A stretch of 64,000 nucleotides of DNA from assembly GCA_020725525.1 (NCBI GenBank), contig DYEX01000139.1, positions 1 through 64,000 on the forward strand, given 5' to 3'. The notes beneath the pieces were generated by a model. That model ran no database searches, was not told the origin of the DNA, and saw nothing but the letters and a program-made list of their open reading frames with translations. Origin of the DNA: Desulfovirgula sp. (GTDB lineage: Bacteria; Bacillota; Desulfotomaculia; Desulfotomaculales; Desulfovirgulaceae). Below are positions 1 to 64,000 of the stretch, one piece after another. Position 1 is the stretch's first letter, and every line of letters starts with the position of its first letter. The translations under genes and the position numbers were made by a program.

Positions 1-126
1 AAAGGGCAAATTCGACCTGTCCATCTACCCCAGGTTTACTTTCGGTTCCGGGCAACCCCCGCAAAAGTAACCGGATAAACGCGTCAAGGTAGCCCTGAGG
101 CTACCTTGACTAATTAGTATAATGAA
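1..126. other. Foreign DNA abutting the broken prkA frame, with perfect hairpin
   Basis: This stretch does not encode PrkA: all three plus frames contain stops, and the PrkA frame has TAG at 115-117, a few codons before PrkA homology begins at about 127. It carries a perfect 12-bp stem with a 4-base loop (arms 83-94 and 99-110, loop CTGA) and a weaker imperfect hairpin just before it (about 34-71). Structured DNA inside a conserved gene suggests the right end of a mobile element: an IS200/IS605-type end, an IStron or another intron. No transposase or intron core is visible, because only 126 bases lie in the window. Confidence 0.45.
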
Positions 127-141
127 GTAACTGCCGACGAG

Positions 142-1173
142 ATGATCGTGGCCCACACCAATGAAAACGAGTACAAGGCCTTTATCAGCAACAAGAAAAA
201 CGAAGCCCTGCATTCCCGGATCATTGTCATGAAGATCCCCTACAACCTGCGGGTGACCGATGAGATTAAGATTTACGAAAAGCTCATCCGCCAGAGCGAC
301 CTGAAAGACATTCATATTGCCCCCCACGCCCTGCGGGTGGCGGCCATCTTCTCGGTTCTCTCCAGGCTGAAGGAAAGCAAGAAACAGGGCATGGACATTG
401 TGAAAAAGATGAAGCTCTACGACGGCGAGGATGTGGAAGGGTTCAAGCAGAAGGACGTTACCGAACTGCAAAATGAGGCCCCGGAGGAGGGCATGAGCGG
501 CGTGGACCCCCGCTATGTGATTAACCGTTTGTCTTCCGCCCTCATCCGCACCTCCACCAGGTGCATTAACGCCCTGGATGTGCTGCGGGCCTTAAAGGAC
601 GGGCTGGACCAGCACCCCTCCATCACCAGGGAGGAAAAGGACCGCCTTCTGAACTTCATCTCCATTGCCCGCAAGGAGTATGATGAAATGGCCAAAAAGG
701 AAGTGCAGAAGGCCTTTGTCTATTCCTTCGAAGAGTCGGCCCGGATACTCTTCGACAACTACCTGGACAATGTGGAGGCCTACTGCAACGGGACCAGATT
801 AAAAGATCCCATTACCGATGAAGAACTGGAACCCGATGAAAAATTAATGCGTTCCATTGAGGAGCAGATCGGGGTATCGGAAAACGCCAAGAAGAGCTTC
901 CGGGAGGAAATTCTCATCCGCCTGTCCAGCTACGCCCGCAAGGGTAAGAAGTTCGACTACACCTGCCACGAGCGGCTGCGGGAAGCGGTGGAGAAGAAAC
1001 TGTTTGCCGATTTGAAGGACGTGGTTAAAATCACCACCTCCACCAAGACTCCCGATGCCGAGCAACTTAAGCGGATCAATGAAGTAAGCAACAAGCTCAT
1101 TTCCGAGTACGGGTACTGCGCCGTCTGCGCCAACGAACTGCTGAAGTATGTGGGAAGCCTGTTGAACCGCTAG
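142..1173 (+). CDS. PrkA-family serine protein kinase, C-terminal 55 percent; 5' part missing or separated
   Basis: PrkA is an AAA+ domain protein with a C-terminal kinase-like domain that acts in sporulation and stationary phase of Bacillus-type bacteria. The 343 residues match the C-terminal part of the roughly 630-residue family, from the conserved segment IVAHTNE to the usual ending ELLKYVGSLLNR. Homology begins before the first ATG, at about 127 (V-T-A-D-E-M), and there is no ribosome binding site before 142, so this is not a natural short gene. The AAA+ half with its Walker motifs is absent from the window. Either an insertion interrupts the gene and the 5' half lies to the left, or this is a remnant. 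yhbH follows after 12 bases, the normal sporulation order. Confidence 0.85.
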   Translation: MIVAHTNENEYKAFISNKKNEALHSRIIVMKIPYNLRVTDEIKIYEKLIRQSDLKDIHIAPHALRVAAIFSVLSRLKESKKQGMDIVKKMKLYDGEDVEGFKQKDVTELQNEAPEEGMSGVDPRYVINRLSSALIRTSTRCINALDVLRALKDGLDQHPSITREEKDRLLNFISIARKEYDEMAKKEVQKAFVYSFEESARILFDNYLDNVEAYCNGTRLKDPITDEELEPDEKLMRSIEEQIGVSENAKKSFREEILIRLSSYARKGKKFDYTCHERLREAVEKKLFADLKDVVKITTSTKTPDAEQLKRINEVSNKLISEYGYCAVCANELLKYVGSLLNR

Positions 1174-1185
1174 GGGGGAGGGTTA

Positions 1186-2340
1186 ATGTCCGGTAAATAC
1201 GTAATCTCGCGGGAAGACTGGTCGCTGCACCGCAAAGGGGAGATCGACCGGCAGAGGCACCAGGAGAAGGTCCGGGAGGCCATCAAGAAAAACCTGGCGG
1301 ATGTGGTCAGTGAGGAAAGCATTATCATGTCCGATGGGAATAAAGTAATTAAAGTTCCCATCCGTTCGATAGAAGAATACCATTTCCGCTATGACCGGGG
1401 GAAAATGAAGCATGCCGGCCAGGGCGACGGCAAGAGCAAGGCAGGAGACGTACTGGGCAGCGATCCCCGGCAGGGGGGAGGAAAGGGCAAGGGCGGGGCC
1501 GGTGAGGAGCCGGGCGTGGATTATTATGAAGCGGACATCACCATTGATGAACTGGCCGAACTGATCTTTGAGGATCTGGGCCTGCCCAACCTGGAGCAGA
1601 AGAAAAAACCCGAACTGGCTTCCGAATCGGTGGAATTTAAAGATGTGCGCAAAATGGGCATTTCCAGCAACATCGACCGCAAGCGGACCATCTACGAGGC
1701 CATTAAACGCAATGCCCTTAAAGGTAAAAAGGGACTCTCCACCATCACCAGAGACGACCTGCGCTATAAAACCTGGGATGTAAGCTACAAATATGAGTCC
1801 AGCGCCGTGGTCATGGCCATGCTGGATACTTCAGGCAGTATGGGGCCCTTTGAGAAATACATCGCCCGCAGTTTCTTTTTCTGGATGGTGCGGTTTTTGC
1901 GCACCAAATACCAGAATGTGCAGATTGTTTTCCTGGCCCACCACGTGGAGGCCAGGGAATCCACGGAAGAGGAGTTTTTCACGAAGGGAGCCAGCGGCGG
2001 CACCCGCTGCTCATCGGTCTACAAACTGGCCCTGGAGATCATTGAAAACCGTTTCCCGCCCCAGGACTACAACATCTATGCCTTTCACTTTTCCGACGGC
2101 GACAACCTGGCCTCGGACAACGAAAACTGCGTCCGGCTGGTCAATGAGCTCTTGAAGGTGTGCAACCTGGTGGGTTACGGGGAAATCGAAGGGTCGTATT
2201 ATTATACCAGCACCCTGCGTTCGGCTTACAAGAAGATTAACGATCCCAAATTTGTTGCCATTACCATTAAGGACAAAAAAGACGTGTACCCGGCCCTGAA
2301 AAAATTTTTCAGCGGTGCGCCGGAGCAGGTGAAACTATAG
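1186..2340 (+). CDS. yhbH: Sporulation protein YhbH (DUF444)
   Basis: This 384-residue protein has the YhbH/DUF444 length and content: a basic, charged N-terminal region (residues 1-110, including a Gly-rich linker), then a von Willebrand A-like domain with the metal-site motif DTSGSMG near residue 210. In Bacillus YhbH is needed for efficient sporulation and is made with PrkA and SpoVR; its biochemical role is unknown. A GGGGGGAGGG ribosome binding site precedes the ATG. The gene is only 12 bases from prkA, so it is probably cotranscribed and may be affected by the break upstream. Its last codons overlap the stop of the convergent gene at 2335. No spoVR follows. Confidence 0.9.
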   Translation: MSGKYVISREDWSLHRKGEIDRQRHQEKVREAIKKNLADVVSEESIIMSDGNKVIKVPIRSIEEYHFRYDRGKMKHAGQGDGKSKAGDVLGSDPRQGGGKGKGGAGEEPGVDYYEADITIDELAELIFEDLGLPNLEQKKKPELASESVEFKDVRKMGISSNIDRKRTIYEAIKRNALKGKKGLSTITRDDLRYKTWDVSYKYESSAVVMAMLDTSGSMGPFEKYIARSFFFWMVRFLRTKYQNVQIVFLAHHVEARESTEEEFFTKGASGGTRCSSVYKLALEIIENRFPPQDYNIYAFHFSDGDNLASDNENCVRLVNELLKVCNLVGYGEIEGSYYYTSTLRSAYKKINDPKFVAITIKDKKDVYPALKKFFSGAPEQVKL

Positions 2341-3240
2341 CCGCTGGTGCTCGTGAACCATCGCCCGGCGCCACTTTTCCCGCAACACCCGGGCCAGCGC
2401 GCCGGCGAGAACCTCTTTGCCCCAACCTGCTTCCAGCGCTTCCAGCAGGACGGGAGCCGCCAGCCGCACCTCGTCGTGGGGACCGGGTAAAGCTACCAGA
2501 GTGGTCAATTCCACCTGACCTACCGCAATGCGCACACCGTCTTTCAAATGGCGTCCCCGTCCGGCGTGGAAATGCAGGATCCAGGGGGTTGCTGCCGAGG
2601 GGTCGAGCCGGGAAATGCTCTCCACCATCCAGTCTTTGTCCTCCGCACCAACCCCCCCGGTGGTGATAACCAGGCCGTAACCGTCTGCCACCGCCGACCG
2701 GAGGCGGCCGGTAATCAGATGCAGGTCGTCCGGCAGAATGCCTCCAAAACGCATCCGGTAACCGTGCTGCTCAAACAGGCCGATCAAATAAGGCGAATTT
2801 GTATCCTCAATCAGGCCTTCCTGCACTTCCCGGCCGGAGGCAAAAACCACCCCCCGCCGGGCCATACCGGCCCTCACCTGCTGCGCCAGGCGGGTGGAAC
2901 GCTCCAGTAATTCCTCCCGCCGTTCCGGCTCGGCGGCAATCAGGCCCAATATGCCCTGGGCGTGAACAGCCGTACTGGATGTGGCCCGCACCCCCGGTAC
3001 GCGATTCAGGGCTGAAAGCAGTTCTTTTTCCCGCCCCACAATTTGTTCAGCCATCACTGTGCGCCGCAGGATATCCAGCACCACCACCCGGTCCCGCACA
3101 TCTACCACCATCACGGCTTCGGCAGGTAATCCCAATACACGGGCGGTAACGGCGGCTATTTCGCCAAGATTTGCCCCGTGAAGTTCAATACCGGTAATCC
3201 AGAGCTCGGTTTTTTGCAGCAGGTCGAGTTCCAAGAACAA
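2335..3240 (-). CDS. MogA/MoaB-like molybdopterin-binding domain protein
   Basis: The C-terminal half of this 301-residue protein (about residues 140-290) looks like the MoCF/MogA molybdopterin-binding fold, with the typical TTGGVGAEDKD loop and a DDLHLI segment. The N-terminal 130 residues (ITGIELHGANLGEIAA and onward) are not a domain I recognise. Proteins of this superfamily bind or adenylate molybdopterin during Mo/W cofactor assembly; CinA is a distant relative. It lies downstream of MoaD and the tungsten-type AOR on the same strand, so a role in delivering W-pterin to AOR is plausible but inferred. It is convergent with yhbH, and the two stops overlap. Confidence 0.7.
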   Translation of the reverse strand: MFLELDLLQKTELWITGIELHGANLGEIAAVTARVLGLPAEAVMVVDVRDRVVVLDILRRTVMAEQIVGREKELLSALNRVPGVRATSSTAVHAQGILGLIAAEPERREELLERSTRLAQQVRAGMARRGVVFASGREVQEGLIEDTNSPYLIGLFEQHGYRMRFGGILPDDLHLITGRLRSAVADGYGLVITTGGVGAEDKDWMVESISRLDPSAATPWILHFHAGRGRHLKDGVRIAVGQVELTTLVALPGPHDEVRLAAPVLLEALEAGWGKEVLAGALARVLREKWRRAMVHEHQRL

Positions 3241-3365
3241 CCATCTCCTGATAAAGCTAAATTAAGGTTAAGATAAAATGCCTCACCCGGAAAAATAGCC
3301 GCTCAAGAAGCGCCAGCAGTGGCAGGAAATACATCCCAAAGTATCATGATATTTTCCCACAGTTC

Positions 3366-3605
3366 TTACCCTCCGCCGGCCGCCGGTAGGAAAACAACCT
3401 CATCTCCCTCAACCAGCCTGTGCTCTTCTCCCACCATTTTTCCATTAACGGAAACAAAGCGAACCTCATTCAAAGGCAGCCCCAAACGTTCCCGCAACTC
3501 TCTAATTGTCTCGCCTTCTTTTAGTTGAACAGGATGAAACTTGCTGAAGGCAGGGTAAGAAAAAGAAAGAATACCCAATAACTTTACCGTCACCTGCATT
3601 TCCAT
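3366..3605 (-). CDS. MoaD/ThiS-family sulfur carrier protein
   Basis: This 79-residue ubiquitin-like protein has the beta-grasp pattern and ends in a glycine run (PAAGGG), the C-terminal thiocarboxylate tail of MoaD/ThiS proteins. The start at 3605 is chosen because AAAAAAAGGAG lies seven bases before that ATG; upstream codons in frame belong to the leader. MoaD donates sulfur to build the dithiolene of molybdopterin. Its place between AOR (upstream) and a MogA-like protein (downstream) suggests a dedicated W/Mo-cofactor copy, as often seen beside archaeal and clostridial AORs. Which E1-like activator it uses is not visible here. Confidence 0.85.
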   Translation of the reverse strand: MEMQVTVKLLGILSFSYPAFSKFHPVQLKEGETIRELRERLGLPLNEVRFVSVNGKMVGEEHRLVEGDEVVFLPAAGGG

Positions 3606-3657
3606 CCAAACTCCTTTTTTTACGGGTAAGTGTTCAGTCAACTCGATTGAGGAACGG

Positions 3658-3753
3658 CCCAGCACTCACCACAATATGACTCTGCTCCCGGTGTTTCAGG
3701 TTTAATTGACAAATCAGGTTTTGGGAAGAACTAGTATTCCAGTGAGTGCTGGG
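3658..3753. repeat. 96-bp element with 12-bp inverted ends, copy A
   Basis: The element starts CCCAGCACTCAC and ends GTGAGTGCTGGG, a perfect 12-bp inverted terminal repeat. Its interior is clearly similar to copy C at 53991-54086, which has the same length of 96 bp, and weakly similar to copy B at 52542-52651. It has no coding capacity. It sits between moaD and AOR, directly before a second repeat type. It could be a MITE-like element or a REP-type palindrome. Confidence 0.7.
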
Positions 3754-3788
3754 TCCCGCTCACTCTTTTGCCGGTGAGTGCCGGGTTG

Positions 3789-3878
3789 CCCGGGTGCTGT
3801 TACCGGCGCTCCGCAAAATCGTTCGCTCAGGACAACGCCGTTCCTTTGCAGTTAACGGCGGTTTTACCGAACTTTTAC
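3789..3878. repeat. GTAAATATTCAGT-family intergenic repeat, copy 1
   Basis: The segment running from GGTGCTGTTACCGGCGCT to the end near GAACTTTTAC matches 24326-24417 closely, including the shared core CGTTCGCTC and the tail AACGG-GTTTTAC. In reverse orientation it belongs to the same family as the units at 24113, 31800, 52511, 52673 and 54127. It lies just past the 3' end of the AOR gene and beside the 96-bp element. Confidence 0.6.
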
Positions 3879-3940
3879 TTTTACGGGAGTTCAGGGGCGA
3901 ATTTATACACGGTTACGGTAATGAAGCTACCCTTTCTATG

Positions 3941-5824
3941 TTAGTTGACCGCAAATTCCAGGCCCAGCTCCCTCAGTTTTTCAGGAGCAGGAAGGCCGGT
4001 CTGCCTGTCCCAACCCATGGCCTCATAATACGCATCCAGCATGGCATCCAGATTTTCCACCCTGGCCCCTGCGGAAGGACCATCCGGAATGGCCTGAGCA
4101 AACCGCCCGGGCAACTTATCATCCTTGCGGGTGAAACCTTCACGGGCGTTAAAACACCGCTTGAGAGTCCAGGAACGCTCTGCTGCCGTCATCAGTTCTG
4201 CTGCTGTTACGTCCCACCCGGTGAGGGCACTGACAATCTCGGCGTAAAGCTGCGGCGTGATGCAGCTGCCTTCCGTACCCCACGAGTAGAAGATACATGC
4301 CCCCAGGATTTCGCTGATTTCACCCTGTAACGCCACATACCGGTAAGCAACACCTTTCTGCTGCGATTCATCCTGCATCCCCGTGGGCGGCCAGGGCATA
4401 CCGAATTCTTTCATGCCGCAATCAAGTTGACCAAAGTCATAGGTGCTTGCCCAGTTGGGGTGCATATGACAGCCCCCCCGCGGAGAAACGGCATACTGCA
4501 CAGCGAGCACCTTAGATTCGGAACGCGGCTCGTGAGCCGGCAGTTCAAGTCCTTTCACATGGATAGCCGCCTCTTCGGCAGCAGGACCGAGCTGTTCAGC
4601 CATACGTTTTACACCCTGCGCCAGCAATGCACCAATTCCTTCCCGGTGGGCAATCTTTTCCACCAATTTGACCATTACTTCTCCATCGCCCCACCGCAAG
4701 GGCATTCCTTCCGTGTCCCTGTCAGTCAGCAACCCCTTTTCATAACACTCCATGGCAAAAGCAATGCTCATGCCCGTACTAATGGTATCCAAACCATAAA
4801 CATTACACAGGTAATTGCCTCTAATAATAGCCTCCAGGTCGGCAACCCCACAAATGGGCCCCAGCATATCTACAGTTTCGTATTCCGGACCCTCCATGGG
4901 AGGTGTAGCAAACTTTCCACTACCCACTGATGTATAACGCCCACAGGCGAAGCTGCAACCATAACAAGCCCGCCGTTTAATTTGATATTTCCGGTTGAGA
5001 AGCTCACCCGAAATCTGATCGGCCTTTTCAAAATGGGCCGTTTGGAAGTTCTTTGCCGGCAGGATTCCCAGGCTGTTGTTCAACGATACCAGGCCAACCG
5101 TACCCAGAGAAGGAATACTGCCGAAGGGGTAATTCTTCAACCACTGCTCTGCCTTCTCAACGGCCTCCGCAAATTCCTTCGGGCGGGCAACTTTAATACC
5201 GCCACGGCCATTCACCACAACCGCCTTTAAATTTTTACTGCCGAACACTGCTCCAATACCGCCGCGACCGGCAGCCCGTCCCCTGTCATTGATTAAAGCA
5301 GCATACAGAACCCCATTTTCGCCCGCCTGCCCTATGGCAGCCACAGAGATTTCGGGATCATCAAGTTCGCGAATCAGGGCATTCGTAGTTTCCTCAACGT
5401 TCAGCCCCCACAGGTGTTTGGCGGGTTTAATTTCCACCTCACCATCGCGGATATACACGTAGACGGGCTCTTCTGCCTTACCTTCAATGACCACAAAGTC
5501 AAAGCCCGCATACTTAAGCTTTGGACCAAAAGCCCCTCCCGACCGGGCCTGATTCCAGGTGCCGGTCAAAGGTGACTTGTAGCACACTTCGTAGCTTCCA
5601 CCGCTGGGACAAAGGGTACCGGTTACAGCACCGGTGGCCAGCACCACTTTAGCTTCCGGAGCCAGAGGATCAATGCCGCCGGGCATTTCCTGATAGAGAA
5701 GCCTGGCTGCATACCCGGTACAACCCATATACTTGCGCAGTTCGTTTTTATCCAGTTCTTCTACCTTATATTCACCACCGGTCAGGTTAATCCGCAGCAG
5801 CTTGCCGGCAAATCCGTACCACAT
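3941..5824 (-). CDS. Aldehyde ferredoxin oxidoreductase (tungsten AOR family)
   Basis: AOR oxidises aldehydes to carboxylic acids with reduction of ferredoxin, or does the reverse, in the cytoplasm. The 627-residue protein has the complete AOR length. It carries the N-terminal domain (WYGFAGKLLRINL), the pterin-binding loops, and the [4Fe-4S] cysteines in ACYGCSFACG (Cys287, 290, 294) with a fourth in LGACIFY near residue 508. A polyferredoxin gene lies 13 bases upstream, so the pair probably works as an AorAB-type complex. MoaD and a MogA-like gene follow. The nearby acetaldehyde dehydrogenase and alcohol dehydrogenase suggest acetaldehyde or another short aldehyde as substrate, which is inference. 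Confidence 0.93.
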   Translation of the reverse strand: MWYGFAGKLLRINLTGGEYKVEELDKNELRKYMGCTGYAARLLYQEMPGGIDPLAPEAKVVLATGAVTGTLCPSGGSYEVCYKSPLTGTWNQARSGGAFGPKLKYAGFDFVVIEGKAEEPVYVYIRDGEVEIKPAKHLWGLNVEETTNALIRELDDPEISVAAIGQAGENGVLYAALINDRGRAAGRGGIGAVFGSKNLKAVVVNGRGGIKVARPKEFAEAVEKAEQWLKNYPFGSIPSLGTVGLVSLNNSLGILPAKNFQTAHFEKADQISGELLNRKYQIKRRACYGCSFACGRYTSVGSGKFATPPMEGPEYETVDMLGPICGVADLEAIIRGNYLCNVYGLDTISTGMSIAFAMECYEKGLLTDRDTEGMPLRWGDGEVMVKLVEKIAHREGIGALLAQGVKRMAEQLGPAAEEAAIHVKGLELPAHEPRSESKVLAVQYAVSPRGGCHMHPNWASTYDFGQLDCGMKEFGMPWPPTGMQDESQQKGVAYRYVALQGEISEILGACIFYSWGTEGSCITPQLYAEIVSALTGWDVTAAELMTAAERSWTLKRCFNAREGFTRKDDKLPGRFAQAIPDGPSAGARVENLDAMLDAYYEAMGWDRQTGLPAPEKLRELGLEFAVN

Positions 5825-5837
5825 TAACCAGCACCTC

Positions 5838-6299
5838 CTATCTGATCCTTACTGCGTGGGCCACGGCCCAAATCTCCCGGCGCCTGGCCGCAGCTTTACC
5901 CGCATCCTCGTATCGAAGAGCACCATGCGGGCAGTGGCTGACACATGCCGGTGAACCGGAGCACAGGTCACACTTGGCCGCTACATCTGTTTCTTCATCA
6001 ACTCTGAGCACTCCATAGGGGCAAACCTTCACACAGGTACCGCAGCCGGTGCAAAGATTCTCATCCACCACCACCGCATCAGTAGCTCCATCCCGCTTGA
6101 GTGCTCCGGTGGGACAAACATCTATGCATAAGCCGCACTGCATGCATACCACGGGCACATCCACCGCCGGCTCCCGGCGTATCACATAAACATTGCTGCG
6201 GGAAGGATTTATTTCACCGTATTTAGTTAGCGAGCACCACATTTCACAGCGATGGCACCCGGTGCATAAAGACGGGTCCACTACCAGCACCTTAGACAA
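5838..6299 (-). CDS. Polyferredoxin with four [4Fe-4S] sites, AOR electron-transfer subunit (AorB-like)
   Basis: In 153 residues there are four cysteine quartets: CTGCHRCEMWC, CMQCGLCIDVCP, CTGCGTCVKVCP and CDLCSGSPACVSHCP. This is the layout of HycB/AorB-type electron-transfer subunits. It is directly upstream of AOR on the same strand and probably carries its electrons to or from ferredoxin or other carriers. No signal peptide or membrane segment is visible, so it should be cytoplasmic. A hairpin between it and the preceding alcohol dehydrogenase suggests that it starts or partly uncouples a transcript. Confidence 0.9.
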   Translation of the reverse strand: MSKVLVVDPSLCTGCHRCEMWCSLTKYGEINPSRSNVYVIRREPAVDVPVVCMQCGLCIDVCPTGALKRDGATDAVVVDENLCTGCGTCVKVCPYGVLRVDEETDVAAKCDLCSGSPACVSHCPHGALRYEDAGKAAARRREIWAVAHAVRIR

Positions 6300-6337
6300 G
6301 CGTGGTCACCTCCAGAACGTAATTATCAATGCAGGGA

Positions 6338-6378
6338 AAGGGAGCAGGGAGACAAAAAACCTGCTCACCTGCTCCCCA
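6338..6378 (-). terminator. Hairpin between alcohol dehydrogenase and polyferredoxin genes
   Basis: The arms GGGAGCAGG (6340-6348) and CCTGCTCCC (6368-6376) are perfect inverted repeats. On the minus strand the stem is followed by only a short run of T, so it may be a partial terminator or an RNA-processing or stability element separating adh from the AOR genes. Confidence 0.5.
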
Positions 6379-6389
6379 AAGCCCTGGCT

Positions 6390-7592
6390 TTAATACAGTT
6401 TATCCCCAACACGGCCTTCATAACTTCTGGTCAGCAGTTCTACTGCCGCCTCTCTGGTCATCGGCCGCTTGGACCAGCCGTAAAAAGCGGTAATCCATGG
6501 GCTCTCAACCATCATCCCGGCCAACATTGGAATATCTTCCTTCTTACCGAAGGGAGCCCAGGTGGTGGGAAGACCAACATCTTCCAGCAACTGTTTGACC
6601 GCTTGTACAGCAGCCTGAGCAGCCTGACGGACGCTCATGCCGGCGGTATTCTGGCCTAAAGCCGCGGCAATGCGGGCCAGTTTCTCCATGCAGTGCCCCA
6701 TGTTATACTCCATCGCGTAGGGCAGGGCCACCGCACAACCAACACCGTGCGGTACATGGTATACGGAACCTAAAGTATGCGCCAGAGCATGCCCCTCCAC
6801 GATACCCGGATCATTAAAAGCCATGCCGGCCATCATTGAAGCATAAGCCATCTTGACCCGGGCTTCCAGGTTATCCCCTTCGTAAACGGCCACCGGCAGG
6901 GCCTCTGCGATGAACTCAACCGCCTTTAGAGCAATTGCATCAGTAAGCGGGTTTTCCTGCCTGGCCATCATCGTCTCAATGGCATGCGACAGGGCGTCGG
7001 CACCCGTAGAAGCAGTAACTTTAGGCGGCATACTTACAGTCAGGGTAGGATCCACCAGTGCCATATCCGGCAGGATGGTCGGCGTGGCGAAGAAGCCTTT
7101 AATACCATCTTTAGCAAAGGTTACTACAGAATACATCGTACATTCGGTACCGGTTCCGGACGTGGTGGGAACGGCAATAATAGGCGCACCCTTTTTGGGG
7201 AAGGTGGTATTAACCAGATAATCCTCAGTTTTACCCGGCAGCGCCAGAAGCTGGGCAACCACCTTGGCGATGTCGATGGCACTGCCGCCACCCAGACCAA
7301 TTACGAAGCTGCCACCCTCTTTACGGGCAAATTCAGCTGCCTGGTCACAGACCACATTATCCGGCTCGGGTTTACCCTGATCAAAAACCGCTGCTTCAAA
7401 TCCATCCTTCTTGAGGGCCTGTACTACCCGGTCAGCAATCCCCGCCTGAGCCACCCCGGGATCAGTTACAATAACAGCCTTTCCGCTTATACCCATTTCC
7501 TTGATATACTGGCCAATGTTGTCTACGGCATTAACACCAAACACTACTTTTTGCGGAGTATAGTATTGAACCACTTTGAGCATTGGAAACAT
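6390..7592 (-). CDS. Iron-containing alcohol dehydrogenase
   Basis: This 400-residue protein is a group III (Fe-dependent) alcohol dehydrogenase, a family that interconverts alcohols and aldehydes or ketones with NAD(P)H. Visible signs are the nucleotide loop GGGSAIDIAK, the segment PTTSGTGTE and the metal-binding histidines in the HALAHTLGSVYHVPHG region. The start at 7592 is chosen because GGAGG lies ten bases before that ATG; a GTG three codons upstream is too close to it. It probably links ethanol or another short alcohol to the aldehyde enzymes around it. A palindrome matching the one in front of the ferredoxin/LarA operon lies about 160 bases upstream. Confidence 0.92.
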   Translation of the reverse strand: MFPMLKVVQYYTPQKVVFGVNAVDNIGQYIKEMGISGKAVIVTDPGVAQAGIADRVVQALKKDGFEAAVFDQGKPEPDNVVCDQAAEFARKEGGSFVIGLGGGSAIDIAKVVAQLLALPGKTEDYLVNTTFPKKGAPIIAVPTTSGTGTECTMYSVVTFAKDGIKGFFATPTILPDMALVDPTLTVSMPPKVTASTGADALSHAIETMMARQENPLTDAIALKAVEFIAEALPVAVYEGDNLEARVKMAYASMMAGMAFNDPGIVEGHALAHTLGSVYHVPHGVGCAVALPYAMEYNMGHCMEKLARIAAALGQNTAGMSVRQAAQAAVQAVKQLLEDVGLPTTWAPFGKKEDIPMLAGMMVESPWITAFYGWSKRPMTREAAVELLTRSYEGRVGDKLY

Positions 7593-7751
7593 AATTAGCA
7601 CAACCTCCTTGAACTTAATATTTTTAGTATTTTTCTTTTTCCCATGAGATTAAAACTCCACAGGCACTACCAGTAAATTACTCCTGCCTTCAGCCCCGCT
7701 GTCTTTTCTCAAAACTCACCCCCTCAGGTTTCTAAAGCCCAGTCAGTATTG

Positions 7752-7766
7752 TTTGACAATGTCAAA
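7752..7766. promoter_or_regulatory. Putative IclR-type operator upstream of the alcohol dehydrogenase
   Basis: TTTGACAATGTCAAA is a perfect 7+1+7 palindrome. It matches TTTGATATTATCAAA at 13751-13765 in pattern (TTTGAYA-N-TRTCAAA). On the minus strand a TACAAT -10-like box lies directly before it, so a bound repressor would cover the start of transcription. The rest of the 444-base gap (7593-8036) holds an AT-rich leader, a GCAGC/GCTGC mini-palindrome and the hairpin at 7976. Confidence 0.5.
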
Positions 7767-7975
7767 TTGTATTCTGTTTGTTGAGCAGCTAAGGCTGCAC
7801 CGTTTCGAAAAACGCCGTCCTTCAGGTGTTCGACATTAACAAACTCTATTCTGTTTTTTCTTATAGTCTCCATTATTCGACATTATTTTTAAAAGTCCTT
7901 CCATTCTCCCTAAAAATTTTTTATATAATTTTTTAGAATGAATTTATAGTAATCGTGATAAAGATGCTCTGGTAC

Positions 7976-8008
7976 AGGGGGCCGGTTTCTTTCCGGAACC
8001 GAACCCCC
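7976..8008 (-). terminator. Strong GC hairpin after the aldolase gene
   Basis: GGGGGCCGGTT pairs with AACCGAACCCCC around a short loop, 28 bases past the aldolase stop on the minus strand. No T-run follows, so it may stabilise the 3' end or be a Rho-assisted terminator. It separates the aldolase operon from the alcohol dehydrogenase transcript. Confidence 0.5.
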
Positions 8009-8036
8009 ATTGCTATATGGCATATCAAGCAGTTTA

Positions 8037-9062
8037 TCAACCAGCCATAACCTGTTTATTCTGAGCCATCTCGTATGCCACGTCAATAATGTAGTCTTCC
8101 TGACCGCCTACAATCTTGCGGCGCCCCAGTTCCATCAAAATGTCCCGCGGATCCAGGCCAAACTTCTCCGCCGCCCGGTAGGTGTGGAGGAGGAAACTGG
8201 AGTACACGCCGGCATAACCCAGCATGATGGACGCATTATCGATCACCTGCGGGCGGCGCATCATGGGCTCCAGGACAGTGGCGGCATCCATGATCTTATA
8301 GAGATCCACACCTACCTCGCAGCCAACCTTTTTGAGGGCCGCCACCAGCACTTCGGTAGGCGCGTTACCTGCCCCGGCTCCCAGGCCGCGCAGGGTCCCA
8401 TCCACCACCGTGGCCCCGGCTTCCACTGCCGCCAGTGTATTGCCGATGGCCAGTCCCAGGTTGTTATGGGCATGGAAACCCACCGGAACCTTCAGGCAGG
8501 AGCGCACATAGCCGACCTTTTCCTTAACCTCCTGTGGGGTCATGGCCCCGGCCGAGTCCACCACGTAGACCACGTCCGCACCGTAACTTTCCATCAACCT
8601 GGCCTGCTCGGCAATCTTCTCCTTGTCTACGGTGTGGGACATCATCAGAAAGCCTACTACTTCCGTCCCCATCTCTTTGGCCAGGCCCATGTGCTCTTCC
8701 GATATGTCCGCCTCGGTAACGTGGGTGGCTATGCGGAAGACCTTTACCCCGGCTTTCACCGCCATCTGCATGTCCTTACAGGTGCCGATACCGGGCAGTA
8801 CCAGGGCCGCCAGCTTTGCCCGCTTGAGCACTGGAGCAACTGCGCGCAGGTACTCCTCGTCTGTAGCCGCGGCAAAGCCGTACTGGAATGAATAACCGGC
8901 CAGGCCGTCGCCGTGAGAAACTTCGATTACGTCCACGCCGGCCTCATCCAGGGCGGCCGCCACCCTGGCCATCTGTTCCGGGGTGAACTGGTGGGCCATG
9001 GCGTGCATCCCGTCCCGCAAGGTGGTGTCCATAATTCTGATCTCAGGCACAGCTTTCCACAT
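8037..9062 (-). CDS. 4-hydroxy-2-oxovalerate aldolase
   Basis: This enzyme (DmpG/MhpE/BphI family, HMGL-like TIM barrel) splits 4-hydroxy-2-oxovalerate into pyruvate and acetaldehyde. The 341-residue length is typical. The N-terminal motif [12 protein letters not shown] and the divalent-metal HxH in [10 protein letters not shown] (about residue 200) are present. Its start overlaps the end of the acetaldehyde dehydrogenase gene by 20 bases. In the known family the two proteins form a channelling complex, so translational coupling fits. It is the last gene of the hydratase-dehydrogenase-aldolase set. Confidence 0.93.
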
Positions 9063-9939
9063 CCTTCCGACTGTAAATACCCAGCAGGCGCATGGCCATC
9101 AACTCGCCCACCCGTGCAGCAGCCGAAGTCATAATGTCCAGGTTGCCCGCATAAGTGGGCAGGAAGTCCCCCGCCCCGGTCACTTCGATGATCGTAGTCA
9201 CCTTGTTTCCTTCCACCAGCGGCTCTACCCGGAGCCGGTAACCGGGAACGTACTCCTGAATGCGCCGTACCATGCCGAGCACTGCAGCACGAATTTTATC
9301 CTCATCCGGATGCTCCACCAGAGTGTAGATGGTGTTATGCATCATGATTGGGGGCTCGGCTGGATTAAGGATAATAATGGCCTTGCCCTTTTGAGCCCCG
9401 CCCACCACTTCCAGGGCCCTGGCCGTGGTCTCAGTAAACTCATCGATGTTCTGACGGGTTCCCGGCCCGGCGCTTTTACTTGAAATGGAAGAGACGATCT
9501 CTGCATATTGAACGCCTGCCACCCGGTTAATGGCTGCCACGATGGGCACGGTGGCCTGGCCACCGCAGGTGACCATGTTCACGTTCACGGCGTCCAGATG
9601 CTGATCTATGTTAACCACCGGGACCACGTAAGGACCCACCGCCGCCGGAGTGAGGTCGATGGCAATTTTGCCCGCCTCCCGCAGCAGGGGAGCATGTTTG
9701 AGATGGGGCCTGGCTCCGGTAGCGTCGAAGACAATCTTGATCTCCGGTTCCCGCAGTACTGCGCCGATCCCTTCGTGTGTGGCTTTAATGCCCAGTGATC
9801 TGGCCCGGGCCAGGCCCTCGGATTCCGGGTAAATTCCCACCATCATGGCTACTTCCACGTATTTGCTGCGCAACAGTTTGTACATCAGGTCGGTACCGAT
9901 GTTACCCGGCCCGACGATGGCCGCCTTTATTTTTTCCAA
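9043..9939 (-). CDS. Acetaldehyde dehydrogenase (acetylating)
   Basis: This 298-residue protein matches the DmpF/MhpF/BphJ family, which oxidises acetaldehyde with CoA and NAD to acetyl-CoA. The N-terminal Rossmann segment [16 protein letters not shown] and the catalytic cysteine in [10 protein letters not shown] (about residue 127) are visible. Together with the overlapping aldolase it converts hydroxy-oxovalerate to pyruvate and acetyl-CoA without releasing acetaldehyde. It is not the long AdhE or EutE type of fermentative bacteria, which makes a dedicated catabolic pathway likely. Confidence 0.94.
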
Positions 9940-9965
9940 AGGAACATCCTCCTCAAAGTTGAAAA

Positions 9966-10748
9966 TTAAGCATCTACAAATCTGGCGGTTACCGTGCCCA
10001 GGCGGTCGAAGGAAGCGCGGATCACCGAGCCGGGACTCACCGCCACTGCCTGGGTAAACGAACCGGAAAGCACCACCATACCCGGCTCCAGGCTCAACCC
10101 GTAACGGGCCACCGCGTTGGCCAGCCAGGCCACCGCCGCCGCCGGGTGGCCAAGGACCGCGGCTCCCGCCCCGGTAGCAAAGACTTCCCCATCCTTTTCC
10201 AGTACCAGCCCGAGCAGGCGCAAGTCCAGCCCTTCCACCGGCATTAACGTCCCACCCAGAATAATGGCCGCCGAGGAAGCATTGTCGGCAATGGTATCCT
10301 GAATTTTTATCTGCCAGTCCCTGATTCTACTGTCAATAATCTCTAATGCAGGCATCACTCCCGCCGTGGCCCGCAATACACCGGCCACGGTAACCCCGGG
10401 TCCGGTTAACCGCTCCCGCAGCACGAAAGCTATTTCTGCTTCTACTTTGGGCTGAATCAGCCTCGACAGGCGTACCGGATCACCCTCGAGCAGCACCATG
10501 GTGTCCAGAATATGACCATAATCCGGCTCATAAACTCCCAGCATCTGCTGCATGGCCCTGCTGGTCAGGCCAATCTTCATCCCCACCACCCTTTGGCCCC
10601 GGGCACATTTGCGTTCTATTACCTTCAATTGAATCTGATAGGCCGTGGGAATATCAATTTCCGGCCAGGCCGCTGTCAGCGGCTCGATGGGCATTCCAGT
10701 TTCTTCAGCCTGCAGTAACCGTTCGGCCCACTCTTCAATTTGCGGCAT
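9966..10748 (-). CDS. 2-oxopent-4-enoate hydratase / 4-oxalocrotonate decarboxylase family
   Basis: This 260-residue member of the fumarylacetoacetate-hydrolase-like MhpD/DmpE/DmpH group adds water to 2-hydroxypenta-2,4-dienoate or decarboxylates 4-oxalocrotonate. Family marks are the central [12 protein letters not shown] stretch, the acidic metal-binding EAEIAFVL and the ALEIIDSRI segment. Sequence alone does not separate hydratase from decarboxylase; followed by the aldolase and dehydrogenase genes, the hydratase role fits. It sits 55 bases after the NadC-like gene and 26 bases before the dehydrogenase, so it is very likely part of the same operon. Confidence 0.88.
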
Positions 10749-10803
10749 GGTCTCAACCCCATCTATTTGATATTGATGAATAATGTTTTGGGATTACGCA
10801 AAA

Positions 10804-11655
10804 TTAGAAGGACATTATGTCCAGTACCGCACCCTGCGCCGGCCCCAGAACCTCAAAGCGCAGATCAGCCAGTGGCGCATCCAGCACCGAACGCCCAATA
10901 TCTATAATGTCCACATCCAGCTCTGCGATGGCCGGCAGATCCTCCCTGGTAATTCCCCCGGAAAAAGCAAGGCGCACTCCCTGCCGCCATCCACGCCCGC
11001 GCAGGTACCCGGCCACCCGGGTCACATCTTCCACGCAGCCGGTGTCCACCATTAAAACGGCAGCTCCATTGATTACCGCCTGGGCAGCCTCATTGGTAAT
11101 GTCACCCCACTCACCGCGCAGCTGGATGACCTTTTCACCGGGCAGAGCCGCTACCGCCTGCAGGGTGCCGGAGATACCTCCAAACATACGGATATAGTTT
11201 TTATCCAGGTAGATGAAGGGTTCATCGAGGATCCGGGTGGCCACACCGCCCACTGCCGCGGCCCGGCGCAAATTCTGCCGCCAGGGCAAAGGAAGCTTCT
11301 TCCATCCCCCACACACCACCCGGATACGGCCGGGAAGCATCTCACGGAACGAACGGGCGGCGGTGGCCACGCCGGAAGCCTTGCCGATCCAACCCGGCAC
11401 CCGATCTTCGGCCACGGCCAGGGCCATGGCCGGCCCGGTAAGAGTGAGTACCGCCTGACCGGCCGGCACACTCATTCCCTCCCGCACCTGACTGCGTACT
11501 TCCAGCCCCAGAGAACGAGCCTCATCGATGCTTTCGCTCAGACCGGCCACCACCGCCGGCCGGGTAAAAACCACCCCGGCCTGGAAGATACGATTTTCCA
11601 TCCCTTTGAAGATGGAATGACGTATATCACCGGGAGGGAGAATGTGCTTCTCCAT
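10804..11655 (-). CDS. NadC-like (quinolinate phosphoribosyltransferase superfamily) protein of unknown function
   Basis: The 283 residues follow the NadC/ModD fold: an N-terminal sandwich (VREGMSVPAGQAVLTLTGPA), the SGVATAARSF helix, and a barrel with LMVDTG and FSGGI. Comparing with NadC from memory, one lysine (Lys120), the barrel arginine (Arg141) and the lysine in YLDKNYIRMFGG (Lys152) are kept. The usual DTRKTTPG motif reads GGWKKLPL, and the quinolinate-binding His of the GGGHNHR region is lost. This suggests another substrate. The start at 11655 is set by AGGAGG nine bases upstream. It follows the LarA-like gene by 23 bases. True NadC for NAD synthesis is unlikely, because nadA and nadB are absent here. 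Confidence 0.65.
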   Translation of the reverse strand: MEKHILPPGDIRHSIFKGMENRIFQAGVVFTRPAVVAGLSESIDEARSLGLEVRSQVREGMSVPAGQAVLTLTGPAMALAVAEDRVPGWIGKASGVATAARSFREMLPGRIRVVCGGWKKLPLPWRQNLRRAAAVGGVATRILDEPFIYLDKNYIRMFGGISGTLQAVAALPGEKVIQLRGEWGDITNEAAQAVINGAAVLMVDTGCVEDVTRVAGYLRGRGWRQGVRLAFSGGITREDLPAIAELDVDIIDIGRSVLDAPLADLRFEVLGPAQGAVLDIMSF

Positions 11656-11678
11656 TTGAGCCAACCTCCTGCCACTCC

Positions 11679-13121
11679 TTAACAAATCTTAATTCGAGAC
11701 GGATCGATGCCCCTCTGCTTCAACCATTTGGGAAGCAGCTCCCCGTCTACCCGGCGCGAAACGAGAGGTGCTTTCTGCAGCAGGTATTCACCCAGGGAAC
11801 GGCTGACGTTCAAAGCTCCTGAAGCACCGTCAAAGGCGAGGATCTTATCCGTACCCGCAACCTGCTTGGCAAAACGCACTGCCGTGTCCAAATCCTCCGC
11901 CAGCAACGTGTGTTTGGTGTAGCTGAGGTTCTGCGGGTCCCGGTCAAGCAGCTCCGCCTGTTCCCGGCCCACTACAATGGTCGGGATGTGCTCGGTAAAG
12001 AAGGCGCTGGGATACCCACCCCAGGCATAGTTATGGATAACTACTTTAATCGCCGGGTTTACCGGCGGCACCCCTTCGATCAGCGGCCGCCCGTCTTCAC
12101 CGTAGAAGGCCTCCGTATACCAGGTGTACGGCGGCAGCGGATCGTCCAGGTCGAAAAGGTCCCGGTTGGCCCCGGCAAAGTTGGCGAAAATGACCCCCGC
12201 CGCAAATACATACGGCACCGGGCTGGGGAAATCCAGAATGGTGATGGCCTCGTCAATCTCACCCAGCAGGGTCATCATCTTGCCGTAATCCCGGCAGCCC
12301 AAATAAGTAACCCGGTCGTTGAGCGCATAGAGATCGTTGTCCGCGTCCACCCCCACCACCCCGCTGGGCGACATCATCAGAAATACGGCGCAGGCAAATT
12401 TCTCCTGGACAAAGGGAGAATCAAAGATTGCCCTGGCCACAAAGTTGGCCGCCCGTGGGCCCAGGTTCTGGTGATAAGTGGAGCGGGTTTCTATGCGCGC
12501 ATAGGACATGCCGAAGGGTTTTACCGCCCGGTCCACCTGACGGTGGAAGTGCACTTCCCGCACGTCACTGTTGTGGGCGTGGATGATCCACCGGGCATCG
12601 TATATTTTTTTGATGCCGTAAAGAGTGCCGATTTCGGTCTCGATGGCAACCCCTTCATCCACCGGAGCCACGCCGGCGGCCTTGCCTTCATAGTATTCGT
12701 CCAGGCCAAATGCCTTAATGTATTCTTCACTCTCCCGGAAACGCAGCCCCACACCTACCCGCAGGCGTATATCCGTACAGCCCGTGCGTTCCCGCACCAC
12801 GTCCCGGATGGTCCTGAGCATCTCGGCATATGGTGCTCCACCCAGCAAAGTGAAACCGTGGTGTGAACCCAGCACATTTACCGGGTCGCCGGGTTTGATC
12901 ATGCTCAGGTCCACTTTTTCCATCTGCTTCCGGGTGGCTTCCCGGATCACCTCCAGGCCGTTTTCACCCGGGTAAATAACCGGCGCTGCATCAGGGAAAA
13001 GATCCCTCACCAGCACGGAAACCATGTCCGGCAGCTCTGCGGCCCGCTTGCGGACCAGTTCGGGTGCTACCCCGTACTGGGAACGACGCGGCGGCAGGGG
13101 TTTAATCGGTGCGCGCAACAT
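11679..13121 (-). CDS. LarA-like (DUF2088, nickel-pincer-nucleotide superfamily) protein
   Basis: I recognise this 480-residue protein as a divergent LarA-family member. LarA lactate racemase uses a nickel-pincer nucleotide bound through one lysine, with two histidine ligands. In L. plantarum LarA these are His174, Lys184 and His200; here His191, Lys201 and His217 have exactly the same spacings (10 and 16) in a similar context. The preceding region (TDIRLRVGVGLRFRESEEYIKAFG) parallels the LarA segment with His108, but that His is replaced, as is the DHTRP motif. A different hydroxy-acid substrate or reaction is therefore likely. A GGAGGG ribosome binding site precedes the ATG. larB, larC and larE are not in the window. 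Confidence 0.6.
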   Translation of the reverse strand: MLRAPIKPLPPRRSQYGVAPELVRKRAAELPDMVSVLVRDLFPDAAPVIYPGENGLEVIREATRKQMEKVDLSMIKPGDPVNVLGSHHGFTLLGGAPYAEMLRTIRDVVRERTGCTDIRLRVGVGLRFRESEEYIKAFGLDEYYEGKAAGVAPVDEGVAIETEIGTLYGIKKIYDARWIIHAHNSDVREVHFHRQVDRAVKPFGMSYARIETRSTYHQNLGPRAANFVARAIFDSPFVQEKFACAVFLMMSPSGVVGVDADNDLYALNDRVTYLGCRDYGKMMTLLGEIDEAITILDFPSPVPYVFAAGVIFANFAGANRDLFDLDDPLPPYTWYTEAFYGEDGRPLIEGVPPVNPAIKVVIHNYAWGGYPSAFFTEHIPTIVVGREQAELLDRDPQNLSYTKHTLLAEDLDTAVRFAKQVAGTDKILAFDGASGALNVSRSLGEYLLQKAPLVSRRVDGELLPKWLKQRGIDPSRIKIC

Positions 13122-13734
13122 TTATTTCCCTCCTTTCACCGGTTTCTACCAGCGAATCCAGCAGTTTGCGGTCTTCATCGAAGTAAAACCCGCGTTGGGC
13201 ATATTTTTTCTTAACCTCTTCCGGAATATCCCAAACCGTAGGCGTCAAGCCATACCACTGGTAACCTCCGGCAGGCCGCTCCGGTGCAATTCCCGCTGCA
13301 TGCAGCAACCGCAATACCGGCTGGATACACTCCACCTTGCACCCGGTACGTACACCTGTGCGCCGGGAGATCTCTTCCGGAGATTTCGCTCCCTTGAGTA
13401 CCGCCGCCGCCACTTCCCCGGCCCTGGTGGCCGTACAGTAACAGATAATCTGTTTGGGATGCAGGTGCGCCTTCCGGCAGAGATCATTGACGGCAGCCAT
13501 ATCTACCCCCGCCAGGCTCTCCTGTACTACCCGCGACTGTTCAAGGTGGGCCATGGTGATGGCCATTTCCGGACAGCGCTGCTCGCAGTTGGCACAGCCC
13601 AGACAGTTTTCCGGGTCTACCACTGCTTTTTTATTTTCCACCTTAATGGCCAGCACCGGACACACCCGTTCACAGCGCGTGCAGCCCTTACATTTATCCA
13701 CATCTACTACCGCGTATAAGGTTACTGCGCGCAC
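13102..13734 (-). CDS. Ferredoxin with two [4Fe-4S] sites and a BFD-like C-terminal domain
   Basis: This 210-residue protein opens with two cluster motifs, CKGCTRCERVCP and CLGCANCEQRCP. A BFD-like [2Fe-2S] candidate region follows (CYC about 31 residues before GCKVEC), then a tail of about 70 residues I do not recognise. The GTG start at 13734 is chosen because GGGGGG lies six bases before it; the earlier ATG lies inside an operator-like palindrome. It is the first gene of the operon and overlaps the LarA-like gene by 20 bases. It is probably a redox partner or sensor for the pathway; no catalytic domain is visible. Confidence 0.8.
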   Translation of the reverse strand: MRAVTLYAVVDVDKCKGCTRCERVCPVLAIKVENKKAVVDPENCLGCANCEQRCPEMAITMAHLEQSRVVQESLAGVDMAAVNDLCRKAHLHPKQIICYCTATRAGEVAAAVLKGAKSPEEISRRTGVRTGCKVECIQPVLRLLHAAGIAPERPAGGYQWYGLTPTVWDIPEEVKKKYAQRGFYFDEDRKLLDSLVETGERREINVARTD

Positions 13735-13750
13735 GGTCCACCCCCCTTTG

Positions 13751-13765
13751 TTTGATATTATCAAA
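13751..13765. promoter_or_regulatory. Putative IclR operator at the ferredoxin/LarA operon
   Basis: TTTGATATTATCAAA is a perfect 7+1+7 palindrome, 17 bases before the GTG start of the operon and 89 bases from the end of the iclR gene. It has the same pattern as 7752-7766. The neighbouring IclR protein is the obvious candidate to bind both. Confidence 0.55.
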
Positions 13766-13853
13766 TACTATACGTCTGTGTAGAATATAATTCGCCTTCT
13801 TATTCTAAATCCCTGCTAATCATCAAAAAAAAATTCCCTTTTAGAGGATAAAT

Positions 13854-14669
13854 CTAAATTTTGCCGTAACCATTCAGCTCGACACCCGCGCCCAACTGCC
13901 GGGAAATTTCCCCGGCCACCTTCTTAAGGGACCCGGCAATGCGGGACATTTTCTCTTCCGTCATTCGTGACGCCGGTCCGGAAACGCTGATTGCCCCCAC
14001 CGGGTATTGACCATAACCGATAAGGGGTGCCGCTACGCAGCGCAGCCCCTCTTCAATTTCTTCCCGGTCGTAGGACACCCCTTCTTCCCGGATCCGTGCC
14101 AGCTCCGCACTCAATTCTTCCCAGGTGGTGATAGTGTTGGCGGTAAATCTGGGCAGCCCCCGCTTTTTAACAATGGCCCGCACCTTTTCTTCGGGAAGAT
14201 AGGCCAGAATTGCCTTCCCCACACCGGTACAATGGGCAGGCAGCCGGCTTCCGATGCGGGAGACCATGCGGATGGATTGCGGGCTGTCAATTTTGTCCAC
14301 GTAAACCACCTGGCCGTCGTCCATAACCACCAGGTGCACTGTTTCCCCATGTTCATTCACCAGTTGCTGCAAATAAGGAGAGGCAATTTCACGCAGATCA
14401 CAGTGCTCGAGAAAAGCCCCACTCAGGGCTAAAACTCGATAACCCAGCCGGTACCGGCCCGTTTTGATCTCCTGGTGCACATAGTTGTGTTTAACCAGTG
14501 TTTGCAGTAATCCAAAGGCAGTACTTTTATGAAGCCCCAGTTCCCGGCTGAGCTCAGAAAGGGAAGCCGGTCCACGACACAGGTACTCCAGGATCTTGAT
14601 TGCCCTTTCCACTGATTGTATGGTGTTTATTTCCTGCGCGGTTCCGCTTCTGCTCCTGGTTCTTGCCAC
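13854..14669 (-). CDS. IclR-family transcriptional regulator
   Basis: This 271-residue protein has the N-terminal winged helix-turn-helix (residues about 17-80, IKILEYLCRGPASLSELSRE) and the C-terminal IclR effector domain (residues 90-260, with HCTGVGKAIL and GVSYDREEIEEGLRCVAAP). IclR proteins control catabolic operons for small organic acids and aromatics. It lies on the same strand just upstream of the ferredoxin/LarA operon, and two TTTGAYA palindromes nearby are likely targets. The ligand is unknown and is probably a pathway substrate. Confidence 0.93.
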   Translation of the reverse strand: MARTRSRSGTAQEINTIQSVERAIKILEYLCRGPASLSELSRELGLHKSTAFGLLQTLVKHNYVHQEIKTGRYRLGYRVLALSGAFLEHCDLREIASPYLQQLVNEHGETVHLVVMDDGQVVYVDKIDSPQSIRMVSRIGSRLPAHCTGVGKAILAYLPEEKVRAIVKKRGLPRFTANTITTWEELSAELARIREEGVSYDREEIEEGLRCVAAPLIGYGQYPVGAISVSGPASRMTEEKMSRIAGSLKKVAGEISRQLGAGVELNGYGKI

Positions 14670-14799
14670 AGATAACTGCCTCCTTTGCCATTTCTTCTGA
14701 ACTTTTTCTCATTTTATAATGTCGCATCCTGTTCATGCATTAACCTACAAAACCCGCCGCCCGGTTCCCAGAACTCAAGGAGCCGGCCCTTGAATAATT

Positions 14800-16557
14800 T
14801 TAGCCACACTCTATTTGATACCGTTTCAATTTCTTGTACAGGCCGGCCCGGGATATACCCAGCAGTTGGGCCGCCTGCCGCTTGTTGCCTTTGGTCGCCG
14901 CCAGGGCCTCTAAAATGGCTTCCCTTTCCGCCTCTTCCACCAGCCCGGGCAGGCCGCTCTGGCCGGCCTGCCGCCCCCCCGGCCGGCCGGCCTTTTGCAG
15001 GTAGAGGGGCAGGTGTTTTTTCTGGATCACGGTGCCGTCCAGCACATTGTAGGCCCGTTCCAGTACATTTTCCAGTTCCCGCACATTGCCCGGCCAGTGG
15101 TGGTTAAAGAATATCCCCATGACCTCCGGGGAAACCCCGGTTACCCGCTGTCCGAACTGGCGGTTGAAATGCTTAATGAAATGTTCCACCAGGAGTTCTA
15201 AATCATCAAGGCGTTCCCGCAGGGGAGGAATATTTAAGGTGACCACGTTGATGCGGTAGTATAAGTCTTCCCGGAACCTTCCCCTGCCGATCAGTTCTTC
15301 CAGGTTCTGGTTGGTAGCCGCAATGACCCGCACGTCCACCCGGCGGGGCCGGGTATCCCCCAGGCGTTCAATTTCCTTTTCCTGCAAAACCCGTAACAGT
15401 TTGGCCTGCATGGACAGGGGCATATCCCCAATTTCATCTAAAAAAATGGTTCCCCCGTGGGCCAGCTCGAACTTGCCCGGCTGCCCGCCTTTGCGGGCGC
15501 CGGTGAAGGCCCCTTCCACATAACCGAATAACTCCGACTCCAGGAGGTTTTCGGGCACCGCCGCGCAGTTGACCTTGATAAATGGACCCTTGCTGCGCAG
15601 GCCCTCAGTATGCAGGGCGTGGGCAAAAAGTTCCTTGCCGGTGCCGCTCTCCCCCAGGATGAGGACCGTGGAACTGGTCATGGCCACCCGGCGGGCAGTT
15701 GCCTTAACGGCTTCAAATTGTTTGTTGCGGCCGATAATCTGGTCAAAGCTGAACTTGCTGCGGTGAACCCGTTCCAGCTCGCCTTTATAGTAATCCAGCT
15801 CGCTTTTGAGGTGGCGGATCTTTTTGATCAGGGCGTATAACTGTTCCACATCCCGAAAGGCCACCACTCCCAGGGCCCCCACAATTTCCCCGTCCCGGAT
15901 CAGGGGCACCCGGTTGGCGATAACTTCATGGCCGTTGAGGTTGCCCAGATATCCATATTCCGCTTCCCCCGTCTCCATGGCCCGGGGGAAGATGGGCTTG
16001 CTCTCCCCGTACACTTCATAAACGTTTTTACCGATAATTTCTTCGGGGGTTTTGTTAAAGAAGCTGGCAAAATTATGGTTGGCCATGGTAATCACGTAAT
16101 TCCGGTCTATGGCCACGATCCCGTCACTGGACAGATCCAGAATTTGTTCCAGTAAATTTTTCAGCTCCCGGATGCGGGCGTTATCATTTGATAACTCGTC
16201 AATGATATTCTGGATTTCGTTAATATTTTGAAATTCGGATATGGCACCCACTATTTCCCCGTTACGCCAGATGGGAGTGCGGTTGACCAGGTAAACCCCG
16301 TCTTTTAACTGCAGGCGGCGTCCCAGCTGCGGCCGCCCGTCCTTGAGCACCTCCAGCAGTGGCGTGCCCGGGAAAAATTCGTTAATGTGGCGTCCAATCA
16401 GTTCCTCTCTTGGCATTTCCAGGTAGCGGGCGAACTGGGGGCTGCAGTAGATGATCTCCCCGGCCCTGTTTACAGCGACAACATTGCTGGCCAGTGAATC
16501 CAAAATGTCACCAAGCGCCGGCGTCCATGTTTCTGCCGGACTGACTTTCCTGCCCAA
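14800..16557 (-). CDS. Sigma-54-dependent activator with two PAS domains
   Basis: The 585 residues comprise two PAS sensor domains (about 15-120 and 135-245), a coiled linker, the AAA+ activator domain with Walker A GESGTGKE and the sigma-54 contact loop GAFTGA (about residues 300-370), and a Fis-type helix-turn-helix at the end (RQAAQLLGISRAGLYKKLKR). It remodels RNA polymerase with sigma-54 at -24/-12 promoters. Such a promoter lies upstream of the thiolase operon at 21161-21177, so that operon is its likely target. PAS domains suggest a cytoplasmic ligand or redox signal. Tandem terminators separate it from the operon. Confidence 0.95.
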   Translation of the reverse strand: MGRKVSPAETWTPALGDILDSLASNVVAVNRAGEIIYCSPQFARYLEMPREELIGRHINEFFPGTPLLEVLKDGRPQLGRRLQLKDGVYLVNRTPIWRNGEIVGAISEFQNINEIQNIIDELSNDNARIRELKNLLEQILDLSSDGIVAIDRNYVITMANHNFASFFNKTPEEIIGKNVYEVYGESKPIFPRAMETGEAEYGYLGNLNGHEVIANRVPLIRDGEIVGALGVVAFRDVEQLYALIKKIRHLKSELDYYKGELERVHRSKFSFDQIIGRNKQFEAVKATARRVAMTSSTVLILGESGTGKELFAHALHTEGLRSKGPFIKVNCAAVPENLLESELFGYVEGAFTGARKGGQPGKFELAHGGTIFLDEIGDMPLSMQAKLLRVLQEKEIERLGDTRPRRVDVRVIAATNQNLEELIGRGRFREDLYYRINVVTLNIPPLRERLDDLELLVEHFIKHFNRQFGQRVTGVSPEVMGIFFNHHWPGNVRELENVLERAYNVLDGTVIQKKHLPLYLQKAGRPGGRQAGQSGLPGLVEEAEREAILEALAATKGNKRQAAQLLGISRAGLYKKLKRYQIECG

Positions 16558-16660
16558 GCCCGTCCCACCTCACCGGAGGCCTTCTATTTTCGTTTTACAC
16601 CTGATTACTTTTTTCTACACATCCTCATCAGATCCTTCCTTAATTTTAAAAATCAAAAAA

Positions 16661-16682
16661 AGCAAAAGCCGGCGCCGCCGGC
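16661..16682 (-). terminator. Second of two tandem terminators
   Basis: The GCCGGC arms around GCC (16668-16682) form a hairpin followed on the minus strand by TTTTGCTTTTTTTG. With the stronger hairpin before it, it insulates the sigma-54 regulator gene from the CoA-transferase operon. Confidence 0.65.
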
Positions 16683-16723
16683 AAAAAAAGGGCCCGGAGC
16701 CGCTGTTTCTTTTCCCGGGCCCG
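16683..16723 (-). terminator. Rho-independent terminator of the thiolase/CoA-transferase operon
   Basis: GGGCCCGG and CCGGGCCC arms (16690-16697 and 16715-16722) form a perfect stem, followed on the minus strand by seven T. It lies about 70 bases after the CoA-transferase stop. Confidence 0.85.
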
Positions 16724-16789
16724 TCCTTCAAATCAGATCTGTCGGTAAACTTCTTCACCGCGCCGGGCATCCCGCCGGTACCCGGCTGT

Positions 16790-17608
16790 TCACCTGCCCA
16801 GGAAGAGTCCTTCCGGGTCAATGACATTGCGCAGCAGGTACAGCTCATGATAGGTGGGCGGTGGAGTTTCGCCCCGGCAGCGGCTGACATCCAGGTCGAA
16901 ACCCACGTTATTTTCTACGTCTTCTACGGTAACGCCCGGATGGACGGTATCCAGGTACATCTCCCCCGTTTCCTCATCGAAACGGAAGACGGCCATGCTG
17001 GTGATTACCGCCACCGGCCCACCCCGGAAGGCCGAACCAAAGGCCTCCCGGCGCGTGACCCATTCACCACCGGGCCACTTCTTGACCCGCCAGCCCGGCG
17101 AGGTGACGTAATCCACCTGTTCTTTAAAACGACGTTTCTCCTGCACCATTATAAACACGGTTCGCCGGGCCAGGGAGTTGATGTCCGGGTTGCCGCCCGA
17201 ACCGGTGAGGCGCACCGCGGGATGGTAATAGTCACCGCCGATGGCGGTGGTGTTTACGTTGCCATACCTGTCAATTTCCGCCCCGCCCAGAAAGGCCAGG
17301 TCCACCACACCCCGCTGCAGCTGGCCGAAAACGTCAAACAGACCCGAGGACACCGAAGCCCTGTATTCGCAGCGGGCGTCGCCCACGGAAGAAGGCAGGT
17401 GTGCGGGGCGGCCGTCCATGGAGCCGGCCTCGTAAATGATCGAAGCCCGCGGCGCACCGGTTTTCTGGGCCAGGGTCACCGCCAGCATGGGCAGCCCGGT
17501 GCCGGCAAACACGACCTCGCCGTCCTGGATTTCCCGCGCACCGGCCACGGCCAGAAGTTCTATCAGCTTGTATTCCCCGGGCTGAGCCGGACTGTGGTTG
17601 TTACGCAT
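16790..17608 (-). CDS. CoA-transferase, beta subunit (glutaconate CoA-transferase B-like)
   Basis: This 272-residue family I CoA-transferase subunit has the GctB pattern. The active-site glutamate is in IIYEAGSMDG, and the LGGAEIDRYGNVNTT and GSGGNPDINSLARR loops follow. These enzymes move CoA from an acyl-CoA to a free acid. It ends the operon and lies 5 bases after the alpha subunit. The related IpdB ring-cleaving hydrolases lack the glutamate, so a true transferase is favoured. The actual acid is not predictable; an acetoacetate-, glutaconate- or branched-acid-type substrate would fit the thiolase and dehydrogenase upstream. Confidence 0.85.
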   Translation of the reverse strand: MRNNHSPAQPGEYKLIELLAVAGAREIQDGEVVFAGTGLPMLAVTLAQKTGAPRASIIYEAGSMDGRPAHLPSSVGDARCEYRASVSSGLFDVFGQLQRGVVDLAFLGGAEIDRYGNVNTTAIGGDYYHPAVRLTGSGGNPDINSLARRTVFIMVQEKRRFKEQVDYVTSPGWRVKKWPGGEWVTRREAFGSAFRGGPVAVITSMAVFRFDEETGEMYLDTVHPGVTVEDVENNVGFDLDVSRCRGETPPPTYHELYLLRNVIDPEGLFLGR

Positions 17609-17613
17609 GTTTC

Positions 17614-18594
17614 CTATGCACCCCTCTTCACCCGCGTGCTGTACTTGTAGGAAGAGTTGGCCCGCAGCGTATCCAGCCGCCGGAAGCCTATCTTGTACAG
17701 GTACTCATCAAAGCTGTTTACTTTGAGGATCCACTCTTCCGCCCACGCATCGAAGCCTTCCTGTGTCCTGGTCTTGTTGTAGAAATCGCGAATAAACTGC
17801 CCGTCCACTTCGTAATACCCGAAGCAACCGGTGGGATGGGCACCCCATGGCTGCTCAATGACGGCATCCACCAGGTAGTGGGGGATCAGGTTGGCCGTGG
17901 GTTCCTGGCGGATAACTTCTTCCGGCACGATTTCTTCAGCCACCACGATCACCTTATCGGCGGCTTTAATGGCCTCCGCATCGGAATAGCGCTGGCCGAA
18001 TACCCGCACGGTACCCTCATCGCCCACCTGCTGCACGTGGGCAATACACACGTTGGGCCGCGCCGCGGGTACATGAATAATATCGCCCTGCTCACCAAAG
18101 AAAGGATCAGCCAAAAATTCAAACTTGCGCCTGGGAATGCGGGGGTTGGAGCCGTCCCGCAGGCCGTATTTACCCAGGACGTCGTACTGGGGATTGAGGA
18201 TGTCCGTACCCAGGGAAGCCCGGGTCGGCAGGTAGGGAACACCCATGGCCCCGGCAGCAAAGCGCATGATCATGTGCACGTGGCTGTAGTCCTCAATGAG
18301 CAGTTCCCCGGATTTCAGCTTGCGGGCGGCGTTGGCACCTACTTTGCCGTACAGCTCGTGACCGATCCAGCAGGTTTCCAGGACCTTAACGCAGCCTGCT
18401 CCAATCAGGACTTCACCGTGGGTACCCGAGTTGACTTCGATCAGGTGCAGGTTCTTTTTGCGCTGACGTACCATCTCATATACAATGGCCATCGGGCGGC
18501 GCCAGATGGTAAATCCGGAAAAAGTGATCATGTCGCCGTCATTAATCAGCTGCACGGCTTCCTGAATGCTCATGCGCTTGTCCTTTTTGGCCAA
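17614..18594 (-). CDS. CoA-transferase, alpha subunit (glutaconate CoA-transferase A-like)
   Basis: The 326 residues match GctA-type alpha subunits: the N-terminal MSIQEAVQLINDGDMITFSG, the IEVNSGTHGEVLIG segment and the conserved GMxxxP-type region. It pairs with the beta subunit directly downstream, which carries the catalytic glutamate. Together they would activate an organic acid to its CoA ester for the acyl-CoA dehydrogenase and thiolase of the same operon. The IpdA family of steroid-ring hydrolases has the same fold and cannot be fully excluded from this subunit alone. Confidence 0.85.
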   Translation of the reverse strand: MAKKDKRMSIQEAVQLINDGDMITFSGFTIWRRPMAIVYEMVRQRKKNLHLIEVNSGTHGEVLIGAGCVKVLETCWIGHELYGKVGANAARKLKSGELLIEDYSHVHMIMRFAAGAMGVPYLPTRASLGTDILNPQYDVLGKYGLRDGSNPRIPRRKFEFLADPFFGEQGDIIHVPAARPNVCIAHVQQVGDEGTVRVFGQRYSDAEAIKAADKVIVVAEEIVPEEVIRQEPTANLIPHYLVDAVIEQPWGAHPTGCFGYYEVDGQFIRDFYNKTRTQEGFDAWAEEWILKVNSFDEYLYKIGFRRLDTLRANSSYKYSTRVKRGA

Positions 18595-18662
18595 GAAAAA
18601 TCCCTCCTTAAAATCCTTTGGGCCGGCTTAAAGATTTACAGGCATACAGCCGTGGTGCAGGT

Positions 18663-19811
18663 TCAACCCCGCAGCAAGTTCCTGGCGATGACCAGCCGCT
18701 GAATCTGGTTGGTACCCTCATAGATCTGGGTGATCTTGGCGTCGCGCATGTACCGCTCCACGGGGTACTCCTTGCAGTAGCCGTAACCGCCCAGGATCTG
18801 CACCGCGTTGGTGGTGACAAACATGGCCGTATCCGTGGCATACATTTTGGCCATGGAAGCTTCCCTGGAGTGGGGCAGCCCTTTGTCCTTCAGCCGGGCG
18901 GCCCGGTAAACCAGCAGCCGGGCGGCATCGATCTGGGTGGCCATGTCGGCCAGCATGAACTGGATGGCCTGGAATTCGGCAATGGGCCGGCCAAACTGCA
19001 CCCGCTGCCTGGAGTATTCCAGGGCCACGTCAAAGGCCGCCTGGGCAATGCCCAGGCCCTGGGCGCCAATACCGATGCGGCCGCCGTCCAGAAGGGCCAT
19101 GGCTACCTTGAAACCCTCGCCCTCCTGGCCCAGCACGTTCTCCCGCGGCACCCTGGCGTTGTCAAAGATCAGCTCCGTGGTCCGGGAGCCGTTGAGCCCC
19201 ATCTTTTCTTCCACTTTACCGATAGTAAAGCCCGGGGTGTCCTTCTCAATTAACAGACAGGTGATTCCCTTGTGCCCTTTACCCGGGCTGGTGCGCACGA
19301 AGGTGACGTAGAGATCCGCTTCCCCACCGCTGGTAATGAAGATCTTGCTGCCGTTGACAATGTAGTAGTCGCCTTCCAGCCGGGCGCTGGTGGACAGGCT
19401 GGAAGGGTCCGAACCGGCGTTGGACTCGGTAAGGGCGAAAGCTCCCAGCCACTCACCGGTAGCCAGCTTGATTAAATACTTTTGCTTCTGCTCTTCCGTA
19501 CCGTGATAGAGGAGGGAAAAGCACCCCAGCGAGGTATGCACGGCCAGGATTACGCCGGTGGAGGCGCAGGCCCGGGAGATCTCTTCGATGGCCATGATAT
19601 ATGAGAGAAAGTCACAACCCGCACCGCCGTATTCCTCGGGGATGGGAATGCCCATCAACCCCAACTCGGCCAGTTTTCTCAGGTTTTCCCGGGGGAAGCG
19701 GTGTTCCCGGTCAATTTCAGCCGCCCGGGGGGCAAATTCGTTCTGGGCCAGTTTGCGCACCGTATCGCGGATCATCAGTTGTTCTTCGGTAAGGTCAAAG
19801 TCCAGGGTCAT
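18663..19811 (-). CDS. Acyl-CoA dehydrogenase
   Basis: This 382-residue flavoprotein has the full short-chain acyl-CoA dehydrogenase layout. It opens with DFDLTEEQLMIRDTVRK, has the FAD-contacting FALTESNAGSDPSS and FITSGGEAD segments, and has the catalytic glutamate in QIYEGTNQIQR near the C-terminus. It introduces a 2,3-double bond into an acyl-CoA and passes electrons to ETF. It lies 21 bases after thiolase. No etfAB genes are adjacent, so the chromosomal ETF must serve it. Chain length cannot be read from the sequence; the motifs look like the butyryl-CoA or short-branched type. Confidence 0.94.
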   Translation of the reverse strand: MTLDFDLTEEQLMIRDTVRKLAQNEFAPRAAEIDREHRFPRENLRKLAELGLMGIPIPEEYGGAGCDFLSYIMAIEEISRACASTGVILAVHTSLGCFSLLYHGTEEQKQKYLIKLATGEWLGAFALTESNAGSDPSSLSTSARLEGDYYIVNGSKIFITSGGEADLYVTFVRTSPGKGHKGITCLLIEKDTPGFTIGKVEEKMGLNGSRTTELIFDNARVPRENVLGQEGEGFKVAMALLDGGRIGIGAQGLGIAQAAFDVALEYSRQRVQFGRPIAEFQAIQFMLADMATQIDAARLLVYRAARLKDKGLPHSREASMAKMYATDTAMFVTTNAVQILGGYGYCKEYPVERYMRDAKITQIYEGTNQIQRLVIARNLLRG

Positions 19812-19832
19812 TGTAATTCAGCTCCTCGCTTT

Positions 19833-21014
19833 CTAGTCATCTACCCGCACCAGCACGGCATCGCCCTGGGCGGCGCCGCTGCAGATGGCCGCAACGCCCA
19901 GGCCGCCGCCCCGCCGGCGAAGCTCGTAGATTAACGTCATCAGGATGCGGGCACCGCTGGCGCCAATGGGATGGCCGAAAGCCACCGCGCCGCCGTTAAC
20001 ATTAATTTTATCTTGCGGTAAATTGGCAATTTTTGTGCTAACCAGGACCACGGCTGCAAAGGCCTCGTTGACCTCGAACAGGTCAATGGCATCCACCGTC
20101 AGTCCCTTTCTGGCCAGCAACTTGTTGATGGATAGTCCGGGTACGGTGGCAATGTATCTGGCATCCTGGGAAACCGAGGCATGCCCCAGTATGGTGGCCA
20201 GGGGCTTTACACCCAGCTCCCGGGCCTTTTCCCGGGACATCAAAACCAGGGCCCCCGCCCCGTCATTGACCCCCGGGGCATTACCGGCGGTAACCGTATT
20301 ATTGGGGTCAAAAACCGGCGGCAGGCGGCGCAGGGCCTCCAGGCTGGTATCCCGGCGCGGTGCTTCGTCCGTGTCTACAACTATTGACTCACCTTTTTTC
20401 TGCGGGATGGTTACCGGCACGATCTCATCCTTCAAACGCCCGCCGTCGATGGCGGCAATGGCCCGCTGGTGGCTGCGCAGGGCCCATTCGTCCTGTTCTT
20501 CCCGGGAGACGCCGTATTCCCTGGCCACTTCGCCACCGTGGATGGCCATGTGCCGGTTGTAGAAGGCGCACCAGAGGCCGTCGTGGACCATCAGGTCGAC
20601 AAACCCGGTGTCACCCATGCGCAGGCCCCAGCGGGCGTGCACAAAGTAGGGGGCGTTGCTCATGCTTTCCATTCCGCCGGCAACAATAATGTCGGCATCC
20701 CCGGCCCTGATGATCTGGTCGCCCAGGGTGACCGCCCGCAGGCCGGAAGCGCAGACCTTGTTTATGGTTTCCGAGGGCACCTCCCAGGGCAGGCCCGCCA
20801 GCCGGGTGGCCTGGCGGGAGGGAATCTGGCCGCAGCCGCCCTGCAGGACCTGGCCCATGATCACGTTTTCCACCTGATCCCCGCTGATGCCCGCCCGCCG
20901 GACGGCCTCCTGAATCACTATTCCCCCCAGTTGTACGGCAGTGAGGGGTTTGAGCGCACCGCCCAGCTTTCCGAAAGGGGTTCTGGCTGCACTGACGATG
21001 ACTGTCTCGCGCAC
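19833..21014 (-). CDS. Acetyl-CoA C-acyltransferase (thiolase)
   Basis: Thiolase cleaves 3-oxoacyl-CoA with CoA, or condenses two acetyl-CoA. The 393-residue protein has the nucleophilic cysteine in [10 protein letters not shown], the [10 protein letters not shown] histidine motif and the C-terminal cysteine region. That last motif reads CSGAAQG, not the usual CxGGGxG, an uncommon variant of a glycine-rich active-site loop. The GTG start at 21014 is chosen because AAGGAG lies eight bases upstream. It is the first gene of the operon, behind a leader of about 135 bases and a sigma-54 promoter. Confidence 0.93.
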
Positions 21015-21160
21015 AAAAATTTCTCCTTTCCCCGCAAAAGTCGGCATCCACCTCTGGTTTATAATAACATGTTCAATCACCGGCAAGAATGCACAAACTG
21101 CAGATCAGGGATAACATTTTGGCTGAATTTTACTGAACTTTATTCTGAACTTTATTGTTT

Positions 21161-21177
21161 AGCAAAAGGCATACCAA
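21161..21177 (-). promoter_or_regulatory. Sigma-54 (-24/-12) promoter of the thiolase operon
   Basis: On the minus strand the sequence reads TTGGTATGCCTTTTGCT. It has GG and GC exactly ten bases apart and agrees with the consensus YTGGYACRN4TTGCW at all but one specified base. A sigma-54 activator gene is the next transcription unit after the operon. Apart from this, the 374-base gap 21015-21388 holds a leader, a repeat-like upstream site at 21268 and the ridA terminator. Confidence 0.8.
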
Positions 21178-21267
21178 AGGATATAATCGAATTGTCAATC
21201 AAGTTAAAAACTTTATAATATCTGACTTTTCAACGTTTTTAAAATACCGCCAGCCAGTATCCACGAT

Positions 21268-21284
21268 TGTATACACTGTAGACA
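21268..21284. promoter_or_regulatory. Possible upstream activating site for the sigma-54 activator
   Basis: TGTATACA and TGTAGACA form two half-palindromic 8-mers one base apart, about 100 bases upstream of the -24/-12 promoter. That is the usual distance for an activator of this class. This is inference from position and symmetry only. Confidence 0.35.
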
Positions 21285-21339
21285 GTTGTCATTGACATGC
21301 CACTTTCTTCAACTTTGCGACAGACGGGGTGACCTGCCG

Positions 21340-21367
21340 CACGAAATAACCCCTGACAAAGTCAGGT
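21340..21367 (-). terminator. Hairpin after ridA
   Basis: CCTGAC and GTCAGG arms with a three-base loop (21352-21366) lie about 20 bases past the ridA stop. GGTTATTT follows on the minus strand, so the terminator is weak to moderate. It would keep ridA transcription out of the thiolase promoter region. Confidence 0.45.
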
Positions 21368-21388
21368 GCGGATCGGGATCCGAGAAGG

Positions 21389-21769
21389 TTACAGGACGGC
21401 TACGGCTTCAATTTCCACCAGTACATCCCTGGGCAGGCGGGATACCGCCACGCAGGAGCGCGCCGGCGCAGTCCGGGTAAAAAATTCGGCGTAAACTTCG
21501 TTTAACCCGGGAAAGTCATTCATATCGGTGATAAACACGGTGGTTTTCACCACCCGCTCCAGGGAAGTGCCTGCAGCCGCCAGAACTTCTTTCAAATTGT
21601 TCAACACCTGCCTGGTTTGCACTGTAATGTCCCCCTCCACCACATTACCTGTGGCCGGGTCGATGGGAATTTGGCCCGATACAAACACAAATCCACCGGC
21701 CTTAACGGCCTGGGAATAGGGCCCTATGGCGGCCGGAGCCCTGTCAGTACGTACTGCTTCCTTCTCCAT
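21389..21769 (-). CDS. ridA: RidA-family enamine/imine deaminase
   Basis: This 126-residue YjgF/RidA protein hydrolyses reactive enamine and imine intermediates of PLP enzymes. The family motifs are complete: [25 protein letters not shown], the [11 protein letters not shown] strand and the ligand-binding arginine in [12 protein letters not shown]. It forms trimers in known members. It is a single gene between the sigma-54-controlled operon and murT-gatD, with its own terminator-like hairpin, and is probably a housekeeping gene. Confidence 0.94.
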
Positions 21770-21866
21770 TTTGAAAAACCTCCCCCCATCCAGTGATACA
21801 GTATGTATTATTTGCTTTTTTGGCCTGAAACCTCTTACATACCAGGCAGCTCAACCTCTATGTCTA

Positions 21867-21907
21867 CGCTCACTCCTGTGCTCCGCGCCGGCAGTACCAC
21901 GGTTCGC
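21867..21907. repeat. GTAAATATTCAGT-family repeat, partial copy 2
   Basis: CGCTCACTCC, GTGCTCCGCGCCGGCAG and CGGTTCGC occur in the same order as in 24150-24195 and 52710-52752. Only the inner part of the unit is present. It lies between gatD and ridA, a 220-base gap with no gene. Confidence 0.5.
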
Positions 21908-21989
21908 ATAACGCCGTGCCTCATCACAGACACGCTTTGGTACCGTTTCCAGCGCGATTCGCGCTGCCGGGGGACTTTCCCCCGGACCT

Positions 21990-22730
21990 TTATCTTAACA
22001 GGCGCTTGAGCATTATTTCACTGGCCGCCATTTCCAGGCGGTCGTCCAAAGGGGTGAGTTCAGCCGGCAAACCCCGGCGGCGTAATGCCAGGGAGATGAG
22101 GTGATCCGTAAGCCGGGGGTTCTTGGGCAGCAGGGGGCCGTGGAGGTAGGAGCAAAAGACGTTTTTGTAACGGGCCCCCTCGGTGCCGTCCTCTCCGTTG
22201 TTGCCGTAGCCCACCAGCACCCGGCCCAGCGGGGAAATCTGTCCCAGGAAGGTACGTCCGGCATGGTTTTCAAAACCGGTCACCCGCACCGGCTCCCCTT
22301 CTATTTCCAGCTCTACGGCCACGTTGCCGGTCATCCTCTTCCGCCCGGCCTCCGTATAAAAGTCCAAAAGACCCAGGCCGGGAATCACGTGGCCTTCCAG
22401 GGTGCGGTAATATTTGCCCAGCAGCTGGTAGCCGCCGCAGATGGCCAGCACCACCAGCCCGTCCTCCACCGCCGCCTGCAAAAGCTCCCGGCGATTTTCC
22501 AGGTCTTTGGCCATGAGGTTTTGCTCCCGGTCGGAACCCCCGCCCAGGAAAAGAAAATCCATTTCCCGGAAGTCAACCGGGTCCCCCAGGTTAATGCAAT
22601 GCACCTCCACTTCAATCCCGCGCCACTGGCAGCGGCGGACATAGGCCATCACGTTACCCCGGTCGCCATAGAGATTTAACAGGTCAGGATACAGATGGCA
22701 GACTTTCAGCACGACTTTCCCTCTTTGCAT
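21990..22730 (-). CDS. gatD: Lipid II isoglutaminyl synthase, glutaminase subunit GatD
   Basis: GatD supplies ammonia from glutamine to MurT, and the pair amidates D-glutamate in the lipid II stem peptide at the cytoplasmic membrane. The 246-residue class I amidotransferase has the nucleophile in LAICGGYQLLG (about Cys95), an oxyanion segment FLGGGSDREQ and the C-terminal histidine in SYLHGPLLPKNP. It overlaps the 3' end of murT by 47 bases, so they are translationally coupled. The general glutaminase resemblance to CobB/CobQ is resolved by the murT neighbour. Confidence 0.93.
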   Translation of the reverse strand: MQRGKVVLKVCHLYPDLLNLYGDRGNVMAYVRRCQWRGIEVEVHCINLGDPVDFREMDFLFLGGGSDREQNLMAKDLENRRELLQAAVEDGLVVLAICGGYQLLGKYYRTLEGHVIPGLGLLDFYTEAGRKRMTGNVAVELEIEGEPVRVTGFENHAGRTFLGQISPLGRVLVGYGNNGEDGTEGARYKNVFCSYLHGPLLPKNPRLTDHLISLALRRRGLPAELTPLDDRLEMAASEIMLKRLLR

Positions 22731-24087
22731 AACCGCTCAAAATCCTTTCCAGGGGCCACAGGGCCGTATAGGTAGCCAAAAGATAGGCCGTGGTGCCGGA
22801 ACCATTTAAAACGTGTTCTACGGCCCGGTGCATGTTCTCGACCACAACCTTGTCAAGGGGCACCCCGGCATATTTCAGCCTGACGGCCATTTCCGCTCCC
22901 CTTTGCCCGGTGCAGACCAGGGAGTTCAAACGGTGGTGGTGCTCCTCCAGAACCTCAAAATCCACGTCCCACAGCCAGGAAATGTCCCGCCCGTCGGCAT
23001 CGTTGTCATTGATGGCAATGAGCACATCCACCGGGCCGGGGAGGGACAGCAAAGCTCCCAACCCCTCGTTAAACCCGGTGGGGTTTTTGACCAGGTTTAA
23101 GAGCACCGGCTTATCCCGGTAGCGGAACCTTTCCATGCGGCCGGTGGCCGGGGTGTAACCCGCCAGGGCGCGGATTATCACCCCCGGCTCCACGCCCAGG
23201 GAAAGGCCGGCCGAAAAAGCCGCCAGGCCGTTGTAGAGGTTATACAACCCGGGCACGGGAATAACCAGTTCATGGGAGCCGGCGGGCGAACGCAGGCGGC
23301 AGGTTATCCTGTGATCTCCCCGGGAAACTTCCGTGCCCTCCACATCGGCGAAAGGCCGGGAAAAGCCGCAGCCGGGACAACGGTAATCACCCAGCTGGCT
23401 GTAGTGATAGCAGGCATAAAAAAGCTCCCGCCCGCAATGGGGGCAGAAGCGCCCTTCCCGGGCGGCGGCGGAAAGGGAAGTCACCTGCCGGTGTTTCCCC
23501 AGGCCATAATAAAACGCCTCTTTCCCGGTGGAGGCGGCCAGGGGAGCTACCAGGGGATCATCGGCATTTAATACCAGCCCCGTCCCCGGCAACTGCACCA
23601 GGGCCTCACGGATGAGGGATATGGTTTTGTCCAGTTCCCCGTAGCGATCCAGCTGGTCCCGGAAAAAGTTGGTGATCACCACCATGTTTGGATGTACCTG
23701 GCGGGTAACCCGCGGAAAAGAGGCCTCGTCCACCTCCAGGAGGGCGTAGTCGCAGTCCACCCGGCCTGCAAGAGATGCGGCCTTTAAAAAAGCGGTGGTC
23801 ACGCCGGTAATCAGGTTAGCCCCCTCGGTGTTGACCACCACCCGGTAACCGGCCTCCCTGACCACCCGGGCAATCATGTTGTTGGTGGTGGTTTTACCGT
23901 TGGTGCCGGTGACCATGACCACGCCCCGGCGGGCCTGCCGGGCCAGGCAGCCCAGGATGCCGGGACAGATTTTCAAGGCCACCATGCCGGGCAGGGAGGA
24001 GCCTTTACCCCGTCCCAGCAGGCGAACCAGCCACATGATTACTTTGGCAACCAGTATGGCAAGGATCAAACGCAAGCGAAAAGCCAA
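22684..24087 (-). CDS. murT: Lipid II isoglutaminyl synthase, Mur-ligase subunit MurT
   Basis: MurT is a Mur-ligase-like ATPase that works with GatD. The visible parts are the P-loop VTGTNGKTTTNNMI, a four-cysteine zinc ribbon (FCPHCG and RCPGCG) inserted in the central domain, the typical NDNDADGRDISWLWDVDFE segment, and the C-terminal MurT domain. The family length is about 440-460. I place the start at a TTG at 24087 (GCAGG six bases before), giving 467 residues. A longer frame to 24234 would add about 49 residues encoded by a dispersed repeat, which is unlikely to be real protein. Confidence 0.9.
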   Translation of the reverse strand: MAFRLRLILAILVAKVIMWLVRLLGRGKGSSLPGMVALKICPGILGCLARQARRGVVMVTGTNGKTTTNNMIARVVREAGYRVVVNTEGANLITGVTTAFLKAASLAGRVDCDYALLEVDEASFPRVTRQVHPNMVVITNFFRDQLDRYGELDKTISLIREALVQLPGTGLVLNADDPLVAPLAASTGKEAFYYGLGKHRQVTSLSAAAREGRFCPHCGRELFYACYHYSQLGDYRCPGCGFSRPFADVEGTEVSRGDHRITCRLRSPAGSHELVIPVPGLYNLYNGLAAFSAGLSLGVEPGVIIRALAGYTPATGRMERFRYRDKPVLLNLVKNPTGFNEGLGALLSLPGPVDVLIAINDNDADGRDISWLWDVDFEVLEEHHHRLNSLVCTGQRGAEMAVRLKYAGVPLDKVVVENMHRAVEHVLNGSGTTAYLLATYTALWPLERILSGYAKRESRAESLPSVS

Positions 24088-24112
24088 GTTTTTCCTGCAC
24101 CCCTTGTTAGAG

Positions 24113-24195
24113 GAAATATAGTGAGCCCGGTTGGATGCGGCGCTGTCCCCGCTCACTCCAGTGCTTCGCGCCGACAGCACCGCGGTTCGCTTCAG
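24113..24195. repeat. GTAAATATTCAGT-family repeat, copy 3 left arm
   Basis: AATATAGTGAGCCCGGTTGG and GATGCGGCGCTGTCC match the units at 52511 and 52673 and, inverted, the arm at 24326-24417. The two arms enclose about 130 bases. The element fills most of the 313-base gap between murT and the hydrolase gene and supplies the spurious upstream extension of murT. Confidence 0.65.
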
Positions 24196-24325
24196 GCCGG
24201 CTCTGGCTCTCTGCGGATTGCCCGCCACTAACATTCTTCGTCGTTACCTTAATTAAATAATATGTCTTAAAAGTCTTCTTCCGGGTAGTTCATCATGCGT
24301 CCTCGAGAGCCGAGCCGGCAACCTC

Positions 24326-24417
24326 GCTTCACCGGGTGCTGTTACCGGCGCTTCGCAAGTCGTTCGCTCCGGACAGCGCCGCATCCTCGTCATAACGGTT
24401 TTACTGAATATTTACGA
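24326..24417. repeat. GTAAATATTCAGT-family repeat, copy 3 right arm (inverted)
   Basis: Reverse complement of the family unit, ending TTTTACTGAATATTTAC. It runs into the coding sequence: the last residues of the metallo-beta-lactamase-fold protein (VNIQ and the stop) are encoded by the repeat. It closely matches 3789-3878 and, inverted, 31800-31842. Confidence 0.65.
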
Positions 24418-25363
24418 GGAAATAATACGCCACGCCGTCCTTCTTCTCCACTTTCACCCGGTCCTCTTCCACCAGTACGTCCAGGTGGGCCTGGACTTCC
24501 GAAAGTCCTAAAAAGATGTTGAACCCCTTCAAATCGGGATAGGTGATCCGGGAAAGCTCAAAGGCGGTGCACCGCCCGTACTTGTGCAACAGGTCTACCA
24601 GGGCGTCAAAACGGGCCTGGTGGTGTTCCCGCACCATGGCCACCACCTGCCGGTAGTCGTCTATGACTTCCCCGTGCCCCGGCCACACCCGCTTTATGTC
24701 CATGGACGTCAGCCTGTCCAGCCCCTGCAGGTAGTGGCGCAGGCTGGGTGCCCGCCGATCGGGGTGAACCGGATCGGGCTCCAGAAACGGGTTGGGTGTA
24801 ATATGGGGCAGCAAAAAATCGCCGGAAATAAGGCTTTTTCCCGCCGGGTCGTAAAAACAAAGGTGCCCGGTGGCATGACCCGGAAAATGGAGCACCCTTA
24901 AGCTCCCCCGCTCAAAGGGTATTTCCACTCCGTCGGTCGTGGCTACGGCGCCCCCGGGCGGCACAAAGGGCCTGGGGAGCTTATCCCTGTCCTTGAGAAT
25001 CTCCGCTATGATCTCCGCCGGGGTACCGGCTTCCCGGACAAAGGGCATCCTCTCCCCGATAAAATCGTTTTTGCCGCTCAGTTTCTTTAAATCATAGGGA
25101 TGGATGTATATTTTTGCCCCCGTCAGGGAGTGTATCCAGCGGGCCAGGCCGCTGTGATCGGAATGGAAATGGGTGAGCAGAATCCGTTCAATTCCGGCCA
25201 GGGGAACACCCAAACGGTTCAGTTCTTTCTGCAATACTTCCCTGGCCTCGCCGGTATCGGGCCCCGGGTCCACCAGGGTATAGGGTCGTGAAGCGATGAG
25301 ATAGGCATTGACCGGTCCCACCGCGTAAGGGGTGGGCACCACTATCCTGTGCAACGGTAACAA
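24401..25363 (-). CDS. MBL-fold metallo-hydrolase (glyoxalase II-like)
   Basis: The 320 residues contain the zinc motif THFHSDH (about residue 70), further ligands in FPGHATGH and VWPGHGE, and a C-terminal winged-helix-like region seen in the LACTB2/RNase-Z-like hydrolase subgroup. The substrate is unknown; thioesters or lactone-like compounds are typical. The TTG start at 25363 has AGGGGAG seven bases before it. Its final codons lie inside a dispersed repeat, so the C-terminus may have been altered by repeat insertion. Confidence 0.85.
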   Translation of the reverse strand: MLPLHRIVVPTPYAVGPVNAYLIASRPYTLVDPGPDTGEAREVLQKELNRLGVPLAGIERILLTHFHSDHSGLARWIHSLTGAKIYIHPYDLKKLSGKNDFIGERMPFVREAGTPAEIIAEILKDRDKLPRPFVPPGGAVATTDGVEIPFERGSLRVLHFPGHATGHLCFYDPAGKSLISGDFLLPHITPNPFLEPDPVHPDRRAPSLRHYLQGLDRLTSMDIKRVWPGHGEVIDDYRQVVAMVREHHQARFDALVDLLHKYGRCTAFELSRITYPDLKGFNIFLGLSEVQAHLDVLVEEDRVKVEKKDGVAYYFLVNIQ

Positions 25364-25380
25364 TCAACAACTCCCCTTTA

Positions 25381-25926
25381 CTAAAAAACCTTGTTCAGAT
25401 CCAGCCGCAGGCCGGGAAGCACCGTGGAAACAAAAGGTTTTTCATCGTGCCGGGTGTAAAGCTCCTTTTTTTCTCCTTCCGGGGTGAAGGTGCACACTTC
25501 TATAGTCTGGGCCACCGGGTGCACATACCAGACTTCCCGCACCCCGTGGTTCCGGTAGAGCTCTTTTTTAACGGTTTGATCCATGGCCGCGGTGGAAGGG
25601 GATAGAACTTCAATCACCAGATCGGGCCCACCCCTTATATTGGCCTCACCGATGATGTGCCGGCGCTCCTGGCTGATGAAAATGATATCCGGCTGAACCA
25701 CATCTTCCTCCGTTAAGTAAACGTCAATGGGAGCATCTAAAATGACCCCCAATTTGTTTTCCTGAACATGCCAGCGCAAAATAAATTCCAGACTTCCGCA
25801 TATCATCTGGTGGATCACGCTGGGCGCCGGTACCACATAAAGCCTCCCCCCAATTAGTTCGTAACGCTTATCCACGGGTAACTGGAGGTATTCACGGTAA
25901 GTCATTTTTAATTCACCCAGGGACAT
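25381..25926 (-). CDS. Uma2-family endonuclease-like protein (DUF820)
   Basis: This 181-residue protein shows the Uma2/DUF820 restriction-endonuclease-like fold. It opens with MTYREYLQLPVDKRYELIGG, has the PD-(D/E)XK-like core VVQPDIIFIS and GGPDLVIEVLSPST, then a lysine-containing helix, and ends with the LPGLRLDLNKVF type of tail. Family members are abundant in cyanobacteria and thermophilic Firmicutes, often next to mobile elements, and their function is unproven. ATG at 25926 and GTG at 25935 are both possible starts. It stands alone between the hydrolase and the ECF ATPase. Confidence 0.88.
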   Translation of the reverse strand: MSLGELKMTYREYLQLPVDKRYELIGGRLYVVPAPSVIHQMICGSLEFILRWHVQENKLGVILDAPIDVYLTEEDVVQPDIIFISQERRHIIGEANIRGGPDLVIEVLSPSTAAMDQTVKKELYRNHGVREVWYVHPVAQTIEVCTFTPEGEKKELYTRHDEKPFVSTVLPGLRLDLNKVF

Positions 25927-26030
25927 CCCATTCACCTCCGAAACCTCCGAAAAGAAAACATTTACAGTTTATTATACCACAGCTTAACCGGCTGGCCATA
26001 ATAATAAAAGCACCTCTTGTCTAGAGGCGC

Positions 26031-26861
26031 TTAGACCCGGTGTCCTGCCAAAATATCTTTCAGCAAGGCTACCGCCTGTTCCACCGTATAGGGTATGGTT
26101 TTGAGCTGCAATTCAGGGAGGGAGCGAAAAATCTGCACCACCAGGGGGAAGCGCAGGCTGGCCCGGCGGATTATGTCCTCCCGGACCAGCAATGAGGGGT
26201 CACCCTGGGCCAGGGTGCGGCCGTTTTTTATGATAATCACCCGGTCCGCCCAGCCGGCCGCCATGTCCACGTCGTGGGTGGCCACCAGGATGGTGGCACC
26301 CCGGCGGTGCAGCCGGTCCAGAATATCCAGCAATGTATCCTTGCCCTGGGGATCCAGGTAGGCCATGGGCTCGTCCAGGACGATAATTTCCGGCCCCATG
26401 GCCAGAACCCCGGCAATGGCCACCCGCTTTTTCTGCCCGTAGCTGAGGTGGTAAGGCGGTTTGTCCCGGTATGCCTCCATCTGCACTGCCGCCAGGGCCT
26501 CCTGCACCCGCCGTTCGACCTCTGCGGCGGGCAGGCCCATATTCACCGGGCCGAAGGCCACGTCCTCCCCTACGGTGGAAGAAAAAACCTGATCATCGGG
26601 ATCCTGAAACACCAGGCCCACCCGCCTTTTGATCTCCCTGGCCGTACGGGCGTTGACTTCCCGCCCCATGACCCGCACCTTTCCCCTTTGGGGCAGGTAG
26701 AGGCCGTTTAAATGCAGCAAGAGGGTGGACTTACCCGCTCCATTGGGCCCCAAAAGGGCCACCCGGCTTCCTTCGGGTATAGAAAGGGAAAGGCCCTGCA
26801 GGGCCCTGGTGCCGTCCCGGTAGGTATAGTGCAGGTCCTCTACTTCAATGACAGCGGCCAT
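26031..26861 (-). CDS. cbiO: Energy-coupling factor ABC transporter ATPase (CbiO/NikO-type)
   Basis: The 276 residues have Walker A GPNGAGKST, the Q-loop FQDPDDQVF, signature LSYGQKKR, Walker B IIVLDEP and the ECF ATPase C-terminal part. It would power the CbiMNQ cobalt/nickel importer encoded upstream on the same strand. It is cut off from cbiQ by about 1.2 kb of unrelated small genes and debris. A relic resembling its own first codons remains at the end of cbiQ. The ATG at 26861 fits better than the GTG at 26873, which lies directly on the ribosome binding site. Confidence 0.9.
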   Translation of the reverse strand: MAAVIEVEDLHYTYRDGTRALQGLSLSIPEGSRVALLGPNGAGKSTLLLHLNGLYLPQRGKVRVMGREVNARTAREIKRRVGLVFQDPDDQVFSSTVGEDVAFGPVNMGLPAAEVERRVQEALAAVQMEAYRDKPPYHLSYGQKKRVAIAGVLAMGPEIIVLDEPMAYLDPQGKDTLLDILDRLHRRGATILVATHDVDMAAGWADRVIIIKNGRTLAQGDPSLLVREDIIRRASLRFPLVVQIFRSLPELQLKTIPYTVEQAVALLKDILAGHRV

Positions 26862-26869
26862 AACCCTTA

Positions 26870-27022
26870 TCACTCCTGGATTTTAGAATCGCTTTTCTTG
26901 AGGATTTCTTCGATGGTCAGCGCTTTTTTCAGGCCCGGCACTTCCACCGGTATCACCTCCAGTTCGTCACCCGGAAGGTTGTTCAGGCACATCAGCCAGG
27001 CTTCCAGTGCGTTTTCAGGCTT
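26870..27022 (-). pseudogene. C-terminal remnant of an Rpn/PD-(D/E)XK nuclease-transposase family protein
   Basis: Fifty codons in one frame read like the C-terminal part of Rpn-family (putative transposase/nuclease) proteins: KPENALEAWLMCLNNLPG, then VEVPGLKKALTIEEIL and a charged end. No start or upstream domain exists; the frame begins directly past the antitoxin stop. It is therefore debris, not a gene. An ATG inside it would give only 40 residues. Confidence 0.4.
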
Positions 27023-27024
27023 CC

Positions 27025-27315
27025 CTATACCGCCTGGCCGCCTTGCGCTTTAATCCCCTCGACAATCCACATCCGCATCAACGTCTGGTAGGGGATTCCT
27101 TTTTCAGCCGCTATGCGCTTGGCGGCGGCAATCTGCTCCTGGCTCAACCTTAAAGTTACCCTTTTGAGATTGGCACGGGCTTTGATTTTTGCCTTTAACT
27201 TCGGGTCTAATTCTTCCTTCACCGGTTCAAATTCGTCCCAGTAATCGGATACGCTGTGCGTCTCCCAGAATTTGGCTTCCTCTTCCGCTGTCTTAAAATC
27301 AGGAATTTTGGGCAT
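27025..27315 (-). CDS. BrnA-like antitoxin (ribbon-helix-helix type)
   Basis: This 96-residue protein has a charged N-terminus (MPKIPDFKTAEEEAKFWETH) and a C-terminal DNA-binding region beginning VTLRLSQEQIAAAKRIAAEKGIPYQTLM, like the CopG/BrnA antitoxins. The start at 27315 has AAAGGAG eight bases upstream and puts it directly behind the toxin gene. In the BrnTA system the toxin gene precedes the antitoxin gene and the complex represses the operon; the same order is seen here. Confidence 0.8.
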   Translation of the reverse strand: MPKIPDFKTAEEEAKFWETHSVSDYWDEFEPVKEELDPKLKAKIKARANLKRVTLRLSQEQIAAAKRIAAEKGIPYQTLMRMWIVEGIKAQGGQAV

Positions 27316-27316
27316 T

Positions 27317-27592
27317 TCAACTTCTCCTTTCATGGCGGTAACGCCTTCTATTTTTCTCGTCCATATCAAAAGCGGTCACCACCCGGATTACGCCGCCGCT
27401 TTTCCGTTCGTAAACCACCGTTAAATAGCGGCCGGCTTCCGTTTGGCCTAAAGCAACATACCTTCCACTGCGGGAACGAAGAAATATAGCGGCATCGTCG
27501 GCAAAAACTTCTTCCGCTTCATCCGGCGTAACATTGTGCCTGGAAATGTGTTCCGTATTTCCATCGTCCCACTCGAAACGGGTAATCTTCAA
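27317..27592 (-). CDS. BrnT-like toxin
   Basis: The 91 residues match the BrnT family (RelE-like ribonuclease fold): ITRFEWDDGNTEHISRHNVT, then EEVFADDAAIFLRSRSGRYVALGQTEAGRYLTVV is the usual strand pattern, with RVVTAFDMDEKNRRRYRH at the end. The start is a TTG with CAGGTGG upstream. BrnT cleaves RNA and stops translation; BrnA neutralises it. The pair sits inside the segment that separates cbiQ from cbiO. Confidence 0.82.
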   Translation of the reverse strand: MKITRFEWDDGNTEHISRHNVTPDEAEEVFADDAAIFLRSRSGRYVALGQTEAGRYLTVVYERKSGGVIRVVTAFDMDEKNRRRYRHERRS

Positions 27593-27639
27593 TGCCTTCC
27601 ACCTGCCTGATATTTTAAAAAAAATGTCATGCTTTTGTC

Positions 27640-27826
27640 AAGACAAATCACAAAAGGCCCGCCGCCCTGCTGGGAGCAGCGGGCCACGGCCACCGGCATT
27701 CCGTCTCCCGCCGGGTCGAAGTCGGATACGTAGAAAATCCTGGTCCGGGTCGTCCCGGTAGTGAGGCAGGCGGGACATGAGTTCAGCGACAATCTCTTCC
27801 AGGTCTTTCCCCATCCGCCACGTCAC
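27640..27826 (-). pseudogene. Frameshifted remnant with a TOPRIM-like motif
   Basis: Two overlapping frames together read as one protein: DLEEIVAELMSRLPHYRDDP from the frame starting at 27826, then RIFYVSDFDPAGDGMPVAVA from the next frame. The DxDPAG motif resembles TOPRIM-like domains of phage or mobile-element proteins. The single-base frame change and the loss of both ends mark it as decayed. The family assignment is tentative. Confidence 0.35.
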
Positions 27827-28044
27827 CCCCCCAAAAAAAAGAAAGGCCAGGGTTTTCGTAAACTACCGGCATCTCTTTGCAGAGAGAAAAGACCGGGTTA
27901 AAATACCCGGCCAGTGTATGCAGCGTTTTCTTTGCTAACATTGGTTGCTTAGTTAAACTACTGAATTTGCAAAGCTGTACCTAGAAAAATCTAGTGTGGG
28001 AGGAACGGTTTTACAGGCCCGGCGGCACATCCAGCCGGTGTCCT

Positions 28045-28896
28045 CTACTTCAGTGACAAAAGCCAGATAAGTCCCCCCAGTTCAAAAAGACGCAATCCTA
28101 TGGCCACGGACAGGATGAAAGCACCCCACGCCAGATCCCACCCTCCGGGAGGAGGAAGCGCCCTTTTGCGGTTCTCCCCGGAATAGCCGCGGGCCAGCAT
28201 GGCGTGGTAAATCCTCTCCCCCCGTTCCCAGGACCGGATAAACAGGACCGCTATGGTTTGCCCCAGGGTGCGAAAGGTGTGCCGGTGGAAAAGATGCCTG
28301 CCCGGCACAAACCCCCGGGCCGCGCGGGCCGTATTCATCCGCCGCAGCTCATCGCCCACCACGTAGATATAGCGGATGGTAAACTCTATCAACTGGATGA
28401 ACACAGCCGGTACCCGAAAGAAGGACAGTGCTTCCAGCACACGGCGCAGGCCGGTTGTGGCCATCAGGAAATTTACGGCTAAAACCGCAGTAAAAACCCG
28501 CAGGGAAAGCATAAGGGCGTGCTGCCACCCTTCCCGGGTAGCGGTTAAGGTTAGTATTCCCCACTCCCAGCGCCAGAAGGGCTCACCCGGGATGATGAAG
28601 GGGAACAGGAGAATCATTACGCCGGCAAAGGGCAGCAACCACAACAGGCGACCGGCCAGTTGACGCAGGTGCAGACGGGCCGCTGCCGTAAGCACCAGCA
28701 GAAAGCCCGCCGCCAGAGCCAGACCTGTCCGGGAGGTAAGCATGGTCGACAGAACAACAAAGCCCACCACCGCCACCACCTTGACCCGGGGATCCAGCCT
28801 GTGCATGAACGACCCGGAGTGCCCGCCGGGTTGAAGAAAATGGTCCACCACCTGTGACACGTCAGCACTTCCCTTCCAGCCCTTATGCCATTTCAT
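28045..28896 (-). CDS. cbiQ: Energy-coupling factor transporter transmembrane protein CbiQ
   Basis: CbiQ is the T component of the cobalt/nickel ECF importer, coupling the ATPase to CbiM. It has several membrane helices, the cytoplasmic signatures around ARAARGF and LARGYSG (the two Ala-Arg-Gly coupling helices), and HRLDPRVKV at the N-terminus. I place the start at the ATG at 28896 (283 residues); the ribosome binding site is weak, and a longer frame reaches 28998. The stop lies inside a relic of the cbiO start, so the natural C-terminus may be slightly changed. Confidence 0.9.
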   Translation of the reverse strand: MKWHKGWKGSADVSQVVDHFLQPGGHSGSFMHRLDPRVKVVAVVGFVVLSTMLTSRTGLALAAGFLLVLTAAARLHLRQLAGRLLWLLPFAGVMILLFPFIIPGEPFWRWEWGILTLTATREGWQHALMLSLRVFTAVLAVNFLMATTGLRRVLEALSFFRVPAVFIQLIEFTIRYIYVVGDELRRMNTARAARGFVPGRHLFHRHTFRTLGQTIAVLFIRSWERGERIYHAMLARGYSGENRKRALPPPGGWDLAWGAFILSVAIGLRLFELGGLIWLLSLK

Positions 28897-29130
28897 GCTA
28901 TTTCCGTACCGGGCGCAGAAATTTACAGAAAAAGACCATGAGGTAACACCCCTGCCTTTCCGGGCAGGCCGCTGCCTCCATGGCCTTGCTTTAACCATGG
29001 GATCTCCTTGACCCCGTTTGGCTAATTATACCGCCGGCAACCCCTTCTGTTCAAGTATTTTCATAGACCCGGGCTTGTCCCGGGGGAGGTTCACTCCAGC
29101 CGGCGGCGGTGAAACAAGGTCCTGCGGGCG

Positions 29131-29442
29131 TCAGGAACGCCCCTTCCCGGCATTTCCCTTCGGCCGGACAAAAACCCGGCTCAGAAGATACATGGCCCCA
29201 AACACCAGCAGTGTGCCCACCAGGCCGGCCAGGGAAGTGGCCAGGCCCTCGCTGGCAATGCCGGGAAAAACGTAGTCGGGCATCAGGGCGTGGAACAGTT
29301 CTTTCCCCTCGGCCAGGTGCAGGAATCCCTTATCCTCGGCCACCCGCTCCAACCCGTCCGGGCTGGGAGAGGCAAAGGGAGAAAGAAAGGCGGCAATGGC
29401 CAGGGCAACCAGAAGACCCCAGATTAAATTCTTTCTGTTCAT
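29131..29442 (-). CDS. cbiN: Cobalt/nickel transport protein CbiN-like (PDGLE domain)
   Basis: The 103 residues have a first membrane helix (residues 7-22), an extracytoplasmic loop with the signature SPDGLERVAEDKGF, and a second helix (about 68-90), as in CbiN and the PDGLE half of NikMN. CbiN helps metal loading of CbiM. The ATG overlaps the stop of cbiM in TAATG, so the two are translationally coupled. cbiQ follows after a 234-base gap that contains a CCCGGG hairpin. Confidence 0.9.
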   Translation of the reverse strand: MNRKNLIWGLLVALAIAAFLSPFASPSPDGLERVAEDKGFLHLAEGKELFHALMPDYVFPGIASEGLATSLAGLVGTLLVFGAMYLLSRVFVRPKGNAGKGRS

Positions 29443-30095
29443 TATTGCGCACCTCCCGCATAACTCTTCTGTCCGGTCTGCTCCAGCCCCCACAACCGGG
29501 AAACAAAGGAAACCACCACCACGGTAATCAGACCCTCGCCGATACCGATCAGGGCGTGCCAGCCCAGCATGGCCGGCAGGACCACTGCCAGGGGTACAGT
29601 ACCGGAGAAGGCAATTTCCAGGCTGCATGCCAGTGCCGCAGCCATTACCGACAGCCAGGCCGCCAGGAAGGTAGCTACAGTGCGGCCGGCATTACCCTTG
29701 AACAGGCCGCCCACCAGCCGGTAAGCACCATAAGCCACCCACGGGGCGATTACCGCCATATTCAATACGTTCGCCCCCAGGGCGGTCAGGCCGCCGTCGT
29801 AAAAGAAAAGCATTTGAATAACCAGTACCGTGGTCAAAATCAAGCCGGCACTCCATGGGCCCAGCAGAATTGCCGCCAGGGCTCCTCCCAAAAGGTGGCC
29901 CGAGGTGCCGCCGGCCACCGGGAAATTAATCATCTGGGCGGCAAAGATAAAGGCTGCCATCACGCCCAGGGCCGGCACCTGCCGGTCCTCCAGCACTTTT
30001 CTGGTGTTCGAAACCGCCGCAGCCAAAGCCCCGGCGCTAAGCGCACTGGCTCCCACCCAGATCTTGGGATCCAAAAATCCATCGGGAATATGCAT
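29442..30095 (-). CDS. cbiM: Energy-coupling factor transporter substrate-binding protein CbiM
   Basis: CbiM is the membrane S component that binds Co(II) or Ni(II). The 217-residue protein starts MHIPDGFLDP; the Met1-His2 N-terminus is part of the metal site in the family, with further histidines such as that in GGTSGHLLGG. Six or seven membrane helices are expected. GGAGGAGG precedes the ATG. Cobalt and nickel versions cannot be separated by eye. An RNA with alternative hairpins (30148-30204) lies in its leader. Confidence 0.93.
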   Translation of the reverse strand: MHIPDGFLDPKIWVGASALSAGALAAAVSNTRKVLEDRQVPALGVMAAFIFAAQMINFPVAGGTSGHLLGGALAAILLGPWSAGLILTTVLVIQMLFFYDGGLTALGANVLNMAVIAPWVAYGAYRLVGGLFKGNAGRTVATFLAAWLSVMAAALACSLEIAFSGTVPLAVVLPAMLGWHALIGIGEGLITVVVVSFVSRLWGLEQTGQKSYAGGAQ

Positions 30096-30147
30096 CAGAC
30101 CGCCTCCTCCTGTTTCGATAATTTCAACCTGCGCAGCCTTATAATCA

Positions 30148-30204
30148 CCAGGGGAACAAAAATGACCACGCTGGCCTTCCCCTGGAAGAGACCTCCGTGG
30201 TCAC
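30148..30204 (-). promoter_or_regulatory. Terminator/antiterminator-like leader of cbiMNQ
   Basis: On the minus strand GTGACCACG pairs with CGTGGTCAT and is followed by TTTTTGTT, an intrinsic terminator shape about 60 bases before cbiM. A segment in its loop, CCAGGGGAA, is perfectly complementary to TTCCCCTGG just beyond the T-run, giving an alternative stem. Such a switch is typical of attenuation or a riboswitch expression platform. I find no cobalamin box or clear NiCo consensus in the upstream part (up to 30367). Confidence 0.5.
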
Positions 30205-30367
30205 CATTGTACCGTAATGCCGTTGTCCTTCTGAGCCGGCTGCAACGGGCACCTCCTTGATGCCCATTTTTCAAAAAGCCGTTACTTTATGTAGTATTCT
30301 GCAGGCCGGGTTGAAATCCTGCCGGCCAATAAAAAATTTTCCCCTCCATACTTCAAGCGGCGGCACT

Positions 30368-31747
30368 TCACCTGTCCATTCCAGAATCTTTTTTCCCGCT
30401 GGGGCCGGGCTCAGCGGCAAATAACCTTGCCGGTAGAAAAACATGTTCCAAAAGAATACAAAGCAGCATGCCGCTTAAGAAACCGTTGCCCAAAAGGTAC
30501 CGGGCCAGGACCGGCATGCCGGCCAGCGCCTGGGCCGGCAGCATCATGGCTCCCGTTCCAAAGAGCAAGGTGATGCCAATAATATAGAAATCGCGGTTAT
30601 CCAATTGCAAACGGAGGTAGTCCCGCAAACCAAACCCTATCATCCGGCAGAAAGAAACCAGCAAGACCGAATAACCCACGGGGATGGGAATGGAAGACAA
30701 AAAAGCTCCCACGGGTGGAATTAGCCCCAAAACGGCCATAATGATGGCAAACAAAATAAAGGGCATCCGGGATGCCACCCGGGTCATGCCCACCAGGGCG
30801 GCCCCGGCCGAAAAGGGCACAAACCCCACGGTGGCCCCCATCCCGGCCATAAGATCGGCCACCCCGGTCAGGACCACTCCCCGGTCATAGGCCTGCCGGG
30901 GCACCTTCCGGCCGGTGGTTTTTTCCATGGCCAGGATGCTGGCCACCAGGTTGCTCAAAACCAGAAGGCCGGTCATGACCGAAGTAATTACAATGCCGGC
31001 ATCAAAGGTAGGAGTACCCCAGGCAAAGAGCCGGGGCAGTTCAAAGACGCCGGAGACCGGCCAGGGCACCCCGGGAGCCAGGCCCAGGGGGAGGGCTACC
31101 AGCCAGCCCACCCCGATACCGATGAGCACCGCCACGCTGCGGGTAAAAGGCCGCCCTTTCAGGCTGGCCCAGAGAACCACCGCCACCACGATTACTGAAA
31201 GCAGGGCCGCCCGCAGATTTGCCCCGCTTCCCTCCATGCCCACGCCCAGCATGCCCCTCACAAAGGTACCGCTGAGCTGCAGTCCCAGTAAAATCAGCAC
31301 CGAACCGGTCACCGCCGGGGTGAACAGGCTCAATGCGCTGCCTACCAGGCGGCTGGAACCCACCAGCACCAGCACCACACCGGCCACCAGCATTCCCAGT
31401 TCCAGGTCGCTGCGCAATACCGCCAGCGGCTTTCCGAGCCCCGGCGCCAGGGCGGCCAGGGTGATAAACACACCCCACCACATGCCCGATGGCCCTTCCA
31501 TAATCGGCAGCCGGTGGCCAAAGAGCACCTGTAAAAGGGAAGCCAGGCCGGAGAAAAACAGTGTGCGCTGGGCCAGAGCCGCAATGCCCGGCTGGTCCAG
31601 CCCCAGCGCCCGGCCCACCACCAGGGGCACTACCGCCGTGTTGGCCAGGGTAAAGATCAACCACTGCAGGGCGTACACAAGGGTCCGCCTGGCCGGTGGA
31701 TTTTCGTGCAGGTCGTATAACAGTTGTTGCTCTGCCGGGTTTGACAT
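30368..31747 (-). CDS. NCS2-family nucleobase permease (uracil/xanthine type)
   Basis: This 459-residue integral membrane protein has the NCS2 (UraA/UapA) pattern. The N-terminal TLVYALQWLIFTLANTAVVP, the GPSGMWWG segment and the SNLVASILAMEKTTGR stretch near the substrate site are visible, with 12-14 helices expected. It would import a purine or pyrimidine, or a related ring compound, with a cation. No purine enzymes are adjacent and I see no purine or PRPP riboswitch in the short upstream region. The substrate remains open. Confidence 0.85.
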   Translation of the reverse strand: MSNPAEQQLLYDLHENPPARRTLVYALQWLIFTLANTAVVPLVVGRALGLDQPGIAALAQRTLFFSGLASLLQVLFGHRLPIMEGPSGMWWGVFITLAALAPGLGKPLAVLRSDLELGMLVAGVVLVLVGSSRLVGSALSLFTPAVTGSVLILLGLQLSGTFVRGMLGVGMEGSGANLRAALLSVIVVAVVLWASLKGRPFTRSVAVLIGIGVGWLVALPLGLAPGVPWPVSGVFELPRLFAWGTPTFDAGIVITSVMTGLLVLSNLVASILAMEKTTGRKVPRQAYDRGVVLTGVADLMAGMGATVGFVPFSAGAALVGMTRVASRMPFILFAIIMAVLGLIPPVGAFLSSIPIPVGYSVLLVSFCRMIGFGLRDYLRLQLDNRDFYIIGITLLFGTGAMMLPAQALAGMPVLARYLLGNGFLSGMLLCILLEHVFLPARLFAAEPGPSGKKDSGMDR

Positions 31748-31799
31748 TGATTATATGAGCGCCCCCTAAAAGGACAGCTATCTAAAGTATTTATTCAGA

Positions 31800-31842
31800 C
31801 GTAAATATTCAGTAAAATCGTTATGACGAGGATGCGGCGCTG
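31800..31842. repeat. GTAAATATTCAGT-family repeat, copy 4
   Basis: GTAAATATTCAGTAAAATCG and TTATGACGAGGATGCGGCGC are nearly the exact reverse complement of 24375-24417. It lies just past the 3' end of sbcC and before the permease gene. A degenerate second TATTTATTCAG precedes it. Confidence 0.65.
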
Positions 31843-31868
31843 AAAGCGTCACGGGTGTCTGCTGGAAT

Positions 31869-34800
31869 TTACGCCAGTTCCAGGCGGACCCGGCTGCCCG
31901 GGCCCCCGGGCCGGGCCGGTTCGACCACCAGGCGGCGGGGCAGGCGGCTTCTCAACTGGGGCAGGTGGCTGATCAGTCCGATGGCCACCCGTTCCAGGGG
32001 CAGGCGCTCCAAAGTATCCATCACCGCCTCCAGGCAATGCTCATCCAGGGAACCGAAGCCCTCATCCAGGAAGAAAAACTCCAGGGGAGCCCGGCCCCGC
32101 CGCTGGATCTGATCCGAGAGGGCCAGCGCCAGGGCTAAAGATACCAGGAAGGTTTCGCCGCCTGAGAGGGTGGAAACAGGGCGCTTAAGGCCACCGTTGC
32201 CCTCGTCCCGGAGGATGAAACCGCCCTGCCCGTCCAGTTCCAGGGCGTAGCGGTAGCCGGTGAGCCGGCCCAGCCGCTCCGTAGCCAGGGCAACCAGGTT
32301 CTCCAGCCGCCGGCGGGCCAGAAACTCCACCAGCGCCCTGCCCCGCAGAAGCCCTTCCAGCTCCCGCAGGAGGGCAGCGCGCCGGGCCAGCTGCTGCCGC
32401 TCCCCTTCCAGGACGGCCCACCGCTGCTGGTTTTCCTGCAGCTTTTGCAGCAGCACCCCCGCCGCTCCTTCCTGCTGCTGGGCCAGGCCCAGGGCTTCTT
32501 CCGCGGCCCGTAATTCTTCCTGCAGCCGCAGCCACTCTCCCTCGTCCACGCGCATGCCTTTCAGGCGGGCCTCCACTTCCTGCAGCCCCTTCAACAGCAC
32601 CTGTTCCTCCTGGCGGTGTTTCTTCACCTGACCGGTTAATTCCTCCCGCTCCTGCGGGTCCAGCAGGGCGTCCCTGGCCTCGGCGGGACCGGTGAAATGG
32701 TTCTCCCGTGCCGACCGTTCCAGGCGCCGGTACAGGTCCTCCAGCCGCTCCTGCAGGGCGGCACAGGTCTGTTCTTCGCCCTTCAGTTCCAGCCGGACCC
32801 GCTGGAAGGCCTCAGTCGCCTTCCGGCTTTCTTCCTCCGCCCGGGCCACCGCCCCCTGCAGCAGGGTCAGCTCTTTCTGCACCTGCTCCAGGGCCTCCTG
32901 CACCCGCAAACCGCCGGTAAGCTCGTGCAACTCCGCCCGGAGCCGCCGGATCTGTTCCGCCCTGCCCGCCAGGGTGGCCTTCAGGGCCTCCTCTTTAACC
33001 ACCAGATCCCGCAGGTCATCTTTGAGCTGCTGAAGCCGCCCGGCCAGATCTTTCAATTCCGCCTCCAGCCCTGCCATCTCGTCCTGGCAGCGCCGGTGCT
33101 TTTGCTGCTTCTCCCTTAAAGCATCCCAGTACCCCGGGACCTGGTCCGGGTCCGCCAGGCCCAGCACCTCCAGAAGCAGCCGGAGTTTTTCCCCGACCGC
33201 CTGCTGCTCCGCCCCTTTTTCCCCCAGGTGCCGGCAGAGGACGTCGATCTGCCGGGCCAGGCCTGCCCGGTCGGACTGCAGGCGGGCGAAGGCGGGCCTC
33301 TGCTCATCCAGCCGGCGGCGCAGTTCCTCTTTCCGGTCCAGGGCTTCTTTTAAGTGCTGCTGCCAGTCGCGCCAGGCCTGCTGCTGCTCCTGATATGCCT
33401 GCTCCGCCCTTTGCAGCCGGGCCGGGAGATCCTGCACCGGCACCCCCTGCCATTCTGCCGGCAGCTCACCCCGCAAACGTTTGCCCTCCGCCCCAACCTG
33501 CTCCTTTTCTTCCGCCAGCTGCTCCTCCCGGAGCTTTAACGCCGCAATCTCCGTTTCCAGCTGGACGATTTTCTTTTCACACTCCTGCCACTCATCCCGC
33601 CGCCGCGCCTGCTCCTTCTCTGCGGCTTCCACCGCCTCTTCATAGGGGGTGAGTTCCGTCCCCGCAGGGGAGGCGGGCGAGGGGTGATGGGGCGAGCCGC
33701 AGACCGGACAGGCCCGCCCTGCCTCCAGCGTCCGGGCCAGGGCGGCGGCCATATTCCGGCGGCGGGCTTCCTCCAGCTGCTGCCGCGCCCGGTCCAGTGC
33801 CCCGCCCGCTTCTTCCAGGGCCAGCCGCAGGGCCGCCGCCTCCTGCCCCCGGGTTTCCCGCTCGTGCTGCAGTAATGCCAGCCGCTCCCTGACCTGCCGG
33901 TGTTCCTCCTGGAGCTTCTGGTACCGGGCGGCCAGTTCCTGCAGCGCCTGGATCCGGTGCCTGAGGCCCTGTATTTCACCGGCCCGTTTTTCCAGGTACC
34001 CCTCCGGTACGGGCGGGTTTCCCTGCAGGTGCTCCAAACCCTCTTCGTGCCGCTTCAGCTCACGTTCCAGCCCCTGCACTTCCCGGGCCAGTTCCGTCTC
34101 CCGCTGCTGCAGCGCGGCAAGCTCACGACCCGCCTCATCCCGCTCCCCTTCCATCTTTTTTACTTCCCGGCCCAACCGGGACAGCTCCCGGTACAGGTCC
34201 AGGGCACTGCGAGCCTGCTCGACCTCCTCCAGGGTAACCTGGAACTGTTCCCGCAGTTCCTGCAGTTCGGCCAGCCGCTGCTCCCCCCGGGCCAGCCGGG
34301 AAGCAAGTTCTTCCTGCTGCTTCCCCAGGTCCTGCCCGGCCAGCTCCCACCGGTCCAATTGTTTTTGATCCCTGGCTTGCTGCTCCAGCCAGGTGTCCAG
34401 CTCCTTTTCCTGCTCCCGGGCCTGTTCCAGCCGCGCCTGCTGCCTTAAAAGGGCCGGCCCCCTTTCCTCCCACTGCCGCCGCACCCGCCCGGCCTCTTCC
34501 TCCGCCGCCCGGGCAGCCTCCTCCCGCCGTGCCAGTTCTTCCTGCAAAGAGCGCAGCCCTTCCCGGCGCTTCTCCAGGTCTTCTTCCAGGCGCCCGTACT
34601 CTTCCAGCAACCCGCGCAGGGTTTCGGCCCGGGCCGCCCGCTCCAGGCGTTCCTCGGTCCAGCGCACCTGCGCTTCCGCTGCCTGGAGTTCCTGCAGCCG
34701 GCGCTGCAGGCTGGCCCGCTGTTCCTGGGCCTGCCGGATCTCGCGGGCCTCCTCCAGGCGCCTGCGGACCGCCTGCAGGTTTTGTTCCGCCTCCCGGCGG

Positions 34801-35489
34801 GCCGCCCGGTTCTTTTCCAGGGCCTGACGGGCCCTCTCCAGGGCCCGGGGTGAACAGTCGCCCAGGCCCCTCTGCTCCGCCTCTACCCTGTCCAGGCCTG
34901 CCTGCACTTTGGCCCCGGCATCACCTACCCGTTTCTTTAACTGCTCGCCGAACCGGTCGAGTTCAAAAATGCGCTCCAGCATCTGGTTCCGGTCCGCCGG
35001 CCGCAGGGCCAGAAACTCGGCAAAGCGGCCCTGAGGCAGGACCACCGCCCGGGTGAAATCGTCCGCGGTGAGCCCCAGCAGCCCTTGAACCTCTGTTTTC
35101 ACCTGGTCGGCTCCATCCGCCAGTACCCTTTCCCCATCCGGGTCGATACGCACCAGCCGGCATTCCCGGGTATGGGCGCCAAAATCGCCGCTTTTGCGCA
35201 GCACCCGTTCCACCCGGTAGCGGCACCGTCCCTCACCCCGGCCCACTTCAAAGGTGAAGGCCACCCGGGCCTGTTCGCTCTGCTGGTTGATGATTCCCTC
35301 CCTGCCCCGGCTGGCCCGCTTCACCTCCCCGAAGAGGGCCAGGGTAACCGCATCCAGGATGGTGGACTTGCCGCTGCCGGTGGGACCGAAAATACCGAAG
35401 ATCCCCCGCTCGCACAGGGCCTCAAAGTCCACCACCTCTTCCTGGCGGTAACTGTGCAACCCGGCCAGGCGCAGTTCAACCGGCCTCAA
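31869..35489 (-). CDS. sbcC: Exonuclease SbcC (Rad50-like ATPase)
   Basis: SbcC and SbcD form the bacterial Mre11-Rad50 nuclease that opens hairpins and processes double-strand ends. The 1206-residue protein has Walker A GPTGSGKST near residue 35, two long coiled coils, the zinc hook CPVCGSPHHP near residue 595, and the C-terminal LSGGETFLVSLALALAL signature with FFLDEGFGSLD. The start is a TTG at 35489, placed by GGGGGAC upstream and by overlap with the end of sbcD; the frame continues further upstream only as an antiparallel shadow of sbcD. Confidence 0.94.
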   Translation of the reverse strand: MRPVELRLAGLHSYRQEEVVDFEALCERGIFGIFGPTGSGKSTILDAVTLALFGEVKRASRGREGIINQQSEQARVAFTFEVGRGEGRCRYRVERVLRKSGDFGAHTRECRLVRIDPDGERVLADGADQVKTEVQGLLGLTADDFTRAVVLPQGRFAEFLALRPADRNQMLERIFELDRFGEQLKKRVGDAGAKVQAGLDRVEAEQRGLGDCSPRALERARQALEKNRAARREAEQNLQAVRRRLEEAREIRQAQEQRASLQRRLQELQAAEAQVRWTEERLERAARAETLRGLLEEYGRLEEDLEKRREGLRSLQEELARREEAARAAEEEAGRVRRQWEERGPALLRQQARLEQAREQEKELDTWLEQQARDQKQLDRWELAGQDLGKQQEELASRLARGEQRLAELQELREQFQVTLEEVEQARSALDLYRELSRLGREVKKMEGERDEAGRELAALQQRETELAREVQGLERELKRHEEGLEHLQGNPPVPEGYLEKRAGEIQGLRHRIQALQELAARYQKLQEEHRQVRERLALLQHERETRGQEAAALRLALEEAGGALDRARQQLEEARRRNMAAALARTLEAGRACPVCGSPHHPSPASPAGTELTPYEEAVEAAEKEQARRRDEWQECEKKIVQLETEIAALKLREEQLAEEKEQVGAEGKRLRGELPAEWQGVPVQDLPARLQRAEQAYQEQQQAWRDWQQHLKEALDRKEELRRRLDEQRPAFARLQSDRAGLARQIDVLCRHLGEKGAEQQAVGEKLRLLLEVLGLADPDQVPGYWDALREKQQKHRRCQDEMAGLEAELKDLAGRLQQLKDDLRDLVVKEEALKATLAGRAEQIRRLRAELHELTGGLRVQEALEQVQKELTLLQGAVARAEEESRKATEAFQRVRLELKGEEQTCAALQERLEDLYRRLERSARENHFTGPAEARDALLDPQEREELTGQVKKHRQEEQVLLKGLQEVEARLKGMRVDEGEWLRLQEELRAAEEALGLAQQQEGAAGVLLQKLQENQQRWAVLEGERQQLARRAALLRELEGLLRGRALVEFLARRRLENLVALATERLGRLTGYRYALELDGQGGFILRDEGNGGLKRPVSTLSGGETFLVSLALALALSDQIQRRGRAPLEFFFLDEGFGSLDEHCLEAVMDTLERLPLERVAIGLISHLPQLRSRLPRRLVVEPARPGGPGSRVRLELA

Positions 35490-36717
35490 CTTCGTCCCCC
35501 CTCTCCCCTGCCGTGGTTTCCACCAGTTCCAGGAAAATACGCACCAGATCGGCCTGCGGCTCGCCGCCCCCGGTCTGCTGGCGGTAAAAAAGCTTAAAAA
35601 GCTCGTCCAGGGGCAGAGCGACCACATCCGGGGTTCCGGCAGACTCCCCTTCCTGATCCGGCAGGACCGTCCTGATGTCGATGATCCCCGGCCGGATCTC
35701 ACGCAGCCGCTCCACCTGCTCCCGGGTAAGGGGAGCTGCCGCGTGGACTTCCAGGTCAATCCAGGCCCGCTCATCCCGCCCGGCCCGGCACCAGGCCAGT
35801 ACTTCCTCGTACCCCCCGGTGGCCCGCCACCGCACCAGCGGCCGCCCGGAGCTCAAGGGGATCTCCCGCCACTTCACCGGCCGGCCGCAGGAGGCCTCCA
35901 CCAGAATCACACCCTTGGCCTGGCCGGCCTCGGAGAAGCTGTAGGCCAGGGGCGAGCCGCTGTACCGGCAGGGCACGGCCGTGCCTTCCACCCCCTGGGG
36001 GCGGTGCAGGTGCCCCAGGGCCACGTACTGTACCTCCCGCGGAAAGGCACCCGGATCCACGCTGTAGGCCCCGCCCAGGGAGAGAGTGCGTTCGGAGTCG
36101 CTGATCTGCCCGCCGTACACGTAAAGGTGACTGACGGCCAGGTTCACCGCTTCCGGCCGGCAGGCGCCGGCCAGCTGCCGGAAGACGGCGGCCACCCGCC
36201 GGGAATAGGCCGCCTGGCGGTCCACTTCTTCCGGGGAGCCGGTGAGCAGTTCACCCAGCCTGGCCTCGGAGGGGTAGGGCAGGGCCAGTACCACTGCCGG
36301 GCAGGGCCAGCCGGATCCCTGCAGCACCAGGCGGGAGGGGCCGGATTCCAGCACGCCCGGCCCCAAAGGCGGCATATCTCCCGGGCGGCCCAGGATGTGC
36401 ACTCCCTGGCGGGCCGCCAGGGGTACCGGTGCGGCCAGGCGCTCGGGCTGGTCGTGGTTGCCCGCAATCACCACCACCTGCCGCCCGCCCACCGCCAGGC
36501 GGGAAAGGGCATCAAAGAATAATTCTTCGGCCCGGGCCGGGGGATTTTCGGTATCGAAAACGTCCCCGGCCAGCAGGACCAGGTGCACCCCTTCCTCCGC
36601 CGCCAGGCGGGCGATCTCATCGATAAACTGCTCCTGCTCGTCCCAGCGCCGGTGGCTGCCGATGGCCTTACCCAGGTGCCAGTCTGAGGTATGTAAAATG
36701 CGCAGGGCCCTGTCCAA
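35476..36717 (-). CDS. sbcD: Exonuclease SbcD (Mre11-like nuclease)
   Basis: This 413-residue calcineurin-like phosphoesterase has the complete metal-site series of SbcD: ILHTSDWHLGK, LLAGDVFDTENPP, VIAGNHDQPER and ALGHLHRPQ. It provides the nuclease of the SbcCD complex. The start is a TTG at 36717 with GGGGG upstream, 13 bases after the addA stop. Its 3' end overlaps sbcC by 14 bases. Length is typical. Coupling of sbcDC to addBA on one transcript suggests joint control of DNA-end repair. Confidence 0.94.
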   Translation of the reverse strand: MDRALRILHTSDWHLGKAIGSHRRWDEQEQFIDEIARLAAEEGVHLVLLAGDVFDTENPPARAEELFFDALSRLAVGGRQVVVIAGNHDQPERLAAPVPLAARQGVHILGRPGDMPPLGPGVLESGPSRLVLQGSGWPCPAVVLALPYPSEARLGELLTGSPEEVDRQAAYSRRVAAVFRQLAGACRPEAVNLAVSHLYVYGGQISDSERTLSLGGAYSVDPGAFPREVQYVALGHLHRPQGVEGTAVPCRYSGSPLAYSFSEAGQAKGVILVEASCGRPVKWREIPLSSGRPLVRWRATGGYEEVLAWCRAGRDERAWIDLEVHAAAPLTREQVERLREIRPGIIDIRTVLPDQEGESAGTPDVVALPLDELFKLFYRQQTGGGEPQADLVRIFLELVETTAGERGDEVEAG

Positions 36718-36730
36718 GTTTGATCCCCCT

Positions 36731-39700
36731 TTAAACCGCCACCGCCCGGTTGAGGGCGAAGAAGTAGAGGTATTTCTCCCGCACCGGCCGGCCCAGGATT
36801 TTCTGGGCCGCCCGGGCGTAGAGGTCCAGTTGAATCCGGTAGCGGCCCACCGCTTCATCCAGGTCCTTTTCAGTCAGCCGGTCGGTCTTGTAGTCGATGA
36901 TCACCAGGCCGTTTTCTTCCACCAGCAGGCAGTCGATGACCCCCTGCAGGAGGATGATCTCTCCCGGCGGCACTTTATCGCTTAACTCCGGGTAAAGCTC
37001 CGGCACCTCCAGGCCCAGGGTAAAGGGCACCTCCCGCCAGAGTCGGCCGTTTCTGGCGGCGGTTAGTACCCTTTTGCCCAGGTCTGTCCGCCAGAAGCGG
37101 GCGATTTCCACCGGGCGGACCAGCTGCGCTTCTTCCGGGCGCAGGATTTCCCGCTCCACCAGCCGGTCCAGGTGCCGGCGCACTTCCGCCTCGTCCGGAA
37201 GTGCGTCCAGCTCCATGCCCTGCATCACCAGGTGCACCACCCGGCCCCGCCCGGCACCGGTGAAGCGTTCTCCAGTGTAAAAAGCGGGCAGGTCGAATCC
37301 GGGGGGTAACTCCTCCGTCCCCGTTTCCCCTTCACCGGAACGCTTCTCCAGCAAACCTTCCCCGGGTATTTCCCCGCTCATCTGCTCCTCCAACTCCTCC
37401 TGCCGGTGCCGCCACTCAGTAACTGTAACCTTGGAAGGCAGGTGCGAGAGTTCCCGGTGGGGACAGGTCCAGAACAGCCGCCGCCTGAGCTCACCGGTAT
37501 CCACCAGTTCCGCCGCCCCACCCGGCCAGTTTTCTTCCTGCTGCTGCAGCCAGTCTTCGGGCAGCGGTTCCAGCCGCTCAAGCCACCGGGTCCAGGACAG
37601 ATCCCCGGTGACTTCAGCACCGGGGCCGCCTCTTGCCCACAGCCCCTCCAGGGCCGCCGCCGGCCACAGGTGCACCTGCCAGCACCCGTTCCCGGCCGCC
37701 GCCAGCTCCCCGCCCGGGGAAAACCCGGCCAGGGCCGGATGGCTCCACAGGGCCGGTCCCAGCCAGTCTAAAGCCGACCTGGCTCCGGCCTGCAGCGAAA
37801 CGCTCAGGGGCCCTTCCGGCGGCACCGCCGCCACCCGGCTCCGCCAGTTATCCACCTGCCGTTCCAGATTGCGCACGGCGGCGGCCAGGATCAGGCGCTC
37901 CCGGGCCCTGGTCAGGGCCACGTACAACAGGCGCATCTCCTCGGCCAGGGCCTCCAGCCGCAGGCGCTGCCGGACCACCCGGTGCAGGACGGTGGGGTAG
38001 CGCACCCCCCGCTCCAGATCCACCACCACCGGACCACATCCCAGTCGCCGGTGCAGCAGGAAGCTTTCGGAGAGATCCTGCAGGTTGAACCGGCGGCCCA
38101 GGCCGGTCACCACCACCACCGGGAACTCCAGGCCCTTGGCCTTGTGGACGCTCATGATCCGGACCACGTTTTCATTTTCGCCCAGGGAGCGGGCGGCATC
38201 CATGTCCCCGCCTTCGTCCCGGATCTGTTCTATAAAGCGCAGGAAGCGGAAAAGCCCCCGGTAGATGGTCCCCTCGAAACGCCGGGCCCGGTCCACCAGG
38301 GCCCGCAGGTTGGCCTGGCGCACCACGCCGCCGGGCATGGCCCCCACCAGGTCGTAGTAGCCGGTCTGGCGGTACAGTTCCTCCAGCAGTTCCGCGGGCG
38401 GCAGGCGGCGGGCCAGGTCCCGCCACCCCTGGAGCCTTTCTAGAAAGCGGCGCAGGCGTTCCGCAAGCTCCGGAGCCACCCCCGGCGGCCCCTCTGCGGC
38501 CTGCTGCACGGCGGTGTAAAAGTCGCCTTCCGGGCAGGCCAGGCGGATTTCCGCCAGCCGCGCCGCATCCAGCCCCACCAGGGGCGACCGGAGCACCGCC
38601 GCCATGGGAATATCCCGGCAGGGGTTGTCGATCACCTGGAGGGTGGAGAGTACGGTTTCCACCTCCGGGGCGTCGAAGTAGCCGCCTGCTCCGTCCGCGA
38701 AGGCCGGTACCCCCAGGCGGCGGAACTCCTCCAGGAATACTCCCACCCGGCCCTTGAGGGAGCGCATCAGCACCACCACATCCCGCCAGGTGACCGGGCG
38801 GTATTCCTTTTCTTCCCGGTCGTAGACCCAAAAATTCTCTTTGATCACCAGCCGGTGAACCCGCTCCGCCACCCAGCGGGCCTCCAGGCGGGCCAGGTCC
38901 AGTTCATCCGGCTCCGGTTGCCCGTTTTCTTCCCGGCCGGTTGTATCCCCGGCCTCATCCCCTTCCGGAGGCCTGAAATCCAGCAGGTGGATCTCCACCG
39001 GACCACCTGCCTTCCCTGCCGCGCAATCCGGATAGCCGGCTCCGGGTTGAAGGCGGGCACGCTCGTCGTAATCCAGCTCCCCCACCCGCCGGGTCATCAG
39101 CCGTTCGAAAAGATAGTTGACCGTCTCCAGGATCTCATGCCGGCTGCGGAAGTTTGCCCGCAGCGTCAGGCGCCAGCCCGGCCCGGATTCCTGCCCGGAA
39201 GCCAGATCCGCAAACTGGTGATAGCGGTGCAAAAAAACCGTGGGGTCCGCCAGCCGGAAGCGGTAAATGCTCTGCTTGACATCACCCACCAGAAAGCGGT
39301 TATCCCCCCGGGAGACCAGTTCCAAAAGGGCCTCCTGGACCCCGTTGATATCCTGGTACTCGTCCACCAGCACTTCTGCGAAGTACTCACGGTACTCCGC
39401 AGCCACGGGGGAAGGAAGAAGTGGAGCCCCGGGGTCCTGCGGAATTTCTCCGCCCCACGGAGATCCTTCCCCGTTTTGGGCCAGGACGGCCAGGGCATAG
39501 TGCTCCAGGTCGGCAAAGTCGGCCACGGCACGCTCCAGTTTGGCCCGCCGGTAGGCCTCCCCAAACCGGAGCACCACCGCCACCAGCGCCTGCACCAGGG
39601 GGGCAACCCGGGCCAAATCACCAATCATATCCACCGGTGAACGGGAGAAATATTCATTAAACAGGACCTGCACCCGCTTTTTGACATGGTCCCGCAGTTT

Positions 39701-40627
39701 TTTCACCCGTTCTTTAATTTCATCTACCGCCTCTCCCCCGGCCGTTCTGGGCAGGACCGGCCACTTTTGACCTTCTTTCAGGGCCAGCTGCAGGTTTTCA
39801 AAGGAGCCTTCCACCAGCTCCAGCCAGCCCCGCACCCTGGCCAGGTCTTTCTCCAGCACCGCCGTGTATTGCTGCGGCCCGCCGGGGCCGGCAGCCAGGC
39901 GCCGGGCCTCTTCCAGGCTGTCCAGCCAGTCCTCCAGTTCCAGGCGGATTATTTCCCGCCACTGCCCGTGCCAGGGCTGCTCTTCCCAGGAACGGCCCCC
40001 GGCTCCGGCCAGGGAGTCAGCCAGCCAGTTCAGCCAGGCGCGGGGCCGGGGCAGGCTCATGGCAAAATCGTACAGGCGCAGAACCAGCTCAACCAGTTCC
40101 CGGTCGTCGCCGTGGCGGCCCGCCAGGGCCCGGGCCAGGTAGAGGAAGGGGGCTTCGGGCGGCGATTCCCGGTGCTCCTCGTAATATTCTTCCAGAACTT
40201 CTTCCAGAACCTCCAGGCGTAAAAGAGACGCCTCGTTCTCATCCATCACCCGGAAGCCCGGGTCCAGCCCCAGCAGGTAGAAGTGGCGCCGCACCACCTC
40301 GCCGCAAAAGGAGTGCAGGGTGCCGATGGAGGCCCGGGGGACCAGGAAAAGCTGGCGTAAGACCCGGGGGCTGGCCGGCCGTTCCTGCAAAGCCCGGTTC
40401 AGGGCGGCGCTCACCCGCTGGCGCATCTCCCCCGCCGCCGCATCGGTAAAGGTAACCACCAGCAGGCGGTCCAGATCCACCGGATTTTTTTCGTCCAGCA
40501 GGCGCCGGATGATCCGCTCCACCAGCACCGCGGTCTTACCCGATCCGGCAGCGGCCGAAACCAGCAGGTTCCCTCCCCGGGTGGTGATGGCTTTTTGCTG
40601 TTCTTCAGTCCAGCGAGTAGAGGACAA
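36731..40627 (-). CDS. addA: ATP-dependent helicase/nuclease subunit A (AddA)
   Basis: AddA is the UvrD-like helicase with a RecB-type nuclease domain that resects double-strand breaks together with AddB. The 1298 residues include Walker A VSAAAGSGKTAVLVERI, the VLVDEYQDINGVQEALL motif II, IMSVHKAKGLEFPVVVV, and the C-terminal nuclease motif VIIDYKTDR. The start is a TTG at 40627 inside the end of addB, so addBA are coupled. Clostridial AddA proteins are of similar length. Confidence 0.95.
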   Translation of the reverse strand: MSSTRWTEEQQKAITTRGGNLLVSAAAGSGKTAVLVERIIRRLLDEKNPVDLDRLLVVTFTDAAAGEMRQRVSAALNRALQERPASPRVLRQLFLVPRASIGTLHSFCGEVVRRHFYLLGLDPGFRVMDENEASLLRLEVLEEVLEEYYEEHRESPPEAPFLYLARALAGRHGDDRELVELVLRLYDFAMSLPRPRAWLNWLADSLAGAGGRSWEEQPWHGQWREIIRLELEDWLDSLEEARRLAAGPGGPQQYTAVLEKDLARVRGWLELVEGSFENLQLALKEGQKWPVLPRTAGGEAVDEIKERVKKLRDHVKKRVQVLFNEYFSRSPVDMIGDLARVAPLVQALVAVVLRFGEAYRRAKLERAVADFADLEHYALAVLAQNGEGSPWGGEIPQDPGAPLLPSPVAAEYREYFAEVLVDEYQDINGVQEALLELVSRGDNRFLVGDVKQSIYRFRLADPTVFLHRYHQFADLASGQESGPGWRLTLRANFRSRHEILETVNYLFERLMTRRVGELDYDERARLQPGAGYPDCAAGKAGGPVEIHLLDFRPPEGDEAGDTTGREENGQPEPDELDLARLEARWVAERVHRLVIKENFWVYDREEKEYRPVTWRDVVVLMRSLKGRVGVFLEEFRRLGVPAFADGAGGYFDAPEVETVLSTLQVIDNPCRDIPMAAVLRSPLVGLDAARLAEIRLACPEGDFYTAVQQAAEGPPGVAPELAERLRRFLERLQGWRDLARRLPPAELLEELYRQTGYYDLVGAMPGGVVRQANLRALVDRARRFEGTIYRGLFRFLRFIEQIRDEGGDMDAARSLGENENVVRIMSVHKAKGLEFPVVVVTGLGRRFNLQDLSESFLLHRRLGCGPVVVDLERGVRYPTVLHRVVRQRLRLEALAEEMRLLYVALTRARERLILAAAVRNLERQVDNWRSRVAAVPPEGPLSVSLQAGARSALDWLGPALWSHPALAGFSPGGELAAAGNGCWQVHLWPAAALEGLWARGGPGAEVTGDLSWTRWLERLEPLPEDWLQQQEENWPGGAAELVDTGELRRRLFWTCPHRELSHLPSKVTVTEWRHRQEELEEQMSGEIPGEGLLEKRSGEGETGTEELPPGFDLPAFYTGERFTGAGRGRVVHLVMQGMELDALPDEAEVRRHLDRLVEREILRPEEAQLVRPVEIARFWRTDLGKRVLTAARNGRLWREVPFTLGLEVPELYPELSDKVPPGEIILLQGVIDCLLVEENGLVIIDYKTDRLTEKDLDEAVGRYRIQLDLYARAAQKILGRPVREKYLYFFALNRAVAV

Positions 40628-43600
40628 GGCCTTTTCCCTCCTCCCGAACAGCCTCCGCCTGAAGGCGCTGCCTCAGCTCTTTGGGGTCTGTAATCAGGTT
40701 CCGGAAGCAGTTTTCCGGCAGCCACAGGTCAAAACGGCATACCGCGCGGTAGATGCAGGAAGCACAGGCGCTGTCCCGGCCCATTTTCAAGGGAGCGATG
40801 TCCACCCGGCCGTCGATAATACCCCTGCCGATCTTCCTCAGCAACTCGCCCAGGCTGTTCAAGAGCACCCGGAACTCGCCGGGCGTAAAAATGGAGGCGG
40901 CATTTTGCCGGGAGAGGCTGCCGTCCTTATTCAACCCGGCGGGCACCAGGAGGGATGTCGTCCCCGCCGCAAGGCTGCGGTCAAGCAAGGAATATAAATC
41001 CGCGCCGTGATCCACCAGCCAGCCGGACAGCTTGAATGTTTTCAGCCACTCCCGGTCCAGTTCCTCCGGCGGCAGGTCCGGCTGGGCCAGGTCCAGGATG
41101 GGCCGCTGCACCTGGAAATAAAAAGCACCCGCCGGCTGCAGTTGCTGCTGGTAACGGCGGCAAAGGGCGGCAAAGTGCTCCAGGGCCACCCATAGATAGA
41201 CCAGGAGCTGGAGCTGTACCCCTGCCAGCACCCCGGGAAGGCTGAGCCTGCTGGAGCCTGATTTGTAGTCGATCACCCGCAGGTAGAGCCCATCCATGCC
41301 CCGCCCCAGATCCACCCGGTCGATGCGCCCCCCAAGGCTTAAAGCAACCCCCCCGCCCAGATCCACCTCCAGGGGCGGCAGGAACAGATGGGTCCAGAAA
41401 GGTAAGGCGGACATCTCCGTCCCCGGAACATCAGGAGGCACGTCCCTCCCCCGCGGGCCGAAATATACCTCCAGGGCTGCGGGGCGAAAACCGCTCCCCT
41501 GCATCTGCCGGACCAGGGCCCGGGCCGAATCGTTCACCCGCTCCAGCAGCCGTGCTTTTTGCTGGCGCAGGCGGGCGCTTGAGAGCAGGATGCGGTTCTG
41601 CAGCCGGGGAGCCAGGCCATCCACCAGTTCCGCACATATGCGGTATACCTCTTCTTCCCCCAGCTCCTCCCAGGGAGGGCCACTTTTCTGCACCCGCTCC
41701 ACGAACAGGCGCAGGGCCTCGTGGTACAGCTGGCCCGTGTCCGGCGGGGCCAGCCGGTATACCACCCGCTCCTCCAGCCCCAGGCCGTGGGCCAGGAAAT
41801 GGGCGAAGGGGCACTGGACGAACCGTTCCAGGCGGGAGACACTGCTGAAAAGCACGTGTTTTTTCCGCTCCCGCCGGCCCCACAGTTTCAGGCCCAGTTC
41901 GCGCCCCAGGGGGGGTTCCACATTGCGCCCCGTCAGGCCCGCCGTTAAAATGGAAAGCCTGTCCCGCCACTCTTCCCTTTCCAGGAGCAGGTTATGTACC
42001 CGCCACCACAGGGGATGAACGGGGCGGCCCCAGGATGCCTCCCGCCAGCGCAGGGCCAGGCGGGGAAGCAACCCTGCCGGGTGCTCCACATATTCGGCGT
42101 CCGCAGCGCCGCCCGGCGGTTCCACCGGCAGGAACTGCGGCCGTAAACCCGGCAGCAGCTCCCGCACCCGGCGGATCACCGGCGAGGGAGTTACGGCCCG
42201 CCCCTCGCCGTCTCCCAGCGGGTAGCTTAAATACAGCCTTCCACCCGTGCGGGTGAGGGCGCGGTAGATCAAAAACTGCTCCTGGTGCAGCCGGTCGACG
42301 GTACCGGCCGGCAGCTCCAGGTTCCTGTCACGCAGCCACATGGTGAGCTGTTCCCGTTCCCGCTCGGTGAACACCCCGCCGGTGCGGATATGTGCGGGCA
42401 GGGTTCCCTCGGTCAGGCCGGGTAAAAAGAGGGCCCGCACATCCCGGGGCGGCCGGGAGCGGTCCAGGCTGCCCACGGTCACCGCGTCCAGCCCCGGTGG
42501 AATCAGTGAAAGACGCACGGCCTCCAGGCCCGCATCCAGCACACCGGACAGCTCCGCCGCAGAAAGCTCCACTTTACCCAGCACTTCCACCAGCTCGTCC
42601 AGCAGGTTGCTCACCAGCCGCCAGACCTGGCGGTGTTCCCGGGCCAGGTCCGGCTGCCCCGCCTCCTGCGCGGCCCGGCTCCACTCATCCAGCTTCCGGG
42701 GTATTTCCAGCTCAAGGCACAGTTCCAGCAGGATGCGGGCCCACTGCCGGCCGGAAAGGCGCACGGCGCGGCCGGATGCGGTTTCCCGCGCTTTTATTTG
42801 GGCGGACCGCAATTCCCTGATCGCCCGCCAGCGAATGCGGTTGATCTCTGCAAGGAGCGGTGCCGGGGACGCCTGCTGTTGCTCATCCTCGCTCCGGGTG
42901 CGGCCGGGCAGGTAGTCCCAGGGCTCCTGGCCGTACCAGCGGCCGCCCCGGATCCCGGCGGCCAGGACATAGTTCTCCAGCCGGTCCACCTCCCCGGCAT
43001 TCACCCGGGCCAGCCCCGTCTTTAGAAAGCGGAACACGGGCTCGTAGGTCCAGTTCTTCTGCCATACCTCCAGGGCCGAGCGCAGCAATTCCACCAGGGG
43101 GTGGTGGATCACCGGCTGCTGGTGGTCGATAAAAAAGGGGATCTCGTAGTCCGCCAGCATCCTCCGGAACAGGGGGAAATAAGCATCCACGTCCCGCACG
43201 GCCACCATGATCTGGCGGGGGCGCAGGCCCTCCTCCCGCAGCAGCCGCCGGATGGCCCTGACCACTCCCTCCACCTCGGCCCGCAGGTTCACCCCGGCCA
43301 AAAGGCATACCCTTTTTACGGTTCCGGTATAGGGGACAGTGGGATAGCTGAAGTAGTGTCGCTCCAGGTGGGCCAGCTCGGGGGCCTCTGCCAGGCGCCA
43401 GGTAGCATCGGGTTGGAGAAATTCCTCCCGCACCGCCACGCCGGCCTTGCGGGCTAAACGCAAAAGGCGCGCCCGGGTTTCCCAGGGTTTGACAAAGGGA
43501 TCGTATTCCTGCGGGCGCCCGGTGGCCAGGGCCGGATCAAGGCAAAGAGTTACGGTTACTTCCCGGGCTTTGGAAAAAAGCGCCTCTAATACCGCGTATT

Positions 43601-44219
43601 CCTGCGGGGTAAAGGAAGAAAAGCCGTCCACCCATACCCGGCAGTTGTTCAAAAAAGCGGCGCCGGAAAGGCGTTGGGCCAGCAGGTCCAGGTAATCATC
43701 GGGGTCGGTAAACCGTCCGGCCAGCCTTTCCCCCAGCCGCCGGTAGACCAGGCACAGGTCTTTGAGCTTCAGCCCCAGCTGGCCATCTCGATCGCCTGCC
43801 AGTTCTTCCAGATCTTCCGGAGCAATCCGGTACATCTTCAGTTCCCCGATCAATTCGGAAAGAGAAGCCAGAAAACCCGGCCGGTTGGCCAGGGAACCCA
43901 TCAGGCCGAGGGTTTGTTTTTCTTCCATCAGGATGTTTTTGAGCATCATCCGCCGTCCCAGCTCACTTATGGGCAGGCGGGCCGCCCCGCCCGCCTCCCG
44001 CAATACCCGGTAGGCCAGGCGGCGAAAGCTGTACACCTGTGCCCGCAGGCTCCCTCCCCGGGCGGCCAGCTCCCGCTCCATGTTGAAGGTGGCCTGGGCC
44101 GGAACAATGAGGAGCAGCGGCGTCCCCAGGGGCTCCCTCTCCAGCTCCGCGCACACCTCGGCCAGGCAGCGGCGGGTCTTGCCCGTCCCCGCCCGGCCCA
44201 GTAAAAGGCGTAAGCTCAT
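40605..44219 (-). CDS. addB: ATP-dependent helicase/nuclease subunit B (AddB)
   Basis: AddB has a degenerate helicase fold used for Chi recognition and a second RecB-type nuclease with an iron-sulfur clamp. The 1204-residue protein shows Walker A LGRAGTGKTRRC, the nuclease motif VIDYKSGS, and the [4Fe-4S] cysteines: one in VQCPFAHFLA and three in SACASCIYRAVCRFD. It is the promoter-proximal gene of addB-addA-sbcD-sbcC, with a sigma-A-like promoter at 44253-44281. Start at ATG 44219, with GGGGGATGAGG upstream. Confidence 0.95.
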   Translation of the reverse strand: MSLRLLLGRAGTGKTRRCLAEVCAELEREPLGTPLLLIVPAQATFNMERELAARGGSLRAQVYSFRRLAYRVLREAGGAARLPISELGRRMMLKNILMEEKQTLGLMGSLANRPGFLASLSELIGELKMYRIAPEDLEELAGDRDGQLGLKLKDLCLVYRRLGERLAGRFTDPDDYLDLLAQRLSGAAFLNNCRVWVDGFSSFTPQEYAVLEALFSKAREVTVTLCLDPALATGRPQEYDPFVKPWETRARLLRLARKAGVAVREEFLQPDATWRLAEAPELAHLERHYFSYPTVPYTGTVKRVCLLAGVNLRAEVEGVVRAIRRLLREEGLRPRQIMVAVRDVDAYFPLFRRMLADYEIPFFIDHQQPVIHHPLVELLRSALEVWQKNWTYEPVFRFLKTGLARVNAGEVDRLENYVLAAGIRGGRWYGQEPWDYLPGRTRSEDEQQQASPAPLLAEINRIRWRAIRELRSAQIKARETASGRAVRLSGRQWARILLELCLELEIPRKLDEWSRAAQEAGQPDLAREHRQVWRLVSNLLDELVEVLGKVELSAAELSGVLDAGLEAVRLSLIPPGLDAVTVGSLDRSRPPRDVRALFLPGLTEGTLPAHIRTGGVFTEREREQLTMWLRDRNLELPAGTVDRLHQEQFLIYRALTRTGGRLYLSYPLGDGEGRAVTPSPVIRRVRELLPGLRPQFLPVEPPGGAADAEYVEHPAGLLPRLALRWREASWGRPVHPLWWRVHNLLLEREEWRDRLSILTAGLTGRNVEPPLGRELGLKLWGRRERKKHVLFSSVSRLERFVQCPFAHFLAHGLGLEERVVYRLAPPDTGQLYHEALRLFVERVQKSGPPWEELGEEEVYRICAELVDGLAPRLQNRILLSSARLRQQKARLLERVNDSARALVRQMQGSGFRPAALEVYFGPRGRDVPPDVPGTEMSALPFWTHLFLPPLEVDLGGGVALSLGGRIDRVDLGRGMDGLYLRVIDYKSGSSRLSLPGVLAGVQLQLLVYLWVALEHFAALCRRYQQQLQPAGAFYFQVQRPILDLAQPDLPPEELDREWLKTFKLSGWLVDHGADLYSLLDRSLAAGTTSLLVPAGLNKDGSLSRQNAASIFTPGEFRVLLNSLGELLRKIGRGIIDGRVDIAPLKMGRDSACASCIYRAVCRFDLWLPENCFRNLITDPKELRQRLQAEAVREEGKGLVLYSLD

Positions 44220-44252
44220 TCCTCATCCCCCTGTTACCCATTCCTTTCCACC

Positions 44253-44281
44253 ATTCTACCGGAAGAACAGGCCCCTGACAA
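44253..44281 (-). promoter_or_regulatory. Sigma-A-type promoter of addB
   Basis: On the minus strand TTGTCA and TAGAAT are 17 bases apart. The predicted start of transcription lies about 25 bases before the addB ATG. It would drive the whole addBA-sbcDC cluster. Confidence 0.65.
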
Positions 44282-44376
44282 TTTAATCTTGAAACCCGGT
44301 AAAAGCAATAGTTCATCAAATGGTTTTGTCATCACAACGACAAAAAAAATTTTGGCTTATCCTTAGTAATTTGTGC

Positions 44377-44405
44377 TTGATTTCACGCAGCCCCTGTGCT
44401 ATGAT
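44377..44405 (+). promoter_or_regulatory. Sigma-A-type promoter candidate upstream of the DASS transporter
   Basis: TTGATT and TATGAT are 17 bases apart. Transcription would begin near 44412, leaving a leader of about 460 bases before the transporter gene. This lies in the 651-base gap 44220-44870, which holds no gene I can support. Confidence 0.5.
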
Positions 44406-44535
44406 GGAAGTGACAAAAGCAGGTTTAATTGTCAACACGCACTTGTCCCGGGGCAGGGCCTGAGGCATTAAAGGCAAAAGGAGGGCAGGTGGCTTTTTTT
44501 AAGCAGACCCTAGTGCACTCATTCACAACCCGAAT

Positions 44536-44551
44536 GTGTATTATGTCACAT
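44536..44551 (+). promoter_or_regulatory. CRP/FNR-like site upstream of the DASS transporter
   Basis: TGTGTATTATGTCACA matches the CRP half-sites TGTGA-N6-TCACA in nine of ten positions. A TATAAT hexamer follows at 44582, with only a weak -35, as expected for an activator-dependent promoter. The leader to 44870 contains CCCTGATCAGGG and other short palindromes, and an AAGGAGG ribosome binding site before the ATG. Confidence 0.4.
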
Positions 44552-44870
44552 TTTATGTCAGTTTACGTACTCAGGGGAAGCTATAATGGTAAATTTACCT
44601 GAACCCGGCTACGCACTTTGAGTTACAGGGCTTTTTTTATAACCCGGATAGTACATAAGTTCACAATTCGACTGGATTCAGGTACAAAGGAGGTGGCGGG
44701 AGGTATTATTTAGCTGCACCTTAATACGGTCGCAACGGGGAAAGGCAAGCCGGGGTAACCGCACACCGGGCATCCCTGATCAGGGCATCCCCAAAAACAA
44801 GTGCTGGTATAGTGGTGAATGGCTGGCTTTACTTTCTGCTGGGGTCCTTTTTTCATAAGGAGGGGTTTTC

Positions 44871-46415
44871 ATGGCCAAAGCTGTAGAAGAAATTACCGGG
44901 CGTGCCCGGGCCCAAACCGCCGCCCGTCCTTCAGAGGCTAGTCAACCGGTTGAGTTGCAAAAAGAATTCAAGTGGGACTTGAGGCGCACCGTATTTATCG
45001 CCCTTGGCCTGGGGCTGTTTTTCCTGCTCTACTTTTTACCCCCGCTGCCGGTTGCCGTGGACCCGGCCGGTAAGGAATTTGCCCTGTCCCGGGAAGGACA
45101 GCGGGCCATCGGGCTGTTCCTTTTAGCCGGCATCTGGTGGGTGTTTGAGGTTATCCCCATCGGGGCCACTGCCCTGGCCATCGGCATTTTCCAGGCTTTA
45201 TTCGGCATCCGGCCGGCCGACGTTGCCTTCAGAGATTTCATGGATCCATCGGTCTTATTCATCCTCGGTTCTTTGATGGTCGGCCTGGCCTTTACCAAAG
45301 CGGGCCTCACCAGGCGGCTGGCCTTTAAGATGCTGCAGGTTACCGGTGAAAACACGAGGATGATCCTGCTGGGAGTTTTCGTGGTCACCGTGATTCTAAC
45401 CCTTTTCATGGCCCACACCGCCGTGGCCGCCACCATGTTCCCCATTTTAATGGCCATCCTGGGGCTTTACGGCACCAGGGAAGGGGAAACCAGCCGGTTC
45501 GGCAAGGCCCTGTTCATCGGCATGGCCTTCACCGCCGGAGCGGGCAGCGCCATTACCCTGCTGGGAGCCGCCCGGGGTATAGTGGCCCTGGGGTTCTACA
45601 AGCAGATTACGGGCCATGAAATCAGCTTTGCCCGTTATACCGAGGTTATGGCCCTCTACGGCTTCGCCATGATGTTCTTAATCTGGCTGCTGATGATCAT
45701 CTGGTTCAGGCCGGAGAAAGACCGCATTGCCGGTCTAAGGGAAAAGGTGAAAGAGCTTTCCGCCGGCCTCGGTCCCCTGACCAAACAGGAAATCTTTGTT
45801 GGTGTAGCCGTGGCGGTAGTGGTAGCTCTGCTGGCTTCGCAAAACTTCATCCCGGCCCTGAAAAGCCTGAACAAGAGCGCCATCATGCTCACCCTGGGAC
45901 TGTTGTTCTTCCTGACCCGGGTATTTACGGTGGAGGATCTGGAAAAGCGGATTCCCTGGAATATCGTCCTTTTATTCGGCGGAGCCATGTCCATCGGCTT
46001 TTGCCTGTGGCAGACCGGAGCCGCCCAGTGGATGGCGGTACACTGGCTGGGCATGTTTAAAAATGCTCCCTGGCTGATCTTCGTGCTGGCCATCTTCTTC
46101 CTGGTGATGGTCATGACCAACTTCATCATGAATGTGGCCGCCATCGCCATCACCCTGCCCGTGGCCCTGATCATTGCCAAATACCTTGGGGTCAACCCGG
46201 AACTGATTCTGTGGACCTCCCTGGCCGCCGCGGCACTGCCCTTCTGCCTGCTGGTGGGGGCGGCGCCCAACGCCATCGCCTACGAATCCAAGCAGTTCAC
46301 TGCCGGTGAATTCTTCGTTGCCGGCATCCCGGCCAGTATTATGGCCCTTATCCTGCTGGCCGCCTTTGCCCTGACCGTCTGGCCGCTCCTGGGCGTGCCG
46401 GCACTGGTAAAATAA
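44871..46415 (+). CDS. DASS/SLC13-family anion (dicarboxylate or sulfate) transporter
   Basis: This 514-residue membrane protein belongs to the divalent anion:sodium symporter family. After a cytoplasmic N-terminus of about 38 residues come 11-13 helices. Visible segments are FEVIPIGATALAIGIFQALF, MAHTAVAATMFPI, and MTNFIMNVAAIAITLPVAL near the second anion site. Substrates in the family are succinate, malate, citrate or sulfate. It is the first gene of a three-gene set with a gamma-carbonic anhydrase and another carrier. Three TGGTAAAATAA repeats overlap its stop. Confidence 0.88.
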   Translation: MAKAVEEITGRARAQTAARPSEASQPVELQKEFKWDLRRTVFIALGLGLFFLLYFLPPLPVAVDPAGKEFALSREGQRAIGLFLLAGIWWVFEVIPIGATALAIGIFQALFGIRPADVAFRDFMDPSVLFILGSLMVGLAFTKAGLTRRLAFKMLQVTGENTRMILLGVFVVTVILTLFMAHTAVAATMFPILMAILGLYGTREGETSRFGKALFIGMAFTAGAGSAITLLGAARGIVALGFYKQITGHEISFARYTEVMALYGFAMMFLIWLLMIIWFRPEKDRIAGLREKVKELSAGLGPLTKQEIFVGVAVAVVVALLASQNFIPALKSLNKSAIMLTLGLLFFLTRVFTVEDLEKRIPWNIVLLFGGAMSIGFCLWQTGAAQWMAVHWLGMFKNAPWLIFVLAIFFLVMVMTNFIMNVAAIAITLPVALIIAKYLGVNPELILWTSLAAAALPFCLLVGAAPNAIAYESKQFTAGEFFVAGIPASIMALILLAAFALTVWPLLGVPALVK

Positions 46416-46524
46416 GCTGGTAAAATAAAATCAGCATTGGTAAAATAATAAATAACGTGTCGGGTGCGGGCCAGCCGACGCACACGGCGGGCCCGCTTGC
46501 CTCAAAAGAAAGGAGGAATACAGG

Positions 46525-47082
46525 GTGTTACAGCAGGCCCCTGCAGTTAGCTGGAAACCCGCAGGTTTCCCTCTGGTAAGCACTAAAGCCTTCATTCACG
46601 AAACGGCAGTTATAATTGGAGATGTGGTGATTAAAGACGGGGTGGCTGTTTATCCCCTGGCGGTGCTCCGGGCCGATGAAGGATTTCCCATTATCATTGG
46701 CGAATACAGTAACGTTCAGGATGGTGTGGTCATCCACTGCCTTAAAGGGAGCAGCGTAACCGTGGGCAAAAGGTGCAGCCTGGCCCACGGGGCGATCATC
46801 CACGGACCGTGCGAAATCGAGGATGATACCTTCGTGGGATTCAGGGCCACGGTTATGCGGAGCCGCCTTGGCCGCGGGTGTTTTGTAGGCCACGGGGCCC
46901 TGGTAAACGGTGTGGAAATACCCGGCGGCAAATACATACCCGACCTGGCCGTGGTGACCACGCCAGAGCAGGTGGCTGCCCTGCCGGAAGTCTCCCCGGA
47001 ACAGATGGAATTTGCCAGGGAAGTGCTTGCGGTCAACCGGGAGCTGTGCGATGCCTACTTAAAATCTTCACAGGAGGGGTGA
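46525..47082 (+). CDS. Gamma-class carbonic anhydrase (CamH-like)
   Basis: The 185-residue left-handed beta-helix protein aligns by eye with Methanosarcina Cam. It has the arginine-aspartate pair in LRADEGFPI, Gln-Asp and the first zinc His in NVQDGVVIH, and the other two zinc histidines in SLAHGAIIHGP. The acidic loop with the proton-shuttle Glu of Cam is missing, as in the CamH subgroup. It would interconvert CO2 and bicarbonate in the cytoplasm. Start GTG with AGGAGG eight bases upstream. It lies between two anion carriers and has a 3-base gap to the next gene. Confidence 0.88.
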   Translation: MLQQAPAVSWKPAGFPLVSTKAFIHETAVIIGDVVIKDGVAVYPLAVLRADEGFPIIIGEYSNVQDGVVIHCLKGSSVTVGKRCSLAHGAIIHGPCEIEDDTFVGFRATVMRSRLGRGCFVGHGALVNGVEIPGGKYIPDLAVVTTPEQVAALPEVSPEQMEFAREVLAVNRELCDAYLKSSQEG

Positions 47083-47085
47083 ACC

Positions 47086-48504
47086 TTGTCCGAGCAAACC
47101 CAGGTAATCTTTGCCACGGCCGTCTTTTTACTCACCTATGCCGTGATTGTTTCGGAAAAAATCCACCGGGCGGTGGCCGCCCTGGTGGGGGCGGCATTCC
47201 TGGCACTGACGGGTATTATGAACCCCGAGGAGGCGGTGCACGCCATTGACTTCAACACCATCGGCCTTCTGGTGGGGATGATGATCATCGTGGGCATCAC
47301 CCGCCAGACGGGGGTTTTTGAGTACCTGGCCATCAAGGCGGCCCGCCAGGCCAGGGGCGAACCCCTGCGCATCATGGCCGCCCTGTCCCTGGTCACGGCG
47401 GTACTCTCGGCATTTCTGGACAATGTGACCACGGTGCTGTTGATCGTCCCCGTCACCTTTGCCATCGCCGGCCAGCTGCAGATCAGCCCCATACCCTTTC
47501 TTATTGCCGAAATTATTGCTTCCAACATCGGCGGCACGGCCACATTGATCGGCGACCCGCCCAACATCATGATCGGCAGCCAGACCCACCTGGGATTCAT
47601 GGATTTCGTCATCAATTTGACCCCGGTAATTGCAGTTATTTATATTTTAACAATTTTCTTCCTGCGTTTAATCTACCGCCGCCAGCTGGTGGCCCGGCCG
47701 GAACTGCAGGAGAAAATTATGCTCCTGAACGAAAGGGACGAGATTAAGGACCCCGTATTGTTGAAGAAATGCCTTCTCGTGCTGTTTTTGACCATTACCG
47801 GATTTGTCCTGCACCAGTACCTGCACCTGGAGTCCAGTGTGATTGCCCTTTCCGGAGCCAGCCTGCTGCTGCTGCTCACCCGGGAAGACCCGGAACACGC
47901 CCTGCACGCGGTGGAATGGCCGGTAATCTTTTTCTTCGTCGGCCTCTTCGTAGTGGTGGGAGCGCTGGAAAAAGTAGGGGTCATCGAGGCGGTAGCCCGC
48001 TTCTCCCTGGAGGTCACCCAGGGGCAGCTGGTGCCGGCGGCCATGCTCATCCTGTGGATCTCCGCCCTGGCCTCGGCTTTTGTGGATAACATCCCCTTCG
48101 TGGCGACCATGATTCCCCTCATCCACGACATGGGGCGCCTGGGCGGGATGGCGAACCTGGACCTGCTCTGGTGGAGCCTTTCCCTGGGGGCCTGCCTGGG
48201 GGGCAACGGTACCATCATCGGTGCCTCGGCCAACGTGGTGGTCATCGGCATGGCGGAAAAGAGGGGCCATCCCATTTCCTTCCTGGGTTACATGAAAGTG
48301 GCCTTCCCGTTAATGCTCATGTCCATTTTGGTGTCCACGGTTTACCTCCTCTTCTGGCACCACTACCACGGGCCGGTTTCCCTGGTGGGGACTCTGGCAG
48401 CCGCAGTCGTGCTGGGGCTGGTGACCGTTCTGTTGAACAACGTGCTCTTCCGCACGGAAGGCCGGTCTGCAGCAAAAGTGCTTTCCAAGTACAAGGAGGC
48501 TTGA
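47086..48504 (+). CDS. ArsB/NhaD-type ion transporter (IT superfamily)
   Basis: This 472-residue membrane protein has two repeats of the ion-transporter superfamily. Conserved motifs are LDNVTTVLLIVPVTFAIA with SNIGGTATLIGDPPNIMIGS in the first half, and SAFVDNIPFVATMIPLI with GGNGTIIGASANVVVIG in the second. Relatives are annotated as ArsB, NhaD, P protein or citrate-type permeases. Start TTG with GGAGG eight bases before it. It is probably translated with the carbonic anhydrase gene and ends at a strong terminator. The substrate is not predictable; arsenite is unlikely, because arsR and arsA are absent. Confidence 0.85.
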   Translation: MSEQTQVIFATAVFLLTYAVIVSEKIHRAVAALVGAAFLALTGIMNPEEAVHAIDFNTIGLLVGMMIIVGITRQTGVFEYLAIKAARQARGEPLRIMAALSLVTAVLSAFLDNVTTVLLIVPVTFAIAGQLQISPIPFLIAEIIASNIGGTATLIGDPPNIMIGSQTHLGFMDFVINLTPVIAVIYILTIFFLRLIYRRQLVARPELQEKIMLLNERDEIKDPVLLKKCLLVLFLTITGFVLHQYLHLESSVIALSGASLLLLLTREDPEHALHAVEWPVIFFFVGLFVVVGALEKVGVIEAVARFSLEVTQGQLVPAAMLILWISALASAFVDNIPFVATMIPLIHDMGRLGGMANLDLLWWSLSLGACLGGNGTIIGASANVVVIGMAEKRGHPISFLGYMKVAFPLMLMSILVSTVYLLFWHHYHGPVSLVGTLAAAVVLGLVTVLLNNVLFRTEGRSAAKVLSKYKEA

Positions 48505-48519
48505 TTAATCCCAAACTTA

Positions 48520-48547
48520 AAGCCCGCCGCCAAAAGGCGGGTTTTTC
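48520..48547 (+). terminator. Rho-independent terminator of the transporter operon
   Basis: CCCGCC and GGCGGG arms (48523-48541) with a short A-rich loop and TTTTT after the stem. The AAA before the stem lets it also serve the convergent CBS gene. Confidence 0.85.
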
Positions 48548-49104
48548 TAACCGCCGTTGACGATCCTGCTCAGTTCTAGAAAAAGCTCCTTGTCGCGCAA
48601 AAGACCCACCACCCGGTTGTTCTCCTGCACCGGCAGAATTTCAAAACCGCTGCGGGACATGAGGTAGGCAGCCCGGCTCAAGGAATCCCGGGGTTTTAAC
48701 GATACGGGAAAAGGACGCATGGCCTCCCGCACTTTTCTGGCAGCCATTTCCTGGCCGCGTAAGGTAAACAGGCCGGTATAGGAAGGCGGCTCTTCCTGCG
48801 GGAAGGAAATTGACCAGCCGGCATAGGACTCCCTCTGGGGCAGGGGCAGGTGGGCCAGAGCCAGCAGGTGGGCCACTTTCAACAGGCCGACAGGGACTTT
48901 TGCTTCCAGCACCACCAGGGGTGGAATGGCCCCGGCCCGTGACTGAAGGGCAGCCTTCTTCATCAGACAAATGGCATCTTTTACGCTGCCATCCGCGGGA
49001 ATGGTGCGGCAGGCGTCCGGTAAAACCATTAACTCTTCCACGGTTTTTTCCCGTTTAAAAGACATGGTCAGGACATCGCCAGCGGATTGTACCAGCACAG
49101 GCAT
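48547..49104 (-). CDS. CBS-domain protein
   Basis: The 185 residues contain two CBS-like segments: one near the N-terminus (CRTIPADGSVKDAICLMKKA, then PLVVLEAKVPVGLL) and one at the C-terminus (VREAMRPFPVSLKPRDSLSRA, then FEILPVQENNRVVGLLRDKEL). Such pairs usually bind adenine nucleotides and report energy state. No catalytic domain is attached. The start at 49104 is set by GGGGGG seven bases upstream. It is convergent with the transporter operon; whether it regulates it is unknown. Confidence 0.8.
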   Translation of the reverse strand: MPVLVQSAGDVLTMSFKREKTVEELMVLPDACRTIPADGSVKDAICLMKKAALQSRAGAIPPLVVLEAKVPVGLLKVAHLLALAHLPLPQRESYAGWSISFPQEEPPSYTGLFTLRGQEMAARKVREAMRPFPVSLKPRDSLSRAAYLMSRSGFEILPVQENNRVVGLLRDKELFLELSRIVNGG

Positions 49105-49147
49105 TTCGAATCCCCCCTTACCCTGCTGCTGGAGATGATCCAGATAA

Positions 49148-50404
49148 CTACATTCTACCACCCGGCCTGCTGCCTGGCAATGCAGCTTTATTATCATCAC
49201 TGCCTTGGTTACTCTTTCTATCTTTGTTATCTTTTAACTCTTTGTTATTGCGAAGGTCTTGATCACGCTCTGTGGTGCCGGAAAGGTCTTTGCTGTCACG
49301 AAGTTCTTGATTATCATTATCATGTAGACCCTTACCATCTGGTTCCTTGTTCTTATTGACTTCTTTGTTAATGTTGCGTTCCTTGATGCCATTATGTTCC
49401 TGATCATAACCAGGCGGAGGATCTCCCTGAATGCGCAGGCCGGGCAGTTCCCGGACATCGTCAGGTAACACCGGCTTAACAGGGGCACCTGTTTTTTGCC
49501 CCGGGGTACCGGCACCGGAGTGCTTCCGGGGGGTTTTATCCTCCGTTATGGAAACCCGCTCAAGACCCTTGCTATTTACCAAACCGGGTGAACGATGATT
49601 ACTCCCGGCTTCAGGACCCGGCTGGGAGACCGGTTTGGGCAAATTCACCCACCCGGTGTAGCCGCGTTTGCCCAGCACTTCCCCGATCACAATGCCCTTC
49701 TTTTTCTCCAGGCTGGCCATACCTTCCCGCTTTAATTCTTCCAGGCCAATATCCAGGCCCTTTTTGCTCCCCTCCACGTGGATTAAATAACGGCCCGTGG
49801 ACAGGCCGAGCTTGCGGGCCTGCCGGCGGATCTCCGGCGCAGCGGTTTCCACCACCACCTCGGCCGGCACTCCCGTCGATTGCAGGGACTCAACGATGGT
49901 CTGGTATATCTTCCCCGGCTGCAGCGCCGGTTCCTGCCCATTTTTCGTGGTAATGGTGGTCAGCACGACGTTGTTTTGAGACGGAAGGAGATAGCTGGAC
50001 TGTACAGCCCGGGTAAGTAACGTGTTAATGGCCTCTTCCAGAGGACGCCCCACCACCATGGCCCGGGACAGCAGGATTTCACCGGCGGCATTCAGCCCTT
50101 TAGCCTCGCATACATATTCCCGCCGGTCCAGCACCATTTCCACACTCGGGTTGATATCCATGGAGACAAAGGCCACCGCCCGGGTCAACCAGCCATGATA
50201 CAGAAGACCCGCACCCAGGAGAATCAAAAGGCACGCCGCAGCCATCACCGGCTGCCAGATAGGATGTCGCCTGCGTGGAGCATAGCTAATCTCCTCCCCC
50301 AGACGCACGCCGCCGGGAGGCAGGGGGATCTCCCTGAACTGGCCGTCCGGCGTAAGGATAATACATGTCTTCGCCTTGATCTCAACGACCATGCCGGTGA
50401 TCAT
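49148..50404 (-). CDS. rsgI: Anti-sigma-I factor RsgI
   Basis: The 418-residue protein has the RsgI N-terminal cytoplasmic domain that holds SigI (MVVEIKAKTCIILTPDGQF), one membrane helix (about residues 50-70), and the conserved external segment VSMDINPSVEMVLDRREYV. The outer part ends in about 100 residues very rich in Asn, Lys and Asp (NNKELKDNKDRKSNQGSDDN), with no sugar-binding domain as in cellulolytic clostridia. Its gene is 7 bases after sigI. The tail is AT-rich compared with the neighbours. Confidence 0.92.
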   Translation of the reverse strand: MITGMVVEIKAKTCIILTPDGQFREIPLPPGGVRLGEEISYAPRRRHPIWQPVMAAACLLILLGAGLLYHGWLTRAVAFVSMDINPSVEMVLDRREYVCEAKGLNAAGEILLSRAMVVGRPLEEAINTLLTRAVQSSYLLPSQNNVVLTTITTKNGQEPALQPGKIYQTIVESLQSTGVPAEVVVETAAPEIRRQARKLGLSTGRYLIHVEGSKKGLDIGLEELKREGMASLEKKKGIVIGEVLGKRGYTGWVNLPKPVSQPGPEAGSNHRSPGLVNSKGLERVSITEDKTPRKHSGAGTPGQKTGAPVKPVLPDDVRELPGLRIQGDPPPGYDQEHNGIKERNINKEVNKNKEPDGKGLHDNDNQELRDSKDLSGTTERDQDLRNNKELKDNKDRKSNQGSDDNKAALPGSRPGGRM

Positions 50405-50410
50405 TTTTTT

Positions 50411-51145
50411 TCAATCTCCTTTACCGCAGGCTTTCAGGTAATGGCAAAGATATAAGAATTCATGGCAGTGATGCCACAGTAAGGCCATGGCAATGATATA
50501 TTTACGTCCCCGCTCCAGGGTTTTCCTGTGCACACCGGTGAGCAGGGAAAGCTCCTTTAAGGGCAATTTTTTTGTTTTCATCAGGTGCTGGAAAAGGGAA
50601 TCATCGGCAGCCAGCTGGCGGGCAACCCCGAGCAATACCTGCCGCGCATCTGCATGCCTGGGTGCACAGCGCACCAGTTCGGAAAAGGAGATCTCAAATT
50701 CAGCCAGGAGCCTGGTATAATCCCTGATCTCTTCTTCCCTTTCCCGGGCTGCCTCCCGGGCAAGATAATCCTGCCAGGCCAGCGATGACTCGAGGGGGTT
50801 AACGCATACATCCTCCTGTTCACTGTTCAGTGAGCCGGCCAGGTGCGCGGACGCTCTTGCTTCCTTGCGCAGGTAATCAGTAATCCGGCTTCTGATCATC
50901 AACCGGGCAAAAGCCAGAAAGGGCACCTTCCGGTCTTCTTCGTAACGGTCAATGGCTTCATTAAAAGTAATGAAGGCAATGCTCAGCTCATCATCAAAAC
51001 CCCATTCCAGGTGCCGGCGGCAAAGCCCGGCAGTGACCCGGGCAATAAAGGGCCGGCATTCAGACAGCAATTTTTCCCGGGCCGTACCGTCCCCTGACCT
51101 GGCCAGGGCAAGGAGGTGAGCTAAATCCTCCACCGGCAGCACCAT
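50411..51145 (-). CDS. sigI: RNA polymerase sigma factor SigI
   Basis: The 244 residues match SigI, the heat-shock or envelope-linked sigma-70 relative. The region 2-like segment is AFARLMIRSRITDYLRKEARA, and the C-terminal domain SLLTGVHRKTLERGRKYIIAM is the SigI-specific DNA-binding part. It is held inactive by RsgI, encoded directly downstream. A promoter with an A-tract and a CGTA motif upstream suggests autoregulation. Targets elsewhere cannot be seen. Confidence 0.93.
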   Translation of the reverse strand: MVLPVEDLAHLLALARSGDGTAREKLLSECRPFIARVTAGLCRRHLEWGFDDELSIAFITFNEAIDRYEEDRKVPFLAFARLMIRSRITDYLRKEARASAHLAGSLNSEQEDVCVNPLESSLAWQDYLAREAAREREEEIRDYTRLLAEFEISFSELVRCAPRHADARQVLLGVARQLAADDSLFQHLMKTKKLPLKELSLLTGVHRKTLERGRKYIIAMALLWHHCHEFLYLCHYLKACGKGD

Positions 51146-51198
51146 CCTTCAACCCCAATGAATCACCCCCGGTCTGGATATCTATAATAATTTTTTAA

Positions 51199-51219
51199 TA
51201 CGCGGCAGCTGGTGCTTTT
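51199..51219 (-). promoter_or_regulatory. Putative SigI-dependent promoter of sigI-rsgI
   Basis: On the minus strand CCCCCAAAA is followed 13 bases later by CGTA. An A-tract at -35 and CGWA at -10 are the features reported for clostridial SigI promoters. It lies about 55-75 bases before the sigI start. Confidence 0.5.
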
Positions 51220-51255
51220 GGGGGACATGGGGGGCTGTGATTTCCTGGTAATGAT

Positions 51256-51290
51256 AAAGGGGTGCAGGATTTTCCTTCACCCCTTTTTTT
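51256..51290 (+). terminator. Intrinsic terminator reading on the plus strand between sigI and the CDF gene
   Basis: AAAGGGGTG and CACCCCTTT form a 9-bp stem followed by further T on the plus strand. Both flanking genes run on the minus strand. There the stem is followed only by ATCATT, so the minus-strand terminator would be weaker. It may be bidirectional, or end an antisense transcript. Confidence 0.6.
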
Positions 51291-51336
51291 ATATATTCGA
51301 CCCTGATAGTTTTTTCCCTGCATGGAGGTATCTCTT

Positions 51337-52329
51337 TCAACCATTCCCATTCGCGTCCGGAGGGACTCCTTCTGGACGCCCGGCACAGGCACGACACTCC
51401 TCGCATTTACGTTTTTGGGCGGAGCCTGCCAGGGAGATATGCACCCGGCAGACATGACAATCGCTTGAGCCCGGACGGCAGGGCTCGGTGTGGATAAGTA
51501 CGCTGGCTCCAGCCAGCTGCCGGCGGATATCGTCTTCGATGGCGTCACAGAGCTGGTGTACCTGGGCGATGGGACGGTAACCGGGAACCACCAGGTGTAA
51601 ATCTATGTGGCGGTCGGGACCGGCCCGCCGGGTGCGCAGGTCGTGGAACTGGACAAATTCACCCGCATAGGAGGTCAGAACCTGCCGGATTAACTGTTCT
51701 TCATCGTCGGGAAGGCGGGCATCAACAATGCTGCCCCAGGAACCCCGCAGGAGATCATAAGCCGCCTTGAAAATGAACAGGGAAACGGCCAGGGCAATCA
51801 GGGGATCCAGGATGTACCAGCCGGTCAGTTGAATGGCCAGCATGGCCAGAAATACTCCCGCCGAGGTGTAGACATCGGTACGCAGGTGCCAGGCGTCGGC
51901 TTCCAAGGCCGGAGAACCGGTACGGCGGGCGGTGCGCATCAAAAGGCTGGAGATGACCAGGTTGACTGCCGCCGATACCCCCATTACCGTCATGCCAAGG
52001 CCCAGGTGGTGCACCTCCCGGGCACCCAGGAGTTTGGGAATGGACTGGAGCACGATCATGATCCCGGCAGCGACAATTAACAGCGCTTCAATAATGGCGG
52101 CCACATTCTCAAACTTACCGTGGCCGTAATTATGTTCGGCATCAGCCGGGCGGGAGGATTGCCGCACCGAAGCATAGGCAATGAGCGCCGCCATCAGGTC
52201 AAGACCTGAGTGCAATGCTTCGGAAATAACTGCTACCGAATTCATGGCCAGACCCACGGCCAGTTTGCCGCCGGTGAGCAGGGTATTTGAGATGATCGAA
52301 AGCATGGCGATCTTTATTTTCTCGTCCAA
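51337..52329 (-). CDS. Cation diffusion facilitator (CDF) metal exporter with Cys-rich tail
   Basis: This 330-residue CDF protein has six helices, the metal-site motifs HSGLDLMAALIAY and HLRTDVYTSAGVF, and a C-terminal ferredoxin-like cytoplasmic domain (RTRRAGPDRHIDLHLVVPG). It exports Zn, Fe, Mn, Co or Ni in exchange for protons. After the HTEP segment comes an extra tail with seven cysteines (CRPGSSDCHVC, then CEECRAC) that is not standard. The TTG start at 52329 has AGGAG eight bases upstream. It is a single gene. Confidence 0.9.
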   Translation of the reverse strand: MDEKIKIAMLSIISNTLLTGGKLAVGLAMNSVAVISEALHSGLDLMAALIAYASVRQSSRPADAEHNYGHGKFENVAAIIEALLIVAAGIMIVLQSIPKLLGAREVHHLGLGMTVMGVSAAVNLVISSLLMRTARRTGSPALEADAWHLRTDVYTSAGVFLAMLAIQLTGWYILDPLIALAVSLFIFKAAYDLLRGSWGSIVDARLPDDEEQLIRQVLTSYAGEFVQFHDLRTRRAGPDRHIDLHLVVPGYRPIAQVHQLCDAIEDDIRRQLAGASVLIHTEPCRPGSSDCHVCRVHISLAGSAQKRKCEECRACAGRPEGVPPDANGNG

Positions 52330-52510
52330 GCCCACCACTCCTATAAAAAACAGACCCGGGGCCATCATCCTGAAGGCCAGAATGAAGTCCCGCGGGTGAA
52401 AACCGCTACCTTAAAAAAGGGCCGGCCTGCTGATCCTCCCGTTTATATGGTGATAGTATAACATAACGGCCCGTTTGGGGGCAACCGGGAACAAGAAAAT
52501 TTCCCGGTCT

Positions 52511-52541
52511 GCAAATGTTCAGCGAACCCGGTTGGATGCGG
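52511..52541. repeat. GTAAATATTCAGT-family repeat, copy 5a
   Basis: GCAAATGTTCAGCGAACCCG and GTTGGATGCGG match the head of the unit at 52673. The 96-110 bp palindromic element begins at the next base, as if one had inserted in or beside the other. The 447-base gap 52330-52776 contains only these repeats. Confidence 0.65.
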
Positions 52542-52651
52542 CCCAGCACTCACCCAGCACTCACCGGATCCAGGTACCTGCGTAGAGATTGACTCTGCAC
52601 ATATTTGGCAATCATCCACACCAAAGAACCTCAGTTGCAGTGAGTGCTGGG
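52542..52651. repeat. 96-110 bp element with inverted ends, copy B
   Basis: It starts with a doubled CCCAGCACTCAC and ends GTGAGTGCTGGG. The interior is diverged from copies A and C but shares TGACTCTGC and the end regions. Its length of 110 bp is explained mainly by the duplicated left end. Confidence 0.6.
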
Positions 52652-52672
52652 CCGTCACCCACAGCGGCATTT

Positions 52673-52765
52673 GTAAATATTCAGTGAACCCGGTTGGATG
52701 CGGCGCTATCCCCGCTCACTCCAGTGCTCCGCGTAAGATGCGCACCGCGGCTCGCTTCGGGCCGC
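52673..52765. repeat. GTAAATATTCAGT-family repeat, copy 5b
   Basis: GTAAATATTCAGTGAACCCG and GTTGGATGCGGCGCTATCC, then CGCTCACTCCAGTGCTCCGCG. This matches 24113-24195 and 52511-52541. It runs to just before the stop of the DksA/TraR-type gene. Confidence 0.65.
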
Positions 52766-52776
52766 CCAGCACACTT

Positions 52777-53502
52777 TTAGCCGTACGGGGAACTGTCCTC
52801 CTCTTTTTTGCTATGCTCGATGCCCACGTCGATGCGTTCGGAGGGTGCGCTTTCGTCGTCAAAGCCGCGCCGGTTCTCGTAAATCACACCGTCATCCCCT
52901 ATCTCGTACGGTATGTTTTCTACCTCTTCCACATACCCCCGGTCCTCCCCGGCCAGTTCATTGGGGCCGTAGTAAGCCCCGGCTTCGGCCTGCCCGGCAT
53001 GTTCAAAATAGCGTGCCACCTCCTGCCAGGAGTCTTCCAGGTCATACATTATACTTTCCATGTCTTCTTCAAAGCTGGTGTTGTAAAGGTCCTTAATGAT
53101 TTCCTCCTCTATGGGACGGTAGGAGCTGACCGGGCGCTTTTCATCCTGCAGGCGGCAGCGATAACAAACGGTAGTGTAGGGAATGGCCTCCAGCCTTTCC
53201 GGATCAATGGTTCCCCCGCAGATGTCGCAGGTGCCGTAAGTGCCCCGGTCAAGTTTCTCAAGCGCTTCATCAATGGCTTGAATTTTGATTTTGGCATCCT
53301 CCCGGAGGGCGAAATCCTTGCTGCGCTCAAACATTTCCGTGCCGATGTCGCCCGGGTTGTTGTCGTAGAGGGACAATTCACCAATGGAATCGGCCATGGA
53401 AGTGGCCAGGCCACCCTCGTTTATGCCTTTAATCAGCTCAAGCTGCCTCTGTTTTTCTTCTTCCAGGCGGCGGCGTATCCCCGCCAGCTGTTGTGCATCC
53501 AT
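52777..53502 (-). CDS. TraR/DksA-type zinc finger protein (YteA-like)
   Basis: The 241 residues start with a coiled-coil region (LEEEKQRQLELIKGINEGG), contain the YteA-specific DNNPGDIGTEMFERSKDFAL, and a zinc finger CDICG with CYRCR (about residues 95-120). An acidic tail of about 100 residues follows. YteA-type proteins occur in spore formers and resemble general stress protein 16O; the function is not established. The start is one of two adjacent ATG codons after AAAGGAGG; the second has better spacing. Confidence 0.85.
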   Translation of the reverse strand: MDAQQLAGIRRRLEEEKQRQLELIKGINEGGLATSMADSIGELSLYDNNPGDIGTEMFERSKDFALREDAKIKIQAIDEALEKLDRGTYGTCDICGGTIDPERLEAIPYTTVCYRCRLQDEKRPVSSYRPIEEEIIKDLYNTSFEEDMESIMYDLEDSWQEVARYFEHAGQAEAGAYYGPNELAGEDRGYVEEVENIPYEIGDDGVIYENRRGFDDESAPSERIDVGIEHSKKEEDSSPYG

Positions 53503-53569
53503 CATGAATCCTCCTTTGGCTCCAGCACTTGGGTGCATGGGGCGGCTGGTGTCGGCCGGTGCCCTTCCT

Positions 53570-53872
53570 TTAGGGGCCGCCCAGGCGGCTCTGGACAATG
53601 GCCACGATCTCGGCGATGAAGCCGCCGATTACCGGCAGGTTGAGCATCACCAGCCGCTGCAAAATCATAATCAGGATGGCGCCCAGCAGGGCAAAACCCA
53701 CGGCTACCCCCACACCCCGGGCCAGGCCGGAAAGAAAATTAACGTAGAGCAGTCTTTTGGGCTGTTCCAGCAACTCAACATACTCGGCCAGTTTCATCTT
53801 TTCCATGTTGATGGATAGCTCGGTGATCTTGTCCCGCAGGGCCTCCAGAATGCGCCTTTCCCTTTCATCCAC
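53570..53872 (-). CDS. DUF5665-type small membrane protein
   Basis: The 100 residues have an N-terminal helix (ILEALRDKITELSINMEKMKLAEYV) followed by YVNFLSGLARGVGVAVGFA and one or two hydrophobic helices. This pattern is conserved in small proteins of Firmicutes (DUF5665), with no known role. It lies 67 bases upstream of the DksA/TraR-type gene on the same strand and may be cotranscribed. Confidence 0.75.
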   Translation of the reverse strand: MDERERRILEALRDKITELSINMEKMKLAEYVELLEQPKRLLYVNFLSGLARGVGVAVGFALLGAILIMILQRLVMLNLPVIGGFIAEIVAIVQSRLGGP

Positions 53873-53990
53873 CGGGGTCAGCCTCCCGTGAGCATGGTTT
53901 AATTTTAATTTTCCCCGTGCGGTTAACGCTAAACAAAAAATTTATGCCCTGGCAGATCGGGTGGCTCCGGTAAGCAATAAAAAACGGCGG

Positions 53991-54086
53991 CCCAGCACTC
54001 ACCGAAACATGACTCCGCTTCCGGTACTTAAGGTTTGATTGATACCTCAGGTCTTAAGAAGACCTGGTAAGCCGGTGAGTGCTGGG
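53991..54086. repeat. 96-bp element with inverted ends, copy C
   Basis: CCCAGCACTCAC at the left and GTGAGTGCTGGG at the right, same 96-bp length as copy A. The interiors align along their length, for example ATGACTCCGCTTCCGGT against ATGACTCTGCTCCCGGT. It lies between the DUF5665 gene and secF, beside another repeat at 54127. The rest of this 295-base gap shows nothing else. Confidence 0.7.
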
Positions 54087-54126
54087 CCACCGCTTTGTAC
54101 AACTGCAAGGTTACTTTTGTTTTAGA

Positions 54127-54165
54127 GTAAATGTTCAGTGATCCGGCTATGGTGCCGCGTTGTCC
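54127..54165. repeat. GTAAATATTCAGT-family repeat, copy 6
   Basis: GTAAATGTTCAGTGATCCGG, then GGTGCCGCGTTGTCC, matches the family with several changes. It ends directly before the secF stop. Confidence 0.6.
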
Positions 54166-54167
54166 GC

Positions 54168-55043
54168 CTAAGCGCGGGCCTCCTTTACTTTGGCCCGCTT
54201 TTCCATAAGCTTGAAGTCCACCCACAGGGGGCTGGCGTTGCAGATGGAGGAATAGGCACCGCTGACCACACCGATGAGCATGGCCAGGACAAAGTTGCGG
54301 ATGGTGCTGCCGCCCAGGAAATAAAGGGCCACCAGGACGAAAACCACCGTTAACACCGTGTTTATGGACCGGGTGAGGGTTTGCCACAGGCTGGCATTGA
54401 CCACATCTTCCAGGCTTTCCCCCTTCTTCCTGGAGAGCATGTTCTCCCGGATGCGGTCGAAAATAACAATGGTGTCATTTATGGAGTAACCGATAATGGT
54501 TAAAAGGGCTGCCACAAAAGCGCTGTCGACCTCAATCCGGAAAAGGGAGAAAATACCGGTAACCACCAGGGTGTCGTGCAACAGCGCGATAATGGCCGCA
54601 ATCCCCTGCTTGAATTCAAAGCGAATGGTGATGTAAATAACCATCAGCACCGAAGCAATCAACAGGGCCAGGATGGCCTTGGTGGTCAACTCCCGGCCGA
54701 TGGTGGGACCCACCGATTCGTTGCGCAACACGGTACTTTTGCCCAGCTCAGAAAGAGCCGCGATCAGCCTGTCCGATTCGTCCTGGGTCAAATGCCGGGT
54801 GCGGATGATGTAATCGGTAGTGCCGCTTTTTTGAATGCCCCGGCTGATCTCCAGCCCCTGGGCGGCCACCACCTGCCGCACCTTTTCCACCGGCACCGGT
54901 TCGGCAAAACGGACCTCCAGCAAGTTGCCGCCGGTAAAATCAATGCCGAGATTCAACCCCTGAAGCATAAGGGAGATCAATCCGGGCAATATCACCACAA
55001 TGGATATGGCATACCAGATTTTCCGCAGCTTGATAAAATGCAT
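54168..55043 (-). CDS. secF: Protein translocase subunit SecF
   Basis: SecF and SecD form a proton-driven membrane complex that helps SecYEG-mediated secretion. The 291-residue protein has the first helix near residue 15, the periplasmic-side domain with LGIDFTGGNLLEVRF, and the family motif GYSINDTIVIFDRIREN in the six-helix bundle. It lies 15 bases after secD. Length and motifs are normal. Confidence 0.96.
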   Translation of the reverse strand: MHFIKLRKIWYAISIVVILPGLISLMLQGLNLGIDFTGGNLLEVRFAEPVPVEKVRQVVAAQGLEISRGIQKSGTTDYIIRTRHLTQDESDRLIAALSELGKSTVLRNESVGPTIGRELTTKAILALLIASVLMVIYITIRFEFKQGIAAIIALLHDTLVVTGIFSLFRIEVDSAFVAALLTIIGYSINDTIVIFDRIRENMLSRKKGESLEDVVNASLWQTLTRSINTVLTVVFVLVALYFLGGSTIRNFVLAMLIGVVSGAYSSICNASPLWVDFKLMEKRAKVKEARA

Positions 55044-55058
55044 GTCCTTTACACCCCC

Positions 55059-56306
55059 CTACGCCCCGTAAGCTTTCGCGTTTTTCACCAGGCCGCTTGC
55101 CGCTACCAGGTGCAACAGCCAGCGGGTGACGCTGATGGCCGTGAACATGCTGGCCACTATACCGATACCCAGCGTAATGGCAAAGCCCCGGATGGGGCCG
55201 GTGCCGAAGAAGTAGAGCACCACGGCGGCAATGAGGGTGGTGGCGTTGGCATCAAAGATGGCGGTAAAGGCCCGCCTGAACCCGGCATCAATGGCCGAAC
55301 GCAAACTCTTGCCGGTCCGCAACTCTTCCTTCAGGCGCTCGAAGATAATCACGTTGGCATCAACGGCAATACCCAGGGACAACAGGAAGGCGGCGATGCC
55401 CGGCAGGGTCATGGTCACATGCAGGCCCACGTAAATGGCCAGGACAATCAGGGCGTATATCAGCAGGGCAAAATCGGCCACCAGTCCCGGCAGGCGGTAG
55501 TACATGACCATGAAGATCAAAATGGCCAGCACACCCACCAGGCCGGCGTGCTTGGACTTATCCAGGGAGTCGGCCCCCAGGGCCGGCCCCACGGCCCGTT
55601 TTTCCGCCACCTCCACCTTTACCGGCAGGGCGCCGGAACGCAGCAGGATGGCAATGTTGTGGGCTTCCTCCAGGGACTGGTATCCCGTAATCTGGGCTTT
55701 TCCGTTGGGAATGGGTTCCTGAACGACGGGAGCCTGCAACACCTGTCCGTCCAGAATGATGGCTATGGGTTTGCCCACGTTGGCCGCCGTTGCCTCGGCA
55801 AACTTTTTGGCCCCGGCGGCATTAAAGGTGAGATCTACTGTAATCTGCCCCGAAGTCGGGTCCTTGGATTCAATGGCATCCTTCAGGTCGGCCCCGGTGA
55901 CCACCGTTTTCCCGTCCATGGTTTTAAATTCCAGGTAGGCCGTTTTCACCATGGTGCGCACGGCTTCCTCGGGGTCTATCCTGCCCGCAATTTCCACAAT
56001 CAACCGGTCCCGCCCCTGCTGCTGGATAACCGGTTCCGCCACCCCGAACTGGTCTACGCGGCGCTGAATTACAGCCATCAGCTGCTTCATTGTATCGGGG
56101 GTAACCTTCACTTCGGGGGTGTCTTTAGCCTCCAGGACCACATGAACCCCGCCCTGCAGGTCCAGGCCCAGGGTAATGTCTTTAACCAGGGGCAGGTATT
56201 TCCCCAGATAGGGATTGTTCTTGAAAACCGGCGATACTGCGGCTACTGTGGCCAGGGCCACGATCACCACGATGCCCGCGAGAATAAAAATCTTGTTCCA
56301 CTTCAT
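55059..56306 (-). CDS. secD: Protein translocase subunit SecD
   Basis: The 415-residue protein shows the first helix, the LGLDLQGGVHVVLEA motif, the extracytoplasmic P1-like domain and the SLGIAVDANVIIFERLKEE motif in the last helices. Its GAGAGGGG ribosome binding site fits the ATG at 56306; six codons upstream in frame are leader. It follows the HD-domain gene and precedes secF. The long open frame on the opposite strand here is a GC-driven shadow. Confidence 0.96.
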   Translation of the reverse strand: MKWNKIFILAGIVVIVALATVAAVSPVFKNNPYLGKYLPLVKDITLGLDLQGGVHVVLEAKDTPEVKVTPDTMKQLMAVIQRRVDQFGVAEPVIQQQGRDRLIVEIAGRIDPEEAVRTMVKTAYLEFKTMDGKTVVTGADLKDAIESKDPTSGQITVDLTFNAAGAKKFAEATAANVGKPIAIILDGQVLQAPVVQEPIPNGKAQITGYQSLEEAHNIAILLRSGALPVKVEVAEKRAVGPALGADSLDKSKHAGLVGVLAILIFMVMYYRLPGLVADFALLIYALIVLAIYVGLHVTMTLPGIAAFLLSLGIAVDANVIIFERLKEELRTGKSLRSAIDAGFRRAFTAIFDANATTLIAAVVLYFFGTGPIRGFAITLGIGIVASMFTAISVTRWLLHLVAASGLVKNAKAYGA

Positions 56307-56330
56307 GACCAAATCCCCTCTCAAACTGCA

Positions 56331-56990
56331 CTAGAGCAACCTGGAACCGTTTATGATCAGCTCAAAATTACACTTCAAGAAGCTGGCTGCCCGCCGGCAA
56401 AGGGTCATCCGCGTAAGGAAGATCTCAAAGTACTCCATGACCGGGCAGATATTAATGTCAATGGTGAGATCCATGGTAATGGTGCGTTTTTCCCTGTCCA
56501 CCCAGATAAAGGCATGCTCCACGGCATAGTTTACCCGGTCGTGTATGTCAAAGGTGGCAAAGTCCTGGTTGCGTACCCGGGAACGGTGTACGTCGGACTT
56601 GTCGGCCACAATCAGGGCCGCCGCCACATTGTTGACCGGCTGGCCGTACTGCTCCTCGTGGTTGGCGATGGCCGAGATTACCGTGGCTATCTCATCGGGG
56701 TGCATGCCCATGCCGTTCAAAATAGAAAAGGCCAGGACCGCCCCGGAAATACCGTGGTCGTTCCTGCTTACCACATTGCCGATGTCATGCAGGTAACCCG
56801 CGATGGCCGCCAGCTCGGCTTCCCTTTCGGGGTAGCCCAGCCGCTCCAGGATACTGCGGGCAATACTGCTCACCAGGTTTAAATGCCGGTAGCTGTGCTC
56901 GGTAAAACCCATTACTCCCAGGTATTCGTTTCCTTTGCGGATGAAACTGTCCACCACCGGATTATTTTTGATATCTTCCAGGGTAATCAA
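56331..56990 (-). CDS. HD-domain phosphohydrolase-like protein
   Basis: This 219-residue protein has the HD metal motif: HSYRHLNLV for the first histidine, GYLHDIGNV for the His-Asp pair, SAIANHEE and VADKSDVHR for later ligands. HD proteins of this size hydrolyse nucleotides or other phosphate esters. The substrate is unknown. Its C-terminal 50 residues form a hydrophobic and basic tail. Position between yajC and secD on the same strand suggests that it is part of the secretion operon, an arrangement I associate with this group of Firmicutes. Confidence 0.8.
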   Translation of the reverse strand: MITLEDIKNNPVVDSFIRKGNEYLGVMGFTEHSYRHLNLVSSIARSILERLGYPEREAELAAIAGYLHDIGNVVSRNDHGISGAVLAFSILNGMGMHPDEIATVISAIANHEEQYGQPVNNVAAALIVADKSDVHRSRVRNQDFATFDIHDRVNYAVEHAFIWVDREKRTITMDLTIDINICPVMEYFEIFLTRMTLCRRAASFLKCNFELIINGSRLL

Positions 56991-57101
56991 AGAATTCCCA
57001 TCTCCTTAACCTAAGAACCCACTTGCGCCAGGTATTTTTAACCAATACCATGTTTACGGAGAAAAAGAGTAGGAATGGCCTACTCTTCCGGGAAACCAGG
57101 G

Positions 57102-57389
57102 CTATTTTTCCTTTTCCTCTTCTTCCTCCCGTGGCCTTACCTGGGCAACGGCATTTTTCAGGATTTCAATCCGCACATTGTCCGCCACCCGCACCACCAG
57201 GGTATCTTCCTTTATCTTTACTATGGTGCCACAGATACCGCCTATTGTAACAATGGGATCATTTACCTTCAGGTTACGGATCATTTCCATGTGCTTTTTC
57301 TGCCGTTGCTGCTGGGGGCGTATGAGCAGGAAATAAAGCAGGGCAAACAGGGCTACAATGTAGAGCAACGAAACGACCTGCTGGTTCAT
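57102..57389 (-). CDS. yajC: Preprotein translocase accessory subunit YajC
   Basis: The 95 residues have one N-terminal membrane helix (VSLLYIVALFALLYFLLI) and the RPQQQRQKKHMEMI, then VNDPIVTIGGICGTIVKI signature of YajC, which binds SecDF. The acidic C-terminus ends in a Glu/Lys run. AAAGGAGG lies six bases before the ATG at 57389. It is located between tgt and the HD-domain gene, as in the common queA-tgt-yajC-secDF order. Confidence 0.94.
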   Translation of the reverse strand: MNQQVVSLLYIVALFALLYFLLIRPQQQRQKKHMEMIRNLKVNDPIVTIGGICGTIVKIKEDTLVVRVADNVRIEILKNAVAQVRPREEEEEKEK

Positions 57390-57464
57390 ATGAAACCTCC
57401 TTTCTCCTGACAAGTTATTATTCGTGCCGGAACGGCAATTCCCTTTTAAGATGGGAAGAAAAAT

Positions 57465-59625
<2,161 letters not shown>

Positions 59626-59642
59626 AAGCCATCACCCAAACT

Positions 59643-61112
59643 TCAGATTCCGTAGTTGGACGTTATCGAGACACCTGAGTAATAGTATTGCAAGATTTCC
59701 TGGTAACTATAGCCCTGGGCGGCCATGCCAAGCGCACCGTACTGGGACATGCCCAGGCCGTGGCCCCATCCGCTGCCCCAGAAGGTGACGCTGACCAAAC
59801 GGGGGCCGTTTTCCTGCTGCCCCTGACCGGTCACGCTCTGAACATCCGCCGGCTTCTGCTCTGGAGCCGTATTACCCGTCATGGTCTTTTCCATGGTAAA
59901 ACACGCGCTTTTCAGCCCCAGGGCCCGGCGCACCTCATCGGCCTTTCCCTTCTGGGGGTCCCTACCGATTTCGATGGTTAAGGGTTGCCCGTCCAACCCC
60001 AATCCGGTAACGGCCAGGCATTTAACCCGCTGACCGGTGGAAGTGCGTTCCAGTTCCACCAGGTCGTGAACTTCACTGAAGTGGTAGCCCAAAGCGGCCA
60101 ATTGTTCCCTGAGCTGCTCTGCAGTATATGTCCTGGTCCAGTCGTAATGCTTGTTCTGGGGATTCCGGTCGAAGGGATCCGGCCGGGCACGCAGGTAGTC
60201 CACCTGGTTTTTCCAGACGTCCTCGCTATTCTCCGTGTACCCGCCGCTTGAACTGTGAAAAACGGCACTGATGGGCCGGCCGCGGTAGGTCATCACCACT
60301 CCCCGGGTTTCATCCACCGCTTTTGTGGCGGCGGGATGCTCACCGTCGTACCCCCGGTATACCTGGCTTGCCTGGGTGGCCAGCACATCAAAACCCTGGC
60401 TGGCGTAGGTCCCCAGCTGGGCCAGGACATAACTGCGGGCGGCCACCGCCTGGGCCTTCAGTGCCTCGGCCGGCCAGTGGGCAGGCATCTCCGCGGGCAC
60501 CACTCCGTAAAGGTATTCCTCGATGGGCAGGTGGTTAACGGCCGTGATGCCCCTGCCATCAATACGGAATTCCATATTTCCCCTGTACCGCCGGGCCTGA
60601 TCCCCCTGGTAAAGAGTAACCAGGTTCAGTCCCCCGGCAGGAGCAATTTGCTTACTGTGCCCACCGGCACCCACTACGCTGACGCCCGCCAGGTTATTGA
60701 GCACCACCTGCCTGCCGTTCGCTCCCAGGGCATGCAAACCGGTTTCCCGTTGCACCTGCTTTCCTGTCCCCGAAAGTGCGGCCACCCGAAAGATTTTGCC
60801 CTGCACCACTAAAGGACCGGTAAAACTGCCGAGCCGGAAGCCATCCCTGTATAATTCCAGGCCCGCAGGGGAAAAGCATACTTCCCAGCGCTGGCCGGGG
60901 AGAACATCCGATATATACTGGTTGGTGTATAAATCAACCAGTTGATAATTTCCGGTTACAGAAAATTGTACCCGACCGGCCTGCTGTACCAGGCCGACCC
61001 GGACGTCTGAAGGTACCACCGTAACTTCCCCCCATGCCGGCCAGGCGGGACAGCCCAGCAAAGCCAGCAGACCCAAAAGAAGGATTACTGGATTCAAGCG
61101 CTTTTTACACAC
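59643..61112 (-). CDS. SpoIID/LytB domain protein (putative spore lytic transglycosylase)
   Basis: This 489-residue protein begins with a signal peptide (LNPVILLLGLLALLGC) and has an N-terminal region of weak repeats. The SpoIID domain follows, with INHLPIEEYLYGVVPAEMP, AVAARSYVLAQ, VFHSSSGGYTENSEDVWK and GWGHGLGMSQYGALGMA. SpoIID is a lytic transglycosylase that thins peptidoglycan during engulfment. This paralogue lies upstream of queA, as is common in the group. It differs from the classic spoIID locus, so it may act in vegetative wall remodelling or germination. Confidence 0.92.
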   Translation of the reverse strand: MCKKRLNPVILLLGLLALLGCPAWPAWGEVTVVPSDVRVGLVQQAGRVQFSVTGNYQLVDLYTNQYISDVLPGQRWEVCFSPAGLELYRDGFRLGSFTGPLVVQGKIFRVAALSGTGKQVQRETGLHALGANGRQVVLNNLAGVSVVGAGGHSKQIAPAGGLNLVTLYQGDQARRYRGNMEFRIDGRGITAVNHLPIEEYLYGVVPAEMPAHWPAEALKAQAVAARSYVLAQLGTYASQGFDVLATQASQVYRGYDGEHPAATKAVDETRGVVMTYRGRPISAVFHSSSGGYTENSEDVWKNQVDYLRARPDPFDRNPQNKHYDWTRTYTAEQLREQLAALGYHFSEVHDLVELERTSTGQRVKCLAVTGLGLDGQPLTIEIGRDPQKGKADEVRRALGLKSACFTMEKTMTGNTAPEQKPADVQSVTGQGQQENGPRLVSVTFWGSGWGHGLGMSQYGALGMAAQGYSYQEILQYYYSGVSITSNYGI

Positions 61113-61191
61113 AAAACAAACCCCCTGGATGTAAAATCATCCCCATCCAGGTAAATTCGACAGGTTCACCCACATTCCTGCCAGCTGGAAG

Positions 61192-61410
61192 CTAACGTCT
61201 GAATATGAGGTTAAGAATGATGGTAAGAACGATACTCAAAATGATGGAGGTCACGATGGGAAAATAAAAGGTGAAATTCCCTTTCTGGATTAAAATGTCT
61301 CCGGGCAGGCGGCCCAGGTTAAAGAGCCTTTCGGAGGCCATGAGCAGGCCGCCAATGACCAGGAGGAAAATACCCATCAGGGCGATCATTTTACCCAAGC
61401 CGTACATCAT
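61192..61410 (-). CDS. DUF2905 small membrane protein
   Basis: The 72 residues contain two membrane helices around the conserved GRLPGDILIQKGNFTFYFPIVTSI, the DUF2905 signature. The function is unknown. The ATG overlaps the queH stop in ATGA, so translation is coupled. In many Firmicutes this small gene lies between ruvB and queA, in line with the order here. Confidence 0.9.
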   Translation of the reverse strand: MMYGLGKMIALMGIFLLVIGGLLMASERLFNLGRLPGDILIQKGNFTFYFPIVTSIILSIVLTIILNLIFRR

Positions 61411-61964
61411 TTCCCTTCACCCGCACCTTCTTTTTTGGGACGGTAGTAACGCTCTTTTTCACTATATATACACCCGCAATACTGCTGCCGGTACATACCC
61501 AGCTCTTTGGAGCGGGCCACCGCTTCCTTGAAACCGGGACGGAAATCGACGTAGTAAAAGGGGATCCCCGATTCTTCGCCTGCGGCCTCGCCGATTTCCC
61601 GGAGCAAGTCGTGTTTTTGAAAGGGGCTTACCAGCAGGGTGGTACTGAAGGCGTCAAAACCTCCCCGTCTGGCCACCCCGGCTGCCTGCCGCAGGCGTAA
61701 GGCGTAGCAGAACTGGCAGCGCCGGGTTTCCCGGTGAACCACCATCTGTAAAAATTGCTCCAGCGGGTAGTGCTCATCGAAAATGACGGGCAGTTCCTGC
61801 TCGCGGGCATATTTTTCCAGGGTTTCCTTGCGTTTCAACCATTCGGTGTAGGGATGGATATTGGGGTTAAAGAAATAGCCGTAAACCGTGTGGCCCTCCT
61901 TGCGCAGGTAGTCCAGGGGGTAGATGGTGCAGGGGCCACAGCAGGTGTGCAGGAGTATTTTCAC
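61407..61964 (-). CDS. queH: Epoxyqueuosine reductase QueH
   Basis: QueH (DUF208) reduces epoxyqueuosine to queuosine in tRNA and is unrelated to QueG. The 185-residue protein has the family cysteines: LLHTCCGPC at the N-terminus, RRCQFCYALRL in the middle and QYCGCIYSE near the end. These bind the iron-sulfur cluster and a second metal in known members. It lies between ruvB and DUF2905, separated from queA and tgt by two genes. Confidence 0.95.
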   Translation of the reverse strand: MKILLHTCCGPCTIYPLDYLRKEGHTVYGYFFNPNIHPYTEWLKRKETLEKYAREQELPVIFDEHYPLEQFLQMVVHRETRRCQFCYALRLRQAAGVARRGGFDAFSTTLLVSPFQKHDLLREIGEAAGEESGIPFYYVDFRPGFKEAVARSKELGMYRQQYCGCIYSEKERYYRPKKEGAGEGK

Positions 61965-61976
61965 CGGACATCACCT

Positions 61977-62999
61977 TTACCACAGGCTGACCTGAACAGG
62001 ATCTCGTTTCAAGGGCAGGCCGAGATGTTTGTAAGCCGCCGGAGTGGCCACCCGCCCCCGGGGGGTGCGGGCCAGAAGACCCGTTTGCAAAAGGTAGGGC
62101 TCAAACACATCCTCGAGAGTGCCTGCTTCCTCACCGGCCGCTGCCGCCAGGGTATCCAATCCCACAGGCCCGCCGTTAAATTTCTCTATAATTATGCGCA
62201 ACAGGCGCCGGTCGGTATGATCCAGACCCAGGGGGTCCACCTCCAGAAACTGCAGTGCCGTTACGGCCACTGCCCGGGTGATTACACCCCCGGCCCGGAC
62301 CTGGGCGTAATCCCGCACCCGTTTTAGCAGGCGATTGGCCACCCGGGGAGTCCCCCGGGACCGCCGGGCAATTTCTAAAGCCCCCTCCGTTTCAATGGGT
62401 ATACCCAGAATATGTGCCGACCGGGTGATGATCTGAACCAGCTCGTTTACCTCGTAATATTCCAGCCGGCAAATTACCCCAAATCGATCCCGCAGGGGGG
62501 AAGTAAGCAGGCCGGCCCGGGTGGTGGCGCCAATCAAAGTAAACCGGGGAAGCTCCAGACGAAGGGAACGGGCCCCCGGTCCCTTACCAATGACTATGTC
62601 CAGAGCAAAATCCTCCATGGCCGGGTACAGTATTTCCTCCACCGGCCGGCTCAAACGGTGCACCTCGTCAATAAATAAAACATCTCCCAGAGAGAGGTTG
62701 GTTAAAATGGCGGCCAGATCACCGGGTCTTTCCACGGCTGGACCGGATGTGACCCGGATGCCCACTCCCAGCTCACTGGCAATGATGCCGGCCAGGGTGG
62801 TTTTTCCCAGGCCGGGGGGGCCAAACAACAGCACGTGATCCAGCACTTCACCCCGCTCTTTGGCAGCACTTATAAAAATGGACAGGCTTTCTTTAATTTT
62901 TTCCTGGCCGATAAAATCCCGCAGCCGCCGCGGCCGCAGGGTATATTCGCTTTCCCCGTCCTCCGACCGTAAGGCGGCGGAAAGCAGCCTTTCCTCCAA
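61977..62999 (-). CDS. ruvB: Holliday junction branch migration ATPase RuvB
   Basis: The 340-residue AAA+ motor shows [16 protein letters not shown], Walker [13 protein letters not shown], Walker [28 protein letters not shown] with sensor and arginine-finger regions, and the C-terminal winged helix ending in a conserved TPRGRVAT segment. It works with RuvA to move Holliday junctions. It is 24 bases after ruvA. Confidence 0.97.
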
Positions 63000-63023
63000 G
63001 GGTAAACACCCCCCATTAACCGG

Positions 63024-63638
63024 TTAAGGTTTTTTTTGCCTGCCCAGCCACTGGAGGGCGGACCGCAGCAAATCCCCGGTAGTCCCGGAAGCACCCTGCT
63101 GGCGGACCTGCCGCAGGGCCCGGCGGGCCTCCACCTCGCCGTAACCCAGAGCCACCAGGGCAGCTATGGCTTCTTCCTCGTGCCCCAGGGGACCTGCGCC
63201 ACCTATGCCATCTGTTCCGTCAGACGCAAACACCCTCTCCGGCAGTTTATCCTTCAACTCCAGAATAATGCGCCGGGCCGTTTTTTTACCCACCCCGGGA
63301 ACGGTGGTGAGAAGAGTTTCATTCTCCTCCACCACTGCCCGGCGCAGCGTCCCGGGTGTTACCGCCGACAGAATAGCCAGCGCAGCCCGGGGACCCACAC
63401 CGGCCACGTTTAACAAGCAGCGGAAGGTTTCCAGCTCTGCCCGGCTGGAAAAACCAAAAAGTGCCGGCCCGTCTTCCCGCCACAATAAATGGGTATACAG
63501 GCGTACCGGCTGCCCTTCAGGCGGAAGATGGCTGACCATGGACAGGGGTACCCGCACCAGGTACCCTACCCCGTTCACATCCACAATGATGCCGTCTTCC
63601 TGTACTTCAACCAGATTACCACTCAAAAAGGCAATCAT
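63024..63638 (-). CDS. ruvA: Holliday junction-binding protein RuvA
   Basis: This 204-residue protein has the OB-fold N-terminal domain (MIAFLSGNLVEVQEDGIIVDVNGVGYLV), two helix-hairpin-helix motifs (FRCLLNVAGVGPRAALAIL and LLTTVPGVGKKTARRIIL) and a C-terminal domain (ALVALGYGEVEARRALRQV) that binds RuvB. All parts are present. It lies between ruvC and ruvB in the usual order. Confidence 0.97.
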   Translation of the reverse strand: MIAFLSGNLVEVQEDGIIVDVNGVGYLVRVPLSMVSHLPPEGQPVRLYTHLLWREDGPALFGFSSRAELETFRCLLNVAGVGPRAALAILSAVTPGTLRRAVVEENETLLTTVPGVGKKTARRIILELKDKLPERVFASDGTDGIGGAGPLGHEEEAIAALVALGYGEVEARRALRQVRQQGASGTTGDLLRSALQWLGRQKKP

Positions 63639-63670
63639 GCAAGGGTTTTCCTCCCTCTGGCTCCGGTGAG

Positions 63671-64000
63671 CTAAAGCATTATTTTTCTCCCACCGAGCCG
63701 GTGGGCATGACAGATGGCCACCGCCAGGGCATCGGCGACATCATCGGGACGGGGAATTTCGGGCAGGCATAAAAGAGCCCGCACCATGTACTGGACCTGC
63801 TCCTTGGCCGCCCGGCCGTAACCAACCACCGCCTGTTTGACCTCCAGCGGAGTATACTCGGCCACTTCCAGGCCGGCATTGACGGCCGCCAGAAGGGTTA
63901 CCCCCCGGGCCTGTCCCACGGCCAGGGCTGTGCGGGCATTTTTATTAAAAAAAAGTTCTTCTACCGCACACTGCTCCGGCCGGTAAAATTCCAGCACCGC
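63671..64000 (-). CDS. ruvC: Holliday junction resolvase RuvC, C-terminal part (cut by the window edge)
   Basis: The visible residues include the catalytic-site segment [15 protein letters not shown], the [19 protein letters not shown] helix and the last active-site Asp region [17 protein letters not shown]. This is the C-terminal two thirds of the roughly 165-residue RuvC nuclease; the N-terminal Asp lies beyond position 64000. It is the promoter-proximal member of ruvCAB here. Confidence 0.93.

Follow-up and report, generated by a model that had tools for sequence, protein, structure and literature searches.

A LarA-fold protein with ferredoxin, NadC-like and MoCF partners in gene clusters most likely used for anaerobic 2-furoate degradation

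The LarA superfamily (lactate racemase; COG3875/PF09861) carries the nickel-pincer nucleotide (NPN), a cofactor that is known, as far as we are aware, solely from racemases and epimerases; we know of no net-reductive nickel-pincer enzyme. Among catabolic systems, the aerobic furoate pathway (HmfABCDE) leads from furoyl-CoA to 2-oxoglutarate, and HmfF is a furan-2,5-dicarboxylate/2-furoate (de)carboxylase. The lower meta-cleavage pathway of the Dmp/Mhp type is fed by an extradiol dioxygenase and proceeds through a hydratase, an aldolase and an acylating acetaldehyde dehydrogenase. Furfural-degrading sulfate reducers are known from older physiological work, and activation of a furan through its carboxylate alone is chemically demanding. 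A search of the open-access literature, with subscription papers outside its range, returned no account of an anaerobic furoate route or of the gene cluster described here.

The window, that is, the whole analysed stretch of 64,000 nucleotides from Desulfovirgula sp., carries this cluster on its minus strand. The three consecutive open reading frames of the preliminary description are present: a ferredoxin termed Fd220 (13102..13764, with an uncertain start for which 13734 is also possible), a 480-residue protein termed LarX (11679..13121) and a NadC-like protein (10804..11685). They form part of a larger operon, whose third strict partner of LarX is a MoCF-domain protein (2335..3240). The first gene upstream of the cluster (13854..14669) encodes an IclR-family regulator (Pfam IclR_C/HTH_IclR), a homologue of which occurs at 53 of 80 LarX loci. 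Neighbour counts were taken from tblastn, as those based on open reading frames were too low because reverse frames overlap. LarX clusters share HmfF/UbiX and, in the pathway proposed below, the entry compounds with the aerobic furoate pathway, but they contain no conserved CoA ligase or molybdenum furoyl-CoA hydroxylase and end in a DmpE/F/G lower pathway, and the route would be redox-balanced and oxygen-free. They share with the Dmp/Mhp pathway the aldolase, the acylating acetaldehyde dehydrogenase and, less clearly by score, the hydratase, although the feed would be an anaerobic ring opening and not an extradiol dioxygenase.

These lower enzymes are encoded directly beyond the NadC-like gene. 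The 4-hydroxy-2-oxovalerate aldolase (DmpG, 8037..9062; TIGR03217, 520 bits against a cut-off of 286) and the acylating acetaldehyde dehydrogenase (DmpF, 9043..9939; TIGR03215, 470 bits against 282) both score above their equivalog cut-offs and thus point to a C5 2-hydroxydienoate intermediate. The 2-hydroxypenta-2,4-dienoate hydratase (DmpE/MhpD family, 9966..10748) is found in 39 of 40 well-flanked loci; it scores 304.8 bits with TIGR03220 (4e-91; cut-off 408.8) and stays below every equivalog cut-off. The formula of 2-furoate (C5H4O3) plus two hydrogens is exactly that of 2-hydroxypenta-2,4-dienoate (C5H6O3). Further along lie genes for an iron-containing alcohol dehydrogenase (6390..7601; Pfam Fe-ADH), a four-cluster ferredoxin (5838..6299; Pfam Fer4 families) that is likely the small subunit of a tungsten aldehyde oxidoreductase, the aldehyde:ferredoxin oxidoreductase itself (AOR/WOR, 3941..5824), and a small MoaD-like frame (3366..3665), read from the sequence and probably serving the tungsten cofactor. 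The homologue of this oxidoreductase at locus L003 has AFOR_N and AFOR_C domains, that at L079 is 96% identical, and the four-cluster ferredoxin adjoins the gene in the window as well as in L002, L003, L011, L077 and L079. Tungsten enzymes of the AOR family have been reported to convert furfural to furoic acid (PMC9424855).

The link to furans is strongest in related genomes. Among 113 genomes of the class, HmfF scoring at least 600 bits was found in eight, all of them LarX-positive (8 of 13 genomes with LarX against 0 of 100 without; 2.5e-9), and in seven of the eight it lies within about 20 kb of LarX. The HmfF of one of these genomes agrees at every one of the 444 aligned residues with the crystal structure 6h6v, that of the P. 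thermopropionicum enzyme (PMC8988006); the gene of this solved protein is located 20 kb from LarX. No HmfF match was obtained at 1e-80 in the genome of the window itself, for which the connection to furans is based on the relatives and on the AOR and alcohol dehydrogenase genes. The UbiD protein of L077 is only distantly HmfF-like, and the UbiD proteins of L078, which are not HmfF-like, were rejected as HmfF. The earlier suggestion that the substrate might be a pyridine or hydroxy acid found no support among the neighbours, whose DmpE/F/G-like enzymes and HmfF indicate a C5 furan acid; a nicotinate or pyridine pathway was rejected, since HmfF is the decarboxylase linked to LarX and a C5 dienoate is required by the enzymes that follow. 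Together these genes make a strong case for anaerobic 2-furoate ring opening and degradation, which is most likely what the cluster is used for.

A pathway of this kind acting on another substrate, such as pyrrole-2-carboxylate, 5-hydroxymethyl-2-furoate or thiophene-2-carboxylate, or on furoyl-CoA, is considered unlikely. Pyrrole-2-carboxylate plus two hydrogens, minus ammonia, would also give a C5 dienoate, a creatinase-like M24 hydrolase is encoded at 40 of 80 loci, and AMP-binding and molybdenum-hydroxylase genes occur at a few; the CoA-ligase and molybdenum-hydroxylase genes, however, lie outside the core. The linked decarboxylase is moreover HmfF (638 bits) and not the pyrrole-2-carboxylate decarboxylase HudA (118 bits). 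A histidine reported to be key to the furan specificity of the decarboxylase (PMC7976604) appears to be that of the EHLLLG motif, which is kept in 8 of 9 HmfF-like proteins.

In the 2-furoate pathway proposed here, the alcohol dehydrogenase and the tungsten aldehyde oxidoreductase would convert furfuryl alcohol or furfural to 2-furoate. Relatives would make 2-furoate from furan-2,5-dicarboxylate by means of UbiX/HmfF, and a BenE-type carrier is probably their importer of 2-furoate. After reductive ring opening by LarX, the hydratase, aldolase and acylating acetaldehyde dehydrogenase would carry 2-hydroxypenta-2,4-dienoate to pyruvate and acetyl-CoA, the last of these steps giving back the two electrons used on the ring.

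LarX itself is a LarA-fold protein, which is clear from its predicted structure and not provable by sequence. The AlphaFold2 model (pLDDT 87.7, pTM 0.90) has the two-domain LarA fold and matches eleven solved LarA-type entries with Z of 18-20 over 311-358 residues, the next match having Z 6.7. Sequence searches gave no Pfam match even at E=10 (including Lar_N, PF09861), no NCBIfam match and no match in the PDB by phmmer, and neither a profile comparison (hhalign) of 67 LarX sequences with seven LarA proteins nor global pairwise alignment with shuffles scored above noise. The assignment to the LarA family made in the preliminary description thus failed in profile searches and was borne out by structure prediction and fold search. 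The correspondence of residues is based on spacing, secondary-structure order and invariance. His191, Lys201 and His217, which had been singled out for their LarA spacing, are correctly placed and invariant across all 67 aligned homologues (62-98% identity), and Lys201 and His217 are 16 residues apart, as are the NPN lysine and the nickel-ligand histidine of LarA. SHHGF stands at the position of the LarA DHTRP motif and GLRFR at that of GFHRP; LarA His108 therefore has no equivalent in LarX, and its place is likely taken by the invariant Arg127. The catalytic and cofactor set of LarA (Asp72, Arg75, His108, His174) is represented by the His174 equivalent alone, which is His191. The earlier statement that LarX lacks both DHTRP and the catalytic histidine accordingly holds for DHTRP and His108, but LarX does keep the second catalytic histidine. 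The single-histidine LarA homologues 9q3j and 9q3k show the opposite pattern, having no His174.

Unlike the LarA superfamily, LarX has strict ferredoxin, NadC-like and MoCF partners and a catabolic furan context. Fd220 contains two 4Fe-4S motifs, a BFD [2Fe-2S] domain (4Fe-4S and Fer2_BFD above the Pfam cut-offs, as expected from its earlier description as a BFD-type ferredoxin) and a conserved C-terminal WYG...GFYF tail. Its gene immediately precedes LarX at all 74 loci with room for it, and in two lineages it is fused to a GltD-like NAD(P)H/FAD oxidoreductase. Constant adjacency and fusion to a pyridine-nucleotide oxidoreductase are as expected if LarX is a reductase, and Fd220 is proposed to be its electron donor. 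LarX would hold the nickel-pincer nucleotide on Lys201, with the nickel bound by His217, and would receive two electrons through Fd220, with which it would reduce the furan ring by hydride transfer, likely at C5; the C2 enolate would then push the ring oxygen off C5 to yield 2-hydroxypenta-2,4-dienoate. Every LarA homologue characterised so far is a racemase or an epimerase (PMC7583248, PMC11770544), and the His174 equivalent is retained. Both facts would suit a conventional role for LarX, in which it would use the nickel-pincer cofactor as a 2-hydroxy-acid racemase or a hydride-shifting isomerase, on a by-product or an intermediate further along the route; the ferredoxin would then serve repair or cofactor loading, and another cluster protein would open the ring. 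Such a role is decidedly unlikely: the equivalents of Asp72, Arg75 and His108 are missing, the postulated route has no chiral 2-hydroxy acid, the strict ferredoxin pairing and the NAD(P)H-oxidoreductase fusion would be left unexplained, and no other co-conserved oxidoreductase is at hand for ring opening.

The NadC-like protein resembles quinolinate phosphoribosyltransferase (NadC) and ModD, with a type II PRTase fold, both QRPTase domains (QRPTase_N 31.9 and QRPTase_C 49 bits, above the Pfam cut-offs), the TRKT lysine and one ring-carboxylate arginine. It differs from them in reaching no more than 84.5 bits with the nadC equivalog model, whose cut-off is 198.4, and in occurring only with LarX. 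In the alignment to 3gnn and in the family alignment, TRK is changed to (G/A)WK, the NHR histidine is lost and LIK is changed to YLD (DTRKT to GxWKK and LIKDNH to YLDKNY); these are positions that we take to be quinolinate-binding, as the preliminary description did when it noted their alteration. Of the 113 genomes, 13 (9 genera) encode LarX, and these 13 and no others also encode the NadC-like protein and the MoCF protein, so that the pairing of LarX with the NadC-like protein is total (hypergeometric 3e-17, a value that ignores the relatedness of the genomes), and the functional tie claimed for them is supported. The NadC-like and MoCF proteins are fused in a single frame at three loci. In a whole-protein fold search the AlphaFold2 model of the MoCF protein matched MoeA, MogA and CinA folds, matches that most likely come from its MoCF domain (MoCF_biosynth in a homologue), and it has an N-terminal part of its own. 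The probable task of the two proteins is to prepare the nickel-pincer cofactor or to modify it; they might, for example, jointly make or adenylylate a variant pyridinium nucleotide. A cofactor-supply step belonging to the enzyme, as first suggested, is possible, with added weight from the fusions and the strict co-occurrence. That the two proteins are instead catabolic enzymes working on the substrate ring, LarX being one among several ring-modifying steps, would also agree with their strict and at times fused association, and LarB normally provides the nickel-pincer precursor without them. This is nevertheless very unlikely, as PRPP would be spent on the carbon source at each turnover and the nucleotide-binding folds of both suit cofactor work better.

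Taken as a whole, a 2-furoate pathway with reductive ring opening by LarX and cofactor work by the NadC-like and MoCF proteins is on balance probable, with the want of a known net-reductive nickel-pincer enzyme and the demanding chemistry of furan activation weighing against it. LarX homologues range over Clostridia, Deltaproteobacteria, Archaeoglobus, Thermoproteota and gut Oscillospiraceae, a widespread family yet without a Pfam or NCBIfam model. More tentatively, LarX may be the first net-reductive nickel-pincer enzyme, breaking a heteroaromatic ring with ferredoxin electrons and a modified cofactor made by its NadC-like and MoCF partners, and may represent the missing anaerobic furan route of bacteria and archaea, including gut Oscillospiraceae. 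If so, a nickel-pincer reductase would constitute a new reaction class and offer enzymology a defined target for which a substrate has been guessed. The growth of strict anaerobes on furoate, furfural and furandicarboxylate derived from HMF would then have an explanation as well; these compounds are relevant to biomass hydrolysates and heated food.

Maturation genes for the nickel-pincer cofactor were likewise identified. The window's own genome, for which a check of larB, larC and larE had been proposed, has all three above cut-off, LarB and LarC on one contig, a further LarC on a second and LarE on a third. Within the class, larB is present in 89 and larE in 91 of the 113 genomes and in 13 of 13 with LarX (p=0.04), which is weak evidence because both are common, so only co-location counts. 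Of 40 well-flanked loci, 20 encode LarB, LarC or LarE. That LarX belongs to an unrelated anaerobic family of LarA-like fold without the cofactor, among coincidental neighbours, is hardly credible: its sequence similarity to LarA is undetectable and the mere presence of larB and larE is little informative, but the spacing of the invariant lysine and histidine is that of LarA, and in many phyla the locus includes larB/larC/larE or nickel transporters. In one genome, a stretch of 28 kb holds larE-larB-larC, a NicO nickel transporter, UbiX, the NadC-like and MoCF genes, hydratase, acetaldehyde dehydrogenase and aldolase, ferredoxin and LarX, BenE, CbiM, AOR, an alcohol dehydrogenase and HmfF.

The LarA-like protein of 480 amino acids, LarX, belongs to a row of twelve genes on the minus strand of the window. 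In order of transcription these encode an IclR regulator (13854-14669), a 4Fe-4S/BFD ferredoxin (13102-13764), LarX (11679-13121), a NadC-like protein (10804-11685), a DmpE-like hydratase (9966-10748), an acylating acetaldehyde dehydrogenase (9043-9939), a 4-hydroxy-2-oxovalerate aldolase (8037-9062), an iron alcohol dehydrogenase (6390-7601), a four-cluster ferredoxin (5838-6299), an aldehyde:ferredoxin oxidoreductase (AOR, 3941-5824), a small MoaD-like ORF (3366-3665) and a MoCF-domain protein (2335-3240). The preliminary description covered the ferredoxin, LarX and the NadC-like protein but missed the rest of the row. Directly upstream (14800-21086, minus strand) lie genes for a PAS/sigma54-type activator, then the two subunits of a CoA-transferase, an acyl-CoA dehydrogenase and a further ORF, which, judged by sequence, appear to be a separate catabolic set.

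LarX matched no Pfam family, even at E=10, no NCBIfam family and, by sequence, no PDB entry. A scan of genome contigs yielded 94 relatives, of which the best 80 share 62-98% identity and come from Clostridia, Deltaproteobacteria, a spirochaete, Bacilli, Archaeoglobus, Thermoproteota and Borrarchaeota; the family is highly conserved, and no intermediates toward LarA were seen among these relatives. With the AlphaFold model (pLDDT 87.7, pTM 0.90), Foldseek and VIA-align placed every LarA-type entry on top at Z 18-20 (lactate racemase, malate racemase and the single-histidine homologues 9q3j/9q3k) versus 6.7 for the next fold, so LarX is predicted to be a LarA-fold protein. Its homology to LarA rests on this predicted fold. 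The lysine and histidines singled out earlier, His191, Lys201 and His217, are indeed present at the LarA spacing of 10 and 16 and are invariant in all 67 aligned members. LarA binds its cofactor through Arg75, Lys184 and His200, and its catalytic residues are Asp72, His108, His174 and Lys298 (PMC7583248). By position, LarX retains the equivalents of His174, Lys184 and His200, while the Asp72/Arg75 region reads SHHGF and the His108 region GLRFR. A known single-histidine LarA group lacks His174 (PMC12611868), whereas LarX is the reverse, with His174 kept and His108 replaced.

LarX is found in 13 of the 113 genomes of the class, and both the NadC-like protein (threshold E below 1e-20) and the MoCF protein occur in the same 13, which bears out the suggested pairing of LarX with the NadC-like gene. 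The chance of a 13/13 overlap for one pair is 3e-17 assuming independence, a figure that ignores the kinship of the genomes (9 genera). The two partners form a single ORF in L006, L027 and L037, three of the LarX loci in other genomes. Among 40 well-flanked loci (6.5 kb or more to each side of LarX), the NadC-like and MoCF proteins are each present in 38, the hydratase in 39, the aldolase in 33, the acetaldehyde dehydrogenase in 32, BenE in 25 and an M24 protein in 20. This creatinase/Xaa-Pro-dipeptidase-like protein (L040:12825-13937) has homologues in 40/80 LarX loci, gut bacteria included; its role may be, for instance, to hydrolyse a furoyl conjugate. The ferredoxin lies directly upstream of LarX in all 74 loci with room for it. 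In L075 and L080 its homologue makes up the C-terminal region of a larger protein (652-694 aa), which also carries a GltD-like NAD(P)H module (Pyr_redox_2/Fer4_20), and the LarX-linked ferredoxin is therefore a putative electron carrier able to take electrons from pyridine nucleotides. These fused BFD ferredoxin-GltD/NfnB-like NAD(P)H FAD oxidoreductases (L075:8031-9989 and L080:7905-9989) are both from deltaproteobacterial MAGs and are encoded upstream of LarX.

Since the window's aldolase and acetaldehyde dehydrogenase score above their own equivalog cut-offs, the pathway intermediate is, by analogy with established pathways, probably 4-hydroxy-2-oxovalerate, which the hydratase would form from 2-hydroxypenta-2,4-dienoate (C5H6O3). 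Addition of 2H to 2-furoate (C5H4O3) with cleavage of the C5-O bond would give exactly this formula. A hydride delivered to C5 would leave a carboxylate-stabilised carbanion at C2, and the ring oxygen would then leave C5 by 1,4-elimination. The acetaldehyde dehydrogenase would recover both electrons spent on the ring, making the conversion of furoate to pyruvate and acetyl-CoA redox-neutral. LarX and its ferredoxin are the only conserved proteins remaining for the ring step. The nickel-pincer cofactor of LarA moves a hydride (PMC12611868), and by analogy such a transfer would suit the proposed step; what is new in the proposal is that electrons from outside the substrate would reach a nickel-pincer enzyme. 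The aerobic furoyl-CoA route uses CoA ligases and Mo-hydroxylases, which in LarX clusters fall outside the conserved set and occur at few loci only. Xanthine-dehydrogenase-type Mo-hydroxylase genes are found in the clusters of L028, L031 and L074 (Halobacteroidaceae, Moorella sulfitireducens), perhaps standing in for AOR in aldehyde oxidation. The open-access collection searched contained no earlier account of the LarX cluster, nor any of a route for furoate under anaerobic conditions.

A link to furans is provided by HmfF-like UbiD proteins in eight loci (L015, L018, L027, L030, L036, L037, L042 and L066). In PDB searches the L042 and L030 proteins matched 6h6v at 580 and 638 bits, with the next best families at 194 and 226. 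This entry is PtHmfF (PMC8988006), the furan-2,5-dicarboxylate decarboxylase/2-furoate carboxylase of Pelotomaculum thermopropionicum (PMC6644310). HmfF (at least 600 bits; next match 331) occurs in 8 genomes of the class, all LarX-positive, and in 7 of them its distance from LarX is no more than about 20 kb. One HmfF, from genome G094, is identical to 6h6v over 444/444 aligned residues, so this genome would belong to the source organism itself or to a strain very close to it. The gene order in G094 is IclR, ferredoxin, LarX, NadC-like, hydratase, acetaldehyde dehydrogenase, aldolase, alcohol dehydrogenase, MoCF, ferredoxin, AOR, further genes, AOR, alcohol dehydrogenase and HmfF. Genome G055 carries within 28 kb larE, larB, larC, M24, NicO, UbiX, IclR, NadC-like, MoCF, hydratase, acetaldehyde dehydrogenase, aldolase, ferredoxin, LarX, BenE, CbiM-Q-O, MFS, MoaD-like, AOR, alcohol dehydrogenase and HmfF. 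AOR-family tungsten enzymes convert furfural to furoic acid; their Km is micromolar and ferredoxin accepts the electrons (PMC9424855). HmfF is absent from the window's own genome at the threshold used, and the pathway there would thus begin from furfuryl alcohol, furfural or furoate. In L015, L018, L030 and L075 a TRAP transporter (DctP/Q/M), possibly a furan-acid system, takes the place of BenE beside AOR and alcohol dehydrogenase. The gut bacteria of L058, L063 and L068 (Oscillibacter, Flavonifractor plautii) possess LarX, BenE and M24, and L063 also larB/larC/larE, while the aldolase/acetaldehyde dehydrogenase pair is not adjacent.

The product of NadC, which the enzyme also binds, is a pyridinium mononucleotide; MogA and other MoCF proteins adenylylate the phosphate of a cofactor. 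The NadC-like protein retains the TRK lysine and one arginine of NadC; its quinolinate site, as the preliminary description held, is changed, with family-specific GxWKK, YLDKNY and MVDTG. There are roughly even odds that the NadC-like/MoCF pair either supplies LarB with a variant NaAD-like precursor or produces the pincer in a dinucleotide form; the replaced Asp72/Arg75 region of LarX would fit a changed cofactor. LarB, LarC and LarE, called by NCBIfam equivalogs and raised earlier as a point to check, are all encoded in the window's own genome, on other contigs, and larB, larC or larE lies inside 20 of the 40 well-flanked loci. The nickel transporters NicO and CbiM fall within the G055 cluster. 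Finally, a LarA homologue with ENQFR instead of DHTRP shares the neighbourhood of LarX in four loci (L064:10757-12043, with the Lar_N match tested for this one; L074:15208-16500; L047:6200-7498; L035:5315-6703), and may be either a second nickel-pincer candidate of the pathway or an enzyme that racemises a side product.
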